Positions 1-43,340 of a stretch of 43,340 nt of DNA are shown one piece after another; the first letter of the stretch is position 1; each line of letters starts with the position of its first letter. Below the pieces are notes generated by a model. That model saw only the letters and a program-made list of their open reading frames with translations, was not told where the DNA came from and made no database searches. Source of the stretch: a virus. The stretch spans positions 1-43,340 of the IMG/VR virus record IMGVR_UViG_3300033153_004362. One strand, given 5' to 3'. The position numbers and the translations under genes were made by a program.

Positions 1-87
1 CCAAGGACCACCGACCTCCGTGACGGCACGAGGGTCTACAAGGAACGCCGCTACCACCAACGCAGGAAAACTGACCAGGAGAAGTGA
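1..87 (+). CDS. 3' end of small basic protein (second copy of 43173-43313)
   Basis: This is the tail of the 46-residue basic ORF that is complete at the other end of the window. The frame starts at base 1 (Pro-Arg-Thr-Thr) and stops at TGA 85-87, one base before the ATG of the next gene. It appears twice only because the window ends overlap. Confidence 0.7.
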   Translation, partial: PRTTDLRDGTRVYKERRYHQRRKTDQEK

Positions 88-114
88 GATGGAGAAACCG
101 GAAATCATCCAACA
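1..114. repeat. Direct terminal repeat, left copy
   Basis: The first 114 bases match the last 114 bases (43227-43340) exactly. It covers the end of the small basic gene of 43173-43313 and the first codons of the Gam-like gene, so it has coding content and is not a special end sequence. The simplest reading is an assembly overlap from a circular or circularly permuted genome; a true short direct terminal repeat is possible. Unique length would be 43226 bases. Confidence 0.95.
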
Positions 115-649
115 GATCGAAGACGACGAGGCTGAGTTTCTCGAAAGCATTGGCTGTACGCCGCCTGAAGGACCCGAGCCGATGGACGAGGCCGAGGCCC
201 GGATGGACGCGCTCTGTGAAGCGGCCACCAACCTGAAGATTCGCAGCGCCCAGGCTGCGGCTGCTCTTCAGCGCAGGATCGACATCATCAAGCACCACTA
301 CGAACAAGAGCAGAAGTCCCTCGTCCAGCACGTCCGGTGGATCGAGATGCAGGTCCAGGCCATGCTCCCCCAAGACGGTTATGGAATGAAGGAACGGTTC
401 GGCAAGAAGAGCATCAACCTGCCCTTCGGCACAGTGGGCTACAGGGCGAAGGCCGAGACGGTTGCCATCATCGACAAGTCCACTGCGCTTCAGTTCGCCA
501 AGGCCAACGACCTGGAGGTCAAGGTCACGGAATCGGTGAACGTCACACCGCTGAAGGAGCACTACCAAACCACTGGAGAACTGCCTGACGGCTGCGAACA
601 CATCCCAGCCAGCGAGAAGTTCTTCCTCAAGGCCAGAGAAGGAGAGTAA
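89..649 (+). CDS. Host-nuclease inhibitor Gam-like protein
   Basis: A 187-residue protein that resembles the phage Mu Gam / host-nuclease inhibitor family, which coats linear DNA ends and shields them from RecBCD-type exonucleases. The supporting pattern is an acidic N-terminus, a long helical middle (about residues 45-105, with RIDIIKHHYEQEQKSL) and then a conserved beta part with the KSINLPFGTVGYR pattern, the most typical piece of the family. The start at 89 is chosen over an upstream in-frame start at 20 because AGGAG lies at 77-81 and the upstream part overlaps the previous gene. It is followed after one base by an ssDNA-binding/replication-type gene, which suits a recombination-replication operon. 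The family call is from pattern, not from a search. Confidence 0.8.
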   Translation: MEKPEIIQQIEDDEAEFLESIGCTPPEGPEPMDEAEARMDALCEAATNLKIRSAQAAAALQRRIDIIKHHYEQEQKSLVQHVRWIEMQVQAMLPQDGYGMKERFGKKSINLPFGTVGYRAKAETVAIIDKSTALQFAKANDLEVKVTESVNVTPLKEHYQTTGELPDGCEHIPASEKFFLKAREGE

Positions 650-650
650 A

Positions 651-1472
651 ATGCCACTGTACGCCAACCCACCGAAGGGCGATGACTTTGTGAGGATCCT
701 TCCGCCAGCAGGGCTACAGGGCGCAATCTGCTGTGACGTGGTCGATCAAGGGATGAGGGATAAGACGTGGGATGGGGTCACAACCCAAGTTCCCAAACTC
801 AGTATTCATTTCCTGCTGGAAGACATCATCCCATCAAGATGGACGCATCCCCACTTGAACGAAATCGTCGAAGTTCACGCCGACATTGTTGGTCTTCCTT
901 TTGGTATCAGCAGATGGATGACCAACTCAATGCACGAGAACGCCAACCTCCGGCAGTTCATCAACCAGTGGAGGGGTGTGGCAATTACCGACGCCGAAGC
1001 CGAGCACTTCGATCTGGATACATTAGTCGGTACACCTGCTGCGCTGATGATCGTTCATGCCCAGGACAAGCACAACCCAAGAAAATACTACGCCAACATC
1101 GATGTGGTCACATCACTTCCTGACAATATGACAGCCCCCGCGCTCCCTTCAGGATACGTGCGGATCAAGGACCGTCCTCCGAGAGATGGGAACGAGCCCC
1201 ATTCAGTGAGCGACGAGAGCCCTCAACCCTCACCCCAGCCCAACACCCTGTACGAAGGTGGCCCACAGGAGCCAGAAACGGTCTTCACGGGCGACTCCGT
1301 AGCCGCTCTTAAGCGCGTCTACGACAAGGGCCAGGAAGTTGCGCTGGAACTGGCTTCAAAAAACCAATTGGACATGGACGACGCCGAGGCGATTGACATC
1401 TACTTCGAGGCCGGGGCGTTCACCAAACTTTCCGTGCTTGTGGCGAAGCTCGAACGTCAGGCCCATGGGTAG
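651..1472 (+). CDS. NGO0469-type phage replication / ssDNA-binding-like protein
   Basis: A 273-residue protein. The opening MPLYANPPKGDDF and the later HENANLRQFINQWRG stretch resemble the family annotated in many phages as 'replication initiation protein, NGO0469 family', thought to be an OB-fold ssDNA-binding-like protein. The Leu/Asp-rich middle with Val-Gly-Thr-Pro and a Tyr-Ala-Asn-Ile motif is the usual end of that domain (about residue 165). Residues 170-205 are a Pro/Ser-rich linker, followed by a helical C-terminal domain absent from the short family members. It starts two bases after the Gam-like stop. A role in ssDNA binding during replication or recombination is inferred from family and neighbours. 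Confidence 0.6.
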   Translation: MPLYANPPKGDDFVRILPPAGLQGAICCDVVDQGMRDKTWDGVTTQVPKLSIHFLLEDIIPSRWTHPHLNEIVEVHADIVGLPFGISRWMTNSMHENANLRQFINQWRGVAITDAEAEHFDLDTLVGTPAALMIVHAQDKHNPRKYYANIDVVTSLPDNMTAPALPSGYVRIKDRPPRDGNEPHSVSDESPQPSPQPNTLYEGGPQEPETVFTGDSVAALKRVYDKGQEVALELASKNQLDMDDAEAIDIYFEAGAFTKLSVLVAKLERQAHG

Positions 1473-1650
1473 CCAGAAATTCGGCCCCTCGACGTTCCAG
1501 CCGGACAAGCCGTGCCCGGTATGGGAGAACGAGAACTGGCTGTCACGCCTGCACAAATGCCGGAAAACGCTGTACCTACACGGCTTCCTGACTGACGCCG
1601 AAAACCGTGAGGTCATGGAACGCCTGCCCCAGGAGATCGTGGAGAGATGA
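1465..1650 (+). CDS. Small hypothetical protein
   Basis: A 61-residue ORF whose ATG overlaps the end of the previous gene (TAG 1470-1472). It reads MGSQKFGPSTFQ... and is rich in Trp, Cys and Arg with one pair of cysteines 17 residues apart, too far for a classic zinc ribbon. Upstream in-frame starts fall inside the previous gene and are less likely. Its stop overlaps the ATG of the next gene by four bases, so it is translationally coupled. Function unknown. Confidence 0.6.
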   Translation: MGSQKFGPSTFQPDKPCPVWENENWLSRLHKCRKTLYLHGFLTDAENREVMERLPQEIVER

Positions 1651-1880
1651 CTGAGCCCTGCCGCAGAGAACGAGTCCCAGGTCCAGGCAAGCCCGTCTGG
1701 GTCTGGGTGCCGACCCGATGGCCGTCCCCCCTCTCGGAGCGCAACCATGAAATCATCAGGCTCAGGCACAAGGAAGGCTTGACGTTGGTGGAGATCGGTA
1801 AACGCTACGGGATCAGCAAGCAACGGGTCTGCCAGATCGCCGGAAGTTCAATCCTTGCACTCCCACAGGCGGCGCTGTAG
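1647..1880 (+). CDS. Small helix-turn-helix protein (sigma-70 region 4-like fold)
   Basis: A 77-residue protein. Residues about 33-66 (RNHEIIRLRHKEGLTLVEIG, then KRYGISKQRVCQI) are a clear helix-turn-helix of the sigma region 4/LuxR type: the recognition helix would be GISKQRVCQI. The short C-terminal tail ends exactly at the TAG that opens the endonuclease-linked RNA element, so the natural C-terminus may have been cut by that insertion. It could be an early transcription regulator; no partner is visible. The start overlaps the preceding stop (ATGA). Confidence 0.65.
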   Translation: MTEPCRRERVPGPGKPVWVWVPTRWPSPLSERNHEIIRLRHKEGLTLVEIGKRYGISKQRVCQIAGSSILALPQAAL

Positions 1881-2015
1881 GTTTAGGTGTCGCCCGGTCT
1901 TTCCCCCAAGGAGTTTTTATGTTTTACGGACCCACCCAGCCGGACTTGGACAGAGACTCCTTCGGGATACCTGGCGACAAACCAAGGCTCGGTTCGGGTG
2001 GGTTTCTTTTTTTGG
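1878..2015 (+). ncRNA. Pseudoknotted RNA element, copy 1 (before the GIY-YIG gene)
   Basis: This shares long sequence blocks and the same fold with 5541-5675. Helix P1 pairs 1888-1894 with 1973-1979. Helix P2 (AAGGAGT/ACTCCTT) pairs 1908-1914 with 1956-1962. Helix P3 (ACCCACCC/GGGTGGGT) pairs 1930-1937 with 1996-2003 and crosses P1 and P2, so it makes a pseudoknot. A small hairpin AACC/GGTT (1980-1983 with 1991-1994) lies between P1 and P3. A run of ten U in eleven bases (2003-2013) follows P3 at once, which looks like a terminator tail. Against the other copy, several pairs change on both sides (G-C against A-U in P1, A-U against G-C at the P3 base). It begins exactly at the TAG stop of the HTH gene. 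No known RNA class recognised. Confidence 0.7.
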
Positions 2016-2026
2016 GGTGGGGATGA
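1919..2026 (+). CDS. Possible 35-residue leader peptide inside RNA element 1
   Basis: AAGGAG, then TTTTT, then ATG: a good ribosome site opens a frame that runs through the whole RNA element and stops at a TGA overlapping the ATG of the GIY-YIG gene. The peptide starts MFYGPTQPDLDRDSF. The matching ATG in the second element opens the in-frame extension of the HNH gene, and the two share the pattern Pro-Thr-x(4)-Asp-Arg. This may be a real leader that couples translation to RNA folding, or simply an open frame in RNA. The SD itself is one strand of helix P2. Confidence 0.3.
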   Translation: MFYGPTQPDLDRDSFGIPGDKPRLGSGGFLFLGWG

Positions 2027-2328
2027 GCAACTGGATTCGGTTTGAGCCGGATGCGGGGGTCTGTGTCCCAGAGGTTCCAGGGTGCTACGTTATTTTCGGT
2101 GATGGTGAGGTTGTCTACGTTGGGCAAACCGTCAACATGAGAATGAGGATGCGTAGCCACGGGATCAGGATTTGGCACTACTCCGCCCAGTTTAAAACTC
2201 CGTGGGGAAACTTCAGTGAGTTGTACGGCAAGAGACGGGTTTCCAAGCGGTATGGTGACTGGGCGATGGTAGAGGTTCGCCTCATCAACCGCCTCAATCC
2301 ACCAGGGAACAAAAGGAAGCCGAGATGA
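2023..2328 (+). CDS. GIY-YIG homing endonuclease-like protein
   Basis: A 101-residue protein with a GIY-YIG nuclease domain: GCYVIFGDGEVVYVGQT (about residues 20-36) holds the two motif segments, basic residues follow (MRMRMRSHG), and the glutamate of MVEVRLINRLNPPGNK near residue 82 fits the metal-binding Glu. The family cuts DNA, mostly as homing endonucleases or repair nucleases. There is no visible DNA-binding extension, so it is a minimal free-standing form. ATG 2023 is preferred to upstream in-frame starts because those would read through the RNA element. The stop overlaps the ATG of the replication gene. Its structured leader is shared with the HNH gene at 5687. Confidence 0.8.
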   Translation: MSNWIRFEPDAGVCVPEVPGCYVIFGDGEVVYVGQTVNMRMRMRSHGIRIWHYSAQFKTPWGNFSELYGKRRVSKRYGDWAMVEVRLINRLNPPGNKRKPR

Positions 2329-3074
2329 GCGACCTTCCTTGGTTCCCGTTCTACGTATCGAGGTTTCTAGGGTCTCGGAGAGTGCGTCGGATGAGTACCG
2401 AGCAGATCGGTATCTACCTCTTACTTCTCTGTGAACAATGGGAGGGTGGAGCAATCCCAAACAACGATGCTGATTTAGTGCGCTTCACCAACACCTCTGC
2501 TAGCAATGCTAGGACAGTTCTCCAGCAATGCTTTAGCCTAACTAGCGAGGGTTGGCTAAACCCAGAATTGGTGGAAATACAAGTAGAGCAAGAGGTTAGG
2601 CGGGACAAGAGGGTGTCCGCTGGTTCCAAGGGCGGCACACAAAAAGCTGCCAACCGGCTAGCAATGCTAGAGGCGGAGGCTAGCAATGCCCTAGCAATAG
2701 AGAAGAAGAGAGTAGAGGAGAAGAAAGAAATAGTTATTGTGGGTGGTGGAAAAAAGAACAACTACCCAGAGGCTTTTGAGGCATGGTGGTTACTGTATCC
2801 AAGACGTGAAGGTGGCAACCCGAAGAAACCATGTCTCCCGAAATGGAAGCAGGCCGTGAAGGAGGTTGGAGAAGAAAAACTAACATCTGCCGTCACCACC
2901 CTTCGACGATATCACGAAAGTAAAAGGGAGGTTGGGACACCTCACGTTCCCCAAGCCCTCACATGGCTTAACCAGGCCCGGTGGGAGGACGCACTGAAAA
3001 TTGAGCCCCTACCCCCTGACCGCCTCACCCGAGAGACGCTGGCGCTCTGGAACAAGGGGACGGACGATGATTGA
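2325..3074 (+). CDS. DUF1376/O-like phage replication protein
   Basis: A 249-residue protein. The N-terminal 75 residues match the winged-helix pattern of DUF1376-type phage replication proteins: LPWFPFYVSRFLGS, EQIGIYLLLLCEQW, then a GGAIPNND step and a short Thr/Ser-rich helix. The C-terminal half has FEAWWLLYPRR and LTWLNQARWED, typical of phage O/DnaD-like replication proteins that act with a helicase. The next gene is a DnaB-like helicase, so this is probably the origin-binding or helicase-loading protein. The middle of the gene carries repeated CTAGCAATG motifs followed by an A/G-rich stretch, like the lambda origin inside O. The start overlaps the GIY-YIG stop. Confidence 0.75.
   Translation: MSDLPWFPFYVSRFLGSRRVRRMSTEQIGIYLLLLCEQWEGGAIPNNDADLVRFTNTSASNARTVLQQCFSLTSEGWLNPELVEIQVEQEVRRDKRVSAGSKGGTQKAANRLAMLEAEASNALAIEKKRVEEKKEIVIVGGGKKNNYPEAFEAWWLLYPRREGGNPKKPCLPKWKQAVKEVGEEKLTSAVTTLRRYHESKREVGTPHVPQALTWLNQARWEDALKIEPLPPDRLTRETLALWNKGTDDD
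2499..2765 (+). other. Candidate replication origin with in-gene iterons
   Basis: The 8-mer CTAGCAAT occurs at 2500, 2658, 2680 and 2691. The first two copies are part of the palindrome CTAGC-AAT-GCTAG (2500-2512 and 2658-2670), and 2680-2694 is a near copy. Directly after the last copy (about 2695-2765) the plus strand becomes a nearly pure A/G run that is poor in C. Iterons inside the replication-protein gene followed by an A-rich, purine-biased DNA-unwinding stretch is the layout of the lambda origin. That this protein binds these repeats is inference. Confidence 0.5.
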
Positions 3075-3987
3075 CGGCTTCGACGACATCCTCCACCCCG
3101 GGTACAGCAACCAGTTCTTTGGCCGACAGGCTGAACCGCCTGAAGCGATCCCGACGTTCAGCGAGACCTGGAACGCGGTCTGCCGAAATGCCGGAGGCCG
3201 GATCGGGCTGGCCCTGGGCTGGCACGTCATGGTGGCCGGGGCCGTGAACATGGGCAAGAGTATGATGATGTTAAACCTTGCGGCTGACGCCCGTAGGGGC
3301 GAGTACGACGCAGCAATCATCTCGGAAGAGATGGCTCGGGATGAAATAACATATAGGCTTTATCCTATACTCTCGGGGGTGGAAGCTGAGAAGATGGAGC
3401 GCGGGGCGGTTGAAAAAGGATTACTCCTGAAGATGAACCAACTTCTGTCTGAGCCCTACGAGACATCCGGTGGGACGCCGACGAAGCTGTGGGTCAACGA
3501 CAAACCTCTCCGAAAACTCGACAAGGTTATTGAAAACCTGCACGCGCTCATGGACGAGGGGGTCCGGGTCTTCATGGTGGACTACCTTCAACTGCTTCGG
3601 GGTAGGAGTGGTCAGGACATCCGCGAGCGGGTGGAGGAAGTTAGCTCAGAGTTGTTCGACTTCGCCCACAGCCACAAGGTTTTGACGATTGGACTCAGCC
3701 AGTTCAATCGGAACATGAGCCGGGACAAGAACGTCGAGCCGGTGATGGAGGGGATGCTCGGAGGCCAGAGCTTGGAGGCCGACGCCGATCAGGTCGTGAT
3801 TCTCGACCACAGCCGCTACGAAGCTGATCTGGAAAAGCCGTGGCTGGCCCGCACTTTCTTGAAGATCGACAAGAACCGCCACGGCCAGAAGAAGGTGGAC
3901 GTGCCGATTGAATGGGACTGGAAGACGTTCCGCACCCGCGAAGCTCTCCCCGACGAGGAGCACCTATGGCCTGGAGCCGGAAAATGA
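3067..3987 (+). CDS. DnaB-like replicative helicase (RecA-fold ATPase)
   Basis: A 306-residue protein. The P-loop GAVNMGKS is at about residues 58-65, Walker B-like VFMVDYLQLL at about 169-178, and the helicase motif GLSQFNR at about 208-214, followed by a GGQSLEADADQVVILD stretch typical of DnaB C-terminal domains. It lacks the DnaB N-terminal primase-binding domain, so it is a core-only hexameric helicase. It would unwind the fork with ATP; the preceding gene probably loads it. The start at 3067 overlaps the previous stop and is chosen over an upstream start at 3001 inside that gene; the upstream purines AAGGGGACGG are a fair ribosome site. Confidence 0.85.
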   Translation: MIDGFDDILHPGYSNQFFGRQAEPPEAIPTFSETWNAVCRNAGGRIGLALGWHVMVAGAVNMGKSMMMLNLAADARRGEYDAAIISEEMARDEITYRLYPILSGVEAEKMERGAVEKGLLLKMNQLLSEPYETSGGTPTKLWVNDKPLRKLDKVIENLHALMDEGVRVFMVDYLQLLRGRSGQDIRERVEEVSSELFDFAHSHKVLTIGLSQFNRNMSRDKNVEPVMEGMLGGQSLEADADQVVILDHSRYEADLEKPWLARTFLKIDKNRHGQKKVDVPIEWDWKTFRTREALPDEEHLWPGAGK

Positions 3988-4193
3988 AAAAGTTTCTATG
4001 GGTGGCCGCGCTGTTTGTTTTTCTCTGGCTCGGGACCACTGGCTGGAGCCAGATCCCAGAGCGCCGACCCGAGATCGAGGTTTACCGGGTCGAGTTGGAG
4101 GACGGTAGGCATATGTACTGCGCGGCGATCACCTGGTTTAGCCAGGTCGGGATAGACTGTAACTGGAACTTTGAGGAGACGGGGGATGAGTGA
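3984..4193 (+). CDS. Small secreted/exported protein with signal peptide
   Basis: A 69-residue ORF starting MKKFLWVAALFVFLWLGTTG, a clear signal peptide (two Lys, hydrophobic core, small residues) likely cut near Gly-Trp-Ser-Gln. The mature part is about 45 residues with two cysteines (Tyr-Cys-Ala, Asp-Cys-Asn) that could form a disulfide. The ATG overlaps the helicase stop (ATGA); an alternative start at 3966 adds six residues. Its neighbour is a papain-like hydrolase, so the pair could act in the envelope. Function unknown. Confidence 0.6.
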   Translation: MKKFLWVAALFVFLWLGTTGWSQIPERRPEIEVYRVELEDGRHMYCAAITWFSQVGIDCNWNFEETGDE

Positions 4194-4911
4194 GACACCA
4201 CCCGTAAGGACCAGAATCACCGCCTGCACCTTTGGCCCTGTAGCCCCTGACAGCATTCAGGTCGGGCCGTCTGACGTAGAGATTACAGACTGCGTTTTTG
4301 ACCCACCACTCACCGGAGACCGACAAATGAAGTATGAACTCGGCGACATCATCATCAGCGGAAGCAAGGGAAACAACTGGCTTGGCCGGGCGATCCGGCT
4401 GTTCACCCGTAGTCCCGGCGAACCGGCGACGAGGGCCACGCACGTAGCCATGGTTCTCGGCGTAGCCGGCAAGGGCCGGTTGATTGATTGCACAGTCATC
4501 GAAGCCGTTTCCAAGGGCGTGAAACTTCACCGCTACGGCAAGCCCTACAAGTGCATCGTCTACCGCGCCAGAGATCTGACCGAAGACGAGCGCGACTGCA
4601 TCTACACTGAAGCCTGGAAGCTCAGGGGCACGAAGTACGGCTACGTCAGGATCCTGGCCCACGCGCTCGACTGGATTACTTCAGGAGCGAGGTCGTACCG
4701 TTTCCGCAAGAAGGTGAAGGGCGGCGACCTAGCTGGCAGAGAGTGCAGCAACGTCATCACCTATCTCTGGAAGAAGTGCCGGGGCCTGACCTTCGGCGTC
4801 CCGGCCTACGCCGCTTCCCCTGACGACATCGACGACTACTGCCTCTGGAACCCGAGGAAATACGACGTTGTCCGGGAGTGGGGCAGGTACAAGGGCCGGA
4901 AGGAGGACTAG
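4186..4911 (+). CDS. Papain-like/NlpC-P60-type (YiiX-like) hydrolase
   Basis: A 241-residue protein. From about residue 48 the order is: a strand YELGDIIISG, a histidine in THVAMVLG (about 86) and a cysteine in GRECSNVITYLW (about 187). His before Cys is the circularly permuted papain order of the YiiX/DUF830 and LRAT-type group, which hydrolyses amide or lipid-type bonds. Residues 1-47 are a separate-looking segment with two Cys-x-Phe repeats (ACTFGP, DCVFDP). The internal ATG at 4327 has its own GGAG and would give the 194-residue hydrolase alone, so two products are possible. It could be a cell-wall or host-takeover enzyme; its place in the early region argues against a simple endolysin. 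Confidence 0.6.
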   Translation: MSETPPVRTRITACTFGPVAPDSIQVGPSDVEITDCVFDPPLTGDRQMKYELGDIIISGSKGNNWLGRAIRLFTRSPGEPATRATHVAMVLGVAGKGRLIDCTVIEAVSKGVKLHRYGKPYKCIVYRARDLTEDERDCIYTEAWKLRGTKYGYVRILAHALDWITSGARSYRFRKKVKGGDLAGRECSNVITYLWKKCRGLTFGVPAYAASPDDIDDYCLWNPRKYDVVREWGRYKGRKED

Positions 4912-5013
4912 GAGGCCCGTGGAGGGGCCATACGGGTACCTGGAAGGCACGAGGGCGGCTCAGAGGTATCAGGGGTAGGGTAGAGGGTCCGTGGACGTTA
5001 GAGGGGCGATTCG
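4912..5013 (+). other. Intergenic, G-rich, with a small hairpin
   Basis: About 100 bases without a convincing gene. The plus strand is strongly purine-rich. A 5-bp hairpin GGCCC/GGGCC lies at about 4912-4928. A 64-residue frame from 4878 crosses it but has no ribosome site and ends inside the RuvC-like gene. Confidence 0.4.
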
Positions 5014-5469
5014 ATGAACATTCTTGGGCTGGATTTAGGGTCGAAAATGGGTTGGTGTTTGCTCTGGTCTGACGGGCGGGTCGATTTCGGCGAGGAGGAC
5101 TGGCTCAAACTACCCAGGCGTGAACGGCTGATGAAGTTCGGCGAGTGGCTGACCGACAAGCTTCCTCTCGTGGACGCCGTCGTCTTTGAGGAGGTACAGA
5201 CTTCGTTCGGCTCGGGTAGCTGGGTGATCTTCAGGCAGGAGGGGATCCTGACCTTCCTCTGCCGAGCAAAGCCCTTCTTTGGGGTCAACCCTTCAACCTT
5301 AAAAGGTTTCGCCGTACCCGGAAAGAAGGGGACGAAGGCCGCCATGACTGAGGCGGCGAAGAAATGGTTGACGGAGAAAGGCGTGGACGTACCGGACCTG
5401 ACGGACAATGAGGCCGACGCGGTGTGTGTGGTTGCATGGGCCGTAGAACACCTGAGGAGGGAGAAATGA
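5014..5469 (+). CDS. RuvC-like Holliday junction resolvase
   Basis: A 151-residue RNase H-fold nuclease. The first catalytic Asp is in NILGLDLGSKMGW (residue 7), a Glu is in AVVFEEVQ (near 60) and the last acidic pair is in TDNEADAVCVVAWA (about 130-137). The length fits phage and poxvirus-type RuvC-like resolvases, which cut four-way junctions before packaging or during recombination. The GAGGGG eight bases upstream supports the start. It sits with Gam-like and replication genes. Confidence 0.8.
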   Translation: MNILGLDLGSKMGWCLLWSDGRVDFGEEDWLKLPRRERLMKFGEWLTDKLPLVDAVVFEEVQTSFGSGSWVIFRQEGILTFLCRAKPFFGVNPSTLKGFAVPGKKGTKAAMTEAAKKWLTEKGVDVPDLTDNEADAVCVVAWAVEHLRREK

Positions 5470-5543
5470 CACCACCGGAGCCCCAGACAATGAGTGTTGA
5501 GCGAGTGGCGAAGTGGCTGGACTCGGACGACCAATCTCGGTAG
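5466..5543 (+). pseudogene. 25-residue gene remnant cut by RNA element 2
   Basis: ATG overlaps the RuvC-like stop (GAAATGA) and gives MTPPEPQTMSVERVAKWLDS plus five residues before TAG at 5541-5543. That TAG is the exact first triplet of the second endonuclease element, as the TAG of the HTH gene is in the first. It reads like the N-terminus of a longer small gene (VERVAKWL helix) whose 3' part was lost or displaced when the element inserted. Confidence 0.45.
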
Positions 5544-5675
5544 ATTTAGGTATCGCATAGACCTTCTGAGCGAGGAGCTTTTTCATGCAAATCACGCCCA
5601 CCCGTACTACTTGGGATAGAACTCCTTGCGAGGGCTATGCGATAACCCAGGCGGTGCGCGGTGGGCTTTTGCGTG
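5541..5675 (+). ncRNA. Pseudoknotted RNA element, copy 2 (before the HNH gene)
   Basis: Same order and fold as 1878-2015. P1 is TATCGCATAG with CTATGCGATA (5551-5560 with 5635-5644, ten pairs). P2 is GCGAGGAG with CTCCTTGC (5570-5577 with 5622-5629, one G-U). P3 is GCCCACC with GGTGGGC (5596-5602 with 5660-5666) and forms the pseudoknot; four U follow. Unpaired segments are kept almost unchanged: the AGGAG-(C)TTTTT-ATG block and ACTTGG...AGA before ACTCCTT. Pairing kept while bases differ between copies points to a selected RNA. No known class recognised; HEARO/omega RNA and lariat-capping ribozymes are other RNAs found near nuclease genes but do not match in order. Confidence 0.7.
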
Positions 5676-5686
5676 GAGGTCATACC

Positions 5687-6187
5687 ATGGGCTTGTTCGA
5701 TAACGAGGAATGGCGAACCATTCCAGATTTTCCCAATTACCAAGTCAGCGACATGGGGCGGCTGCGGAATCGGCGTAGGCTGTTGGGGCCAACCAACTCT
5801 GGGCGTAAGTGCGCGAACGGGACGTGGTACCAGTGGACCACCATCTGTAACAAGACCCAGAAGAAAAGAGTGGGGGTCCACCAACTGGTCGCATTGTGTT
5901 TCATTGGACCACTCCCCGACGGATTCCAGGTTGACCACAAGAATAGCATCCGGTCTGACAATCGTAGAGAGAACCTTCGGTATTTACCGAGTAAGCTCAA
6001 CGCAGCAATGCACGATGCCCCAAACGGGGAGTCGGTAAACCACGCCAAACTCAGTGAGAAGGACGTTCTTGACATACGGGCGCGCTATGAGAGCGGCGAG
6101 CTTCAACGCACCATCGCTAAAGACTACGGGCTCCACAGAAGCACGGTAGGGAGCATCGTCACGAAAACGACATGGAGGCACATATGA
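5687..6187 (+). CDS. NUMOD4/HNH homing endonuclease
   Basis: A 166-residue protein. Residues about 6-30 (EEWRTIPDFPNYQVSDMGRL) are a NUMOD4 module, and the HNH core is VHQLVALCFIGPLPDGFQVD followed by HKNSIRSDNRRENLRYL. The C-terminal 45 residues (LSEKDVLDIRARY ... IAKDYGLHRSTVGSIV) are a helix-turn-helix that would bind the target site. This is the classic free-standing phage homing endonuclease layout. ATG 5687 has GGAGG seven bases upstream. The frame is open upstream to ATG 5585 inside the RNA element, which would add 34 residues. Its stop overlaps the next ATG. Confidence 0.9.
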   Translation: MGLFDNEEWRTIPDFPNYQVSDMGRLRNRRRLLGPTNSGRKCANGTWYQWTTICNKTQKKRVGVHQLVALCFIGPLPDGFQVDHKNSIRSDNRRENLRYLPSKLNAAMHDAPNGESVNHAKLSEKDVLDIRARYESGELQRTIAKDYGLHRSTVGSIVTKTTWRHI

Positions 6188-6447
6188 GCGAGACCAGAGC
6201 CCAGAAACTCGACCTCTTGGAGCGTTGGGAGGACGACCCAGACTACACGCTTGAAGACTTCGAGCGGGACTACTCTACCCTCCTCCAGCCCCAGGAGGTG
6301 GACGCCCAAGAACGGGCTTGGAGGCAGGGGTTCCGCGCTGGGTGGTCGAGAGGAAAAAGGGGGACTTCGGGCTCCCTAACCGCTCGCAACAACCACGAGG
6401 ACGCCGACTGTCCCTACGCCACCCAGGAGGAGGTACAGGATGATTGA
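6184..6447 (+). CDS. Hypothetical acidic protein
   Basis: An 87-residue protein starting MSETRAQKLDLLERWEDDPD, acidic and helical at first, then Arg/Gly-rich (FRAGWSRGKRG). GGAGG sits at 6175-6179. It follows the HNH gene with an ATGA overlap. Not recognised. Confidence 0.6.
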   Translation: MSETRAQKLDLLERWEDDPDYTLEDFERDYSTLLQPQEVDAQERAWRQGFRAGWSRGKRGTSGSLTARNNHEDADCPYATQEEVQDD

Positions 6448-6892
6448 GTTGAAGCCGTGGATGGTGGAATGGCTGACCGACCCTGACACTGAGGAGGGTT
6501 GGGCAAACGTACCAGAAAGCGTTTTCAAGAAGGGTCGATGGGAAGACGTGGACCTCTACATCGCCACCGCCATCGAATCCACTCTCGCCACCCCAGAGCC
6601 GGTGGGGTACTGTGCGCCCGAAGACGTGGAACGTATTCTGCATCCAACCTGCGGCACCCCATTGATCGGCGTTCACTTCAAGATCGACTCTCAACTCAAC
6701 TACACCGTCCCCCTTTTCCTCAAGCCCCCAGCCTCAGAGGCGGCGGAGCGGGACCACCGGCGCGTCCAGCGTATACGTCACATGGCAGACTCTATCCGAA
6801 ACGTCGGTAAGAAGGACCCCTACATCGTTGACAGGGCGCGAGAGATCATGGTCGAGGCCGACGCAATCCTCACTTCGGGAGATGAGAGATGA
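6440..6892 (+). CDS. Hypothetical protein
   Basis: A 150-residue protein overlapping the previous gene by eight bases, with AGGAGG upstream. The N-terminal half is rich in Trp and Pro; residues 95-150 are a charged helical segment (EAAERDHRRVQRIRHMADSI). Many phages carry a similar C-terminal helix in small early proteins, but I do not recognise a family. Confidence 0.6.
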   Translation: MIELKPWMVEWLTDPDTEEGWANVPESVFKKGRWEDVDLYIATAIESTLATPEPVGYCAPEDVERILHPTCGTPLIGVHFKIDSQLNYTVPLFLKPPASEAAERDHRRVQRIRHMADSIRNVGKKDPYIVDRAREIMVEADAILTSGDER

Positions 6893-7092
6893 GTTCAGTG
6901 TTCGGGGTCCTACTGGTCTTCTTCGGGTTCCTTTTCGCGATGGCCCCCGGCTACCTCTTCTCACTGCCAAGCGACCCGGCTCCGTGGGTTTACATCTTTA
7001 CGGTGGTTTTCTGTTTCGCATCAGCGGTGAGGTTGTTGGAGGACGGCATAAACCTTCTCGCCCCACCCCAGGAGGCTGACCATGACAGATAG
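6889..7092 (+). CDS. Small membrane protein with two TM segments
   Basis: A 67-residue protein with two hydrophobic stretches: VFGVLLVFFGFLFAMAPGYL (about 4-23) and a second one around WVYIFTVVFCFASAVRLL (about 33-50), then a short polar tail. ATGA overlap with the previous stop and GGGAGATGAG upstream. A holin-like or superinfection-type role is possible but nothing decides it; it is in the early region, away from the lysis genes. Confidence 0.6.
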   Translation: MSSVFGVLLVFFGFLFAMAPGYLFSLPSDPAPWVYIFTVVFCFASAVRLLEDGINLLAPPQEADHDR

Positions 7093-7396
7093 CCAGCGAG
7101 TGAGAAGGGCCGCGCTAGAGAATGTGATACTCTCCAACCGGGACGACCAAGAGATATGCGGTAGCTTGGACTTTACGAGCCAGCATCCGAACGTCGCCGT
7201 CCTCCCCATCAACCCAGACACTGGAGCCGTAGGGCCGGTGGAGCCGATTCAAGCCACCAACTTCAATGTCATGCTCAACTGGCTGGACGGCCTGGAGGAT
7301 GCTGATGTGGGCATGGTGCCGTTTTCCGTCATCACCCTACACGACCTCGCCACCGCCCTGCAGCAGATCCTTGGAGGCCAAGATGAGCAGAGATGA
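7082..7396 (+). CDS. Hypothetical protein
   Basis: A 104-residue protein with AGGAGG nine bases before ATG. The middle (NFNVMLNWLDGLEDADVGMV) and a C-terminal helix (LHDLATALQQILGG) suggest a small globular fold. Not recognised; overlaps both neighbours. Confidence 0.6.
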   Translation: MTDSQRVRRAALENVILSNRDDQEICGSLDFTSQHPNVAVLPINPDTGAVGPVEPIQATNFNVMLNWLDGLEDADVGMVPFSVITLHDLATALQQILGGQDEQR

Positions 7397-7616
7397 CGGA
7401 GGACCGGCAATCATGGTGTTCTACGGTGGCCCAAAGGACGGTGAAGAGGTTCCACCGTATGATGGATTCCCGGCCCCAGGTGGATGCTCGTATCCAGATG
7501 AGGACGGAACCATGCACCCGTACACCCGAACCGAAACGACCGAGGAGGGCGGGCAAGTTCGTCACGTCTATGTCTACGACGCCATGCTCAAAGCCAGGGA
7601 GAACGGAGATGGGTGA
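7383..7616 (+). CDS. Hypothetical phage protein (FYGGPKDG family-like)
   Basis: A 77-residue protein. The sequence MVFYGGPKDGEEVP, a later Tyr-x-Arg and a C-terminal HVYVYDAML resemble a small protein widespread in phages and actinobacteria (GGP.DG...vP / Y........Y.y.G pattern) of unknown function. ATG 7383 has TTGGAGGCCAAG just upstream. Confidence 0.55.
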   Translation: MSRDDGGPAIMVFYGGPKDGEEVPPYDGFPAPGGCSYPDEDGTMHPYTRTETTEEGGQVRHVYVYDAMLKARENGDG

Positions 7617-8424
7617 CGAGAACCCAAGCAAGAGACTTGTTGAAGGACTTGGACTTCAGGCAAAAGAGCGAGCCCTACTAGGCCCCCAGGAACCCGAGGC
7701 CGAGCCCACTGAGGGAGAGACGTGTCTTTGCACGACCTACTCCCCCATGGAGCGCGTTGATGGTGCTGTCTATGATCCTGGCGGATGGCGTGTGCCAAAC
7801 CCCCAATGCCCGATTCACCCGATGGTTGCCCCCGAGCCCACTGACGCCCCGGAGCCATGCCGCCATGTACCAGACATGAGCTTCACCAAGTGCCTGAAAT
7901 GCGGCCAAGACCTACCAGACCCTACGGACACACGGAGGATTCCTGACGTCCCGGAGGAGCGGGATAGCGCAGACCGTAAGTGGTGGGATCACCGATGGGC
8001 GGCTCTAGCCGTGAAGGCGGCTCACTGGAAACTAGCTAGGGCGGGTACCAAGGACCGCGAGCTTGGTGACTGGCTCATGGAAGAAATGGTGAAGATCGAA
8101 GAACAGGTCCCGCCAACGAATCCCATCCCACCCGAGAGCGCGGGAGAAGAGCTTCAGAAACTCCGGGACCACTTCTACGCCAACGAAGATTTCCAAGTCG
8201 TAGACGTTCTGGACAACGCCCTCACCCTCATTCGCTCCCAGGGCCGGGAACTTGACAAGCTACGCGATGCAGTTGGCTTGGCACCCCTCCACGAGATCGA
8301 CAAAAGGGCCATGAAGATGTACGGCAAACTGGAGACAGCCACGGCTGAGATCGAGCGGCTGAAGCACGTACTCGACGGGATCAGGCACGAGCGCATCGCC
8401 ACCAAGGCCCTGTCACAGGGATGA
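7609..8424 (+). CDS. Hypothetical protein with Cys pairs and coiled coil
   Basis: A 271-residue protein. The N-terminal 60 residues are acidic and hold Cys-Leu-Cys; residues about 85-105 (PCRHVPDMSFTKCLKCGQDL) look like a partial zinc-binding knuckle. From about residue 165 it becomes helical with a likely coiled coil (EELQKLRDHFYANED ... EIERLKHVLDGI). Such modular proteins with a short zinc knuckle and coiled coil are common in phage early regions and not assigned. The start at 7609 follows GGAG and overlaps the previous stop. Confidence 0.55.
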   Translation: MGDENPSKRLVEGLGLQAKERALLGPQEPEAEPTEGETCLCTTYSPMERVDGAVYDPGGWRVPNPQCPIHPMVAPEPTDAPEPCRHVPDMSFTKCLKCGQDLPDPTDTRRIPDVPEERDSADRKWWDHRWAALAVKAAHWKLARAGTKDRELGDWLMEEMVKIEEQVPPTNPIPPESAGEELQKLRDHFYANEDFQVVDVLDNALTLIRSQGRELDKLRDAVGLAPLHEIDKRAMKMYGKLETATAEIERLKHVLDGIRHERIATKALSQG

Positions 8425-8735
8425 GACGCCAGAACCCGAAGCGCCGGAAGAGGGAGTGGCTCCGGGCTTATGACTCTCTGGAGTTCGTCGCTTACACCCA
8501 TCAGAGCCCGTCCGTCGCCAGTGGCAGGGGGCCGTGCGTGTGCGCTCACGTCAAGCCGGACACTGGACTGCCTGTCGGCATGGGCCGGAAGGCGGACGCC
8601 TGTTGGGTGGTGCCGTTGACGTTGGACGAGGAAAGGGAGAAGCACCAGCACGGCGAGGAATCTTTCGAGAAGAAGCACAGGATCAGTTTACCAGACGAAG
8701 CCCGTAAACACTGGAGGGATTATGGGAAAGGCTAA
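8421..8735 (+). CDS. DUF968/HNH-like putative recombination nuclease
   Basis: A 104-residue protein. After a basic N-terminus (MRRQNPKRRKREW) it has CVCAHVKPD, then GMGRKADACWVVPLTLDEER and HQHGEESFEKKHRI. The order Cys-x-Cys-Ala-His, Gly-x-Gly-x-Lys-x-Asp, VPL, then a His-rich segment is the pattern of DUF968-type HNH proteins of lambdoid recombination regions. Typical members have a second HxxxH; here HQHGEE takes that place, so activity is not certain. It fits the recombination theme (Gam-like, RuvC-like). Confidence 0.5.
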   Translation: MRRQNPKRRKREWLRAYDSLEFVAYTHQSPSVASGRGPCVCAHVKPDTGLPVGMGRKADACWVVPLTLDEEREKHQHGEESFEKKHRISLPDEARKHWRDYGKG

Positions 8736-8916
8736 GACGTTCCGCTACATCATCAAGGGCGACGGCCACTATCACCCGGGCGGGGACTGTCAGTGCCTGA
8801 AACCGACCCGTCTCAGGCGCTACAAGCACCACTGGCAGTGCGTCTGTGGCAGGCTAGCTGTTTACAAAGGCCGGATCGACCCGAGCCTCTGGAGACCTAC
8901 GGCTTCTCCTCGATAG
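8722..8916 (+). CDS. Small zinc-ribbon-like protein
   Basis: A 64-residue basic protein, with GGAGGGATT before the ATG. Four cysteines occur as CQC and CVC about 22 residues apart, with several His between them, so a metal site is likely. It is the last gene of the rightward early operon; its end overlaps the end of the leftward gene at 8897 by 20 bases. Function unknown. Confidence 0.6.
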   Translation: MGKAKTFRYIIKGDGHYHPGGDCQCLKPTRLRRYKHHWQCVCGRLAVYKGRIDPSLWRPTASPR

Positions 8917-9106
8917 CGTTCTCGTATCCTTCCTCCCACCATTCGACGGCCACGTACCCGTTCTCACACACCTGACAGCGTTTGTGCTTAATGACGGGCT
9001 CGTAGGGGCCTCCCTGACCGGCGCACATTCTTTCCCCGACTCGCACCTCGACGTACCCGCCCTCGCACTCCTCGCACTCTCTCCAGTGAAGAGGTGGCCC
9101 ACTCAT
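8897..9106 (-). CDS. Small protein with two zinc knuckles
   Basis: A 69-residue protein; ECEECEGG and CQVCENG are two Cys-x2-Cys knuckles of the DnaJ central-domain type, which bind one zinc. It is the last gene of the leftward operon and converges on the rightward early operon. ATGA overlap with the gene upstream (9103-9279). No partner is seen. Confidence 0.65.
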   Translation of the reverse strand: MSGPPLHWRECEECEGGYVEVRVGERMCAGQGGPYEPVIKHKRCQVCENGYVAVEWWEEGYENAIEEKP

Positions 9107-9279
9107 CGGTTGCGCCTCCGGCTTTCACGGACCATTTGCAATCGGGCCTTCCGTCTGAGCCACCACTTTCGGGGCATCGTGCTTTGGATTCGTCCACGTC
9201 TCTGGGTGTAGCCACCCCCTCCCGCCATCATCGCCAAGGGCAAAATACCAGCCAACAATGCCGCCTGTGAACGCTTCAT
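9103..9279 (-). CDS. Tiny membrane-anchored basic protein
   Basis: A 58-residue ORF with GGAGG nine bases upstream of ATG 9279. The N-terminus MKRSQAALLAGILPLAMMAG is a signal peptide or TM anchor; the rest is strongly basic with Arg-Arg and Trp-Trp. A longer frame from 9645 has no ribosome site and overlaps two better genes. Start and stop both overlap neighbours by ATGA. Confidence 0.55.
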   Translation of the reverse strand: MKRSQAALLAGILPLAMMAGGGGYTQRRGRIQSTMPRKWWLRRKARLQMVRESRRRNR

Positions 9280-9389
9280 TCTCCCGACCTCCATTTCCGT
9301 TTGATAGATTCCCGGTCCTCCAGCCCCACACAGAGCCAGGCCAGGAGACAGATACATCCGATCACGAAACACGGGCCGCGCCAGGTCAT
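9276..9389 (-). CDS. Tiny single-pass membrane protein
   Basis: A 37-residue ORF with a hydrophobic segment FVIGCICLLAWLCVGL (about residues 8-23) and a charged C-terminus (EDRESIKRKWRSGE). Both ends overlap neighbours by ATGA, the main support for it being real: its ATG overlaps the stop of 9386-9583 and its TGA overlaps the ATG of 9103-9279. Confidence 0.5.
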   Translation of the reverse strand: MTWRGPCFVIGCICLLAWLCVGLEDRESIKRKWRSGE

Positions 9390-9583
9390 GGGGTGGGTTC
9401 CTCTGCCAAGGCACAGCGATTGCAAAGCAAGGGCGTGGCTGGGTGCTCAGAAGCAGGGAACATATCTTCAACCGGGAACCGGACACCGCATCGAGCACAT
9501 GGATATTCGCCGTTGCTGTCGATAAGGTCAGCCTGTGCCTCCATTTGGGCCTCAAGAACCTCCACCGGGTCTGGTATATGCAT
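9386..9583 (-). CDS. Small zinc-ribbon protein
   Basis: A 65-residue protein. YPCARCGVRFPVEDMF and later LLCNRCALAEE are two Cys-x2-Cys pairs 27 residues apart, a classic zinc ribbon. The N-terminal 25 residues form an acidic helix. One base separates it from the upstream stop. Function unknown. Confidence 0.65.
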   Translation of the reverse strand: MHIPDPVEVLEAQMEAQADLIDSNGEYPCARCGVRFPVEDMFPASEHPATPLLCNRCALAEEPTP

Positions 9584-9584
9584 C

Positions 9585-9815
9585 CTATCTCTCTCCCTCC
9601 GTCATGGCGATGGCGGCATGGATCTTTTGTTGCGTAGTCTGCCACCTGTCCACGTCACCACATTTACCTTCGCTAGCCAGCCATGACAAGAAGGTATTTG
9701 CGCCCTTCGCCGCCTCCAGCAGCGCGTCACGTTGGGCCAAGAGGTCGGCGTTCTCGGCCCTGAGCCGGTCAATACCTTGACTGATTCTCTGAAGTCCCGC
9801 AAAGATGTCCTGCAT
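9585..9815 (-). CDS. Small coiled-coil protein
   Basis: A 76-residue protein. MQDIFAGLQRISQGIDRLRA followed by ENADLLAQRDALLEAAKGAN is a long coiled-coil helix, then a short FLSWLASEG segment of the kind seen in many small phage proteins. GAGGAGAGAG precedes the ATG. Confidence 0.65.
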   Translation of the reverse strand: MQDIFAGLQRISQGIDRLRAENADLLAQRDALLEAAKGANTFLSWLASEGKCGDVDRWQTTQQKIHAAIAMTEGER

Positions 9816-9864
9816 TCTCTCTCTCCTCGGTTGTCGCCTTCAACGGCCTTCTACCCCTACCTAG

Positions 9865-10071
9865 CTACCTTTTCAGCGTCCACGGCTCTCTCCGGGCCTG
9901 TAAACGCTGTTCCTCGGCGCGGGCAAGCGGGTAGAGGCGGGCGTATTCTCGTTCGTAGGCTCGCCAGTCGTTTGTTGACCACTTTTTCCTGCCGGACAGG
10001 CGCATACTTCGGTCGCCAGCCTTCCGGGCGTCGGCCTGGGCCTTCTCGTAGGGCGCGGTTATGGGTTTCAT
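9865..10071 (-). CDS. Small basic helical protein
   Basis: A 68-residue protein rich in Arg, Lys and Ala (YEKAQADARKAGDRSMRLSG; WRAYEREYARLYPLARAEEQ). GGAGAG precedes ATG 10071. A longer frame from 10290 lies inside the next gene. Could bind nucleic acid by charge alone; no family recognised. Confidence 0.6.
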   Translation of the reverse strand: MKPITAPYEKAQADARKAGDRSMRLSGRKKWSTNDWRAYEREYARLYPLARAEEQRLQARREPWTLKR

Positions 10072-10075
10072 GGGA

Positions 10076-10468
10076 CTACTCTCTCCATTTCTTTTCGATT
10101 TCAAACTCAGAGAGCCCCACGTACTTCTCGAAGGTCCAAGAGGCAATAGGGTTGTCCTCATGGTTCTGTTCGCTGCCTTCCGCATGGAAGGAGACGGTCC
10201 GGGCCTTTGGGTCCACCTTGATGATCGGGTACTCGTTGTCGGGCCGGTAGGTGGCGATGCCGAATCCCGTTTCCTCACCCTGTACCCCATCCGTCATCTG
10301 GTCGAAGATGATGCGTGTGAGGTAGGAGCCATCTCCCCACCGGACACGACGGGCGAGGGCTTTCTGTACGTCCAGCGGTAGCACAGATCCTCCCCAGTGC
10401 GAGTAGAGATAGACGGGATCGGTGTTCCCCCAGTCCTGCACGACCATGACGTTTGCTCTGTCTCCCAT
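10076..10468 (-). CDS. Conserved hypothetical protein (MGDRANV family)
   Basis: A 130-residue protein. It starts MGDRANVMVVQDW and has YLYSHWGGSVLPLDV, then WGDGSYLTRIIFDQM and GFGIATYRPDNEYPI. This is a widespread single-domain family in phages and high-GC bacteria without known function. AGGAGG lies seven bases before ATG 10468, so the longer in-frame start at 10561 is rejected. Confidence 0.7.
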   Translation of the reverse strand: MGDRANVMVVQDWGNTDPVYLYSHWGGSVLPLDVQKALARRVRWGDGSYLTRIIFDQMTDGVQGEETGFGIATYRPDNEYPIIKVDPKARTVSFHAEGSEQNHEDNPIASWTFEKYVGLSEFEIEKKWRE

Positions 10469-10497
10469 AATGTACCTCCTCTTTCTCCTGGAATGGT

Positions 10498-10776
10498 TCA
10501 CTCTTTCACGAGTTCGGGGTATCCGCCCTGCGGGTTCAGGTTGTTGACGCAACGTGCCCAAAGGTCTAGGGCCTCGGAAAGGTTCTTCAGGGCTTCGGCA
10601 TCCTCGGGGTGGCTGTGTTCCATTCGTAGATAGGAGTCCTCCAGCGCACCCCAGGCACAGTTGGCCACCTCGATCACTTCCTGACGGGCCTCTAGCTCAC
10701 CCTGTACGTTAAGGGCGTGTTCCTCGCTCAGTGACAGGCCACCTACGGCCCGTCCGGTCTTTGGAAACTGGTTCAC
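10498..10776 (-). CDS. Hypothetical helical protein, GTG start
   Basis: A 92-residue protein. The start codon is GTG with AAGGAG nine bases upstream, placed in the end of the previous gene. The body is helical and acidic (LEARQEVIEVANCAWGALED). Several phages have similar small proteins; function unknown. Confidence 0.6.
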   Translation of the reverse strand: MNQFPKTGRAVGGLSLSEEHALNVQGELEARQEVIEVANCAWGALEDSYLRMEHSHPEDAEALKNLSEALDLWARCVNNLNPQGGYPELVKE

Positions 10777-10779
10777 GGC

Positions 10780-11058
10780 TTACTCCTTTTCGGCGGCGGC
10801 GATGGCGGTACGGGCGGCCTCAATCGCTACCAGTTTATGAAAGTCTTTCTTCACGTTGAGCTTCCGCCCGAATTGCCCGAATTCCCGCACCATTAGCTTC
10901 AGCGCCTCCAACATGGCGGGGAAGTTGTTGGCAGCGCGTACAATGTATTCGACGTCAGGCTCGCACTGGCTTGTTACGGTGCCATCCACCGTGCAAACCC
11001 TATCCTCTCCCGCCATAATCCAGTCCTGGCTAATACTCCACGGTAAGCGCGTGTGCAT
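10780..11058 (-). CDS. Hypothetical protein
   Basis: A 92-residue protein starting MHTRLPWSISQDWIMAGEDR. The segment EPDVEYIVRAANNFPAMLEA is the pattern of a common small phage protein (D..fI..A.n..p.lL..l) of unknown function. AGGAGAG precedes ATG 11058. Confidence 0.65.
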   Translation of the reverse strand: MHTRLPWSISQDWIMAGEDRVCTVDGTVTSQCEPDVEYIVRAANNFPAMLEALKLMVREFGQFGRKLNVKKDFHKLVAIEAARTAIAAAEKE

Positions 11059-11069
11059 TTTCTCTCTCC

Positions 11070-11141
11070 TCAATAGGGGAAGCGCCTCCTGACCCACGGA
11101 TGGGCCAGGAAGGCTAGTAGGGCGAAGAGTAGGGCGGGCAT
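11070..11141 (-). CDS. 23-residue membrane miniprotein
   Basis: ATG lies one base after the stop of the upstream gene. The peptide MPALLFALLAFLAHPWVRRR is a single hydrophobic helix with a basic end. Position (coupled start, fills the gap between two genes) and composition suggest a real miniprotein, but it is too short for certainty. Confidence 0.4.
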   Translation of the reverse strand: MPALLFALLAFLAHPWVRRRFPY

Positions 11142-11142
11142 G

Positions 11143-11841
11143 TCAGACCCCGAGTTGGAGGTACAGGTATCGGGCGACGGTTTTCGACACCCAACCCCAG
11201 GAAATGAAGGGCTTCTTGCCTTCGACAATTGCCCCCCAATCCCAGAAATACGCATCACCCATGCCCCTGGATTTCATGGCGTTGAAGAGAAGGGCGGGAA
11301 CGTAGTAGTTGTCGTCCATGTGACTGAGGTAATGGTCGGCTTGCCGGTCTCCCATGGGCTTTCCGTCCTCGGAACCAAGGGCACAGAACCAACAATCACC
11401 CCCGGAAGGTAGGGGCACTTCTCCGGCCTTGAAAGCCGTCTCGAAAGCCTTGGCAAAATCCCGTATCCTCTTTCTCAGGGCTTGCGTTTTCAGGACCGAA
11501 AAACCGACCGGAACATGGAACCCGCCACGGGGACCGATACGGAAGCCGTCGCCATAGGGCTGGCGTTTCTCGGAGTCCCACCGGCCGTCCGACACATACC
11601 AGACGCCCTTGTCAGAGTAGATCCGGCAAGGTGCGTAGCTGTTCATTCTGTCTTTCGTGGTGACTGTCTTCCAGCCCCCGGAATTGAGGACACAAGAACC
11701 ATCCGGGAGGTATGTCACCACGTCGGTCTCGTGAAGGAGAACGGCGATTCCCTTCTCTCTCCGTTGGAGGTAGGTATTGTTTTCCAGCTTTCGGGAAACT
11801 CGGTTCCCTAGCTTGGTCTCAGCTTCCTTGAACGTATTCAT
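11143..11841 (-). CDS. Conserved hypothetical protein
   Basis: A 232-residue protein, the largest in the leftward operon. The N-terminal half (LENNTYLQRREKGIAVLLHE; TDVVTYLPDGSCVLNSGGWK; TTKDRMNSY) is the recurring phage pattern 'LxxNTxL / LHxTdVv / TxxRlN'. The C-terminal half has GGDCWFCALG and HYLSHMDDNYYVPALLFNAM. The Cys-x2-Cys, His and Asp clusters suggest a metal site. This two-part family is common in actinobacterial and other phages, function unknown. AAGGAG precedes ATG 11841. Confidence 0.7.
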   Translation of the reverse strand: MNTFKEAETKLGNRVSRKLENNTYLQRREKGIAVLLHETDVVTYLPDGSCVLNSGGWKTVTTKDRMNSYAPCRIYSDKGVWYVSDGRWDSEKRQPYGDGFRIGPRGGFHVPVGFSVLKTQALRKRIRDFAKAFETAFKAGEVPLPSGGDCWFCALGSEDGKPMGDRQADHYLSHMDDNYYVPALLFNAMKSRGMGDAYFWDWGAIVEGKKPFISWGWVSKTVARYLYLQLGV

Positions 11842-11869
11842 TTTCTCTTTCTCCTTAGAAGGACGGGCG

Positions 11870-12229
11870 CTAGACGCTCCAGGGCCATCTCCGAGCCCTA
11901 CGGCCACGCCCGAAGTCTACTAGGCGGAACGTCTCGCCGCCTATGGTGGTCTGGCCTCGGGCAAGCTCCCTGGCGTGCCTATGGGCCACGGGGCCAGTCA
12001 TTTCACAAAACGGGCCTACGGTGTGAATCTCTCCCCGGCGGTCCATGACCCGGACAGTGTAGGCCCGGGGACCGTGGGGCGGCTTCTCACTGGAGACGAA
12101 AACGTATCTATCGAGCTTTCGGTTCCAGTGCTGGCGGTCGCTTACTCGTGACCGGAAAAAGCGCATGGTCTCAGGACTGAACCAATAGCCCCGGGGGTTC
12201 CGATTCCTATACTCTGTTTCGACGCTCAT
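11870..12229 (-). CDS. Conserved hypothetical protein (YWFSPETMRFF type)
   Basis: A 119-residue basic protein with GYWFSPETMRFFRSR, then VFVSSEK and YTVRVMDRRGEIHTVGPF. This pattern recurs in small phage proteins of unknown function. ATGA overlap with the upstream gene. Confidence 0.65.
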   Translation of the reverse strand: MSVETEYRNRNPRGYWFSPETMRFFRSRVSDRQHWNRKLDRYVFVSSEKPPHGPRAYTVRVMDRRGEIHTVGPFCEMTGPVAHRHARELARGQTTIGGETFRLVDFGRGRRARRWPWSV

Positions 12230-12435
12230 TTCCCCATCTCCTGAAAGTGATCTCTTTCGATTCTATCTGCTTCAACCCACCACGAACCTAGGCCCGTAGT
12301 GACGGACACTTCGACAACGCCACCTCTTTCTCGATAGTCAAGCAAGCGAACCCGGAGAGATCCGGCCTTGTTACAGATTCTCCCTTTCAAGGCTTGCCAT
12401 TGGCCCACACTGTCGGAGAACTCGGATAGGGTCAT
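12226..12435 (-). CDS. Small hypothetical protein
   Basis: A 69-residue protein starting MTLSEFSDSVGQWQALKGRI. ATG 12435 lies four bases after the upstream stop, so it is likely coupled; a TTG at 12453 in frame would add six residues but has no ribosome site. C-terminal half is beta-rich (VVEVSVTTGLGSWWVEADRI). Confidence 0.55.
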   Translation of the reverse strand: MTLSEFSDSVGQWQALKGRICNKAGSLRVRLLDYRERGGVVEVSVTTGLGSWWVEADRIERDHFQEMGK

Positions 12436-12439
12436 GGGG

Positions 12440-12709
12440 TTACCATCTGGCAAAGGGTGGGAGGTTGGTATAGGTCTCTTCGGCCCTTTCTTCGTATTTC
12501 AGTGCGGAGGAGATTTCGCCCCTAAGCCTGCAATGTTTAGCTATTGCAAGGTTCTTGGCGAAGGTGGCGAGGTTCTTGGTTGCAGTTTTCGTGCCTTCCC
12601 CTCCATCTGGGAAGAGCTTCTGATACCTGTATCCCTTAGCGTGTCGGGCAAAGAAGGCCCAAAGGTCTGCCCGTTCCATTGCGTCTAGGTTTGGTACATT
12701 GTTCTCCAT
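12440..12709 (-). CDS. Hypothetical helical protein
   Basis: An 89-residue protein, MENNVPNLDAMERADLWAFF then a series of amphipathic helices (LRGEISSALKYEERAEETYT). The N-terminal 'NLDaM...dL..F' pattern is frequent in small phage proteins. The ribosome site is weak (CTAAGAAA). Confidence 0.6.
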   Translation of the reverse strand: MENNVPNLDAMERADLWAFFARHAKGYRYQKLFPDGGEGTKTATKNLATFAKNLAIAKHCRLRGEISSALKYEERAEETYTNLPPFARW

Positions 12710-12713
12710 TTTC

Positions 12714-12989
12714 TTAGCTCCGTATGGCGGGATGGTCGGGACCGAATCTATCCCGAAGGAAGTCGGAAGTGATGGCGTTAAACTCGTCAGCAGGGCAAAG
12801 GGGATCAGCCGTTCCCATGCTGCCAGTCGAAACGTCCACCAGGTCGCCGCTCAGATCGAATTCGGCAAACATTGGACGCCCCGAAAGCTCAGAGCAAGGC
12901 CAGGAAGCCCCCGGGCGGTGCGCCCAATCGTAGGTATCTCTAGCAGATAGCCAGAGCTTGGTCCCAAAATCTCCGCGCGAAACTCTCAT
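12714..12989 (-). CDS. Conserved hypothetical protein
   Basis: A 91-residue protein: KLWLSARDTYDWAHRPGASW, then PCSELSG and LVDVSTGS, PADEFNAITSDFL. The pattern 'LSa.dT..WA......WPCS.l......a.fd..GLvd' recurs in phages and bacteria without known function. AGGAGGTGG precedes ATG 12989; the longer frame to 13157 is rejected. Confidence 0.65.
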   Translation of the reverse strand: MRVSRGDFGTKLWLSARDTYDWAHRPGASWPCSELSGRPMFAEFDLSGDLVDVSTGSMGTADPLCPADEFNAITSDFLRDRFGPDHPAIRS

Positions 12990-13051
12990 TTTCTCCACCT
13001 CCTGAAAGTAAATCAACTCCCGGACCCTAACGGCCAAGCCTGGGAAAAGGG

Positions 13052-13336
13052 CTAGCCTCTTTCCCGAAGCTCTTCGATTGCGAGGTTCTCCGTGGCGTAG
13101 GGACCAAAGGGGAGAGAATCGGGCAGGCAACCGGGGAAACAATACCAAAAGAACCACCCTTCACCATCGGGCAAATCTCTTCTCGGCCCATTGCACTCCG
13201 GGCAGGGTCCACCCGTTCCCGAAACATCATGATCGCCACAATCAGGACAAAGGATATACGGGGAGTAGAATACCTCAACGTCTGGCAATGCGTAGGGGTC
13301 GGATTCTCTCCTGGGGTCTGAATAATGCTGGGACAT
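13052..13336 (-). CDS. Zinc-binding hypothetical protein
   Basis: A 94-residue protein with CPDCGDHD and CPECNGPR, two Cys-x2-Cys pairs 14 residues apart (zinc ribbon), and a further pair in WYCFPGC. A Tyr/Pro-rich N-terminus precedes the ribbon. It follows a 66-base gap that holds the T-arm-like hairpin. Confidence 0.65.
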   Translation of the reverse strand: MSQHYSDPRRESDPYALPDVEVFYSPYILCPDCGDHDVSGTGGPCPECNGPRRDLPDGEGWFFWYCFPGCLPDSLPFGPYATENLAIEELRERG

Positions 13337-13365
13337 TTTCCGTCTCCGTCTAAGGGTCAGTCCTG

Positions 13366-13386
13366 GGGCCGGAGTCGAACCGGCCC
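13366..13386 (-). other. tRNA T-arm-like hairpin
   Basis: Read leftward, GGGCCGG-TTCGACT-CCGGCCC is a perfect 7-bp stem with a 7-base loop that fits the tRNA T-loop consensus TTCRANY. No D arm, anticodon arm or acceptor partner is found within 100 bases, so it is not a tRNA gene. It sits in the gap between two leftward genes (13337-13402). Confidence 0.5.
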
Positions 13387-13402
13387 ACGTCCGTGCCGGG
13401 GG

Positions 13403-13555
13403 TTAGTCGTCGTTCGTTGAGGCGAGTTTGCGGAGCCGCGCCAGAATTTCGAGGGAATCGGGGCCGATGATTTGGCCCATCTCCCAACCAGACTCTTCGT
13501 CGTAGACCCGCACAATGGACTTCCCCTTCTCCACGTCCAGCACGAACACCATCAT
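13403..13555 (-). CDS. Small hypothetical protein
   Basis: A 50-residue protein starting MMVFVLDVEKGKSIVRVYDE, with AAGGGGGAG before the double ATG. A TTG start at 13606 in the same frame would overlap the upstream gene. Compact beta then helix; function unknown. Confidence 0.55.
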   Translation of the reverse strand: MMVFVLDVEKGKSIVRVYDEESGWEMGQIIGPDSLEILARLRKLASTNDD

Positions 13556-13577
13556 CTCCCCCTTGTCAGTGACCCGC

Positions 13578-13784
13578 TCAGGCCGACTCCTGGGTGTCGG
13601 CCTCAAAGGAATCTCGCATCGGGTCGAGGCTTTTTCCTGTGTAGACTTCTACGTTCTTGGTGACTTGCGGGCCAACCGCAGAAAGTCCAATAGAGTCGAG
13701 CATAATTTGAAGGTGTCGAACCGCTGCTCGTACCTCTTTCTCTGGTCCGTCTAGTTCAATGCAGAAAATCGTGTGCTCGTCCAT
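13578..13784 (-). CDS. Small hypothetical protein, first gene of leftward operon
   Basis: A 68-residue protein starting MDEHTIFCIELDGPEKEVRA, then VRHLQIMLDSIGLSAVGPQV. AAGGGGGATAGG precedes ATG 13784; the frame to 13853 has no better start. The 'beta, long helix, beta' look fits a small ferredoxin-like fold. As first gene it would be read from promoters in the control region to its right. Confidence 0.6.
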   Translation of the reverse strand: MDEHTIFCIELDGPEKEVRAAVRHLQIMLDSIGLSAVGPQVTKNVEVYTGKSLDPMRDSFEADTQESA

Positions 13785-13887
13785 CCTATCCCCCTTGGTT
13801 AAGGTCTGGCCCTTTACTGTGCAGATCCCATGCCACAACCAAAAAGTGAGCATCTAAGCCAAAAAGAGGAAGCGACCGAGAGCGAGT

Positions 13888-13926
13888 AGTGCGGTAAATC
13901 GCGGATTTCTCGCAAAATACCGCACT
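13888..13926. promoter_or_regulatory. Nested inverted repeat
   Basis: AGTGCGGTA (13888-13896) pairs with TACCGCACT (13918-13926), nine perfect bases; inside lies AAATC-GCG-GATTT, a second palindrome. It stands about 100 bases upstream of the first leftward gene, so it may be an operator or an RNA hairpin in its leader. Confidence 0.45.
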
Positions 13927-14163
13927 AGAGGCTTCGGGAAACCTTCGGTTCCCCCACACCCCAGCCGCGACCCCACAACACCTCTTAATGGCAAATCAGC
14001 AGATACACAGAAGCAAGACAGACAGATGACAGGAGAAGCAAGAGGAAGGGGAGAAGGGAAGGGTCAGTGTAGAGACGGGAGAAAGGTCAGGCGTGTATGG
14101 GTACGGGTAAGGGGTAAGGTGTGGGCAAGGTATGGTGTCGGAGTAGGGGAAAGGTCTGTAGGT

Positions 14164-14214
14164 GTGTCAATTAGACACGCCCTATTAGACCAGGTGGTCG
14201 TGTCAATGTGACAC
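14164..14214. promoter_or_regulatory. Three tandem palindromes, likely repressor operators
   Basis: GTGTC-AATTA-GACAC (14164-14178), GACCA-GG-TGGTC (14188-14199) and GTGTCA-ATG-TGACAC (14200-14214). The first and third share the half-site GTGTCA. On the minus strand both contain TTGACA, a perfect -35 hexamer, so binding could control leftward promoters, though no good -10 is seen at the right distance. Confidence 0.55.
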
Positions 14215-14438
14215 GGTATTAGGTGTGGTGAACGTTCTATGTTTCCAGGGGGTAGGCACTTTCACTCCCCGGAAAGCTCGCGCCACCACTAGCTTTTTAG
14301 GGCCTCGACCCCCGGACCCGGCCCCTACCCCAGGACTGGCTCCGACGTGCCTCAGATGGCCCGTAAAGACCCTTCAACGGCTAACCCGGGACCAGGCCCT
14401 ACCCAGGAAATGGGCCTAAGCGGGTACGGCGCAAGGGT

Positions 14439-14467
14439 TTGGCGGGTTATCCACAGTGGCGTATAAT
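14439..14467 (+). promoter_or_regulatory. Sigma-70-type promoter overlapping a DnaA-box 9-mer
   Basis: TTGGCG (14439-14444), 17 bases, TATAAT (14462-14467). The spacer holds TTATCCACA (14447-14455), the E. coli consensus DnaA box. Just after lies ATAATA-TC-TATTAT, an AT palindrome in otherwise GC-rich DNA. The transcript would start near 14474. Confidence 0.55.
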
Positions 14468-14473
14468 ATCTAT

Positions 14474-14551
14474 TATGTAAAGCTAGGCCAGGGGGTGTTT
14501 TCGGTCCCTGGCGTCCAGGAAGGAAGGAAAGGCCGGCCCCTAGCTTTTCTT
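14474..14551 (+). ncRNA. Candidate approximately 75-nt small RNA
   Basis: From the expected start of the promoter above, the RNA would begin with AAAGCTAGG (14479-14487), which pairs with CCTAGCTTT (14539-14547) followed by TCTT. Inside is a hairpin CCTGG-CGT-CCAGG (14507-14519). A closed fold ending in a U-rich tail right after a promoter suggests a discrete RNA, comparable in size to lambda OOP. No target is known. Confidence 0.35.
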
Positions 14552-14871
14552 CATCGCGCTTCTTCAAAGGTAAATTACCCCTACCCTCGGGCCAATCCAG
14601 TTTCCCCGAACCAGACCCTTAACCTAGGAACATACCCTTTTACCGTTGGTACGTCTGAAGAAATGGCTTCCCGGGGCCAGTTCCAGGCCACCTAACCGAC
14701 CCGTGAAAAGCCCCAAAACCGACCTAACCGTGCGAATGACAAGCACTTAGCTACCCGCGTGTAACCTTTGAAATGCCTCGAAACACGGGGGTTTGACCCG
14801 GAATGGCCGGTTCCGACCCGACCCAGGGGCCTTTTCGGGAACGGGTGGGGCTGTTAGTTTCCGTTTAGGTC

Positions 14872-14900
14872 TTGTGCTGGGGTCTGGGGGGTGGTAGAGT
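14872..14900 (+). promoter_or_regulatory. Putative late promoter
   Basis: TTGTGC (14872-14877), 17 bases, TAGAGT (14895-14900), moderately close to consensus. It is the last promoter-like site before the long rightward operon 15119-41332 and would place the cloverleaf RNA (14969-15099) in the leader. Confidence 0.35.
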
Positions 14901-14924
14901 GGAGTATCCTGACCAGAGGAGGTG

Positions 14925-15107
14925 ATGCCCAATGCCGACGATAACTCCCATAGACCAGTTGTGACCCTACCCCTTCAGTGGTGGTTGCGGTGCGTGGCGA
15001 TCCCGCAATCAGTCACGCGCTCACGAAAGCTGCTCCGTTCGATAGCGGCAACGCATGGGCAGAGTCGGTGTGAATCCGGCCAACCGTCACTGAAGGGGTT
15101 CTTTTAA
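14925..15107 (+). CDS. Possible 60-residue ORF overlapping the structured RNA
   Basis: ATG 14925 lies two bases after AGGAGG, too close for good initiation; an overlapping ATG at 14932 is better spaced and opens a 10-residue frame (MPTITPIDQL). The longer frame covers the cloverleaf RNA to TAA 15105-15107 and encodes a Trp/Arg-rich sequence with no recognisable domain. I favour RNA over protein here, with the short frame as a possible leader peptide. Confidence 0.2.
   Translation: MPNADDNSHRPVVTLPLQWWLRCVAIPQSVTRSRKLLRSIAATHGQSRCESGQPSLKGFF
14969..15099 (+). ncRNA. Cloverleaf-like structured RNA upstream of packaging genes
   Basis: A closing helix pairs 14969-14987 with 15081-15099: 19 consecutive pairs with only two tandem G-U wobbles. 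Inside are three hairpins: GCGTG/CACGC (14992-14996 with 15014-15018), GCTGCT/AGCGGC (15029-15034 with 15044-15049) and GTCGG/CCGGC (15064-15068 with 15076-15080). The last has a 7-base loop TGTGAAT, a T-loop-like sequence, and stacks directly on the closing helix as a T arm does on an acceptor stem. TTCTTTT follows. The piece GGTGTGAATCC and the later CACTG also resemble cobalamin riboswitch core motifs, but the rest of that fold is missing. No known class assigned. Confidence 0.5.
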
Positions 15108-15118
15108 GGAGAGTGGAG

Positions 15119-15382
15119 ATGACGAAAGAGCAGTGGGCGGAGATCCTTTTGATCGAGAAAGGCTGGCCTGCGGGGTTTTTCTACGGCCCCATGCTGGCTG
15201 ATATTTGCGATGTCGCTGGCCCGGCTGGTCTTGCTGCGTTCTTGTTGAAAGGGCACTTCACCCGGGCCGACGTGGAGGTGCTTCGTGAGATTCAACAACG
15301 GGGTGGCGACGCTTGGTGGTGCGACGACATTGATGTGGGTGAGATCGCCGACCGCATCCAAGCCCTCCTACCCGATGACTGA
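15119..15382 (+). CDS. Hypothetical protein, first gene of late operon
   Basis: An 87-residue acidic helical protein (MTKEQWAEILLIEKGWPAGF ... VLREIQQRGGDAWWCDD). AAGGAG lies seven bases before ATG 15119. Ends with an overlap into the SWIM-type gene. Function unknown. Confidence 0.6.
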   Translation: MTKEQWAEILLIEKGWPAGFFYGPMLADICDVAGPAGLAAFLLKGHFTRADVEVLREIQQRGGDAWWCDDIDVGEIADRIQALLPDD

Positions 15383-15629
15383 CCGCCTGGAGCTTGCCCG
15401 GGGTTTGACAGTGGCGGAGGTGGAAGGCGGTTTTCTGGTGTCGGGTCATTGGGTAAATTCTGAGCTTGACGATTGTGATTGCGGCGATTTCATTTGGAGA
15501 GGTGGTCCTTGCAAGCATATTTTAGCGGTGAAACTTTTTCAGGAGGAGAGAGAGCATGAGGAAGTCGAAGTTTCAGGAGAGGGCGGAAGCGAAGATGCTG
15601 GAGTTGGCGACGGCGGCGGAAAGCGTTAG
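15375..15629 (+). CDS. SWIM zinc-finger-like small protein
   Basis: An 84-residue protein. CDCGDFIWRGGPCKHILAV is Cys-x-Cys-x(n)-Cys-x-His, the signature of the SWIM zinc finger, which binds DNA or protein partners. The C-terminus is an acidic Gly-rich tail. Start at 15375 overlaps the previous stop. In this place, before the terminase, it may help packaging or late regulation; that is inference. Confidence 0.7.
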   Translation: MTDRLELARGLTVAEVEGGFLVSGHWVNSELDDCDCGDFIWRGGPCKHILAVKLFQEEREHEEVEVSGEGGSEDAGVGDGGGKR

Positions 15630-15792
15630 GGCTACCGCCGACCATCACCAGGGGGTGGTCAACGGCCTTGTCCAGGATGCCGAAGAACTGGACCGCCAGG
15701 CCAACCTCCTCCAGGCCCTGATCGACGCCGAGGACGACACCACAGACAGCCCGTCGCCTGTTACTGACACCACGGAGGAGCCCGTTGGCTAA
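15556..15792 (+). CDS. Small coiled-coil protein
   Basis: A 78-residue protein: a basic start (MRKSKFQERAEAKMLEL), a coiled coil with heptads (about 10-58; VQDAEELDRQANLLQALIDA) and an acidic Thr/Ser tail. AGGAGGAGAG precedes the ATG. Overlaps the SWIM-type gene by 74 bases. Confidence 0.6.
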   Translation: MRKSKFQERAEAKMLELATAAESVRATADHHQGVVNGLVQDAEELDRQANLLQALIDAEDDTTDSPSPVTDTTEEPVG

Positions 15793-16456
15793 CCCCCCGG
15801 ACGAGGGCAAGAAGGTTTTGTCGAGGAACGGCCCCGGCCAGCCGAAGTGGCGGCACTACGGCCAGCAGCCGCTGAAACGGCGGGACGGCCTCCCTGTCCT
15901 TGCCAAACAGATTCCGCTGAAAATTCTTCCCCGCGAAATGATCGAGCCGCTGACGGATCCTCAGGTCCGGTTTTTGGTTGCTTTTTGGAAGATCGGCCAC
16001 GAGAACGAGGCTTTAGCTCAGATCGGCTACTCGAAGTCCGGCTTTGGCAAGTGGAGGAATCAGTCTAGGAATAAAGAAGCCTTCATCGCTGCGTATGAGT
16101 TGATGAAGGGGATCATAGACGACTACTGGGAGGCGAAGGCGGAACGCAGTTGGGATGAGGGGTACGAGGAGCACGAAGACGTTTATGACAAAAAGCTGGG
16201 TGAGAAGGGCGAGTGGGATGGGGTGTCCTTTACCCGTCGCCGCTACAAGACGCGGGTGAAACGCGATCCGGGGATCTTGAAGACGATCCTGAGTTCCAGG
16301 ATGCCGGAGAAGTACGGCAAGCCCGGCCAGGGCGGCGGCGGCACGACGATCAACGTGATCTTTGAGAGTGTAGACGTGAAAGAGAAGGCTGAAGTCGTAG
16401 AAAGCACAGAAGTCATGCCTGTAGAGGTCGTAGACCAGGAGGAAGAGAATGGGTAA
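15785..16456 (+). CDS. Terminase small subunit-like protein
   Basis: A 223-residue protein with a TTG start (GGAGGAG seven bases upstream). The middle, LTDPQVRFLVAFWKIGHENE then ALAQIGYSKSGFGKWRNQSR, is a helix-turn-helix of the small-terminase type, followed by helices (AYELMKGIIDDYWEAKAERS). Its C-terminal part, SRMPEKYGKPG, is a phrase frequent in phage small terminases (the 'P.kYg' motif), then an acidic tail. Small terminase recognises phage DNA and starts packaging. Two genes separate it from the large subunit at 17442. Confidence 0.7.
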   Translation: MANPPDEGKKVLSRNGPGQPKWRHYGQQPLKRRDGLPVLAKQIPLKILPREMIEPLTDPQVRFLVAFWKIGHENEALAQIGYSKSGFGKWRNQSRNKEAFIAAYELMKGIIDDYWEAKAERSWDEGYEEHEDVYDKKLGEKGEWDGVSFTRRRYKTRVKRDPGILKTILSSRMPEKYGKPGQGGGGTTINVIFESVDVKEKAEVVESTEVMPVEVVDQEEENG

Positions 16457-16736
16457 GTACAGCAGAAAGCCTGGAGTTGTTGAGGCGATGCAGTTCACGG
16501 ATAAATCGAAGGACCAGTGCTTCCACTTCGTGGGCGGGAACCGTCACGCGGATTTCGAGGAAGTGGATGAGGACTTGGGAATCCCGATCCTTGTTTTTGA
16601 CACCATCCACGGCGACGAAGCAGTGGCGCGTTTTGGCGACTGGCTCATAAAGGAGCCGGATGGAGTTCACTGCTACCCCTGCAAGCCCGACATCTTCGAG
16701 GCGACCTACGAGCCCGTGGAGGCCGACCATGATTGA
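16449..16736 (+). CDS. Conserved phage protein (PGVVEA family)
   Basis: A 95-residue protein with the pattern of a widespread phage family: RKPGVVEAMQF, IPILVFDTIHGDEAVARFGD, WLIKEPDG, and DIFEATYEPV at the end. Function unknown; it often stands near structural or packaging genes. AGGAGGAAG precedes the ATG. Confidence 0.7.
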   Translation: MGKYSRKPGVVEAMQFTDKSKDQCFHFVGGNRHADFEEVDEDLGIPILVFDTIHGDEAVARFGDWLIKEPDGVHCYPCKPDIFEATYEPVEADHD

Positions 16737-17061
16737 CGGAGTCCTTCCGCACGACATGGCGGAGAGAGCGAGAGAGAAGTTGGAGGAGCTGGAGAAGTCT
16801 CAGAGGATCGCAAGACCCCTTGGCCCTAGGGTGCTCGTGGAGCCGCTGGAAGAGAAGCACGAGGGGAGGGTCATCACCACCGAAGAGATCGTCGGTTCCA
16901 TACCTACTAAAGGACTGGTGATTGCCATCGGCGACGAAGTGACCAAGGTTCGTGTAGGTGAGGAGGTGTTTTTCCGCCAGTACGCAGGGATCGAAATCAT
17001 GGTCGGCGAGGACGAACTGTTGATCTTCCAGGAAGGTGATCTGCTGGTGGTGTGGAGATGA
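16729..17061 (+). CDS. GroES-like co-chaperonin
   Basis: A 110-residue protein. From about residue 28: RPLGPRVLVEPLEEKHEGRV, then GLVIAIGDEVTKVRVGEEVF, FRQYAGIEI and ELLIFQEGDLLVVW. This follows the GroES/Cpn10 pattern (RPLgDRVLV...eE...GiI / G.V.avG / vkvGd.V.F..yaG.Ei / d.lil.e.dilavi) strand by strand. The mobile loop (TTEEIVGSIPTK) is shorter than in GroES. Phages such as T4 (gp31) and RB49 use a GroES-like lid to fold the capsid protein with host GroEL. Placement just before TerL and upstream of the capsid gene suits that. An N-terminal helix of about 25 residues is extra. ATG 16729 overlaps the previous stop. Confidence 0.75.
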   Translation: MIDGVLPHDMAERAREKLEELEKSQRIARPLGPRVLVEPLEEKHEGRVITTEEIVGSIPTKGLVIAIGDEVTKVRVGEEVFFRQYAGIEIMVGEDELLIFQEGDLLVVWR

Positions 17062-17438
17062 AAAGATCAAACTTCCTGAAAAGCCTGCTCGCGCTGCCGT
17101 TCGTGCCAAAGGTTTTGGCCGAAGATCAGGGCGCAGCCCTCCCGAAGGGGCCGTACACTCCAGTCGAGCCGCCGAAGTGCCCAGTCTGTCTGGATCGCGG
17201 GGTAATCCCCGTAGACTTCGGTGGGACTCGTGGGGTCGTGGGGTACAACAACGGCGACTATCTCCCAGACTCTGGCTCTGAGATCACAGAGATGGCGTGC
17301 CCTCGCTGCGCTCCGACCGTAGATGAAATCCCTCAAATTAGCCGCCACTACTCCGTTACCACCATGAAGGAGATTGACCGAATCTGGAGGGATTGTAGGA
17401 AAAAGGTTTTTGAAGGCATGGAGACGCCATGGGAGTAG
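17058..17438 (+). CDS. Exported or membrane-anchored zinc-ribbon protein
   Basis: A 126-residue protein. MKRSNFLKSLLALPFVPKVL is a signal-like N-terminus (Lys-Arg, hydrophobic core, Ala-Glu cut site). CPVCLDRG and CPRCAPTV are two Cys-x2-Cys pairs, likely one zinc ribbon. The combination in a gene between GroES-like and TerL is unusual. ATG overlaps the GroES-like stop. Confidence 0.55.
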   Translation: MKRSNFLKSLLALPFVPKVLAEDQGAALPKGPYTPVEPPKCPVCLDRGVIPVDFGGTRGVVGYNNGDYLPDSGSEITEMACPRCAPTVDEIPQISRHYSVTTMKEIDRIWRDCRKKVFEGMETPWE

Positions 17439-17441
17439 CCT

Positions 17442-18866
17442 ATGGCTGAAGAGCGCGTCCAGATACCTGCTGCACGGCCTCACCAGAAGCCGGTACTTGA
17501 CGACCCCTCAAGATTCAAAATTCTGCGCTGGGGACGACGCGCTGGCAAGACTTCTATCGACCTGATCGCTGCAACTCTCGGCCACGGAGCCCAGCCAAAC
17601 GGCAGGGGGATGGCCGATGGCGGCGACATCCTCTGGGTCTACCGGGATTTCACAAACGCCCAGGTCGCCTGGAAACAACTCAAGCAGATCTTCGCTGGGA
17701 AAAAGGGCTTCGACAAAAGCGAGCAGTGGCACACGATCACCTTCCATAAGGGCGGTTCGGTCAGAATCGTCAGCGCCGACAACATAGATTCAGTCAGAGG
17801 CGACAAGTGGGACGGCGCGATCATCGACGAAGCCGCCCACATGAAGCTCAACGACGTGTTCTGGAACGTCGTCCGTCCCGGCCTAGCCGACCGTCACGGC
17901 TGGGCCATCTTCACGTCAACGACCTGGCCGGGCTCCTATTTCAACGACCTCTGCAAGGCCGTAATGGCCGGAGAACGCCGAAACTGGAAGCACTTCTACG
18001 CGACCGGCTGGGACAATGACATGATGGACCCCGTCGAGCTACAGGAGATGGCCGACGACTACGACGACGAGATGAAACGGGACTGCGAGGTTTTCGCCAA
18101 ACTCGTTGTTCCTGGGGGGTTAGCTTTTCCGCAGTGGGAGGAGAGTGTTCATGTCTACGACTTCAACCCGCCCATGGACTGGCCGTGGGTCGGCTGTATC
18201 GACTATGGCTGGCACCAGGGCTGGTTCGGTCTGGGAGCGTGCGGGCCGGAGGGAAACATTCACTTCCGCATCGAACTCGCCTTTTCAGAGACCGCTCCTT
18301 ATGATCTTGGCGCTGAGATTGCTCATCTGATCCACGGCAAGCATCCGCTCCCGATGTTCATCGTCCACGACTCGGCGATGGGCGCGTTGATGGACGGCAC
18401 GCTGACGGTGGCCCAGAAGTTCCAAGCTGGGCTTCTTTCGGTGCTCCGCGACGAAGCCCCGCCCGTCGTTCCGGGTCCCAAGGGGCCGGGTTCAAGGAGC
18501 ATCGGCACGACGCTGTTCCGCGAAGCCCTCGGCTGGAAGAAGCCAGGGGACTGGCCTCTGACGCCGCTGAAGCCCTGGATGAGACCTAAGCTCACCTTCC
18601 ATCCCCAGTGCCCTTACGCGATCCGTACGATACCTTCCCTGCCGCGTTCGCCGACTGACATCGACGACGTAGACACGAACGCCGAGGACCATGCGTTCGA
18701 CGCCATCAAATACCTACTCATGTACCGCACACCGAGAGCGGAAAGAAGAGAACCGCCTCAAAGCGAGAGGATGAAAAAATGGATGGAGCCCGAACCCCAG
18801 GAAGATGGGTATCAATATGGCGAAGGCTTGTGGGACCCCCTCGGAAGCGCCCCCTGGAACTATTAG
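17442..18866 (+). CDS. Terminase large subunit
   Basis: A 474-residue packaging ATPase/nuclease. Walker A is GRRAGKTS (about residues 30-37), Walker B with catalytic Glu AIIDEAAH (about 126-133), coupling motif FTSTTW (about 155-160). The RNase H-like nuclease domain has CIDYGWHQG (first Asp about 253), FIVHDSAMG (about 307-315) and EDHAFDAIKYLL (about 416-427). It drives DNA into the prohead and cuts the concatemer. It follows TAG of the preceding gene after three bases. Confidence 0.92.
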   Translation: MAEERVQIPAARPHQKPVLDDPSRFKILRWGRRAGKTSIDLIAATLGHGAQPNGRGMADGGDILWVYRDFTNAQVAWKQLKQIFAGKKGFDKSEQWHTITFHKGGSVRIVSADNIDSVRGDKWDGAIIDEAAHMKLNDVFWNVVRPGLADRHGWAIFTSTTWPGSYFNDLCKAVMAGERRNWKHFYATGWDNDMMDPVELQEMADDYDDEMKRDCEVFAKLVVPGGLAFPQWEESVHVYDFNPPMDWPWVGCIDYGWHQGWFGLGACGPEGNIHFRIELAFSETAPYDLGAEIAHLIHGKHPLPMFIVHDSAMGALMDGTLTVAQKFQAGLLSVLRDEAPPVVPGPKGPGSRSIGTTLFREALGWKKPGDWPLTPLKPWMRPKLTFHPQCPYAIRTIPSLPRSPTDIDDVDTNAEDHAFDAIKYLLMYRTPRAERREPPQSERMKKWMEPEPQEDGYQYGEGLWDPLGSAPWNY

Positions 18867-19165
18867 TAGAGGCGCTGGAAAATGAGCGCGACCACCTGAG
18901 AGTCCAAAACGCCCGGCTCACAGAGGCATTGCTCTCCATGAAGAAGGAGGGTTATCAATACCAAGGCCCTGCAATCACGGACTCTCCTGACCCCGTCAGT
19001 CTGCCTGACGTGGTGACAGCGGCGATAACTGAGACCAGCGGCAACGACCAGGAGTTGGCGATCCAGCAGATGGTGTACGCCCAGAACCTCATCGACGGCG
19101 GTGAGGAACCTGAGTTTGTTGCCTCGATCATCAGAGACGGCGTTGACACGGAGAGCTTCAAATGA
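18779..19165 (+). CDS. Hypothetical coiled-coil protein, start uncertain
   Basis: Up to 128 residues from ATG 18779, which overlaps TerL by 88 bases; a GTG at about 18828 would be a shorter choice. A helix LELLVEALENERDHLRVQNA is a likely coiled coil, and the C-terminal half (IQQMVYAQNLIDGGEEPEFV) is helical. It stands between TerL and portal, where several phages carry a small unknown gene. Its stop overlaps the portal ATG. Confidence 0.6.
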   Translation: MDGARTPGRWVSIWRRLVGPPRKRPLELLVEALENERDHLRVQNARLTEALLSMKKEGYQYQGPAITDSPDPVSLPDVVTAAITETSGNDQELAIQQMVYAQNLIDGGEEPEFVASIIRDGVDTESFK

Positions 19166-22100
19166 GTACGGAACGCATAGGGGCCGATGACATCCTTCCC
19201 GGCAAACTCCTGAGTGCAGGTAAAGAAGACGCCGCCATGAGCGCGATGGCGATCTGGGCAAGTAAGGACAAGGTCATGCGTCGGCAACTGGCGCAGTGGG
19301 AGTGTAACGTCCTTCGCAGGCAGGGCTACAAGAACGTCAAGATTATGAGCGAGGGCGATGATCGGAGTTGGAGGGCGTGGATGCCCGCCTTTATGAAGAG
19401 CAACCCGAACTCGATCAAGGCGTTCAACCTGGCAGCGATGATCTGTAGGAAACAGACCGCGCTGTTCTGGGCTGACCCGCCGATTGCCGACGCGGTTCCG
19501 TTCAGCGGAGAAGACGAGGACAGGGACGCCGCCGAAGTCACAACGAGAGCGCTCCACGATCTCCAGAGCCCGAACAAACTCGCCACCGCAAAGAAAGGAC
19601 GCAGGTGTACCGACAGGGCTCATAATTACGGCAGCGGGTTCGAGCGGTACTGGGTCGATGAGAAGGGCGGCGGTAGGATACCGATCCAGATTTCCGCCCA
19701 TCCCGAAGCTGAGACACTGCTTGACGCCACGATTGATCCCCAGACCGGAGCACCAGCGCAGGAGTTCGTCGAACGCTACGTCATGCCCACAGGCGAGTTG
19801 ACTGACGAACCTTCAGAGGCGGCTACGAGATTCGTTCCTGCCATCAGGTCAGAAGTCCTTACCGGAAAGAACGTCCGTCCCATTCCTATGGAAGCGGAGG
19901 ACATCGAAGAGTGCCGGGGCATCCAGATCGGCACATTCGAGCCGTGGGGCGACCTGAGAGCCGATTGGCCGGAACTCGACAAGCTCAGCGAAGACGACAG
20001 GAACGACCTGCTGAACTATCGCCCGGACTCAAGCGACCGCATCGTAGGCGCTAGTCAGAAAAAGGCGCTTGACTCCGAACCCGACGACCCGGACGAGAGG
20101 CTCGCGTTCGTGCTGCACACCTACTACAAGGCAGGCACTGAGTATGAGAAGGGGGCCTACGCGCTTCAGATCGGCAACAAAAAGATGCTCCACCGGCAGG
20201 AGTGGACGGAGACCGACGACCAAGGAAGGGAAATTTCCTTACCCCTACCTATCGCGCAGTACAAGATGTGGGAAGAGGGCGAGGAGAACTTCTATGGCTT
20301 TGGGACCATGGACATCGTCGGCGAAGGCAACGAGATCGTGGCATACCTCGATAATGCGCTTCAGGAGCACGTCAACAGACTCTTGAACCGCAAAGTTTTC
20401 TTGCCGATGCACTCGAACCTCCAGAACAAGCACTTCCAACAGCCCGGCCCGTCTCCGATCCGCATCCTTCCAGGCTCAGAGCCGAAATACGAGGACATCC
20501 CCGAGTTCCCCCTGGACGCTACGCGGAGACGCGCACAGGTCGTCACAGACACCCAAAACTCCGTGTCTCTCAGTCTATCAGCCCAGGGCCTTGAGAGCCC
20601 CCAGGTCCAGAGCGGAAGGCACGCGAACGCCATCGTAGCCCAGCTTCACGCAAGTCTATCAGACATCCGACAGAACCAGATCGACGGGTTTCTGAGGGCG
20701 TGTCGGATCCAAGTTGCTCTGGCTAGGGCGTTTTTCGACACGGAGACGAGGGTTGGTTGGGTCGGAGATGACGGCGGGTACAAGGTCATGCACTGGAGTT
20801 CCACGAACCTCAGACAGACATCGGACGTGGAGCTTCAACCCGGCTCGATGAGTATGCTCAGTCCGCTTCAGAAGACTGCGGTTGCCGAGAACTTCGCCAC
20901 CCTCGGTGTCCTGAATCAGGAGGAACTCCGGGACATCTCCTCTACGAACCTTGGCGGCGTATTGAACCTTCAAGACAACCCGTATGTACTTCGGGTCAGA
21001 AGGCAGATTGCCATCTGGCAGGAAGGCCCGTCCGAGGAGTGGCAGCCGAAGATGAAAGAGCAGCCGGTCATGGATCCCGCGACCGGCCAGCCCCCCGTAG
21101 ATCCCGCCACGGGCCAGCCGGTTCTGGGTCCTGACGGCCAGCCCCAGACCCAGCAAGTCCAGGCCATGGATGACGAGACCTGGGGCATCTGGGAGCCGGT
21201 CGAGGCGGACACCCTTCCGTTCCCTGCGAGAGCCCGTCTCACAGAGCTTTCAAAGGCCATGACCCGCACCGACTACCTCCAACAGCCTGTAGAGTGGAGA
21301 TGGGGCTTAGAGGAGGCGTTCGACCAGGCAAATCAGTCCCAGATGGAAGCGCAGGGACCGCAGGTAGGCCAGCCCCCAGCCCTCCAGTCACCCGCCCAGA
21401 GGACGCAGGGGCCGCTGGCTCCACCGACCGCACCCGTACCAACGAACATTGACACACCCAGGAGTGAGGTTGAGGCCCCGGACGAGGTCGTTGCTGACGA
21501 CGCAGTAGTTGAGGAAGCCGTCGAAGAGCAGTCGACTAGGTTCGAGGAGGATATAACCGAATACGGACCTGACGGACCCATCGACGAGGAAGCAGAGGAA
21601 GAAGTCGGAGGCGAGGAAGTCGTCGAGGACGACGAAGTCGCCGACGAGCCCACCGCTGGATCCCCAGAACTAGATCCACAGCCGTTTAAGTTCCGCGCCT
21701 TTGGGAAGGACTACCAAATCCAAGGCGCTGTTAGGGTAGAGGTACCGCTGGCCGATGGCGGGACTGAAAAACAGATCGTAATGACAGAGGCCGTTTTTCA
21801 GAACCAAATCCACGCTCGCTTCCTGGACCCCGAGAAAGCTGGGCAAGAGGTACGAGAGTTGGAGGCCCGGTTGGCCGACCTCAACCCCGACACCAACGAG
21901 ACGGTGATCCGGTCGAGAGTGATTGGTGAGAAGATCGACGGGTTCATTGCCTCGGTACAGGAACTCGCAGAGACGGACCCGGACAAGGCGCTCCAGGCGC
22001 TTCAGGGCCTTCCAACCTTTGCCAGGACTTGGGAGTTGGAAGCGAAGAACGCGATTCTGGAGGCGAACGCCAACCGGCAGGCCACAACGACCACGTCGGC

Positions 22101-22563
22101 CACTGAGGAAGCGAAGGTCGCAGAATGGACAGGCATCATCGACAGCGAGATGGGGGTCACAAGCCCCGCGAACGTCGTAGATCAGATGCTCGACCAGGCT
22201 GGAATCGACCTCGCGCCCGCAGACAGGGAGATGCTCCGGGACTACGTCTCGAACCATCGGGCCGACTACTACTTGGAGGCGACGGCAGAGCACGCTGCTG
22301 AGAATCCGGCGATCAACGAGGGTGACTTGGTAAGAAACGACCCCAAGTTGATTCAGGATCTCGATCACCAGATCAGTCTCATGCAGAGAGCGCCTGCCGC
22401 GAAGAAAGCCAAGAAGGTCGAGGAGGCGAACAAGAAGAAGGTTGAAGGGAAGAAGGTGCCACCCACTCGCTCCGCCAAAGGAAAGAAAGCAGGTTCCGGG
22501 AGCGAGCATGTCCCAGCCAAGGACAAAGATGAGTGGCGCGAACGAATGGGCATAAACAACTAA
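19162..22563 (+). CDS. Portal protein with C-terminal scaffold-like domain
   Basis: 1133 residues, far longer than usual portals (about 450-750). Residues 1 to about 720 read as a podovirus-type portal: WRAWMPAFMKSNPNSIKAFN near the start, a NYGSGFERYW segment, LPIAQYKMWEEGEENFYGFG (about 365-380), then helices of the stem and crown. Residues about 637-663 hold DPATGQP repeats. About 725-840 is a Pro/Gln-rich then very acidic linker. About 843-1075 is helical and coiled-coil-like, and 1076-1133 is a Lys-rich basic tail. Acidic, helical, basic-tail order is that of capsid scaffolds, and no separate scaffold gene exists between this gene and the capsid gene. I infer a portal-scaffold fusion. 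Confidence 0.75.
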   Translation: MSTERIGADDILPGKLLSAGKEDAAMSAMAIWASKDKVMRRQLAQWECNVLRRQGYKNVKIMSEGDDRSWRAWMPAFMKSNPNSIKAFNLAAMICRKQTALFWADPPIADAVPFSGEDEDRDAAEVTTRALHDLQSPNKLATAKKGRRCTDRAHNYGSGFERYWVDEKGGGRIPIQISAHPEAETLLDATIDPQTGAPAQEFVERYVMPTGELTDEPSEAATRFVPAIRSEVLTGKNVRPIPMEAEDIEECRGIQIGTFEPWGDLRADWPELDKLSEDDRNDLLNYRPDSSDRIVGASQKKALDSEPDDPDERLAFVLHTYYKAGTEYEKGAYALQIGNKKMLHRQEWTETDDQGREISLPLPIAQYKMWEEGEENFYGFGTMDIVGEGNEIVAYLDNALQEHVNRLLNRKVFLPMHSNLQNKHFQQPGPSPIRILPGSEPKYEDIPEFPLDATRRRAQVVTDTQNSVSLSLSAQGLESPQVQSGRHANAIVAQLHASLSDIRQNQIDGFLRACRIQVALARAFFDTETRVGWVGDDGGYKVMHWSSTNLRQTSDVELQPGSMSMLSPLQKTAVAENFATLGVLNQEELRDISSTNLGGVLNLQDNPYVLRVRRQIAIWQEGPSEEWQPKMKEQPVMDPATGQPPVDPATGQPVLGPDGQPQTQQVQAMDDETWGIWEPVEADTLPFPARARLTELSKAMTRTDYLQQPVEWRWGLEEAFDQANQSQMEAQGPQVGQPPALQSPAQRTQGPLAPPTAPVPTNIDTPRSEVEAPDEVVADDAVVEEAVEEQSTRFEEDITEYGPDGPIDEEAEEEVGGEEVVEDDEVADEPTAGSPELDPQPFKFRAFGKDYQIQGAVRVEVPLADGGTEKQIVMTEAVFQNQIHARFLDPEKAGQEVRELEARLADLNPDTNETVIRSRVIGEKIDGFIASVQELAETDPDKALQALQGLPTFARTWELEAKNAILEANANRQATTTTSATEEAKVAEWTGIIDSEMGVTSPANVVDQMLDQAGIDLAPADREMLRDYVSNHRADYYLEATAEHAAENPAINEGDLVRNDPKLIQDLDHQISLMQRAPAAKKAKKVEEANKKKVEGKKVPPTRSAKGKKAGSGSEHVPAKDKDEWRERMGINN

Positions 22564-22572
22564 GGAAGCACC

Positions 22573-23844
22573 ATGTCCGCTGCAACATATAGCCCCACCA
22601 CGATGTCAACCTTCGATGAAATTTGGAGGAAGATCCAGACAGACGTGCATGAGGGGTTCAATTTCGAGAGCGAGGAATGGGGCTGGATGAACGACCTCAA
22701 GAACTTCAAGGTCGCCTGGTCGCAACGAGAGATCCTCGTACCCATGGACCTCAACGAGGGTTACGGCACCGCTTCCATCACTGATGGTGGATACCAGGCG
22801 ATGCCCTCAAGCCCTGAAGTCAACGAGATCAGCCTATCCTGGCTGCATTTCAACAAGCGGTTCAGCATCACCGAGCAGGCCAAGTGGGTCCAGCAGAAGT
22901 CATCGAATGCGATGATCGAGAAGCAGATGCGCTTCCAGTCCGGTAAGGCTGTGAAATCGCTCGCCCGCTACGTCAGCGACTCCTACTACGGCGTCAGCGC
23001 AGGCTACCGGGCCATGCTCTCCACCGATCCTGGTGGGAGCGCAACCTCACACACGCTGGTCATGGATAACGCCTATGGCTACGCGAACATTGACGGCGCT
23101 GCCTACATCGGCAACCTGTTCAAGGTCGGCGACCGGGTGGCCCTGATCCGGGCCGGAGCACTTGTTGCGAACGCCATCGGCACAGTTACCGCCGTGGACG
23201 CTACGGTGCCCGACATCGACGTGACCTGGGTTGGGGGTGCTAGCGCGGACCCGGCAGAGAACGACTACGTCGTGCTCGCCAACTCCCAGGAAAACACGAC
23301 CGTCGCAGGAACCGACTACGACAAGGGATATGTCGGCCTCATCGACGGCCTCACCACTGCCTCTGTCCACGGTCTTTCAAGCGCGACCAACGCGAACTGG
23401 GCTCCTGTCACCGCCGACGACACTGGCGGACGGCTGACAGGCGTGAGGATCACCCAGGCTCGCCACGAGATCAGGAACAGGGGTGGCGGGAACATGGACA
23501 TCATGTGGCTCGACCAAGGCGTTGAGCGTGACATGATCGCCCTGAAGGACGCGGCTGTCAGACTCTCTTCCACGTTCGGGATGGAGATGGACGGCTCGAT
23601 CAAGTCCAAGGGTGTGGACATCAAAACCAGCCGGAGAGTACCTCCCGGCTTCGCCATCATGGGCGTGAAGAAGAGCCTTCAGCGCATGACGCTACTGCCC
23701 AAGCCCAGCGAAGACATTCCGTGGGGCGACGGCAGGTTCATCCCCGACCGTGCCGCCATGGTCTACAGCATCGACTGGCCCAGTGCGATGATCTGGCTGA
23801 ATCGGGGCAACTTCAAACTCCACTACGGACTCACCGAGCAATAG
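22573..23844 (+). CDS. Major capsid protein (HK97-fold expected)
   Basis: A 423-residue protein directly after the portal. The N-terminus (TFDEIWRKIQTDVHEGFNFE) is an N-arm helix. The segment VPMDLNEGYGTASITDGGYQ and the later DIMWLDQGVERDMIALKDA and YSIDWPSAMIWLNRGNFKLH fit phage major capsid proteins of the HK97 class as placed by gene order. The insertion at about 150-260 (VDATVPDIDVTWVGGASADP and neighbours) looks like a beta-rich surface domain. Good GGAAG ribosome site. The family within HK97 cannot be fixed without a search. Confidence 0.8.
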   Translation: MSAATYSPTTMSTFDEIWRKIQTDVHEGFNFESEEWGWMNDLKNFKVAWSQREILVPMDLNEGYGTASITDGGYQAMPSSPEVNEISLSWLHFNKRFSITEQAKWVQQKSSNAMIEKQMRFQSGKAVKSLARYVSDSYYGVSAGYRAMLSTDPGGSATSHTLVMDNAYGYANIDGAAYIGNLFKVGDRVALIRAGALVANAIGTVTAVDATVPDIDVTWVGGASADPAENDYVVLANSQENTTVAGTDYDKGYVGLIDGLTTASVHGLSSATNANWAPVTADDTGGRLTGVRITQARHEIRNRGGGNMDIMWLDQGVERDMIALKDAAVRLSSTFGMEMDGSIKSKGVDIKTSRRVPPGFAIMGVKKSLQRMTLLPKPSEDIPWGDGRFIPDRAAMVYSIDWPSAMIWLNRGNFKLHYGLTEQ

Positions 23845-23853
23845 GAGGCTGAC

Positions 23854-24804
23854 ATGAGTTTTACTCAGAAGACGTACAACAGCCTGGGTGTCGGCCTCGC
23901 TGATTTCGATGCTGCCATCGAGATCCAGAACCAGCTTTCCTTGCCCGTCACGGGGGACACCTTCTACATCGACCCCAGAAACGGTCACGACAACAACTCT
24001 GGGACTTCCCCGGACGACGCGAAGCTCACGCCCAACGAGGTTATCGGCCTCTGCACCGCCAATGCTGGTGACTTGATCGTCTGGATGAGAGGTAGCTGCG
24101 AGGTCACTGAGACTGTGGCGTTCGACGTGACGGGAGTGACGCTCGTTGTTGCGACGTTCGGTGGACCCAAGCCAGACATGGGCGAGTACAACGCCATCTA
24201 TTCCGCAGCCGCCTTCGTTGATGGCCCTGCGGTGACGATCACTGCCCCGACCACGATCATCGGTCTGGGGATGGTGAGCCGGGACGCAGGAACCTCCTTC
24301 TGGGAGGGCGCGGCTTGCCTGATCGGCGGGCTTGCCAGTGCTTCCCCTTACGGCGTCCACCTCCACCAGTGCCGGTTCCCGAAGTGGGGGCTGGACAATC
24401 GCTACGGCCTCTCCATCGAAGGGGGGTCCAACATCCTCATCGACCAGTGCCAGTTTGAGGGCGTCGGCGCTGACTTCACAGCGGGTATCTACTTGCAGGG
24501 AGCTACTGCAAACCTCGCAATCAGAAACAACATCTTCACCGACTGCGATTACGCGCTGGCGATGGGCGCGATCACAGGAAGTGGCCCCGGCCCTGACCTC
24601 GATTTCCATGGCAACCGGATCATTGGTGCGGACTCTAAGGGCATCAATACGGGCGGCTACACTGGAAGAGGCACCATCAGCGGCAACTACTTCAACACCG
24701 ACGTTGGCACTTCGACCTACGACAAGACGGTAGCGAACATGGAGACCGCTGGCTGGATCTGTGTCGGCAATTACTACGCCACCGAGGCCACTGGCCCGAC
24801 CTAA
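23854..24804 (+). CDS. Parallel beta-helix virion protein
   Basis: A 316-residue protein. FYIDPRNGHDNNSGTSPDDA is the start pattern of right-handed beta-helix (pectate-lyase-like) domains, followed by repeating strands (GLSIEGGSNILIDQCQFEGV; NLAIRNNIFTDCDYAL; DLDFHGNRIIGADSKGINTG; GTISGNYF). It follows the capsid gene after a nine-base gap with AGGAGG, so it is made in quantity and is probably a head decoration or head fibre rather than a tailspike. Whether it has an enzyme site is unknown. Confidence 0.65.
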   Translation: MSFTQKTYNSLGVGLADFDAAIEIQNQLSLPVTGDTFYIDPRNGHDNNSGTSPDDAKLTPNEVIGLCTANAGDLIVWMRGSCEVTETVAFDVTGVTLVVATFGGPKPDMGEYNAIYSAAAFVDGPAVTITAPTTIIGLGMVSRDAGTSFWEGAACLIGGLASASPYGVHLHQCRFPKWGLDNRYGLSIEGGSNILIDQCQFEGVGADFTAGIYLQGATANLAIRNNIFTDCDYALAMGAITGSGPGPDLDFHGNRIIGADSKGINTGGYTGRGTISGNYFNTDVGTSTYDKTVANMETAGWICVGNYYATEATGPT

Positions 24805-24813
24805 GGAGGACTG

Positions 24814-24942
24814 ATGTATCCGCCTGACGTGCAGTGCTGCGCCGGAGTCTGTGAGGAGGACGGCGCTGAACCCAGAGAGATCGTCTTCAAGGGCGTGAAG
24901 AAGCCTGCGAAAAAGAAGGCTCCGGCCAAGAAGAAGAAATGA
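24814..24942 (+). CDS. Small Cys-Cys/Lys-rich basic protein
   Basis: A 42-residue ORF with AAGGAGG before the ATG and an ATGA overlap with the next gene. The N-terminus has CCAGVCEEDG; the C-terminus is a histone-H1-like Lys/Ala/Pro tail (KKPAKKKAPAKKKK). The tail would bind DNA or an acidic partner. It sits among the head genes, so it may be a minor virion or DNA-binding protein. Confidence 0.6.
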   Translation: MYPPDVQCCAGVCEEDGAEPREIVFKGVKKPAKKKAPAKKKK

Positions 24943-25598
24943 AGATCACCCTAGACCGAGAAGGTCCGGTCCCCGATCCGAGGTGGCAGGAAGAGTTGGA
25001 TCTGATTACCACCCCCGGGGGTCGGCTTTCTTGGCTTCACCTTTACTGGGAGCCGGGGGACACCTGGGAACCGATTCATCGTTGGTTCATCGGCCAGGTC
25101 ATCCCCCGGGCTTCTATTCCCAACCTCTACAGTAAGAGGCAGTGGGAGTTCTACCACGATACCGGCTGTCTGCTGATCCCGCACTGGGTCATCCAAGGAA
25201 CGGAAGGTGGGCACAAGTATCGGTTCAACCGGGTCGAGCAGAACATCCTCAAGCTCAAGGGTCGGGATCCGACGCCCTGGGAGCCGGGCGATCTGCCGTA
25301 TGCAGAGCCTGATTCCAGGATGTTCAGGAAGCTCCTAGAAGCTGATCTGATGAGGAAGTTCGAGTACACGACCAACTACATGGAAAACACGACGACGCGC
25401 CTCAGGGAGGACGAGAGGACGCTTCTCGTGGAGATGAGAGAGCGACTCTGGGACTGGCTCGGAGAACAGGTCCGAGAGCCGTCCGACAAGATCGCCCACC
25501 TTCAACGGAAGAATGTATTTCCAGACCTTCCTCCCGCCGACCCAAGACTGGACGAGAAGTACGAGGCGGAGGAAAACCAGTTTCTACAAGGAGTGTGA
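24939..25598 (+). CDS. Hypothetical virion-associated protein
   Basis: A 219-residue protein rich in Trp, Arg and Pro (WLHLYWEPGDTWEPIHRWFI) with a long charged helix near 140-185 (TTTRLREDERTLLVEMRERL). It is in the head-gene block and similar genes occur beside capsid genes in podovirus-like phages. Function unknown. Confidence 0.65.
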   Translation: MKITLDREGPVPDPRWQEELDLITTPGGRLSWLHLYWEPGDTWEPIHRWFIGQVIPRASIPNLYSKRQWEFYHDTGCLLIPHWVIQGTEGGHKYRFNRVEQNILKLKGRDPTPWEPGDLPYAEPDSRMFRKLLEADLMRKFEYTTNYMENTTTRLREDERTLLVEMRERLWDWLGEQVREPSDKIAHLQRKNVFPDLPPADPRLDEKYEAEENQFLQGV

Positions 25599-25601
25599 GA
25601 G

Positions 25602-26348
25602 ATGCCGGACTATACCACGGGGCAGGATTTGGGAAGAGAGTGGCGCACGTTCGTAGATCAGCACGACCGGAAATGGGGCGCGAGTTGTGCTAAGAAAACG
25701 GGTCATCCAGCGAACCTTCTGGAGCCGCAGTTCACCGCTCCACTTGAGGTTCCTCACCAGCACATCAAGGTGAACCCAAACGACAGTCGGCTCGTCAAGA
25801 TCGACTATGACGGTTGGATCAAGGGAATCAAGGACGGTGAACAGCAGTGGCTCGACATGGTCCAGAAGTGGGTGATCGACCTTGGGATTCAGGGGACGAT
25901 CCAACAGACTATCGACGACCCGCCGCCCCAAATCCTGAGCCTCGTAGGCCCGAGACCGACCCGGCGCACTGAGCCGGTGCTCGCGGCCAAGGCAGGCAAC
26001 AAATGGGTGTTAGGACTTTCGACGGTCGTACCCGAGAAGGCCAAGCAGTTCTTCCCCGAGTTCTTCCGGGACGTTCCTGAGGTCTACGCTCCGGCAGATC
26101 CGTTCGCCGAAGACGAGCCGACCCCAGATCCGTTCGCCGAAGAGGTGGAAGTGCAGGAGCCCAGCGAAGCTACCGACCGAGGCGACGGCTATTTCGTCGT
26201 GGACGGCGTGAGGTATCCCCATTGGGACAGCCCGAAAAACGGCTGGCAGCTATCGACCAAGGAGTTTGTACGGAGAGGAGACGAGAGCAAGGAAGATTAC
26301 CGCGCCCTCGCCCAGGAAAAAGAGAGGGTGCTCCACGTACAGGAGTAG
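25602..26348 (+). CDS. Hypothetical virion-associated protein with repeat linker
   Basis: A 248-residue protein. The segment ADPFAEDEPTPDPFAEEVEV (about 165-185) has a doubled DPFAE acidic linker that joins an N-terminal domain to a small C-terminal domain (GYFVVDGVRYPHWDSPKNGW). The doubled motif is a likely flexible hinge. Head-gene block; function unknown. Confidence 0.6.
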   Translation: MPDYTTGQDLGREWRTFVDQHDRKWGASCAKKTGHPANLLEPQFTAPLEVPHQHIKVNPNDSRLVKIDYDGWIKGIKDGEQQWLDMVQKWVIDLGIQGTIQQTIDDPPPQILSLVGPRPTRRTEPVLAAKAGNKWVLGLSTVVPEKAKQFFPEFFRDVPEVYAPADPFAEDEPTPDPFAEEVEVQEPSEATDRGDGYFVVDGVRYPHWDSPKNGWQLSTKEFVRRGDESKEDYRALAQEKERVLHVQE

Positions 26349-26351
26349 ATC

Positions 26352-26663
26352 ATGGCTGTAAAAAGTAGAAGTTTCACCGCCGACGGCACCCTTCAGGTCG
26401 GCGGCAGTGGCGTTTATGGCGAAGCGGCAGTTATACGACTCAGCGGTACGTGGACAGGTACGGTCACGTTCCAGGCCCGGGTCCGTGAGGGTGTGACTTC
26501 GTGGACCTCCATCCTAGCCAACAACGCCGAGACCGACGCAGACGCCACAACCGCAACTGCTAACGGCATCTATCGCATCGTCTCTGATGGCCTCGACATA
26601 CGAATGAGCTTCGCCTTCGGGACGGGTACGCTTGTCGTGGACACTCAGGAAGTGACGGTGTAG
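26352..26663 (+). CDS. Small beta-rich virion protein
   Basis: A 103-residue protein made of Thr/Val/Gly-rich strands (AVIRLSGTWTGTVTFQARVR). It is like short decoration or fibre-base proteins that precede fibre genes in marine-type phages. Two bases separate it from the fibre gene. Assignment by composition and place only. Confidence 0.55.
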   Translation: MAVKSRSFTADGTLQVGGSGVYGEAAVIRLSGTWTGTVTFQARVREGVTSWTSILANNAETDADATTATANGIYRIVSDGLDIRMSFAFGTGTLVVDTQEVTV

Positions 26664-26665
26664 TC

Positions 26666-28897
26666 ATGTTGAGACGCTACAGCAGAAAAGCATCATCGGC
26701 CCTTGTCGCTGACACAATCGTCGTAACGGATGAGAGCGCAGACACCACCTGTTTCCCTCTATTCGCCAAATCAGCGTCAGGTTCACTAACCGTCCACACC
26801 GGCACGAACCTCGCGTTCAACTCGTTCACGGGCGAACTCACGGCGACCAAATTCAAGGGAGCCTTCAACGGCACCCTCGGCGCAACCACGCCAGCGGCAA
26901 TAGCGGGGACGACTGGGACGTTCTCGGACGACATCAAATTAGCCGCGCTAAAAAAGCTCTATCTGGACGGTGGGAGCAATACATACATATCTGAGGTGGC
27001 GAGTGACCACATAAGGATTGTCGTTGGGACCGGCACGATTTTTAACATTCAAAGTGCGACTGCAGGCGTGACGCAGCCATTCACTTGCTCTCAGACCCTC
27101 ACCTCAACCGGCAACTTCGACTGTAACAGCAAGATAAATCTGACTGCGGCGAGTGGTGATCTCCAGATGGATGGCGACCTCACCGTCAGTGGCACTGGGC
27201 CTCATGCGATTGGTGGGGCGGTAGGCAACAACATCGGGCTCTTTATCCAAGGCGCGTTTACCGCTGGGGCCGCAACTTCGACCAACGATGGTGTGCGTAT
27301 TGGGCTTGCCATCACCGGAGATGCTGGGGCGTCGACTTATGTCAATCAGGTAAGTGTACGGGGTGGTTCCATTGCGCTCGCTGGTAACACGGGGGTAGTG
27401 GCCGCGCTCAGACTAGACGAGCCCGACATCACCCTCGGCGCGTTTGCCGCTGCCAAGGCCGCAACGCTCTACATCACTGGAGCGCCGAATGAGGGCACAG
27501 GTGCAGAGAACTATGCTGGATTGATTGACTCCGGCATCTTCCGTAACGCTGACACGACTGACACCACTTCTGCCACTACCGGAGCGATGCAGACGGCGGG
27601 TGGGATTAGCTGTGCGTTGAGTCTCTTTGTCGGGGCCGACGCCACGATCAACGGCATCACCGCTGGTAAGGGCCTGACCGCAGACGTGACCAACACCTTC
27701 TTCGGTCTCGATTCCGGCGAAGCCGTCACGGACGCTACGAACGCTGTTGGGGTGGGCTGGAGCACTCTCAAGGCCCTTACTTCTGGAGACAACTCAACCG
27801 CCCTCGGCCACAACGCGCTGGTCGCCCTTACCACGGGATCGGGCAACACGGCATTTGGCAGCGGAGCACTGGCTACTGTCATCGCAGGTTCGAACAACGT
27901 GGCTGTCGGACCTTCAGCACTAGCCACCACGACTTCTTCCAACAACACGGGAGTTGGGAATTACGCCCTCAATGTCCTGACCACTGGGACCCGGAACGTA
28001 GCCCTTGGGAACGGCGCTGGTCTTTACTCCACCGACCAAGACGACGAGTTCTTCATCAACAACCAGAGCCGCACGGACCGGGCCGGGGATCTGGCCGGGT
28101 CGCTTCTTTACGGAACCTTCCACGCCACCCCTGCAAGTCAGACGCTTGTAGCGAACGCAGCGTTCTCGGCAACTCAGACCATGGCCTGGGGATCAGGCGC
28201 AACCATCTCCAGCTCCAACAAGGTCCGTCCCGACTACGCTGCAATGTCGTTCCACGCAAGCGAAACAGTGACGGTTGATTACGCGAATGTGATGAACCTC
28301 GTGGATACCTACTCCGCGAACGGACCAGCCACTGTATCAACTGCGGATCACGGAAACAACCAACTGGTCTTCGGGGACACCAGAGTCTATGACGTGAAGC
28401 ACACGATGGAAGGACTGATTAACGCTGCTGCCCAGTTGATAGCGTGTACCGTCTTCTCCATCGACCAGACCACGGCAACGGTCACAGACATCACGGCAGC
28501 CGATCCCGGCGTAGTCACAACCGCCGCCGCACATGGGTTGATAGCGGGGAACAAGGTGAAGTTCACCGGCATCGTCGGGACGATGAGCGCGTTGAATGAC
28601 AGGATCTTCCGAGTCGGGACGGTGGCCGATACCACGCACTTTGAGATCCAGGACCACTCGCCCGCCGACTTCGACACAACTGGGCTGGTCTACACCTCGG
28701 GCGGAGCAACGGCGGAAGCAACTTCCACCGGCTCTCACACCCACCAAACCTATCCGAACAACACCAGAACCGCGACGAGCGGGATGTATCCATTCTCTGC
28801 AACGGCGGGTGATGCGGTAGAACTCTACATAGCGAACGATTCCGGGACCACGAACTTTGGTATGGAAGGCTCCCGCATATTCATTGAGGGACTTTAA
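26666..28897 (+). CDS. Fibre/spike protein with YadA-head-type repeats
   Basis: A 743-residue protein. Residues about 355-455 contain at least four repeats of the type NSTALGHNAL, NTAFGSGAL, NNVAVGPSAL, NNTGVGNYAL, RNVALGNGAG, the left-handed beta-roll repeat of trimeric adhesin heads, also common in phage fibres. Upstream are low-complexity beta regions (GDLTVSGTGPHAIGG, TATINGITAGKG-like). The C-terminal 190 residues include an inserted beta domain (TDITAADPGVVTTAAAHGLI) and end in a compact part. It is likely a trimeric receptor-binding or head fibre. Its neighbours are head genes, which leaves head or tail location open. Confidence 0.7.
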   Translation: MLRRYSRKASSALVADTIVVTDESADTTCFPLFAKSASGSLTVHTGTNLAFNSFTGELTATKFKGAFNGTLGATTPAAIAGTTGTFSDDIKLAALKKLYLDGGSNTYISEVASDHIRIVVGTGTIFNIQSATAGVTQPFTCSQTLTSTGNFDCNSKINLTAASGDLQMDGDLTVSGTGPHAIGGAVGNNIGLFIQGAFTAGAATSTNDGVRIGLAITGDAGASTYVNQVSVRGGSIALAGNTGVVAALRLDEPDITLGAFAAAKAATLYITGAPNEGTGAENYAGLIDSGIFRNADTTDTTSATTGAMQTAGGISCALSLFVGADATINGITAGKGLTADVTNTFFGLDSGEAVTDATNAVGVGWSTLKALTSGDNSTALGHNALVALTTGSGNTAFGSGALATVIAGSNNVAVGPSALATTTSSNNTGVGNYALNVLTTGTRNVALGNGAGLYSTDQDDEFFINNQSRTDRAGDLAGSLLYGTFHATPASQTLVANAAFSATQTMAWGSGATISSSNKVRPDYAAMSFHASETVTVDYANVMNLVDTYSANGPATVSTADHGNNQLVFGDTRVYDVKHTMEGLINAAAQLIACTVFSIDQTTATVTDITAADPGVVTTAAAHGLIAGNKVKFTGIVGTMSALNDRIFRVGTVADTTHFEIQDHSPADFDTTGLVYTSGGATAEATSTGSHTHQTYPNNTRTATSGMYPFSATAGDAVELYIANDSGTTNFGMEGSRIFIEGL

Positions 28898-28909
28898 GGG
28901 GAGAAGGAA

Positions 28910-29203
28910 ATGAACGGCACAATTTTCAATCTACCTCACCCGATCATGGGACAGAACCGGGGACGGTTGGTAGATCGCTACCAGAACTACAAGAACGGCA
29001 CGGCCACAATCGTCTACGAGATCGGCAAAGTCGTAGCTGAGAAGTTCGTTCTGGCCGAGCACGCCAAGACGATTTCCAAGGTCTTCGGTGTTGGGGAGTT
29101 AGAAGTGTTCTACGACTTCGTGGAAGGCGAGGGCCAACCCCCGGGAATCAGGGGCCAGTTCAGAGACACCGACCTTGGGGCTTGGTTTGCCGAAGGTGAA
29201 TAA
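28910..29203 (+). CDS. Hypothetical protein
   Basis: A 97-residue protein with AAGGGGAGAAGG before the ATG. A helix AEKFVLAEHAKTISKVFGVG is followed by an acidic FYDFVEGEGQPPG. Not recognised. Confidence 0.6.
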   Translation: MNGTIFNLPHPIMGQNRGRLVDRYQNYKNGTATIVYEIGKVVAEKFVLAEHAKTISKVFGVGELEVFYDFVEGEGQPPGIRGQFRDTDLGAWFAEGE

Positions 29204-29221
29204 CCCAACCAGGAGAGAGAG

Positions 29222-29525
29222 ATGAGAAAGATCACGGTAACGAAGAAAGAGTTCGAGCCCTTGTATATCGCAATGGGGAGTGTCCCCTCTGACAACGAGA
29301 TAGAGCTGGAGACCAGCTTCAACATGAACCGGAAGCTCAGGCTGAAGAGCAACCTGAAGTCGGATCTGGGAGCGAACGACTTCCCGGCCAGGGATTTGCT
29401 TCTGGAGGAAGAGATTTTCCTGCTCGAAGAGGCCGAGCCATATCGACGAGGAACTCTACAGCCTGAAGCAGAAGTTGACGGACCCAGAGAAGTACGAACC
29501 TTCAGTGGTCCTAGAGGAGGATTGA
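29222..29525 (+). CDS. Hypothetical protein with apparent +1 frameshift
   Basis: From ATG 29222 the frame reads sensibly to LLEEEIFLLEEAE (about residue 72, base 29437). After this, the same frame turns into an Arg-rich sequence overlapping the next gene, whereas the +1 frame from 29439 reads HIDEELYSLKQKLTDPEKYE and ends VVLEED at TGA 29523-29525, just before the ATG of 29527. The +1 frame has no start codon upstream. One missing C in GAGCC(C)CAT would restore a 101-residue acidic protein. Either a real mutation, an assembly error or programmed shifting. Function unknown. Confidence 0.55.
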
Positions 29526-29526
29526 C

Positions 29527-30213
29527 ATGGCGATGGATTGGTCGAGTAGCCAGCTACTGGCGCGGTTCAAGGCCCAGGCGGGGCTCCCTGCAAGCCAGGA
29601 GACGCCGACCGACCCCCAGATCTACGACTACCTGAGTCTGGGCCAGGAGCACTGCTACGGCCTCTGGGCGATCCATTTTCCGCACGATCTGGTCGGTGAT
29701 CCGACGATTATGAGCACCTCGGACTCGGGCGCGACGTACCAGTTTTCAGGGGACATCTTCCCGCTGGGGCTCGTCGAGATCAGGGAGAGCCCAACAGGCC
29801 GGTTGTTGGTTCCGGGCGAGGAGTTCGATCCGAACGCCGATTACGTCTGGGAAGGCGACCAGATCAGGGTGCCGGACTCGGGGACGACGACGTTCGATGA
29901 CGGGCCGTATGCCCGGTACATCTCGCCGCCTGCCGAAATCAGTGCCACCGAAGAGCCGACGCTGAAGCCTACATTTGCCCGGATCATGTGCGTCTACTAC
30001 GCGCTCTACCTCTGGGCCAACCAACCCGGCAACGCCAGCGTCAAGTCGCCGGACACGTTCCTGAGCTTGTTCAACAATGCTTGGACGGGCGACAAACGGG
30101 TGCAGGGCGACAGTGGAATCATGGGCGTGCTCAAGACCCAGCTTTACGGGGACGGTGTGGGGTCGATGGCACCAGTGAATGTCATGTGGTGGCGTGGCAT
30201 TAATACAGGCTGA
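29527..30213 (+). CDS. Head-tail adaptor-like protein
   Basis: A 228-residue protein. The N-terminus (LLARFKAQAGLPASQETPTD, then IYDYLSLGQEHCYGLWAIHF) is the helical start seen in phage adaptor proteins that sit under the portal. A beta-rich middle follows (EIRESPTGRLLVPGEEFDPN) and then helices (FARIMCVYYALYLWANQPGN). Gene order, before the nozzle-like protein, supports the call. AGAGGAGG lies upstream. Confidence 0.55.
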   Translation: MAMDWSSSQLLARFKAQAGLPASQETPTDPQIYDYLSLGQEHCYGLWAIHFPHDLVGDPTIMSTSDSGATYQFSGDIFPLGLVEIRESPTGRLLVPGEEFDPNADYVWEGDQIRVPDSGTTTFDDGPYARYISPPAEISATEEPTLKPTFARIMCVYYALYLWANQPGNASVKSPDTFLSLFNNAWTGDKRVQGDSGIMGVLKTQLYGDGVGSMAPVNVMWWRGINTG

Positions 30214-31865
30214 TGGAGCGGGACGATTTCTGCGATAACCCCTGTATCTCGGAAGAGTGTCTAAGCGAGAAAGGGATTGCAGGCGCAGGAGGAGGGGTAG
30301 CAGGAACAGCGACAGCGTTCGACGAGCCGAATCCGTTTCTCGGCCATATCGAGTACACAGGACTGACTGAGATGCCCGAAGCAGAGGAATACCAGCAGGG
30401 ACCGTACATCGGTATGAGGGACTCGAAAGATCCCGCAGCCGCCAATCCCCGCTATGCCTATAACATCCAGAATCTCTATCCTTTGGACCCGGAGATCAAC
30501 GCGGGCTGGGAAGGCAGGCCCGGCTTCGACCAGGCCGGAGGCCAACTCGGCTCGGCGGGCAAGCGCACTGCCCAGATGTTCCACCAGTACACCCAACTTG
30601 ACGGCACGGAAATCACCTGCGCGATCTTCGGCGGCAAGCTCTACACCTACGACTGGTCTGGTGACTCGTGGACCGACAAAAGCGCAGGCCAGTCCACTAC
30701 GAGTGAGACCGCCCGCTGCTGGGCCGTGACGTTCAACGACAAACTGCTTGTGACGGATGGCACAAACGTCCCCTGGACCTGGGACGACACAAACTTCGTT
30801 GCACTGGCAAATTCCCCCGTAGCCTACGGTCCCCCGGCGCTGTACTATGCCAAGGTCTTCTTCATCAAGAACACCGAAAGATCCACACTCGTCTGGAGCG
30901 AAGAAAACGACCCTGTAACGGGCTACGAGGCTGGGGGGTACAATAATGCCTGGACACTCGGCCAGACCGATCAGGACCCCCTAGAACGGCTTGTGGGGAC
31001 GAATTACGCGCTGATTGTCTTCCGCGCCCGCTCGACGACGAGCATTTCTGGACAGGTGACGCCGAACTTCACGTCTTCAGGTACGAGGGACGGGATTAGT
31101 TCGACGATTGGCACGACCTCAGATCCGGTCTATGTCGGCCAGAACATCTACTTCCGGGACGCGGACTACCGCCCCTGGAGGCTGGCGATTGCGAACCGTG
31201 CGATTTCCCCACTGATCGGGCTTCAGGAGACGTACACCGGCTGGGACAACTCAAACTTCCTCTTGGAATCGTCCTTCCACCTCCCTGGCATGGAGGTTGT
31301 TGGGCTGACGATAACAGAGTCCGGCGAGACGTACCCGAACAAGATCATTGCCATCGACAATCGCAGCCAGGAGATCATCGGCCTCTGGGCTGGGTTCGAT
31401 TCCCAGACCTCGGCCACAGTAAGAGACGACGACGGTTTCCCGGTGCTCATGCACGGCACCAAGGACGGGTACTCTTACAAGCACGGCACGGCGTTTGGGA
31501 GCCTCTGGGACGACGAAGACAACGCAGCGACAACGGCGATTGAGCATATCGTCGAAGGTTCTGCGATGGGCTATGACGCCAAGACGGCGAAGTTCTTCTA
31601 TCGCATCATCGCCCTGTTGAGGGTGAAAAGCGAAGTCACTTTAGAGATCAGCCACACCACGCCGAGACGTACTTCTACGGGGGCCAGCGTCACGACCACC
31701 CACTCCGGCTCGGACTGGGCCGAGGACAGGGTCGTGTTTGGCTCTTCTGGGTACGGCAGGTGGATCCGACCGAAGATCGTCCATGACGAGGTGGGCGAAC
31801 AGTTCGGCTTTGACGGCTGGGTGGTTCTGGGTGATCCGGTCACAGAGAGCCCGGGGATCTACTGA
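30213..31865 (+). CDS. Tail nozzle-like beta-propeller protein
   Basis: A 550-residue protein. YAYNIQNLYPLDPEINAGWE near residue 75, then repeated strand pairs with Trp/Tyr (KLYTYDWSGDSWTD, DKLLVTDGTNVPWTWDDT, ALYYAKVFFIKNTERSTLVW) as in beta-propeller tail proteins of podoviruses (T7 gp12 / P22 gp10 type). Later segments (LIVFRARSTTSISG, DPVYVGQNIYFRDADYRPWR) continue the pattern, and the C-terminus is a beta-sandwich. It would form the tail nozzle below the adaptor. Confidence 0.65.
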   Translation: MERDDFCDNPCISEECLSEKGIAGAGGGVAGTATAFDEPNPFLGHIEYTGLTEMPEAEEYQQGPYIGMRDSKDPAAANPRYAYNIQNLYPLDPEINAGWEGRPGFDQAGGQLGSAGKRTAQMFHQYTQLDGTEITCAIFGGKLYTYDWSGDSWTDKSAGQSTTSETARCWAVTFNDKLLVTDGTNVPWTWDDTNFVALANSPVAYGPPALYYAKVFFIKNTERSTLVWSEENDPVTGYEAGGYNNAWTLGQTDQDPLERLVGTNYALIVFRARSTTSISGQVTPNFTSSGTRDGISSTIGTTSDPVYVGQNIYFRDADYRPWRLAIANRAISPLIGLQETYTGWDNSNFLLESSFHLPGMEVVGLTITESGETYPNKIIAIDNRSQEIIGLWAGFDSQTSATVRDDDGFPVLMHGTKDGYSYKHGTAFGSLWDDEDNAATTAIEHIVEGSAMGYDAKTAKFFYRIIALLRVKSEVTLEISHTTPRRTSTGASVTTTHSGSDWAEDRVVFGSSGYGRWIRPKIVHDEVGEQFGFDGWVVLGDPVTESPGIY

Positions 31866-32614
31866 TGCCTACGCGCACCTGGGAACCGCTTCCGCCTTGC
31901 TCAGACTGCATGGAAATCGTCGAGCAACTCAACCGGCGTATGCCCCAGTTGTATCAGAGCATGGGCGCAGAGACGGTCATTGGTGCCTCGTTCTACCCGG
32001 ACGCAAACCCCGAGACGACGACGGTTGATGGTTTGGTCAGGACGTTCTCTGCTATAGGCACGACTTGGAACGACATCCGTACAGGCCCCGGAACGGGCGC
32101 AGATGACACGAGCGTTACACTGACGCCCAGAATCCGCTGTGACACGAACGTAAACAAATGGGATAGCTGCCAACGCGGTGTGGCCCTGTTTGACTTGTCC
32201 GACTACGGCGAGGAGGCGTTGGTCTCCGCAGAGCTTATTTTGCGCGGGCAAGGCACCCCGAAGAAGGACGACTTCGGCGACAACGCACTCGTTCTGATCT
32301 CCGCCACCTTGGCCTCAGATACGGCCTTGGCGTTGGGAGATTTCGACAACTTCGGCACGACTGAATATGCGACTCGCATCCCGTTCGCCATGTGGGATAT
32401 TTACGGGGCGAACAGTTTTCACATGAACGGCGATGGCATGGAATTCGTCACTGCCGCGCTCGGCGGGATCTGTAGATTCGGCTTCAAGATTTCAGACGAC
32501 TTCGACAACACAGAACCGACTTGGGGCAGTGCCGACGTGGCAGAGGTCGTCATCGCCTCTTCCGAAAACACGAACTATTCTGGCCCAAAACTTGTCCTGA
32601 GATTTAGAGAGTAA
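31865..32614 (+). CDS. Tail fibre-like beta-sandwich protein
   Basis: A 249-residue protein. After a helical N-terminus with CSDCMEIVEQLNRRMPQLYQ (Cys-x2-Cys), the remainder is beta-rich and follows the DNRLRE-type pattern (RGVALFDLSDYGEEALVSAE, LILRGQGTPKKDDFGDNALV ... GPKLVLRFRE) found in carbohydrate-facing domains. It may be a small tail fibre or tip attached to the nozzle. TGATG overlap with the nozzle gene. Confidence 0.5.
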   Translation: MPTRTWEPLPPCSDCMEIVEQLNRRMPQLYQSMGAETVIGASFYPDANPETTTVDGLVRTFSAIGTTWNDIRTGPGTGADDTSVTLTPRIRCDTNVNKWDSCQRGVALFDLSDYGEEALVSAELILRGQGTPKKDDFGDNALVLISATLASDTALALGDFDNFGTTEYATRIPFAMWDIYGANSFHMNGDGMEFVTAALGGICRFGFKISDDFDNTEPTWGSADVAEVVIASSENTNYSGPKLVLRFRE

Positions 32615-32618
32615 GACC

Positions 32619-33329
32619 ATGGGATTTTCATTCAAGCAAATGTTCACGCCGCCCAAGAGCATCAGGAAGTTCCAGCCGAAAAAAGCCGGTAACATCGACT
32701 GGTGGAAGGATGTCGGCAAGGAGGTTGGGATCCCCGCTGCTGCGCTTCTTGCAACAGGAGGGCTTGCTGGGATCGGTCCGCTGGGCGGTGCTCTGGGTGG
32801 GGCTGGTGGTGCCATCGGTGGCCTGGCTAGCAAGGCGGGTGGTCTGTCCTCTCTGGCAAGCGGAGCCGGGGGTACTGCGGGCGGAGGCAATCTCCTCCAG
32901 CGGGCGTTAGGCTTTGCGAAAGGCAACCCTGAACTACTCCTGGGCGGGCTGGACGCGGTTCTGAACGCCAGACGCGGGGCCGAGTCGGACAAGCTCCGCG
33001 ACCTTGGCGTCGATCAGATGAAGCTCCAGAACCGCACCCGCTCCGACTTGCTTGGACGTGCTCTGGGACTGGACCCGAACGCCCCGAACCCGAGCCTGTC
33101 AGGGATCTTCTCGGACCCGAGCAATCCGTTCGCCGCCCGGGGCGGAGGGAGGACAGGACTACCACCCCGGAGGACGGGAACCCCACAGCCTGATCCTTCG
33201 ATAGTAGACGCGAGCGGTGTGGGCGGGCTTGGGAGCGAAGCGGAGGCGAGGCGGAGGATGGGGCTCCCACCCAAGAAGAGTAAGACGCTCAGGAGAGCGA
33301 CAGGCGGACCAAGACAGAGGGTGACATAA
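32619..33329 (+). CDS. Ejection/internal virion protein with Gly-rich hydrophobic segment
   Basis: A 236-residue protein. The N-terminus MGFSFKQMFTPPKSIRKF is followed by a long Gly/Ala/Leu-rich hydrophobic zone (about 45-100; GIPAAALLATGGLAGIGPLG), as in podovirus ejection proteins that insert in the host envelope. The C-terminal third is basic and Pro-rich. First of four consecutive internal-protein-type genes. Confidence 0.6.
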   Translation: MGFSFKQMFTPPKSIRKFQPKKAGNIDWWKDVGKEVGIPAAALLATGGLAGIGPLGGALGGAGGAIGGLASKAGGLSSLASGAGGTAGGGNLLQRALGFAKGNPELLLGGLDAVLNARRGAESDKLRDLGVDQMKLQNRTRSDLLGRALGLDPNAPNPSLSGIFSDPSNPFAARGGGRTGLPPRRTGTPQPDPSIVDASGVGGLGSEAEARRRMGLPPKKSKTLRRATGGPRQRVT

Positions 33330-35254
33330 TGGCATTTCTTCGAGACACCGGCCAGGACCCGAGGCTCAAGCGCCCCGGCCTCCAGCCCCCGACCCGTCCA
33401 ACGGCTCCGGGGATCCGTCCTCCGAGACCGGCCCCAGTGAGCACGGCGACACCGGGCACGGCTGCACCCCCAGCGTTCGCTGCACCGAAACCGGCTGCGC
33501 CTGCGCCCCCGAGCATACAGCCTACTCAGCCGACAAATCTCTCTGGAGCGGTTCAGCAGTTAGCAGCAAATCGACCCACCACGCCAGCACTACCGCCGGG
33601 GGTGACAGTTCCTACTGACGTTACTCGTCAACCCACCCCCTCTGGGACCACGCCTCAGATACAACCGGCCCAACCTCCATCCACCCAGCCCACTGTGCCG
33701 GAACCCTACCAGGCTCCCTGGAAGCAGAGCGGGCAGTACGGCGGTGTGGGACAGGCTGTGAGCCCATTCAACCCGAAGGTCGTTACGCAGGAGATGGCAG
33801 ACCGGAAGCCCCATGTGCCTATAGACATCAACAAACTCCAAGCCGACGCACGTACTGGTCATTCGGAACAACTCTACCAGAGAGCCTTGGCGAGCCCGAA
33901 CCTCATCATGGCAGGGCCAAACGGGAATATCTCAGGCCAAGACATCATCGCAGCCTATAAGAGCGGAAATCCCATAGGAGAAGGTGGGGTCAGCGCGGCT
34001 CAACAGGCTCAGGACTGGGATGCTGGTGGATATGGGAGTATGCTGGATCACCTGAAGCCCGCTGCTCCGCAACCGACACCTGTACGAGAAGGCTTTGAGC
34101 AGACCCAGCCTGGCGTCCAGATGTCCGAAGGCTGGCAGGATGCCGTAGCGCAGGCGAGAGCCCAGGCCCCGTCAGTGATCGCAGCGCAGGGCGGGGCTAT
34201 TGCCCCTCCGGGTGGTGGTGTGCCTGGCCTTCCTCCCGGCGCGTCAGGTCCACTGGGTGGTGGCATCTCTCCGGGCGGTGGTGGTATGGCCCCAGCAGGT
34301 AGCTTCGCTCCTACTCAACCTACGACCCAGGGCTTCACTGCGACTGAGAACCTGAGAGGCACGCAGATTAATCCCCAGACAACGTCAGGACAGACCGGCG
34401 CGTTGAGTCAGGCGTTTCAGGCTGCGGGCCAGCCACAAGGCTCACCGGAATCAGACGCCGCGAGGGCAGCAGTGATGGAACGCCTCGGTGGCCTGGGAGG
34501 GCCGGATCGGACCCAACTTGCCCTAGATGCTTTCAGTCAATTTCAGGAAGCGGGCGAACCTGCGTTCCAGCAAAGACTCACGGACGTAGGCAGACGAGCC
34601 GCTGCGCTCGGACGCGTCGGCGCAGGGATGACGACCTCGGAACTCGGCGACGTTCAGCTTCAGAGGGAGCGAGATCTCAACCGCAGAGGCCAGGAACTGT
34701 CCACCCAGGCCGCAGGGCTCACGTTAAGTGACCGTCTAGCGGGCTTACAGGGCTCCCTGGGCGCTGCGGGCACCATGGGTGGGCTGGACATCGGCCAAGG
34801 GCAGCTTGGCCTTTCTAGGGCCGGTTTGCTGGGTGGCCTTGCAGGGCAGCAGTTCCAGCAGGGGCTCACTGGGCGAGAGGAGATGAGGGGCGAGCGAGGG
34901 TATCAGGACCAACTCGCCAACATGGCCCAGGACCGCCGTGTCCAGCAGGCGCTGATGGAACAGCAGTTCGGCCAGGATGCGTTCGGTAACCAGATGCAGC
35001 AGTTGGGCCTTGCTGGTCAATTAGGTCTCGGAGGCAATCCATACGGCTTCCTTCAGGCGAGCAACCAAGTTCCCGGAGGCAACTCATACGGCACCTTTGC
35101 GAACCTTGCCTTGGCTGGTCAGGGGGGTCAGGGAGGGGCGGTCGGACAGCAACCTCAGTCGCTCCCTAGCATTTTCGCAGGCCAGAATCTAGGGCTGGCA
35201 GGTAATCGTCCGCCCGTAGGAAGCCTGTTTGGCGGCATTCCGACGTTGAGATAG
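33329..35254 (+). CDS. Pro/Gln-rich internal virion protein
   Basis: A 641-residue protein. Residues 1-125 are almost purely Pro/Thr/Ala (disordered), 245-340 are Gly/Pro-rich, and the C-terminal 270 are helical and Gln/Gly-rich with heptad-like leucines (FQEAGEPAFQQRLTDVGRRA; RERDLNRRGQELSTQAAGLT; QQFQQGLTGREEMRGERGYQ). The low-complexity and helical mix is typical of proteins ejected with the DNA. TAATG coupling with the previous gene. Confidence 0.6.
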   Translation: MAFLRDTGQDPRLKRPGLQPPTRPTAPGIRPPRPAPVSTATPGTAAPPAFAAPKPAAPAPPSIQPTQPTNLSGAVQQLAANRPTTPALPPGVTVPTDVTRQPTPSGTTPQIQPAQPPSTQPTVPEPYQAPWKQSGQYGGVGQAVSPFNPKVVTQEMADRKPHVPIDINKLQADARTGHSEQLYQRALASPNLIMAGPNGNISGQDIIAAYKSGNPIGEGGVSAAQQAQDWDAGGYGSMLDHLKPAAPQPTPVREGFEQTQPGVQMSEGWQDAVAQARAQAPSVIAAQGGAIAPPGGGVPGLPPGASGPLGGGISPGGGGMAPAGSFAPTQPTTQGFTATENLRGTQINPQTTSGQTGALSQAFQAAGQPQGSPESDAARAAVMERLGGLGGPDRTQLALDAFSQFQEAGEPAFQQRLTDVGRRAAALGRVGAGMTTSELGDVQLQRERDLNRRGQELSTQAAGLTLSDRLAGLQGSLGAAGTMGGLDIGQGQLGLSRAGLLGGLAGQQFQQGLTGREEMRGERGYQDQLANMAQDRRVQQALMEQQFGQDAFGNQMQQLGLAGQLGLGGNPYGFLQASNQVPGGNSYGTFANLALAGQGGQGGAVGQQPQSLPSIFAGQNLGLAGNRPPVGSLFGGIPTLR

Positions 35255-35263
35255 GAGGTAAAA

Positions 35264-36034
35264 GTGGCTGGGTTTTTTGAGAATCTACTCCGGCAAGGAA
35301 GCCAAGCCGGACTTGGCTATATGCAGGGCCAGCGGGAAGGTCAAGGGCGTCAGGCAGCGCAGGCCGCCCAACAGCAGCGGGAGGAACTGGAACTCGCCCT
35401 GATCCAGGCCCAGATCGAACGGACGGGCAGGCAGGACGTGACCAAGCCCGCTGCCCCGGATCCGCTTGCCGGGTTGTTCCCCGATCCGAACGACCTAGCC
35501 ACTGCTGGTGCTCTGACTGGCACAGGAAGAACGAGGTTCTTTGAGCAAAAGGGCCTCCTTGAGGCCGAGCCTGAAGAGCCAGAAGCTCCTGACATGGACT
35601 TCCAGCGAAGGGTCGAGGCACTCGGCGTGCGCTTCCCTGAAATGAGCCAGCAGGAAATGGCTGGAATCGCATCTTCCCCGACAGCCTTTGCCCAAGCAAT
35701 CCGAAGCCAAGAGCCCGATGCCGTAGATCCGACAAGCCGTTTTGTGGCCGCCCGTCAGAGGGCCTTAGCTGCTGCGGGTGCTGTGAGCAAGGCGATGAAC
35801 GACCCCTTGACTACGTTGAACCCAGAGATGCTTGGAAACACTCTCAGGCTCTTTGGCTACGAGAGCATTGAGGAACTTTCGGGGGACATGGAGAACTTTG
35901 GTATCACGGCGGAAGATGTTCAGGCTGAACCGGATGTAGACCCACTAGGCCGCGCTGAAGAACTTCGGGCTCAGGGTTTGAGTGTCGATGAAATCATCGC
36001 GCAGATGAGAAAAGAGGGGCTCGTCGGTGGTTAA
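35264..36034 (+). CDS. Internal virion/ejection protein, GTG start
   Basis: A 256-residue protein with AGGAGG seven bases before GTG 35264. The N-terminus (MAGFFENLLRQGSQAGLGYM) and Gln-rich helix (QAAQAAQQQREELELALIQA) resemble the N-termini of podovirus ejection proteins; the rest is helical and acidic, ending DEIIAQMRKEGLVGG. It ends inside the start of the large 1459-residue gene. Confidence 0.55.
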   Translation: MAGFFENLLRQGSQAGLGYMQGQREGQGRQAAQAAQQQREELELALIQAQIERTGRQDVTKPAAPDPLAGLFPDPNDLATAGALTGTGRTRFFEQKGLLEAEPEEPEAPDMDFQRRVEALGVRFPEMSQQEMAGIASSPTAFAQAIRSQEPDAVDPTSRFVAARQRALAAAGAVSKAMNDPLTTLNPEMLGNTLRLFGYESIEELSGDMENFGITAEDVQAEPDVDPLGRAEELRAQGLSVDEIIAQMRKEGLVGG

Positions 36035-39000
36035 CGAAGAAGACCTCCGTGCCTTTCTGGAAGGCGGCCCCCCCTCTCAACCCACAGAAGAGGAACTTCG
36101 GGCTCATCTAGCAGGCCCCCAGGAAGAACCCCCTGAGGATAAGAAGCGTATCGCTCCGGGGGTCAGGTTGCTTCAGGGTCTTCTGGGGATGTCCCGGCTG
36201 GTTGTCGGTTCTGGCGAAGAGCCACGTAGGCGTGTTGGCCCTGGAGGGCCGGAGGCCGGTGAGCGTCCTGCTTGGGCAAGAGTCCCTGGGGAGAAGGTCG
36301 CTGAACTATACGGGGCGCTGGAGGAACGTCAGCCGAGGCCAGAGTTTGAGGCGCTAGAGATAGGTTCTGTTGGTGAACTTGCGACCTCGCTTGGAAGGAA
36401 CATTCCAGCCCTCGCGGCAGAGGGAGTGGAAATGATCCCCGGCCTTGTCGCTGCCGAAGCGTCCTTGGTAAAAGCCTTTCCCAGCCTCGCAGCAAAAGCT
36501 CCAGCGGCCAAGGGTTTTATGGACATCCGTGGGGGCTTGGCGCGAGCGGGCCAAAGGGCAAAGCATGGGGCCGGGTTGGGTGAAGCGTATGCCCTGCTCA
36601 GTGGTGAGGCGGTAGAGCACCCCGAAGCACTCGTCATAGACCCCCTTCTGTTTGCTGGCCTAGAGCCTGTTGCTGGGGCGTTTGGTGATGTGGTGATGTC
36701 GGGCACGAGGGCGGCGAGAGGTGTAGGTAGAACAGAAGGCGTACCAAGCACCCTCAGGAGCCTCCTGAGCCCCCGGGAAGTTCCCGCCGATGCTGCCGTA
36801 GGCCGAGACATCGCAGAAGCCCTAGCCATCCGTTCGGCAGAGCCCGGATCGGGCGTAGCTGGACAGGCAGCGCGTCCTGCTCTGGCCCCTGAACTGACAG
36901 AGAAGGGCAATCTCAGGCACGTCCTACGTGGCACTGACCGGGCCGACCTCGGAGAGGCCGGAGCCCAACTTGGTCGAGCACTGGAAGATGAAGCCCACGC
37001 TGCCAACCTTGCAGTCGAACTAGAACAACTTGCACGACAGCAGCGTGTAGGGAGTGTGGTTGCCCCCGAGTTCCAGCCAGAGATTCCTGGGTTCGTCCCA
37101 CGGCCAGGAGAAGGTGTGGCCGGGGCAGCGGCTCGCCCGAGCCTTGTGCCCGAGTTGACCGAAAAAGGAACCCTGAGTCAGATTCTCAAGGGCGGAGAAA
37201 GGGCTGAACTTAGAGGTGCCGGAGAAGACCTCTCCGCGAAGCTGGCAGAAGAGGCCCAGCAGGCCGGGCTCACAAGTGATCTGGCACGGTTTACAGAGGT
37301 CGCAGAGAGAGAGGCGGCAGCGGCTGAACGGCTAGCTACCGAAGCCCCGGTTGACCTATTGGCCGAACCTCCCAAAGTGCCTGCTGCTGAAGTCTTTAAG
37401 ACCTCCGAAGAGGCGCTCGGCAAGCTCGCTGATGTGGATGGCCGAATTGGCAATCTGAGTATCGACGAGCTAAGCCCGCAAGAGACGCTTAGTGGCCTGA
37501 ATGTGGGTCAAGCCAGTCCTGAACTCACTACACTCCTCGCCGAAAGGGACGAAGTATTAAGGCAGATCTACAGGGCAGGAAAGGGCGGTTACATCTCGAA
37601 CCGTGCGCTGATGGCGCTGGGCAGGGGTTCAGCAGGAGCGGTGATTGGCGGGACCACAGGCCGAACCCCAGAGGAGCGGGCCACGAACGCCGCGCTCATG
37701 GGCCTTGGCTTTGTTGCTGGTCCCGGAATGCTCCGCCGTATTATGACACGCCCAGAGAGCCTCTCTGACCTACCCGCCCATTCCCAGGCCATCCAAGAGC
37801 GGATCGGCACAGGTGGCCGTCCCAGGGAGTCTCTTGGAGAGATGGTGAAGAACGCTTACTTCAACATCGTTAGCCGAAGCGCCCCGTTCAGGTGGCTAGA
37901 GAAGGACATAGGCAGGCCGCTCACAACCACGGAGAGCGTGGACGCCGCTGCGCGTTCAGCCCAGGGATCGAACCGCAGGGCCAGTGCATTCATGGAATAC
38001 GGCCCCGCTCGGTTGGGTGAGGCCGGAGAATGGATTCCCACCGGCACCCCAGGGATCTCCCAGATCACTGACCTCGTGGAAGGTGATGTGGCGGGCTTGA
38101 CCCGGTATCAGTTGGCTCAACGGACGCTGGAACTTGCGCCGAGAGGGGTCAAAACCGGCATCACTCCCGCTGATGCGCTGGCAGAAGTCCGAGGTGCCTC
38201 GCCACAGATGGAACAGGCTCACAGGGCCATGGTGGAGTTCGACCAGGCAATCCTCGACTACGCCGCCGAAGCCGGGTTGTTCGGCCCCGGAGAAGTTGAG
38301 GCGATGAAGATGCTAGGTGAGCACTACATCCATTTGGGCAGGGCGTTTGATGTAGGAGGGCTCCCGAGCGGCAGGACGAAGGCGGGCATCTTCAAGCGAC
38401 TCACCCCTGAGGGCAGCACGAGACTAATCCTTGATCCGTTTATCAGCCGCCTTGACCGGACCCTAAGAATTGTTGCGGCAGCGGACCGACAGCGAGTTGG
38501 CCTGCGTCTCCTTAACCTCGTTGAAAAGTTTCCTGAGAGGATGAAAGGTGTTGCGGAACTGGACACCACCCAGCGGGCGGCGAGAAAGGCCAGTCACTTC
38601 GGCGAGAGGCTCCGGGCAGCTGCGTTAGAAGAAGGCGTTGACATCCCCGCAGGGGTCGCTGAAGGGCTCGCAGAGAGGCTTGGCTCCAAGGCGCTTACAG
38701 TAGCCGATGGTACGATCCTTGTGAACCGGGGCGGCGTGCCGATCAGGCTCAAGGTAGAACCCCAACTCTTTGCAGCCATGCAGGCCGTAGGGCCAAGGGA
38801 TGTAGGAGGGCTGGTCAGGCTTGCCAGTGGGCTCAGTTCGACCTTCAAGGGTGGGGTGACGTTGGATCCTGGGTTCGTCATCGACAACGCCTGGCGTGAC
38901 TCGTTCGACGCCGCTCTCCAGTCTACCTACGGGTTCCGTCCTTTCCTCGATTCAGCCAAGGGGCTTGTGGAGTCGATCAACGCGAGATGGCTCAAAAACC

Positions 39001-40406
39001 CCAGCGACCTTTACAAACAGGCGGCAAGGGCTGGGCTCGGATTCAGCACTCATAGAGGTGCAGGACGTAGAGCCGCTGAAGCCCTAGGTCGGGAATTGGT
39101 GAAGCCAAGGACGAGGGGTGAGTCAATCCTCCGCACGGTCAAGCATCCGATAGAGGCGCTCCAGAGGTTCACCCAGCCCTTTGAGGAGGCCGCAAGGTTC
39201 GCCGAGTTTGTGAGAGCTAAGGGAGCGGGGGCTGATGACATCCGTGCATTCATGGCCCAGCAGGACGTGACGGTGAACTTCCAAGAGTCCGGTGCTCATG
39301 CGGCGATGCAAGCGATGAACGCCATGACGCCGTTTATGAACCCAGGCATCCAGTCACTCGACCGAGCATTCAAGGCCGCGAAGGATCATCCGAAGAGGCT
39401 GGTGGCAATGGGTCTAGCTTCTATCACAGTCCCGTCAGTCTTGCTTTGGGCCGCAAGCCGTGGCGACGAAGAGGTGACGCAGTACAGGAAGAGCAGAAGT
39501 GGTCTGCTCAACTGGTTCATCAGAGTTCCGAGTTCCGTGCCTGGGGTAGGGGGTGAGGTTCTGAAGCTCAAGAAACCCTTCCTCTACGGGCAGGTTTTCG
39601 GTACAGGTGTGGAGGCGATTCTGGATGCGGTCGCCGAGAAAGATCCCGGGGCTATGGACCGCTGGGCTGAAGGGGTGCGGGACCAGTCGGGCGTCAACAT
39701 GGTCCCCCAGGCTCTTCAGATCCCGCTGGCAATGTCGAGGAATAAGGTCCCACTGTTTGACACACCCATCGAGAGCCAACAGACCCGTGATATGCCGCCC
39801 ACCCACAGACGGACGCCGTTCACTGGATCGACCGCACTAGCGATAGGTGAGGAGACGGGAAAGATTCCGGGCGTGGGTCAGTTCCTTAGTCCTGGCAGGA
39901 TCGAGTTCCTCGTCGGCCAGATCACCGGCACGCTCGGCTCCAGGCTTTTGGACGTGAGTGATTTCGTCATCGACGAGGTGAGAGCCGGTCAGCCAGGAGC
40001 GGCTTCTAAGCCCGCCAGAGAGTTGGCTGAGATCCCCGGAATGAGCCGGTTCGTCCAACGTCAGGCGACGACCTCGGTAGAACCCGTACAGGCTTTCTAC
40101 GAAGAGTTCCATCGCCTTGGTGAGTTGACCCGTGGCTTCAGGGACGACCTGAAGAACAACCCCAGAAGGGCCACGGAGACGCTGACAGAGCGTTCTGAGG
40201 ATCTTGCATTGTTCAAGATCTATGACAGCGTGAACGGCAATATGTCGGCGATGCGCCAAGCGATCATCAGACTAGAGAAAGTTCCTGATACGATTTTGAG
40301 CAGGGAGGACAAATTGGAGCGGAAGAAGCAGTACACTGCGGCCATCATTGCCTACGCAGAACAGGCGAGAGAAGCTGCCGACAAGTTCCGGGACAAGGGC
40401 AAATGA
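36027..40406 (+). CDS. Large internal virion protein (1459 residues, LPD38-like region)
   Basis: Starts at GTG 36027 (GAGGGG upstream), overlapping the previous gene by eight bases. The N-terminus carries two similar 'EEDLRAFLEGG/EEELRAHLAGP' helices. Residues about 280-430 hold two related segments, PALAPELTEKGNLRHVL and PSLVPELTEKGTLSQIL, an internal duplication. The C-terminal half (GGVTLDPGFVIDNAWRDSFD; FTQPFEEAARFAEFVRAKG; PFMNPGIQSLDRAFKAAKDH) looks like the LPD38 domain of large polyvalent phage proteins. A TM-like stretch follows (LVAMGLASITVPSVLLWAAS). No lysozyme or protease motif seen. Likely the main ejection protein forming or filling the DNA channel. Confidence 0.65.
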   Translation: MVNEEDLRAFLEGGPPSQPTEEELRAHLAGPQEEPPEDKKRIAPGVRLLQGLLGMSRLVVGSGEEPRRRVGPGGPEAGERPAWARVPGEKVAELYGALEERQPRPEFEALEIGSVGELATSLGRNIPALAAEGVEMIPGLVAAEASLVKAFPSLAAKAPAAKGFMDIRGGLARAGQRAKHGAGLGEAYALLSGEAVEHPEALVIDPLLFAGLEPVAGAFGDVVMSGTRAARGVGRTEGVPSTLRSLLSPREVPADAAVGRDIAEALAIRSAEPGSGVAGQAARPALAPELTEKGNLRHVLRGTDRADLGEAGAQLGRALEDEAHAANLAVELEQLARQQRVGSVVAPEFQPEIPGFVPRPGEGVAGAAARPSLVPELTEKGTLSQILKGGERAELRGAGEDLSAKLAEEAQQAGLTSDLARFTEVAEREAAAAERLATEAPVDLLAEPPKVPAAEVFKTSEEALGKLADVDGRIGNLSIDELSPQETLSGLNVGQASPELTTLLAERDEVLRQIYRAGKGGYISNRALMALGRGSAGAVIGGTTGRTPEERATNAALMGLGFVAGPGMLRRIMTRPESLSDLPAHSQAIQERIGTGGRPRESLGEMVKNAYFNIVSRSAPFRWLEKDIGRPLTTTESVDAAARSAQGSNRRASAFMEYGPARLGEAGEWIPTGTPGISQITDLVEGDVAGLTRYQLAQRTLELAPRGVKTGITPADALAEVRGASPQMEQAHRAMVEFDQAILDYAAEAGLFGPGEVEAMKMLGEHYIHLGRAFDVGGLPSGRTKAGIFKRLTPEGSTRLILDPFISRLDRTLRIVAAADRQRVGLRLLNLVEKFPERMKGVAELDTTQRAARKASHFGERLRAAALEEGVDIPAGVAEGLAERLGSKALTVADGTILVNRGGVPIRLKVEPQLFAAMQAVGPRDVGGLVRLASGLSSTFKGGVTLDPGFVIDNAWRDSFDAALQSTYGFRPFLDSAKGLVESINARWLKNPSDLYKQAARAGLGFSTHRGAGRRAAEALGRELVKPRTRGESILRTVKHPIEALQRFTQPFEEAARFAEFVRAKGAGADDIRAFMAQQDVTVNFQESGAHAAMQAMNAMTPFMNPGIQSLDRAFKAAKDHPKRLVAMGLASITVPSVLLWAASRGDEEVTQYRKSRSGLLNWFIRVPSSVPGVGGEVLKLKKPFLYGQVFGTGVEAILDAVAEKDPGAMDRWAEGVRDQSGVNMVPQALQIPLAMSRNKVPLFDTPIESQQTRDMPPTHRRTPFTGSTALAIGEETGKIPGVGQFLSPGRIEFLVGQITGTLGSRLLDVSDFVIDEVRAGQPGAASKPARELAEIPGMSRFVQRQATTSVEPVQAFYEEFHRLGELTRGFRDDLKNNPRRATETLTERSEDLALFKIYDSVNGNMSAMRQAIIRLEKVPDTILSREDKLERKKQYTAAIIAYAEQAREAADKFRDKGK

Positions 40407-40609
40407 GCAAACCAGCCACCCGCCCACTGCCCCCGCCAGCCGACGCGCCTGCTCCTCTTTCGGCAGCAATAACCCAGGCGTGGATCCTCGTGAATGACCT
40501 CAGGGGGTACGTTCAGGACAACGCTCCTCCCAAGGAAAGGAAGAGCCGTGCAGAGCGAAAAGCCGACAGAGTCCTTACACTTTCCACGGATCAAGATCGT
40601 GGCCCTTGA
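40403..40609 (+). CDS. Small hypothetical protein of lysis cassette
   Basis: A 68-residue protein, Pro/Ala-rich N-terminus then AAITQAWILVNDLRGYVQDN and a basic tail (KERKSRAERKADRVL). It overlaps the large gene (ATGA) and the next gene. No TM segment, so not a holin by itself. Confidence 0.55.
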   Translation: MSKPATRPLPPPADAPAPLSAAITQAWILVNDLRGYVQDNAPPKERKSRAERKADRVLTLSTDQDRGP

Positions 40610-40874
40610 GGAACAGATCGCCGACTTGACCAACGCGCTCGGCGCTGTCCGAGAAGACCTCAAGGCAGCGAAGCTCAACGGCAGAGGCCGCTGGGAGCCG
40701 TTCTGGAGGGTCTTGGGCATCGTGGTCATGCCGGTCATCATCATCGTTGCTGCTTGGATGTTGAGCCTGAACACCCGGGTCGTTCGGGTTGAGGAGGCGC
40801 TCTCGTCCCCCCACATCATCGAGCTACTGGGCGACCACGAGACTCGCATCCGAGCCCTTGAGAGGAGTCGTTAA
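40548..40874 (+). CDS. Single-TM holin- or spanin-like protein, GTG start
   Basis: A 108-residue protein from GTG 40548 (AAGGAAAGG upstream); an ATG at 40494 in frame would add 18 residues. A charged helix (EEQIADLTNALGAVREDLKA) is followed by one TM segment VLGIVVMPVIIIVAAWML (about 63-80) and a polar tail. One TM with a coiled coil fits small phage membrane proteins of lysis cassettes. It stands right before the DUF5675 gene. Confidence 0.55.
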   Translation: MQSEKPTESLHFPRIKIVALEEQIADLTNALGAVREDLKAAKLNGRGRWEPFWRVLGIVVMPVIIIVAAWMLSLNTRVVRVEEALSSPHIIELLGDHETRIRALERSR

Positions 40875-41332
40875 TGGAAATCCTCCACGTCCGTTATGGA
40901 TTTGGGAACAAGTCTACGTTGTCCAGGCTGGTCGCCGGTGATCTGGAGATCTACGCCCTGGAAGACGAGCGCCGGGTGGTGAAGGTGCCAGGCCAAACTT
41001 GCCTCCCCATTGGCCGTTACCAGGTCAAGCTCCGCGCTGAAGGCGAGATGCACGAGAAGTACGCAAAGCGATTCCCGGACTTGCACCGGGGAATGCTCTG
41101 GCTCCAGAACGTGGCCGATTTCACCTATGCGTACTACCACATCGGGAACTGGGAGCACCAGACCAAGGGCTGTCCGTTGACGGGTGAGGTGCCTCAGATG
41201 CTCCCAGACGGGGAGTTCACCGTAGCCCGCTCGGAGCCCGCCTACCTGGCATTCTACCAGAAGGTCATAGAAGCCTTCGACGCTGGCGAGGATGTTTTCA
41301 CCACGATTACGGAGGCACAGCCTATCGGTTAA
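40874..41332 (+). CDS. DUF5675 family protein, possible lysis enzyme
   Basis: A 152-residue protein: RLVAGDLEIYALEDERRVVK, then CLPIGRYQVKL, MLWLQNVADFTYAYYHIGNW and a KGCPLTGE turn with His and Cys in positions as in L,D-transpeptidase-like folds (HxGN...GC). This order matches the DUF5675 family, found in phages in the lysis region. It may cut or modify peptidoglycan; that is inference from place and the HxGN/GC pattern. TAATG with the previous gene. Confidence 0.65.
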   Translation: MEILHVRYGFGNKSTLSRLVAGDLEIYALEDERRVVKVPGQTCLPIGRYQVKLRAEGEMHEKYAKRFPDLHRGMLWLQNVADFTYAYYHIGNWEHQTKGCPLTGEVPQMLPDGEFTVARSEPAYLAFYQKVIEAFDAGEDVFTTITEAQPIG

Positions 41333-41390
41333 GGCACGGACTCCTGGTCAGTTAGCGGTGTTCCGGCCCGTGCCGCCCTTCGGGGTTCTC
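41333..41390 (+). terminator. Hairpins after the late operon
   Basis: GGCACGG (41333-41339) pairs with CCGTGCC (41368-41374), starting at the stop codon of the DUF5675 gene; then CCC-TTCG-GGG-TTCTC (41376-41390), a tetraloop hairpin with a weak U tail. Together they may end late transcription before the early promoter. Confidence 0.45.
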
Positions 41391-41420
41391 CACCGGACGC
41401 CGCGTCCCTCCTCCTACCTA

Positions 41421-41463
41421 AAACGGAAACCCCCTTGACCGGACGTTTCCGTTCGTGTATCTT
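41421..41463 (+). promoter_or_regulatory. Early promoter with overlapping inverted repeat
   Basis: TTGACC (41435-41440), 17 bases, TATCTT (41458-41463) is a good sigma-70 promoter. AACGGAAAC (41422-41430) and GTTTCCGTT (41445-41453) form a perfect 9-bp inverted repeat that flanks the -35 box and fills the spacer, a typical operator place. It would drive the early operon from 41674 through the circle junction to about 8916. Confidence 0.65.
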
Positions 41464-41469
41464 GGATTC

Positions 41470-41673
41470 CACAACTTCCGGTCCCCGGTGGGCCTTGCGA
41501 CGTCTACCGAAAGGGTGATCGCCCGGAAACACAAGGGGGTACACAGCATGGCTGGAGACCCCAGCACCCATCGGGGACTTTTGACTATCAGGGTGGCGGC
41601 GGTAACCCTACCCGAAAGGGCGGGTGGCCTTCACAGGCTGTCAGCACCGGAGCCGTCACCCGAAGGAGGAGGC
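41470..41673 (+). promoter_or_regulatory. Structured 5' leader of the early operon
   Basis: About 200 bases between promoter and first gene. Domain 1 is closed by GTCCCCG/CGGGGAC (41481-41487 with 41572-41578) followed by TTTT. Domain 2 is a three-way junction: GGGTGGCGGC/GCCGTCACCC (41591-41600 with 41652-41661, one G-U) encloses ACCC-TA-CCC-GAAA-GGG-C-GGGT (41605-41625) and GCCT-TCAC-AGGC (41627-41638). The ribosome site AAGGAGGAGG (41663-41672) begins right after domain 2. A second GAAA-loop hairpin lies near 41505-41514. It could be a riboswitch, attenuator or antitermination RNA; no known class recognised. Confidence 0.5.
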
Positions 41674-41970
41674 ATGACCTGGCTCGTACGATACCTGCTC
41701 TACCTCGGCGCTCTGATCCTGAGCTATCCGGCGTCCTGGCTGAACCGGATCTGGTACGCACGACACCAGCCGGCCCGGTACGTCAGGGAGCACAGGACGA
41801 CGCGCTTCTGCGTGCTCTGCGGCACCCCGATGGCGAGGGACTTCAGACCGGAACGAGACGGACGGAAGCAGGGGAAGATCATAAAGATCCCTGAAGACAT
41901 CCTTGCCTGGTGGCGCTGTCCCCCTGATGACGGCTGCGGGCAATCTCAACAGGGAGAGGTGAAGCCATGA
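41674..41970 (+). CDS. Membrane-anchored zinc-ribbon protein, first early gene
   Basis: A 98-residue protein. One TM segment WLVRYLLYLGALILSYPASW at the N-terminus, then basic residues, then CVLCGTPMARDF and CPPDDGCG: four cysteines for one zinc. ATG 41674 has an excellent AAGGAGGAGG site. A longer frame from 41455 lies in the promoter and leader and is rejected. Confidence 0.6.
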   Translation: MTWLVRYLLYLGALILSYPASWLNRIWYARHQPARYVREHRTTRFCVLCGTPMARDFRPERDGRKQGKIIKIPEDILAWWRCPPDDGCGQSQQGEVKP

Positions 41971-42158
41971 ACGGCCCGGTCCACGTCTGGGACCTGTTGC
42001 TCGGGATGTTGCTCGGAGCGGCGATGATGGCGTTCGTTTGGATAGCCCATACAGCCCCTACAACGGACGTGGCGGGCCTGGAGGTAGTACGGGTCCAGTT
42101 CGACGGCTACGTCCTCACAATCGAGCGGGACGGTCCCTTGCCGGAGGTAGGGAAGTGA
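41967..42158 (+). CDS. Small single-TM protein
   Basis: A 63-residue protein: VWDLLLGMLLGAAMMAFVWI is a TM helix, followed by a short beta domain (VVRVQFDGYVLTIERDG). ATGA overlap with the previous gene, GGAGAGG upstream. Confidence 0.6.
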   Translation: MNGPVHVWDLLLGMLLGAAMMAFVWIAHTAPTTDVAGLEVVRVQFDGYVLTIERDGPLPEVGK

Positions 42159-42454
42159 GCAAGCACACGCTAACCCTGGAGATGCTGGAGTCGCTTGTTC
42201 CTCCACTGCTCGATCCGTTCCTCAAGGTGTTGAAGGAAGCGAAGCGTGTTGAGGTCAAGGTGTCAGAGTATGTCCCTGACGACCAACTCTTTGCCCTTAA
42301 TGCCGAGCAGGCTGCAACCTCCCCGTTGGGTCCCGTACCAGAGAGCGTGATGGGCCTTGTGTATTTGATCGTTCATCCGAAACAGGAAGAAATGGCAGGG
42401 CGGGTTCTTAGGGAATTGCAGAAAACCTGGCAGCCCCAGGAGCCAGACCAATGA
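42155..42454 (+). CDS. Hypothetical protein, GTG start
   Basis: A 99-residue protein with GGAGGTAGGG before GTG 42155. Two helices (LEMLESLVPPLLDPFLKVLK) and a beta segment (MGLVYLIVHPKQEEMAGRVL). Overlaps the stop of the previous gene. Not recognised. Confidence 0.6.
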   Translation: MSKHTLTLEMLESLVPPLLDPFLKVLKEAKRVEVKVSEYVPDDQLFALNAEQAATSPLGPVPESVMGLVYLIVHPKQEEMAGRVLRELQKTWQPQEPDQ

Positions 42455-42645
42455 CGACCACCGAAGACTGGCTGGAGATCTACCGGATGGCCCATACGCA
42501 GGGGTTCACTGCGATCAGGCGAACCATTGAACTGGTCGAGATTCGGCCCCCGCTATTTGAGCCCGGCGACGACGTTTACATCCTGAACCCATCTCAGGCG
42601 CGGACGTTCCTTGAGGGAATGAAGGATGACCCCGTTGGTCACTGA
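42451..42645 (+). CDS. Small hypothetical protein
   Basis: A 64-residue protein, MTTTEDWLEIYRMAHTQGFT, then a Pro-rich turn and YILNPSQARTFLEGM. ATGA overlap with the previous gene; its last 20 bases overlap the next gene. Confidence 0.55.
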   Translation: MTTTEDWLEIYRMAHTQGFTAIRRTIELVEIRPPLFEPGDDVYILNPSQARTFLEGMKDDPVGH

Positions 42646-42898
42646 ACGCTCCTTCGGCTCCCGGCTGCTAGCGGCCTACAAGGTCTTGCACCCAGGCAAG
42701 AACCTGACGCGAGGCCCACAGGTCTGGTTGAGAAGGATTATGAGCCAACAGACGCACCTGAAACCATCGAAAGCTACAGTCTCAAGGTGGGTCAACGGCA
42801 CGAGAAAGCCCTGGACCGAGGCGTGGCAAACGCTGGACCGGCTGGAGGACGATGCCCGGCTGACGCTGGGAAGACAGATGAGGGAGTTAGACCGATGA
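42626..42898 (+). CDS. Small helix-turn-helix-like DNA-binding protein
   Basis: A 90-residue protein. PSKATVSRWVNGTRKPWTEA followed by WQTLDRLE has the XRE/Cro recognition-helix pattern (..tvSrW..G.r.P....L..l), preceded by basic helices. It may bind the palindromic operators of this phage. GGAATGAAGG precedes the ATG. Confidence 0.55.
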   Translation: MTPLVTERSFGSRLLAAYKVLHPGKNLTRGPQVWLRRIMSQQTHLKPSKATVSRWVNGTRKPWTEAWQTLDRLEDDARLTLGRQMRELDR

Positions 42899-43176
42899 AG
42901 ATTGACGGAGATTCTGTGGTTACGGGGAAGCATCTCAAGACGGAGAATAGTATCTCGTTCTCTCTGACCACGGGCATATGCTCTGCCTGCGGAAAAGAGT
43001 TTGAGCGAAAGACCAGCGAGTGGGCTGACCGTTGCCCCGACTGCAATCATTGTCCTGAATGTGAGAGTGGTTTCATTGTGAGCTACAAGCTGGTTGGGGA
43101 GCACATCACCTCCACCAGATGTCTCACCTGCCTCCACTTCTGGAAGACGGATGACCGCACGAAAGACGACCGATGA
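42895..43176 (+). CDS. Zinc-ribbon protein with several Cys pairs
   Basis: A 93-residue protein with CSACGKEF, CPDCNHCPECESG and later TRCLTCLHFW, that is at least four Cys-x2-Cys pairs, enough for two zinc sites. Such proteins may bind nucleic acid or host RNA polymerase; nothing decides. ATG overlaps the previous stop (ATGA). Confidence 0.65.
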   Translation: MKIDGDSVVTGKHLKTENSISFSLTTGICSACGKEFERKTSEWADRCPDCNHCPECESGFIVSYKLVGEHITSTRCLTCLHFWKTDDRTKDDR

Positions 43177-43313
43177 GGACCAAACGCAAGCCGGATAGGC
43201 GCAAGGAAAAGGTCGCCTGGAAGAGACCAAGGACCACCGACCTCCGTGACGGCACGAGGGTCTACAAGGAACGCCGCTACCACCAACGCAGGAAAACTGA
43301 CCAGGAGAAGTGA
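43173..43313 (+). CDS. Small strongly basic protein
   Basis: A 46-residue ORF, MRTKRKPDRRKEKVAWKRPR then TTDLRDGTRVYKERRYHQRR and KTDQEK, with about half of residues Arg or Lys. ATGA overlap with the gene before and a one-base gap to the Gam-like gene after (across the circle junction). Likely binds DNA or RNA by charge. Its end is repeated at 1-87. Confidence 0.6.
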   Translation: MRTKRKPDRRKEKVAWKRPRTTDLRDGTRVYKERRYHQRRKTDQEK

Positions 43314-43340
43314 GATGGAGAAACCGGAAATCATCCAACA
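43227..43340. repeat. Direct terminal repeat, right copy
   Basis: Exact copy of 1-114. It also contains the first 26 bases of the Gam-like gene (ATG 43315). Confidence 0.95.

Follow-up and report, generated by a model that had tools for sequence, protein, structure and literature searches.

Two homologous leader RNAs with competing hairpins precede unrelated endonuclease genes in an uncultured phage

Two endonuclease genes of unrelated folds in one uncultured phage are each preceded by a copy of the same leader RNA, a real, structured and duplicated element with an unusual layout of two interlocked hairpins (H1 and H2). The leaders, copies A and B, are found in the IMG/VR record IMGVR_UViG_3300033153_004362 (58.7% G+C), which was analysed over its whole length of 43,340 bases and is referred to here as the window. 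Both hairpins are conserved in the two copies, and they compete for the same bases. We see about an even chance that the leaders belong to a single family of regulatory RNA that acts in cis, has two states and gates expression of the downstream endonuclease. Selfish nuclease genes must restrain the amount of their own enzyme, and a single leader RNA ahead of two unrelated nucleases would mean that nuclease genes can acquire this control as a separate part. The two-hairpin layout, with its fixed ribosome spacings, is moreover a specific design for a limiter of this kind, and one that is inexpensive to test. Coordinates of all features are given in Table 1.

Table 1. Leader RNAs, hairpins and associated reading frames in the window
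Feature	Coordinates	Strand	Details
Leader RNA, copy A	1878..2012	+	Homology to copy B
Leader RNA, copy B	5541..5675	+	Homology to copy A
H1 of A	1886..1983	+	Arms ~1886-1914 and 1956-1983; -39.4 kcal/mol, z -3.7
H1 of B	5549..5648	+	-39.0 kcal/mol, z -5.3
H2 of A	1930..2003	+	-31.8 to -32.7 kcal/mol, z -2.5; followed by UUCUUUUUUU
H2 of B	5596..5666	+	-38.7 kcal/mol, z -4.9; followed by UUUUGCG
ORF upstream of A, sigma-70 region 4-like	1647..1880	+	77 aa; Pfam Sigma70_r4, 46.2 bits
Short ORF upstream of B	5466..5543	+	25 codons; AGGAGG-type Shine-Dalgarno sequence; predicted from sequence
Leader ORF of A	1919..2026	+	35 codons; UGA (2024-2026) overlaps the GIY-YIG start (ATGA, 2023)
Leader ORF of B	5585..5686	+	34 codons, continuing into the HNH gene as a single open frame (5585-6187)
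GIY-YIG-type endonuclease gene	2023..2328	+	101 aa; stop overlaps next gene start at 2325
NUMOD4/HNH_3 endonuclease gene	5687..6187	+	166 aa; stop overlaps next gene start at 6184

The phage has only distant known relatives; in databases, the closest phage matches to its terminase, helicase and resolvase share ~24-35% identity. According to Pfam and PHROG, the genes in the first 6 kb are tightly packed on the same strand, and they comprise Gam-like, sigma-70 region 4-like, GIY-YIG-like, DUF1376/replication initiator, DnaB-like helicase, RuvC-like and NUMOD4/HNH genes. Among the replication genes, the protein encoded at 4171-4911 matches PHROG_1128 and, judged from its sequence, looks like a YiiX/NlpC-P60-like hydrolase. 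Elsewhere in the record, a region of ~7 kb (8700-15800) is filled with short ORFs, seven of which were scanned and gave no Pfam match. Two very large ORFs are located at 19162-22563 (1133 aa, with no PHROG match) and 36027-40406 (1459 aa).

A GIY-YIG gene follows copy A and a NUMOD4/HNH gene follows copy B, as the first-pass annotation of this DNA had described. The gene behind B matches both HNH_3 (53.3 bits, 2.1e-14) and NUMOD4 (34.3 bits, 2.8e-8) above the Pfam cut-off, and is further matched by PHROG_59. The GIY-YIG match of the gene behind A (20.1 bits) is below the Pfam cut-off of 22.6 but is supported by PHROG endonuclease matches; an AlphaFold model of this protein, made without an alignment, was uninformative (pLDDT 38). 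The whole record contains one HNH_3 match and one GIY-YIG match, both of them in the genes that the leaders precede.

The claim that the two leaders share conserved blocks in the same order was also borne out. Local alignment of A (1878-2006) with B (5541-5670) gives a score of 245, compared with 90.8 +/- 14.2 (maximum 170) for 3000 dinucleotide shuffles of B, and of 1704 windows of the genome, on both strands, none matches either copy better than the other copy does. When B alone was used to build a covariance model, the model recovered A with either set of pairs, at 39.5 bits (E=1.5e-8) with those of H1 and at 45.0 bits (E=6.9e-10) with those of H2, and found no third copy within the window. 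Conservation of an encoded protein was considered and rejected as an explanation. The conserved GGAYAGA-ACTCC block contains a 1-base indel that puts the copies in different frames, so that they show no conservation at the protein level, and no pair of frames is prominent.

H1 is a single long, interrupted hairpin that corresponds to two helices, P1 and P2, of the first-pass annotation. In both copies its stem buries the Shine-Dalgarno sequence AGGAG (AAGGAG at 1908-1913 in A and GAGGAG at 5572-5577 in B). All 16 homologous pairs, which were fixed by hand, are standard, with ten pairs the same in the two copies, one changed on a single side, five changed on both sides and none broken. When the changed positions were redrawn at random, all pairs remained standard in 0.9% of cases (P ~0.009). 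The five double-sided compensatory changes are located in P1, while P2 is nearly invariant. The counts given for the hairpins are the hand-checked ones; an uncorrected covariance-model alignment gave ten double changes, a number inflated by register slips.

H2 has a layout common to A and B, which consists of eight or seven outer pairs, a 1-base bulge on the 3' side, six further pairs, a small internal loop, and an inner helix between CUUGG(G) and (C)CCARG. Its 18 homologous pairs, likewise fixed by hand, are all standard (ten the same, three single changes, five double changes, none broken), an outcome that a random redraw of the changed positions reproduced in 0.06% of cases (P ~0.0006). Four of the five double changes fall in the middle helix, which has no pair in common between the copies (AGCCGG/UCGGUU versus CGUACU/GGUGCG) and is nevertheless paired in both. 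G-U pairs are present in H2 of A and of B, and these fit pairing in the transcript of the plus strand. In copy A, the 5' arm of H2 (CCCACCC, 1931-1937) has an alternative partner, GGGGUGGGG, within 2013-2026, just before the GIY-YIG start codon. The duplex between the two is calculated at -16.4 kcal/mol versus -15.1 kcal/mol for P3, the outer end of H2. This pairing could represent a third state of copy A, which would hide the start region of the endonuclease itself.

The two hairpins are interlocked, each having one arm in the loop of the other (the 5' arm of H2 and the 3' arm of H1). A CC dinucleotide (1982-1983 in A, 5646-5647 in B) is claimed both by the basal G-G/C-C pairs of H1 and by the inner CUUGG/CCARG helix of H2. 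The main P1 stem is separated from that inner helix by a gap of 1 or 2 bases, and H1 and H2 thus cannot both form in full. With these two cytosines claimed by both, H1 and H2 make better sense as alternative structures than as parts of a single pseudoknot. The leaders thereby have two mutually exclusive hairpins, both conserved through compensated pairs, as in transcription attenuators.

The first-pass annotation had instead proposed a pseudoknot in which P3 crosses P1 and P2. The pairing and the compensatory changes that it described are real (five in P1 and one in P3, from A-U to G-C), but P3 turns out to be the end of the longer hairpin H2. The pseudoknot is probably the wrong architecture, as two competing hairpins account for the conserved CUUGG and CCARG, which it would leave unpaired. 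A pseudoknot formed by H1 and only the outer 7-8 bp of H2 is possible, and H1 and P3 alone look sterically compatible, with ~16 nt estimated between the base of H1 and the 3' arm of P3. The P3 complementarity of eight and seven Watson-Crick pairs would furthermore be expected by chance with probabilities of 0.006 and 0.03. A static structure of this kind, in which the two helices would together bury the Shine-Dalgarno sequence and the start codon and exert translational control only, is in our view unlikely, since it leaves unexplained both the middle helix of H2, where most of the double changes occur, and the conserved CUUGG/CCARG helix, and since the full H2 is incompatible with H1.

The competing hairpins are positioned at fixed distances from a stop codon and a start codon. 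The conserved leader opens with the UAG that terminates the upstream ORF (1878-1880 in A, 5541-5543 in B), and the first base of H1 lies 8 nt from the U of this UAG, identically in A and B. An AUG follows the AGGAG within the loop of H1 (1919 in A, 5585 in B), and H2 begins 11 nt from the A of this leader AUG, a distance that is again identical in the two copies. A stop-codon readthrough signal was rejected, as a second in-frame UAG is found two codons on in both copies. No promoter was detected within the leaders by a scan for the sigma-70 consensus, which may not be the consensus used by this phage. The 25-codon ORF that ends at leader B has a strong Shine-Dalgarno sequence, lies between the RuvC-like gene and the leader, and may either encode a leader peptide or be what is left of a gene disrupted by the insertion.

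From these features we infer a gate with two states. In the H1 state, the long hairpin would cover the Shine-Dalgarno sequence of the leader start codon. In the H2 state, a long hairpin and a U-rich tract would stop or pause RNA polymerase ahead of the endonuclease gene. A ribosome that terminates the upstream ORF at the UAG would hold H1 open, leaving the Shine-Dalgarno sequence exposed, and a ribosome that initiates at the leader AUG would hold H2 open. The same ribosome would then pass into the endonuclease gene, through the stop-start overlap in A and the in-frame fusion in B. As the opening of H1 would depend on the ribosome at the UAG and that of H2 on the ribosome at the leader AUG, the nuclease would be produced only from transcripts under active translation, and at a low level. 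The HNH gene of B has a good Shine-Dalgarno sequence of its own (GGAGG, 7 nt before 5687) and may do without the leader AUG.

Support for such a gate comes from the sequences of two copies in one genome, and termination is its weakest step. The U-rich tail after H2 of B is short (UUUU only), and terminator scores of the d'Aubenton-Carafa type are negative in both copies (-2.4 in A and -5.5 in B). Terminator-like sites occur in the leader region at chance frequency. Interlocked hairpins of similar energy before TTTT are also present elsewhere in this G+C-rich genome, for which reason energy alone is not evidence for a switch.

An arrangement without switching would have H1 acting as a Shine-Dalgarno-hiding hairpin of the T4 type, and the role of H2 limited to termination or stability of the upstream gene's transcript. 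In copy A, the more stable of the two folds is H1, and hairpins that hide the Shine-Dalgarno sequence are carried by T4 I-TevI and segB and by Aeh1 mobE (PMC2988022). We nevertheless judge this arrangement to be quite unlikely. H1 and H2 share bases and are both conserved, which favours alternation between them, and the site hidden in T4 is that of the endonuclease itself, whereas here it belongs to a leader AUG ~100 nt upstream.

The conserved block could also have been kept for reasons other than regulation, as the 5' end of a mobile cassette, at the DNA or RNA level, that is used for homing or for insertion after a stop codon. The upstream stop codon is the exact starting point of both copies. 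Each endonuclease gene also overlaps, through ATGA, a following gene that starts with ATGAGCGA, an 8-mer with only three occurrences in the window that may mark an insertion site or a common N-terminus. Against such a cassette, which we regard as very unlikely, the base changes are compensated and the G-U pairs are on the plus strand, A and B have no common 3' block, and no empty site was found, as no relative with these neighbours came to light.

Relatives of the leader were sought in several collections. Rfam, at gathering and permissive thresholds (E<=5), returned nothing except one chance lncRNA match. Scans of IMG/VR with patterns of the conserved blocks gave 21, 0 and 3 matches, all in unrelated sequences, and the 69 pattern matches in GTDB genome contigs are close to chance expectation and include no real match to the covariance model (R2). 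A blastn search of INPHARED phages and PLSDB plasmids yielded only two 24-base matches, to Enterococcus phages. Of the viral contigs that encode a helicase related to the neighbouring one, 44 loci and 16 complete records contained no match to R2; none of them carries the neighbours of A or B, and an empty insertion site was therefore not to be found there. Bacterial genomes from the phyla of three loci were likewise negative (0/398, 0/297 and 0/301, ~1000 in total), in scans for which the window itself was a working positive control and the phyla were guesses at the host. Five relatives of the HNH gene, in Streptomyces, Sinorhizobium, Pseudomonas and Microcystis phages, were inspected and have no such leader; these genes abut the preceding gene or lie within ~30 bases of it. 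Exact-match scans can miss diverged copies, and the absence of relatives is thus not strong.

The first-pass annotation had further proposed that the RNA is a module, mobile or adopted, which controls, protects or spreads with free-standing endonucleases of any nuclease type. A structured RNA does lie in cis directly before both genes, but its spread beyond this phage is unsupported. As no further copies were found in any of these collections, the general claim of an RNA that travels with endonucleases rests on two copies in one phage and is unproven. It is conceivable, if doubtful, that the leaders represent a new RNA family with two interlocked hairpins, which senses ribosomes at a stop and a start codon and passes between free-standing endonuclease genes with unrelated folds, supplying them with a ready-made limit on expression.

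Attenuators of the trp/his type have two mutually exclusive hairpins, the second of which is followed by U residues, and a stop codon just before the first. The leaders resemble them in all three respects, but have no run of regulatory codons, a weak tail in B, and a start site of their own inside the first hairpin. Copy B, a structured RNA located 5' of a gene for an HNH nuclease, is reminiscent of HEARO or omega RNA with IscB; this identification was rejected, as there is no Rfam match and the nucleases are NUMOD4/HNH_3 and GIY-YIG by Pfam and PHROG rather than IscB. Lariat-capping ribozymes and group I introns are also RNA elements linked to homing endonucleases. These too were rejected, since Rfam gives no group I match, the genes are flanked by intact ORFs, with ATGA junctions, and no intron core is found downstream.

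The closest parallels are in T4-like phages, where RNA hairpins over the Shine-Dalgarno sequence, together with stop-start overlaps, hold back homing endonucleases (PMC2988022). The hairpin-controlled genes named there are I-TevI, I-TevII, I-TevIII, segB and Aeh1 mobE, and they span at least two nuclease families, as segB and the HNH gene mobE illustrate (PMC2988022). The leaders described here are similar in being structured RNAs directly 5' of phage endonucleases of different families, with a Shine-Dalgarno sequence in a stem and a stop-start overlap. The T4-like cases are described in this review as single hairpins, with no common RNA reported across genes (PMC2988022), whereas our leaders are homologous and have two competing hairpins. 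Unlike in T4, moreover, the frame that begins at the hidden site lies upstream of the endonuclease, entering the HNH protein in B and overlapping the endonuclease start in A. In the openly accessible literature, we found no description of such a leader. Since hairpins and overlaps already control endonucleases in T4-like phages, this kind of control is known; what is new is a homologous leader before two unrelated nucleases, together with its layout of competing hairpins.
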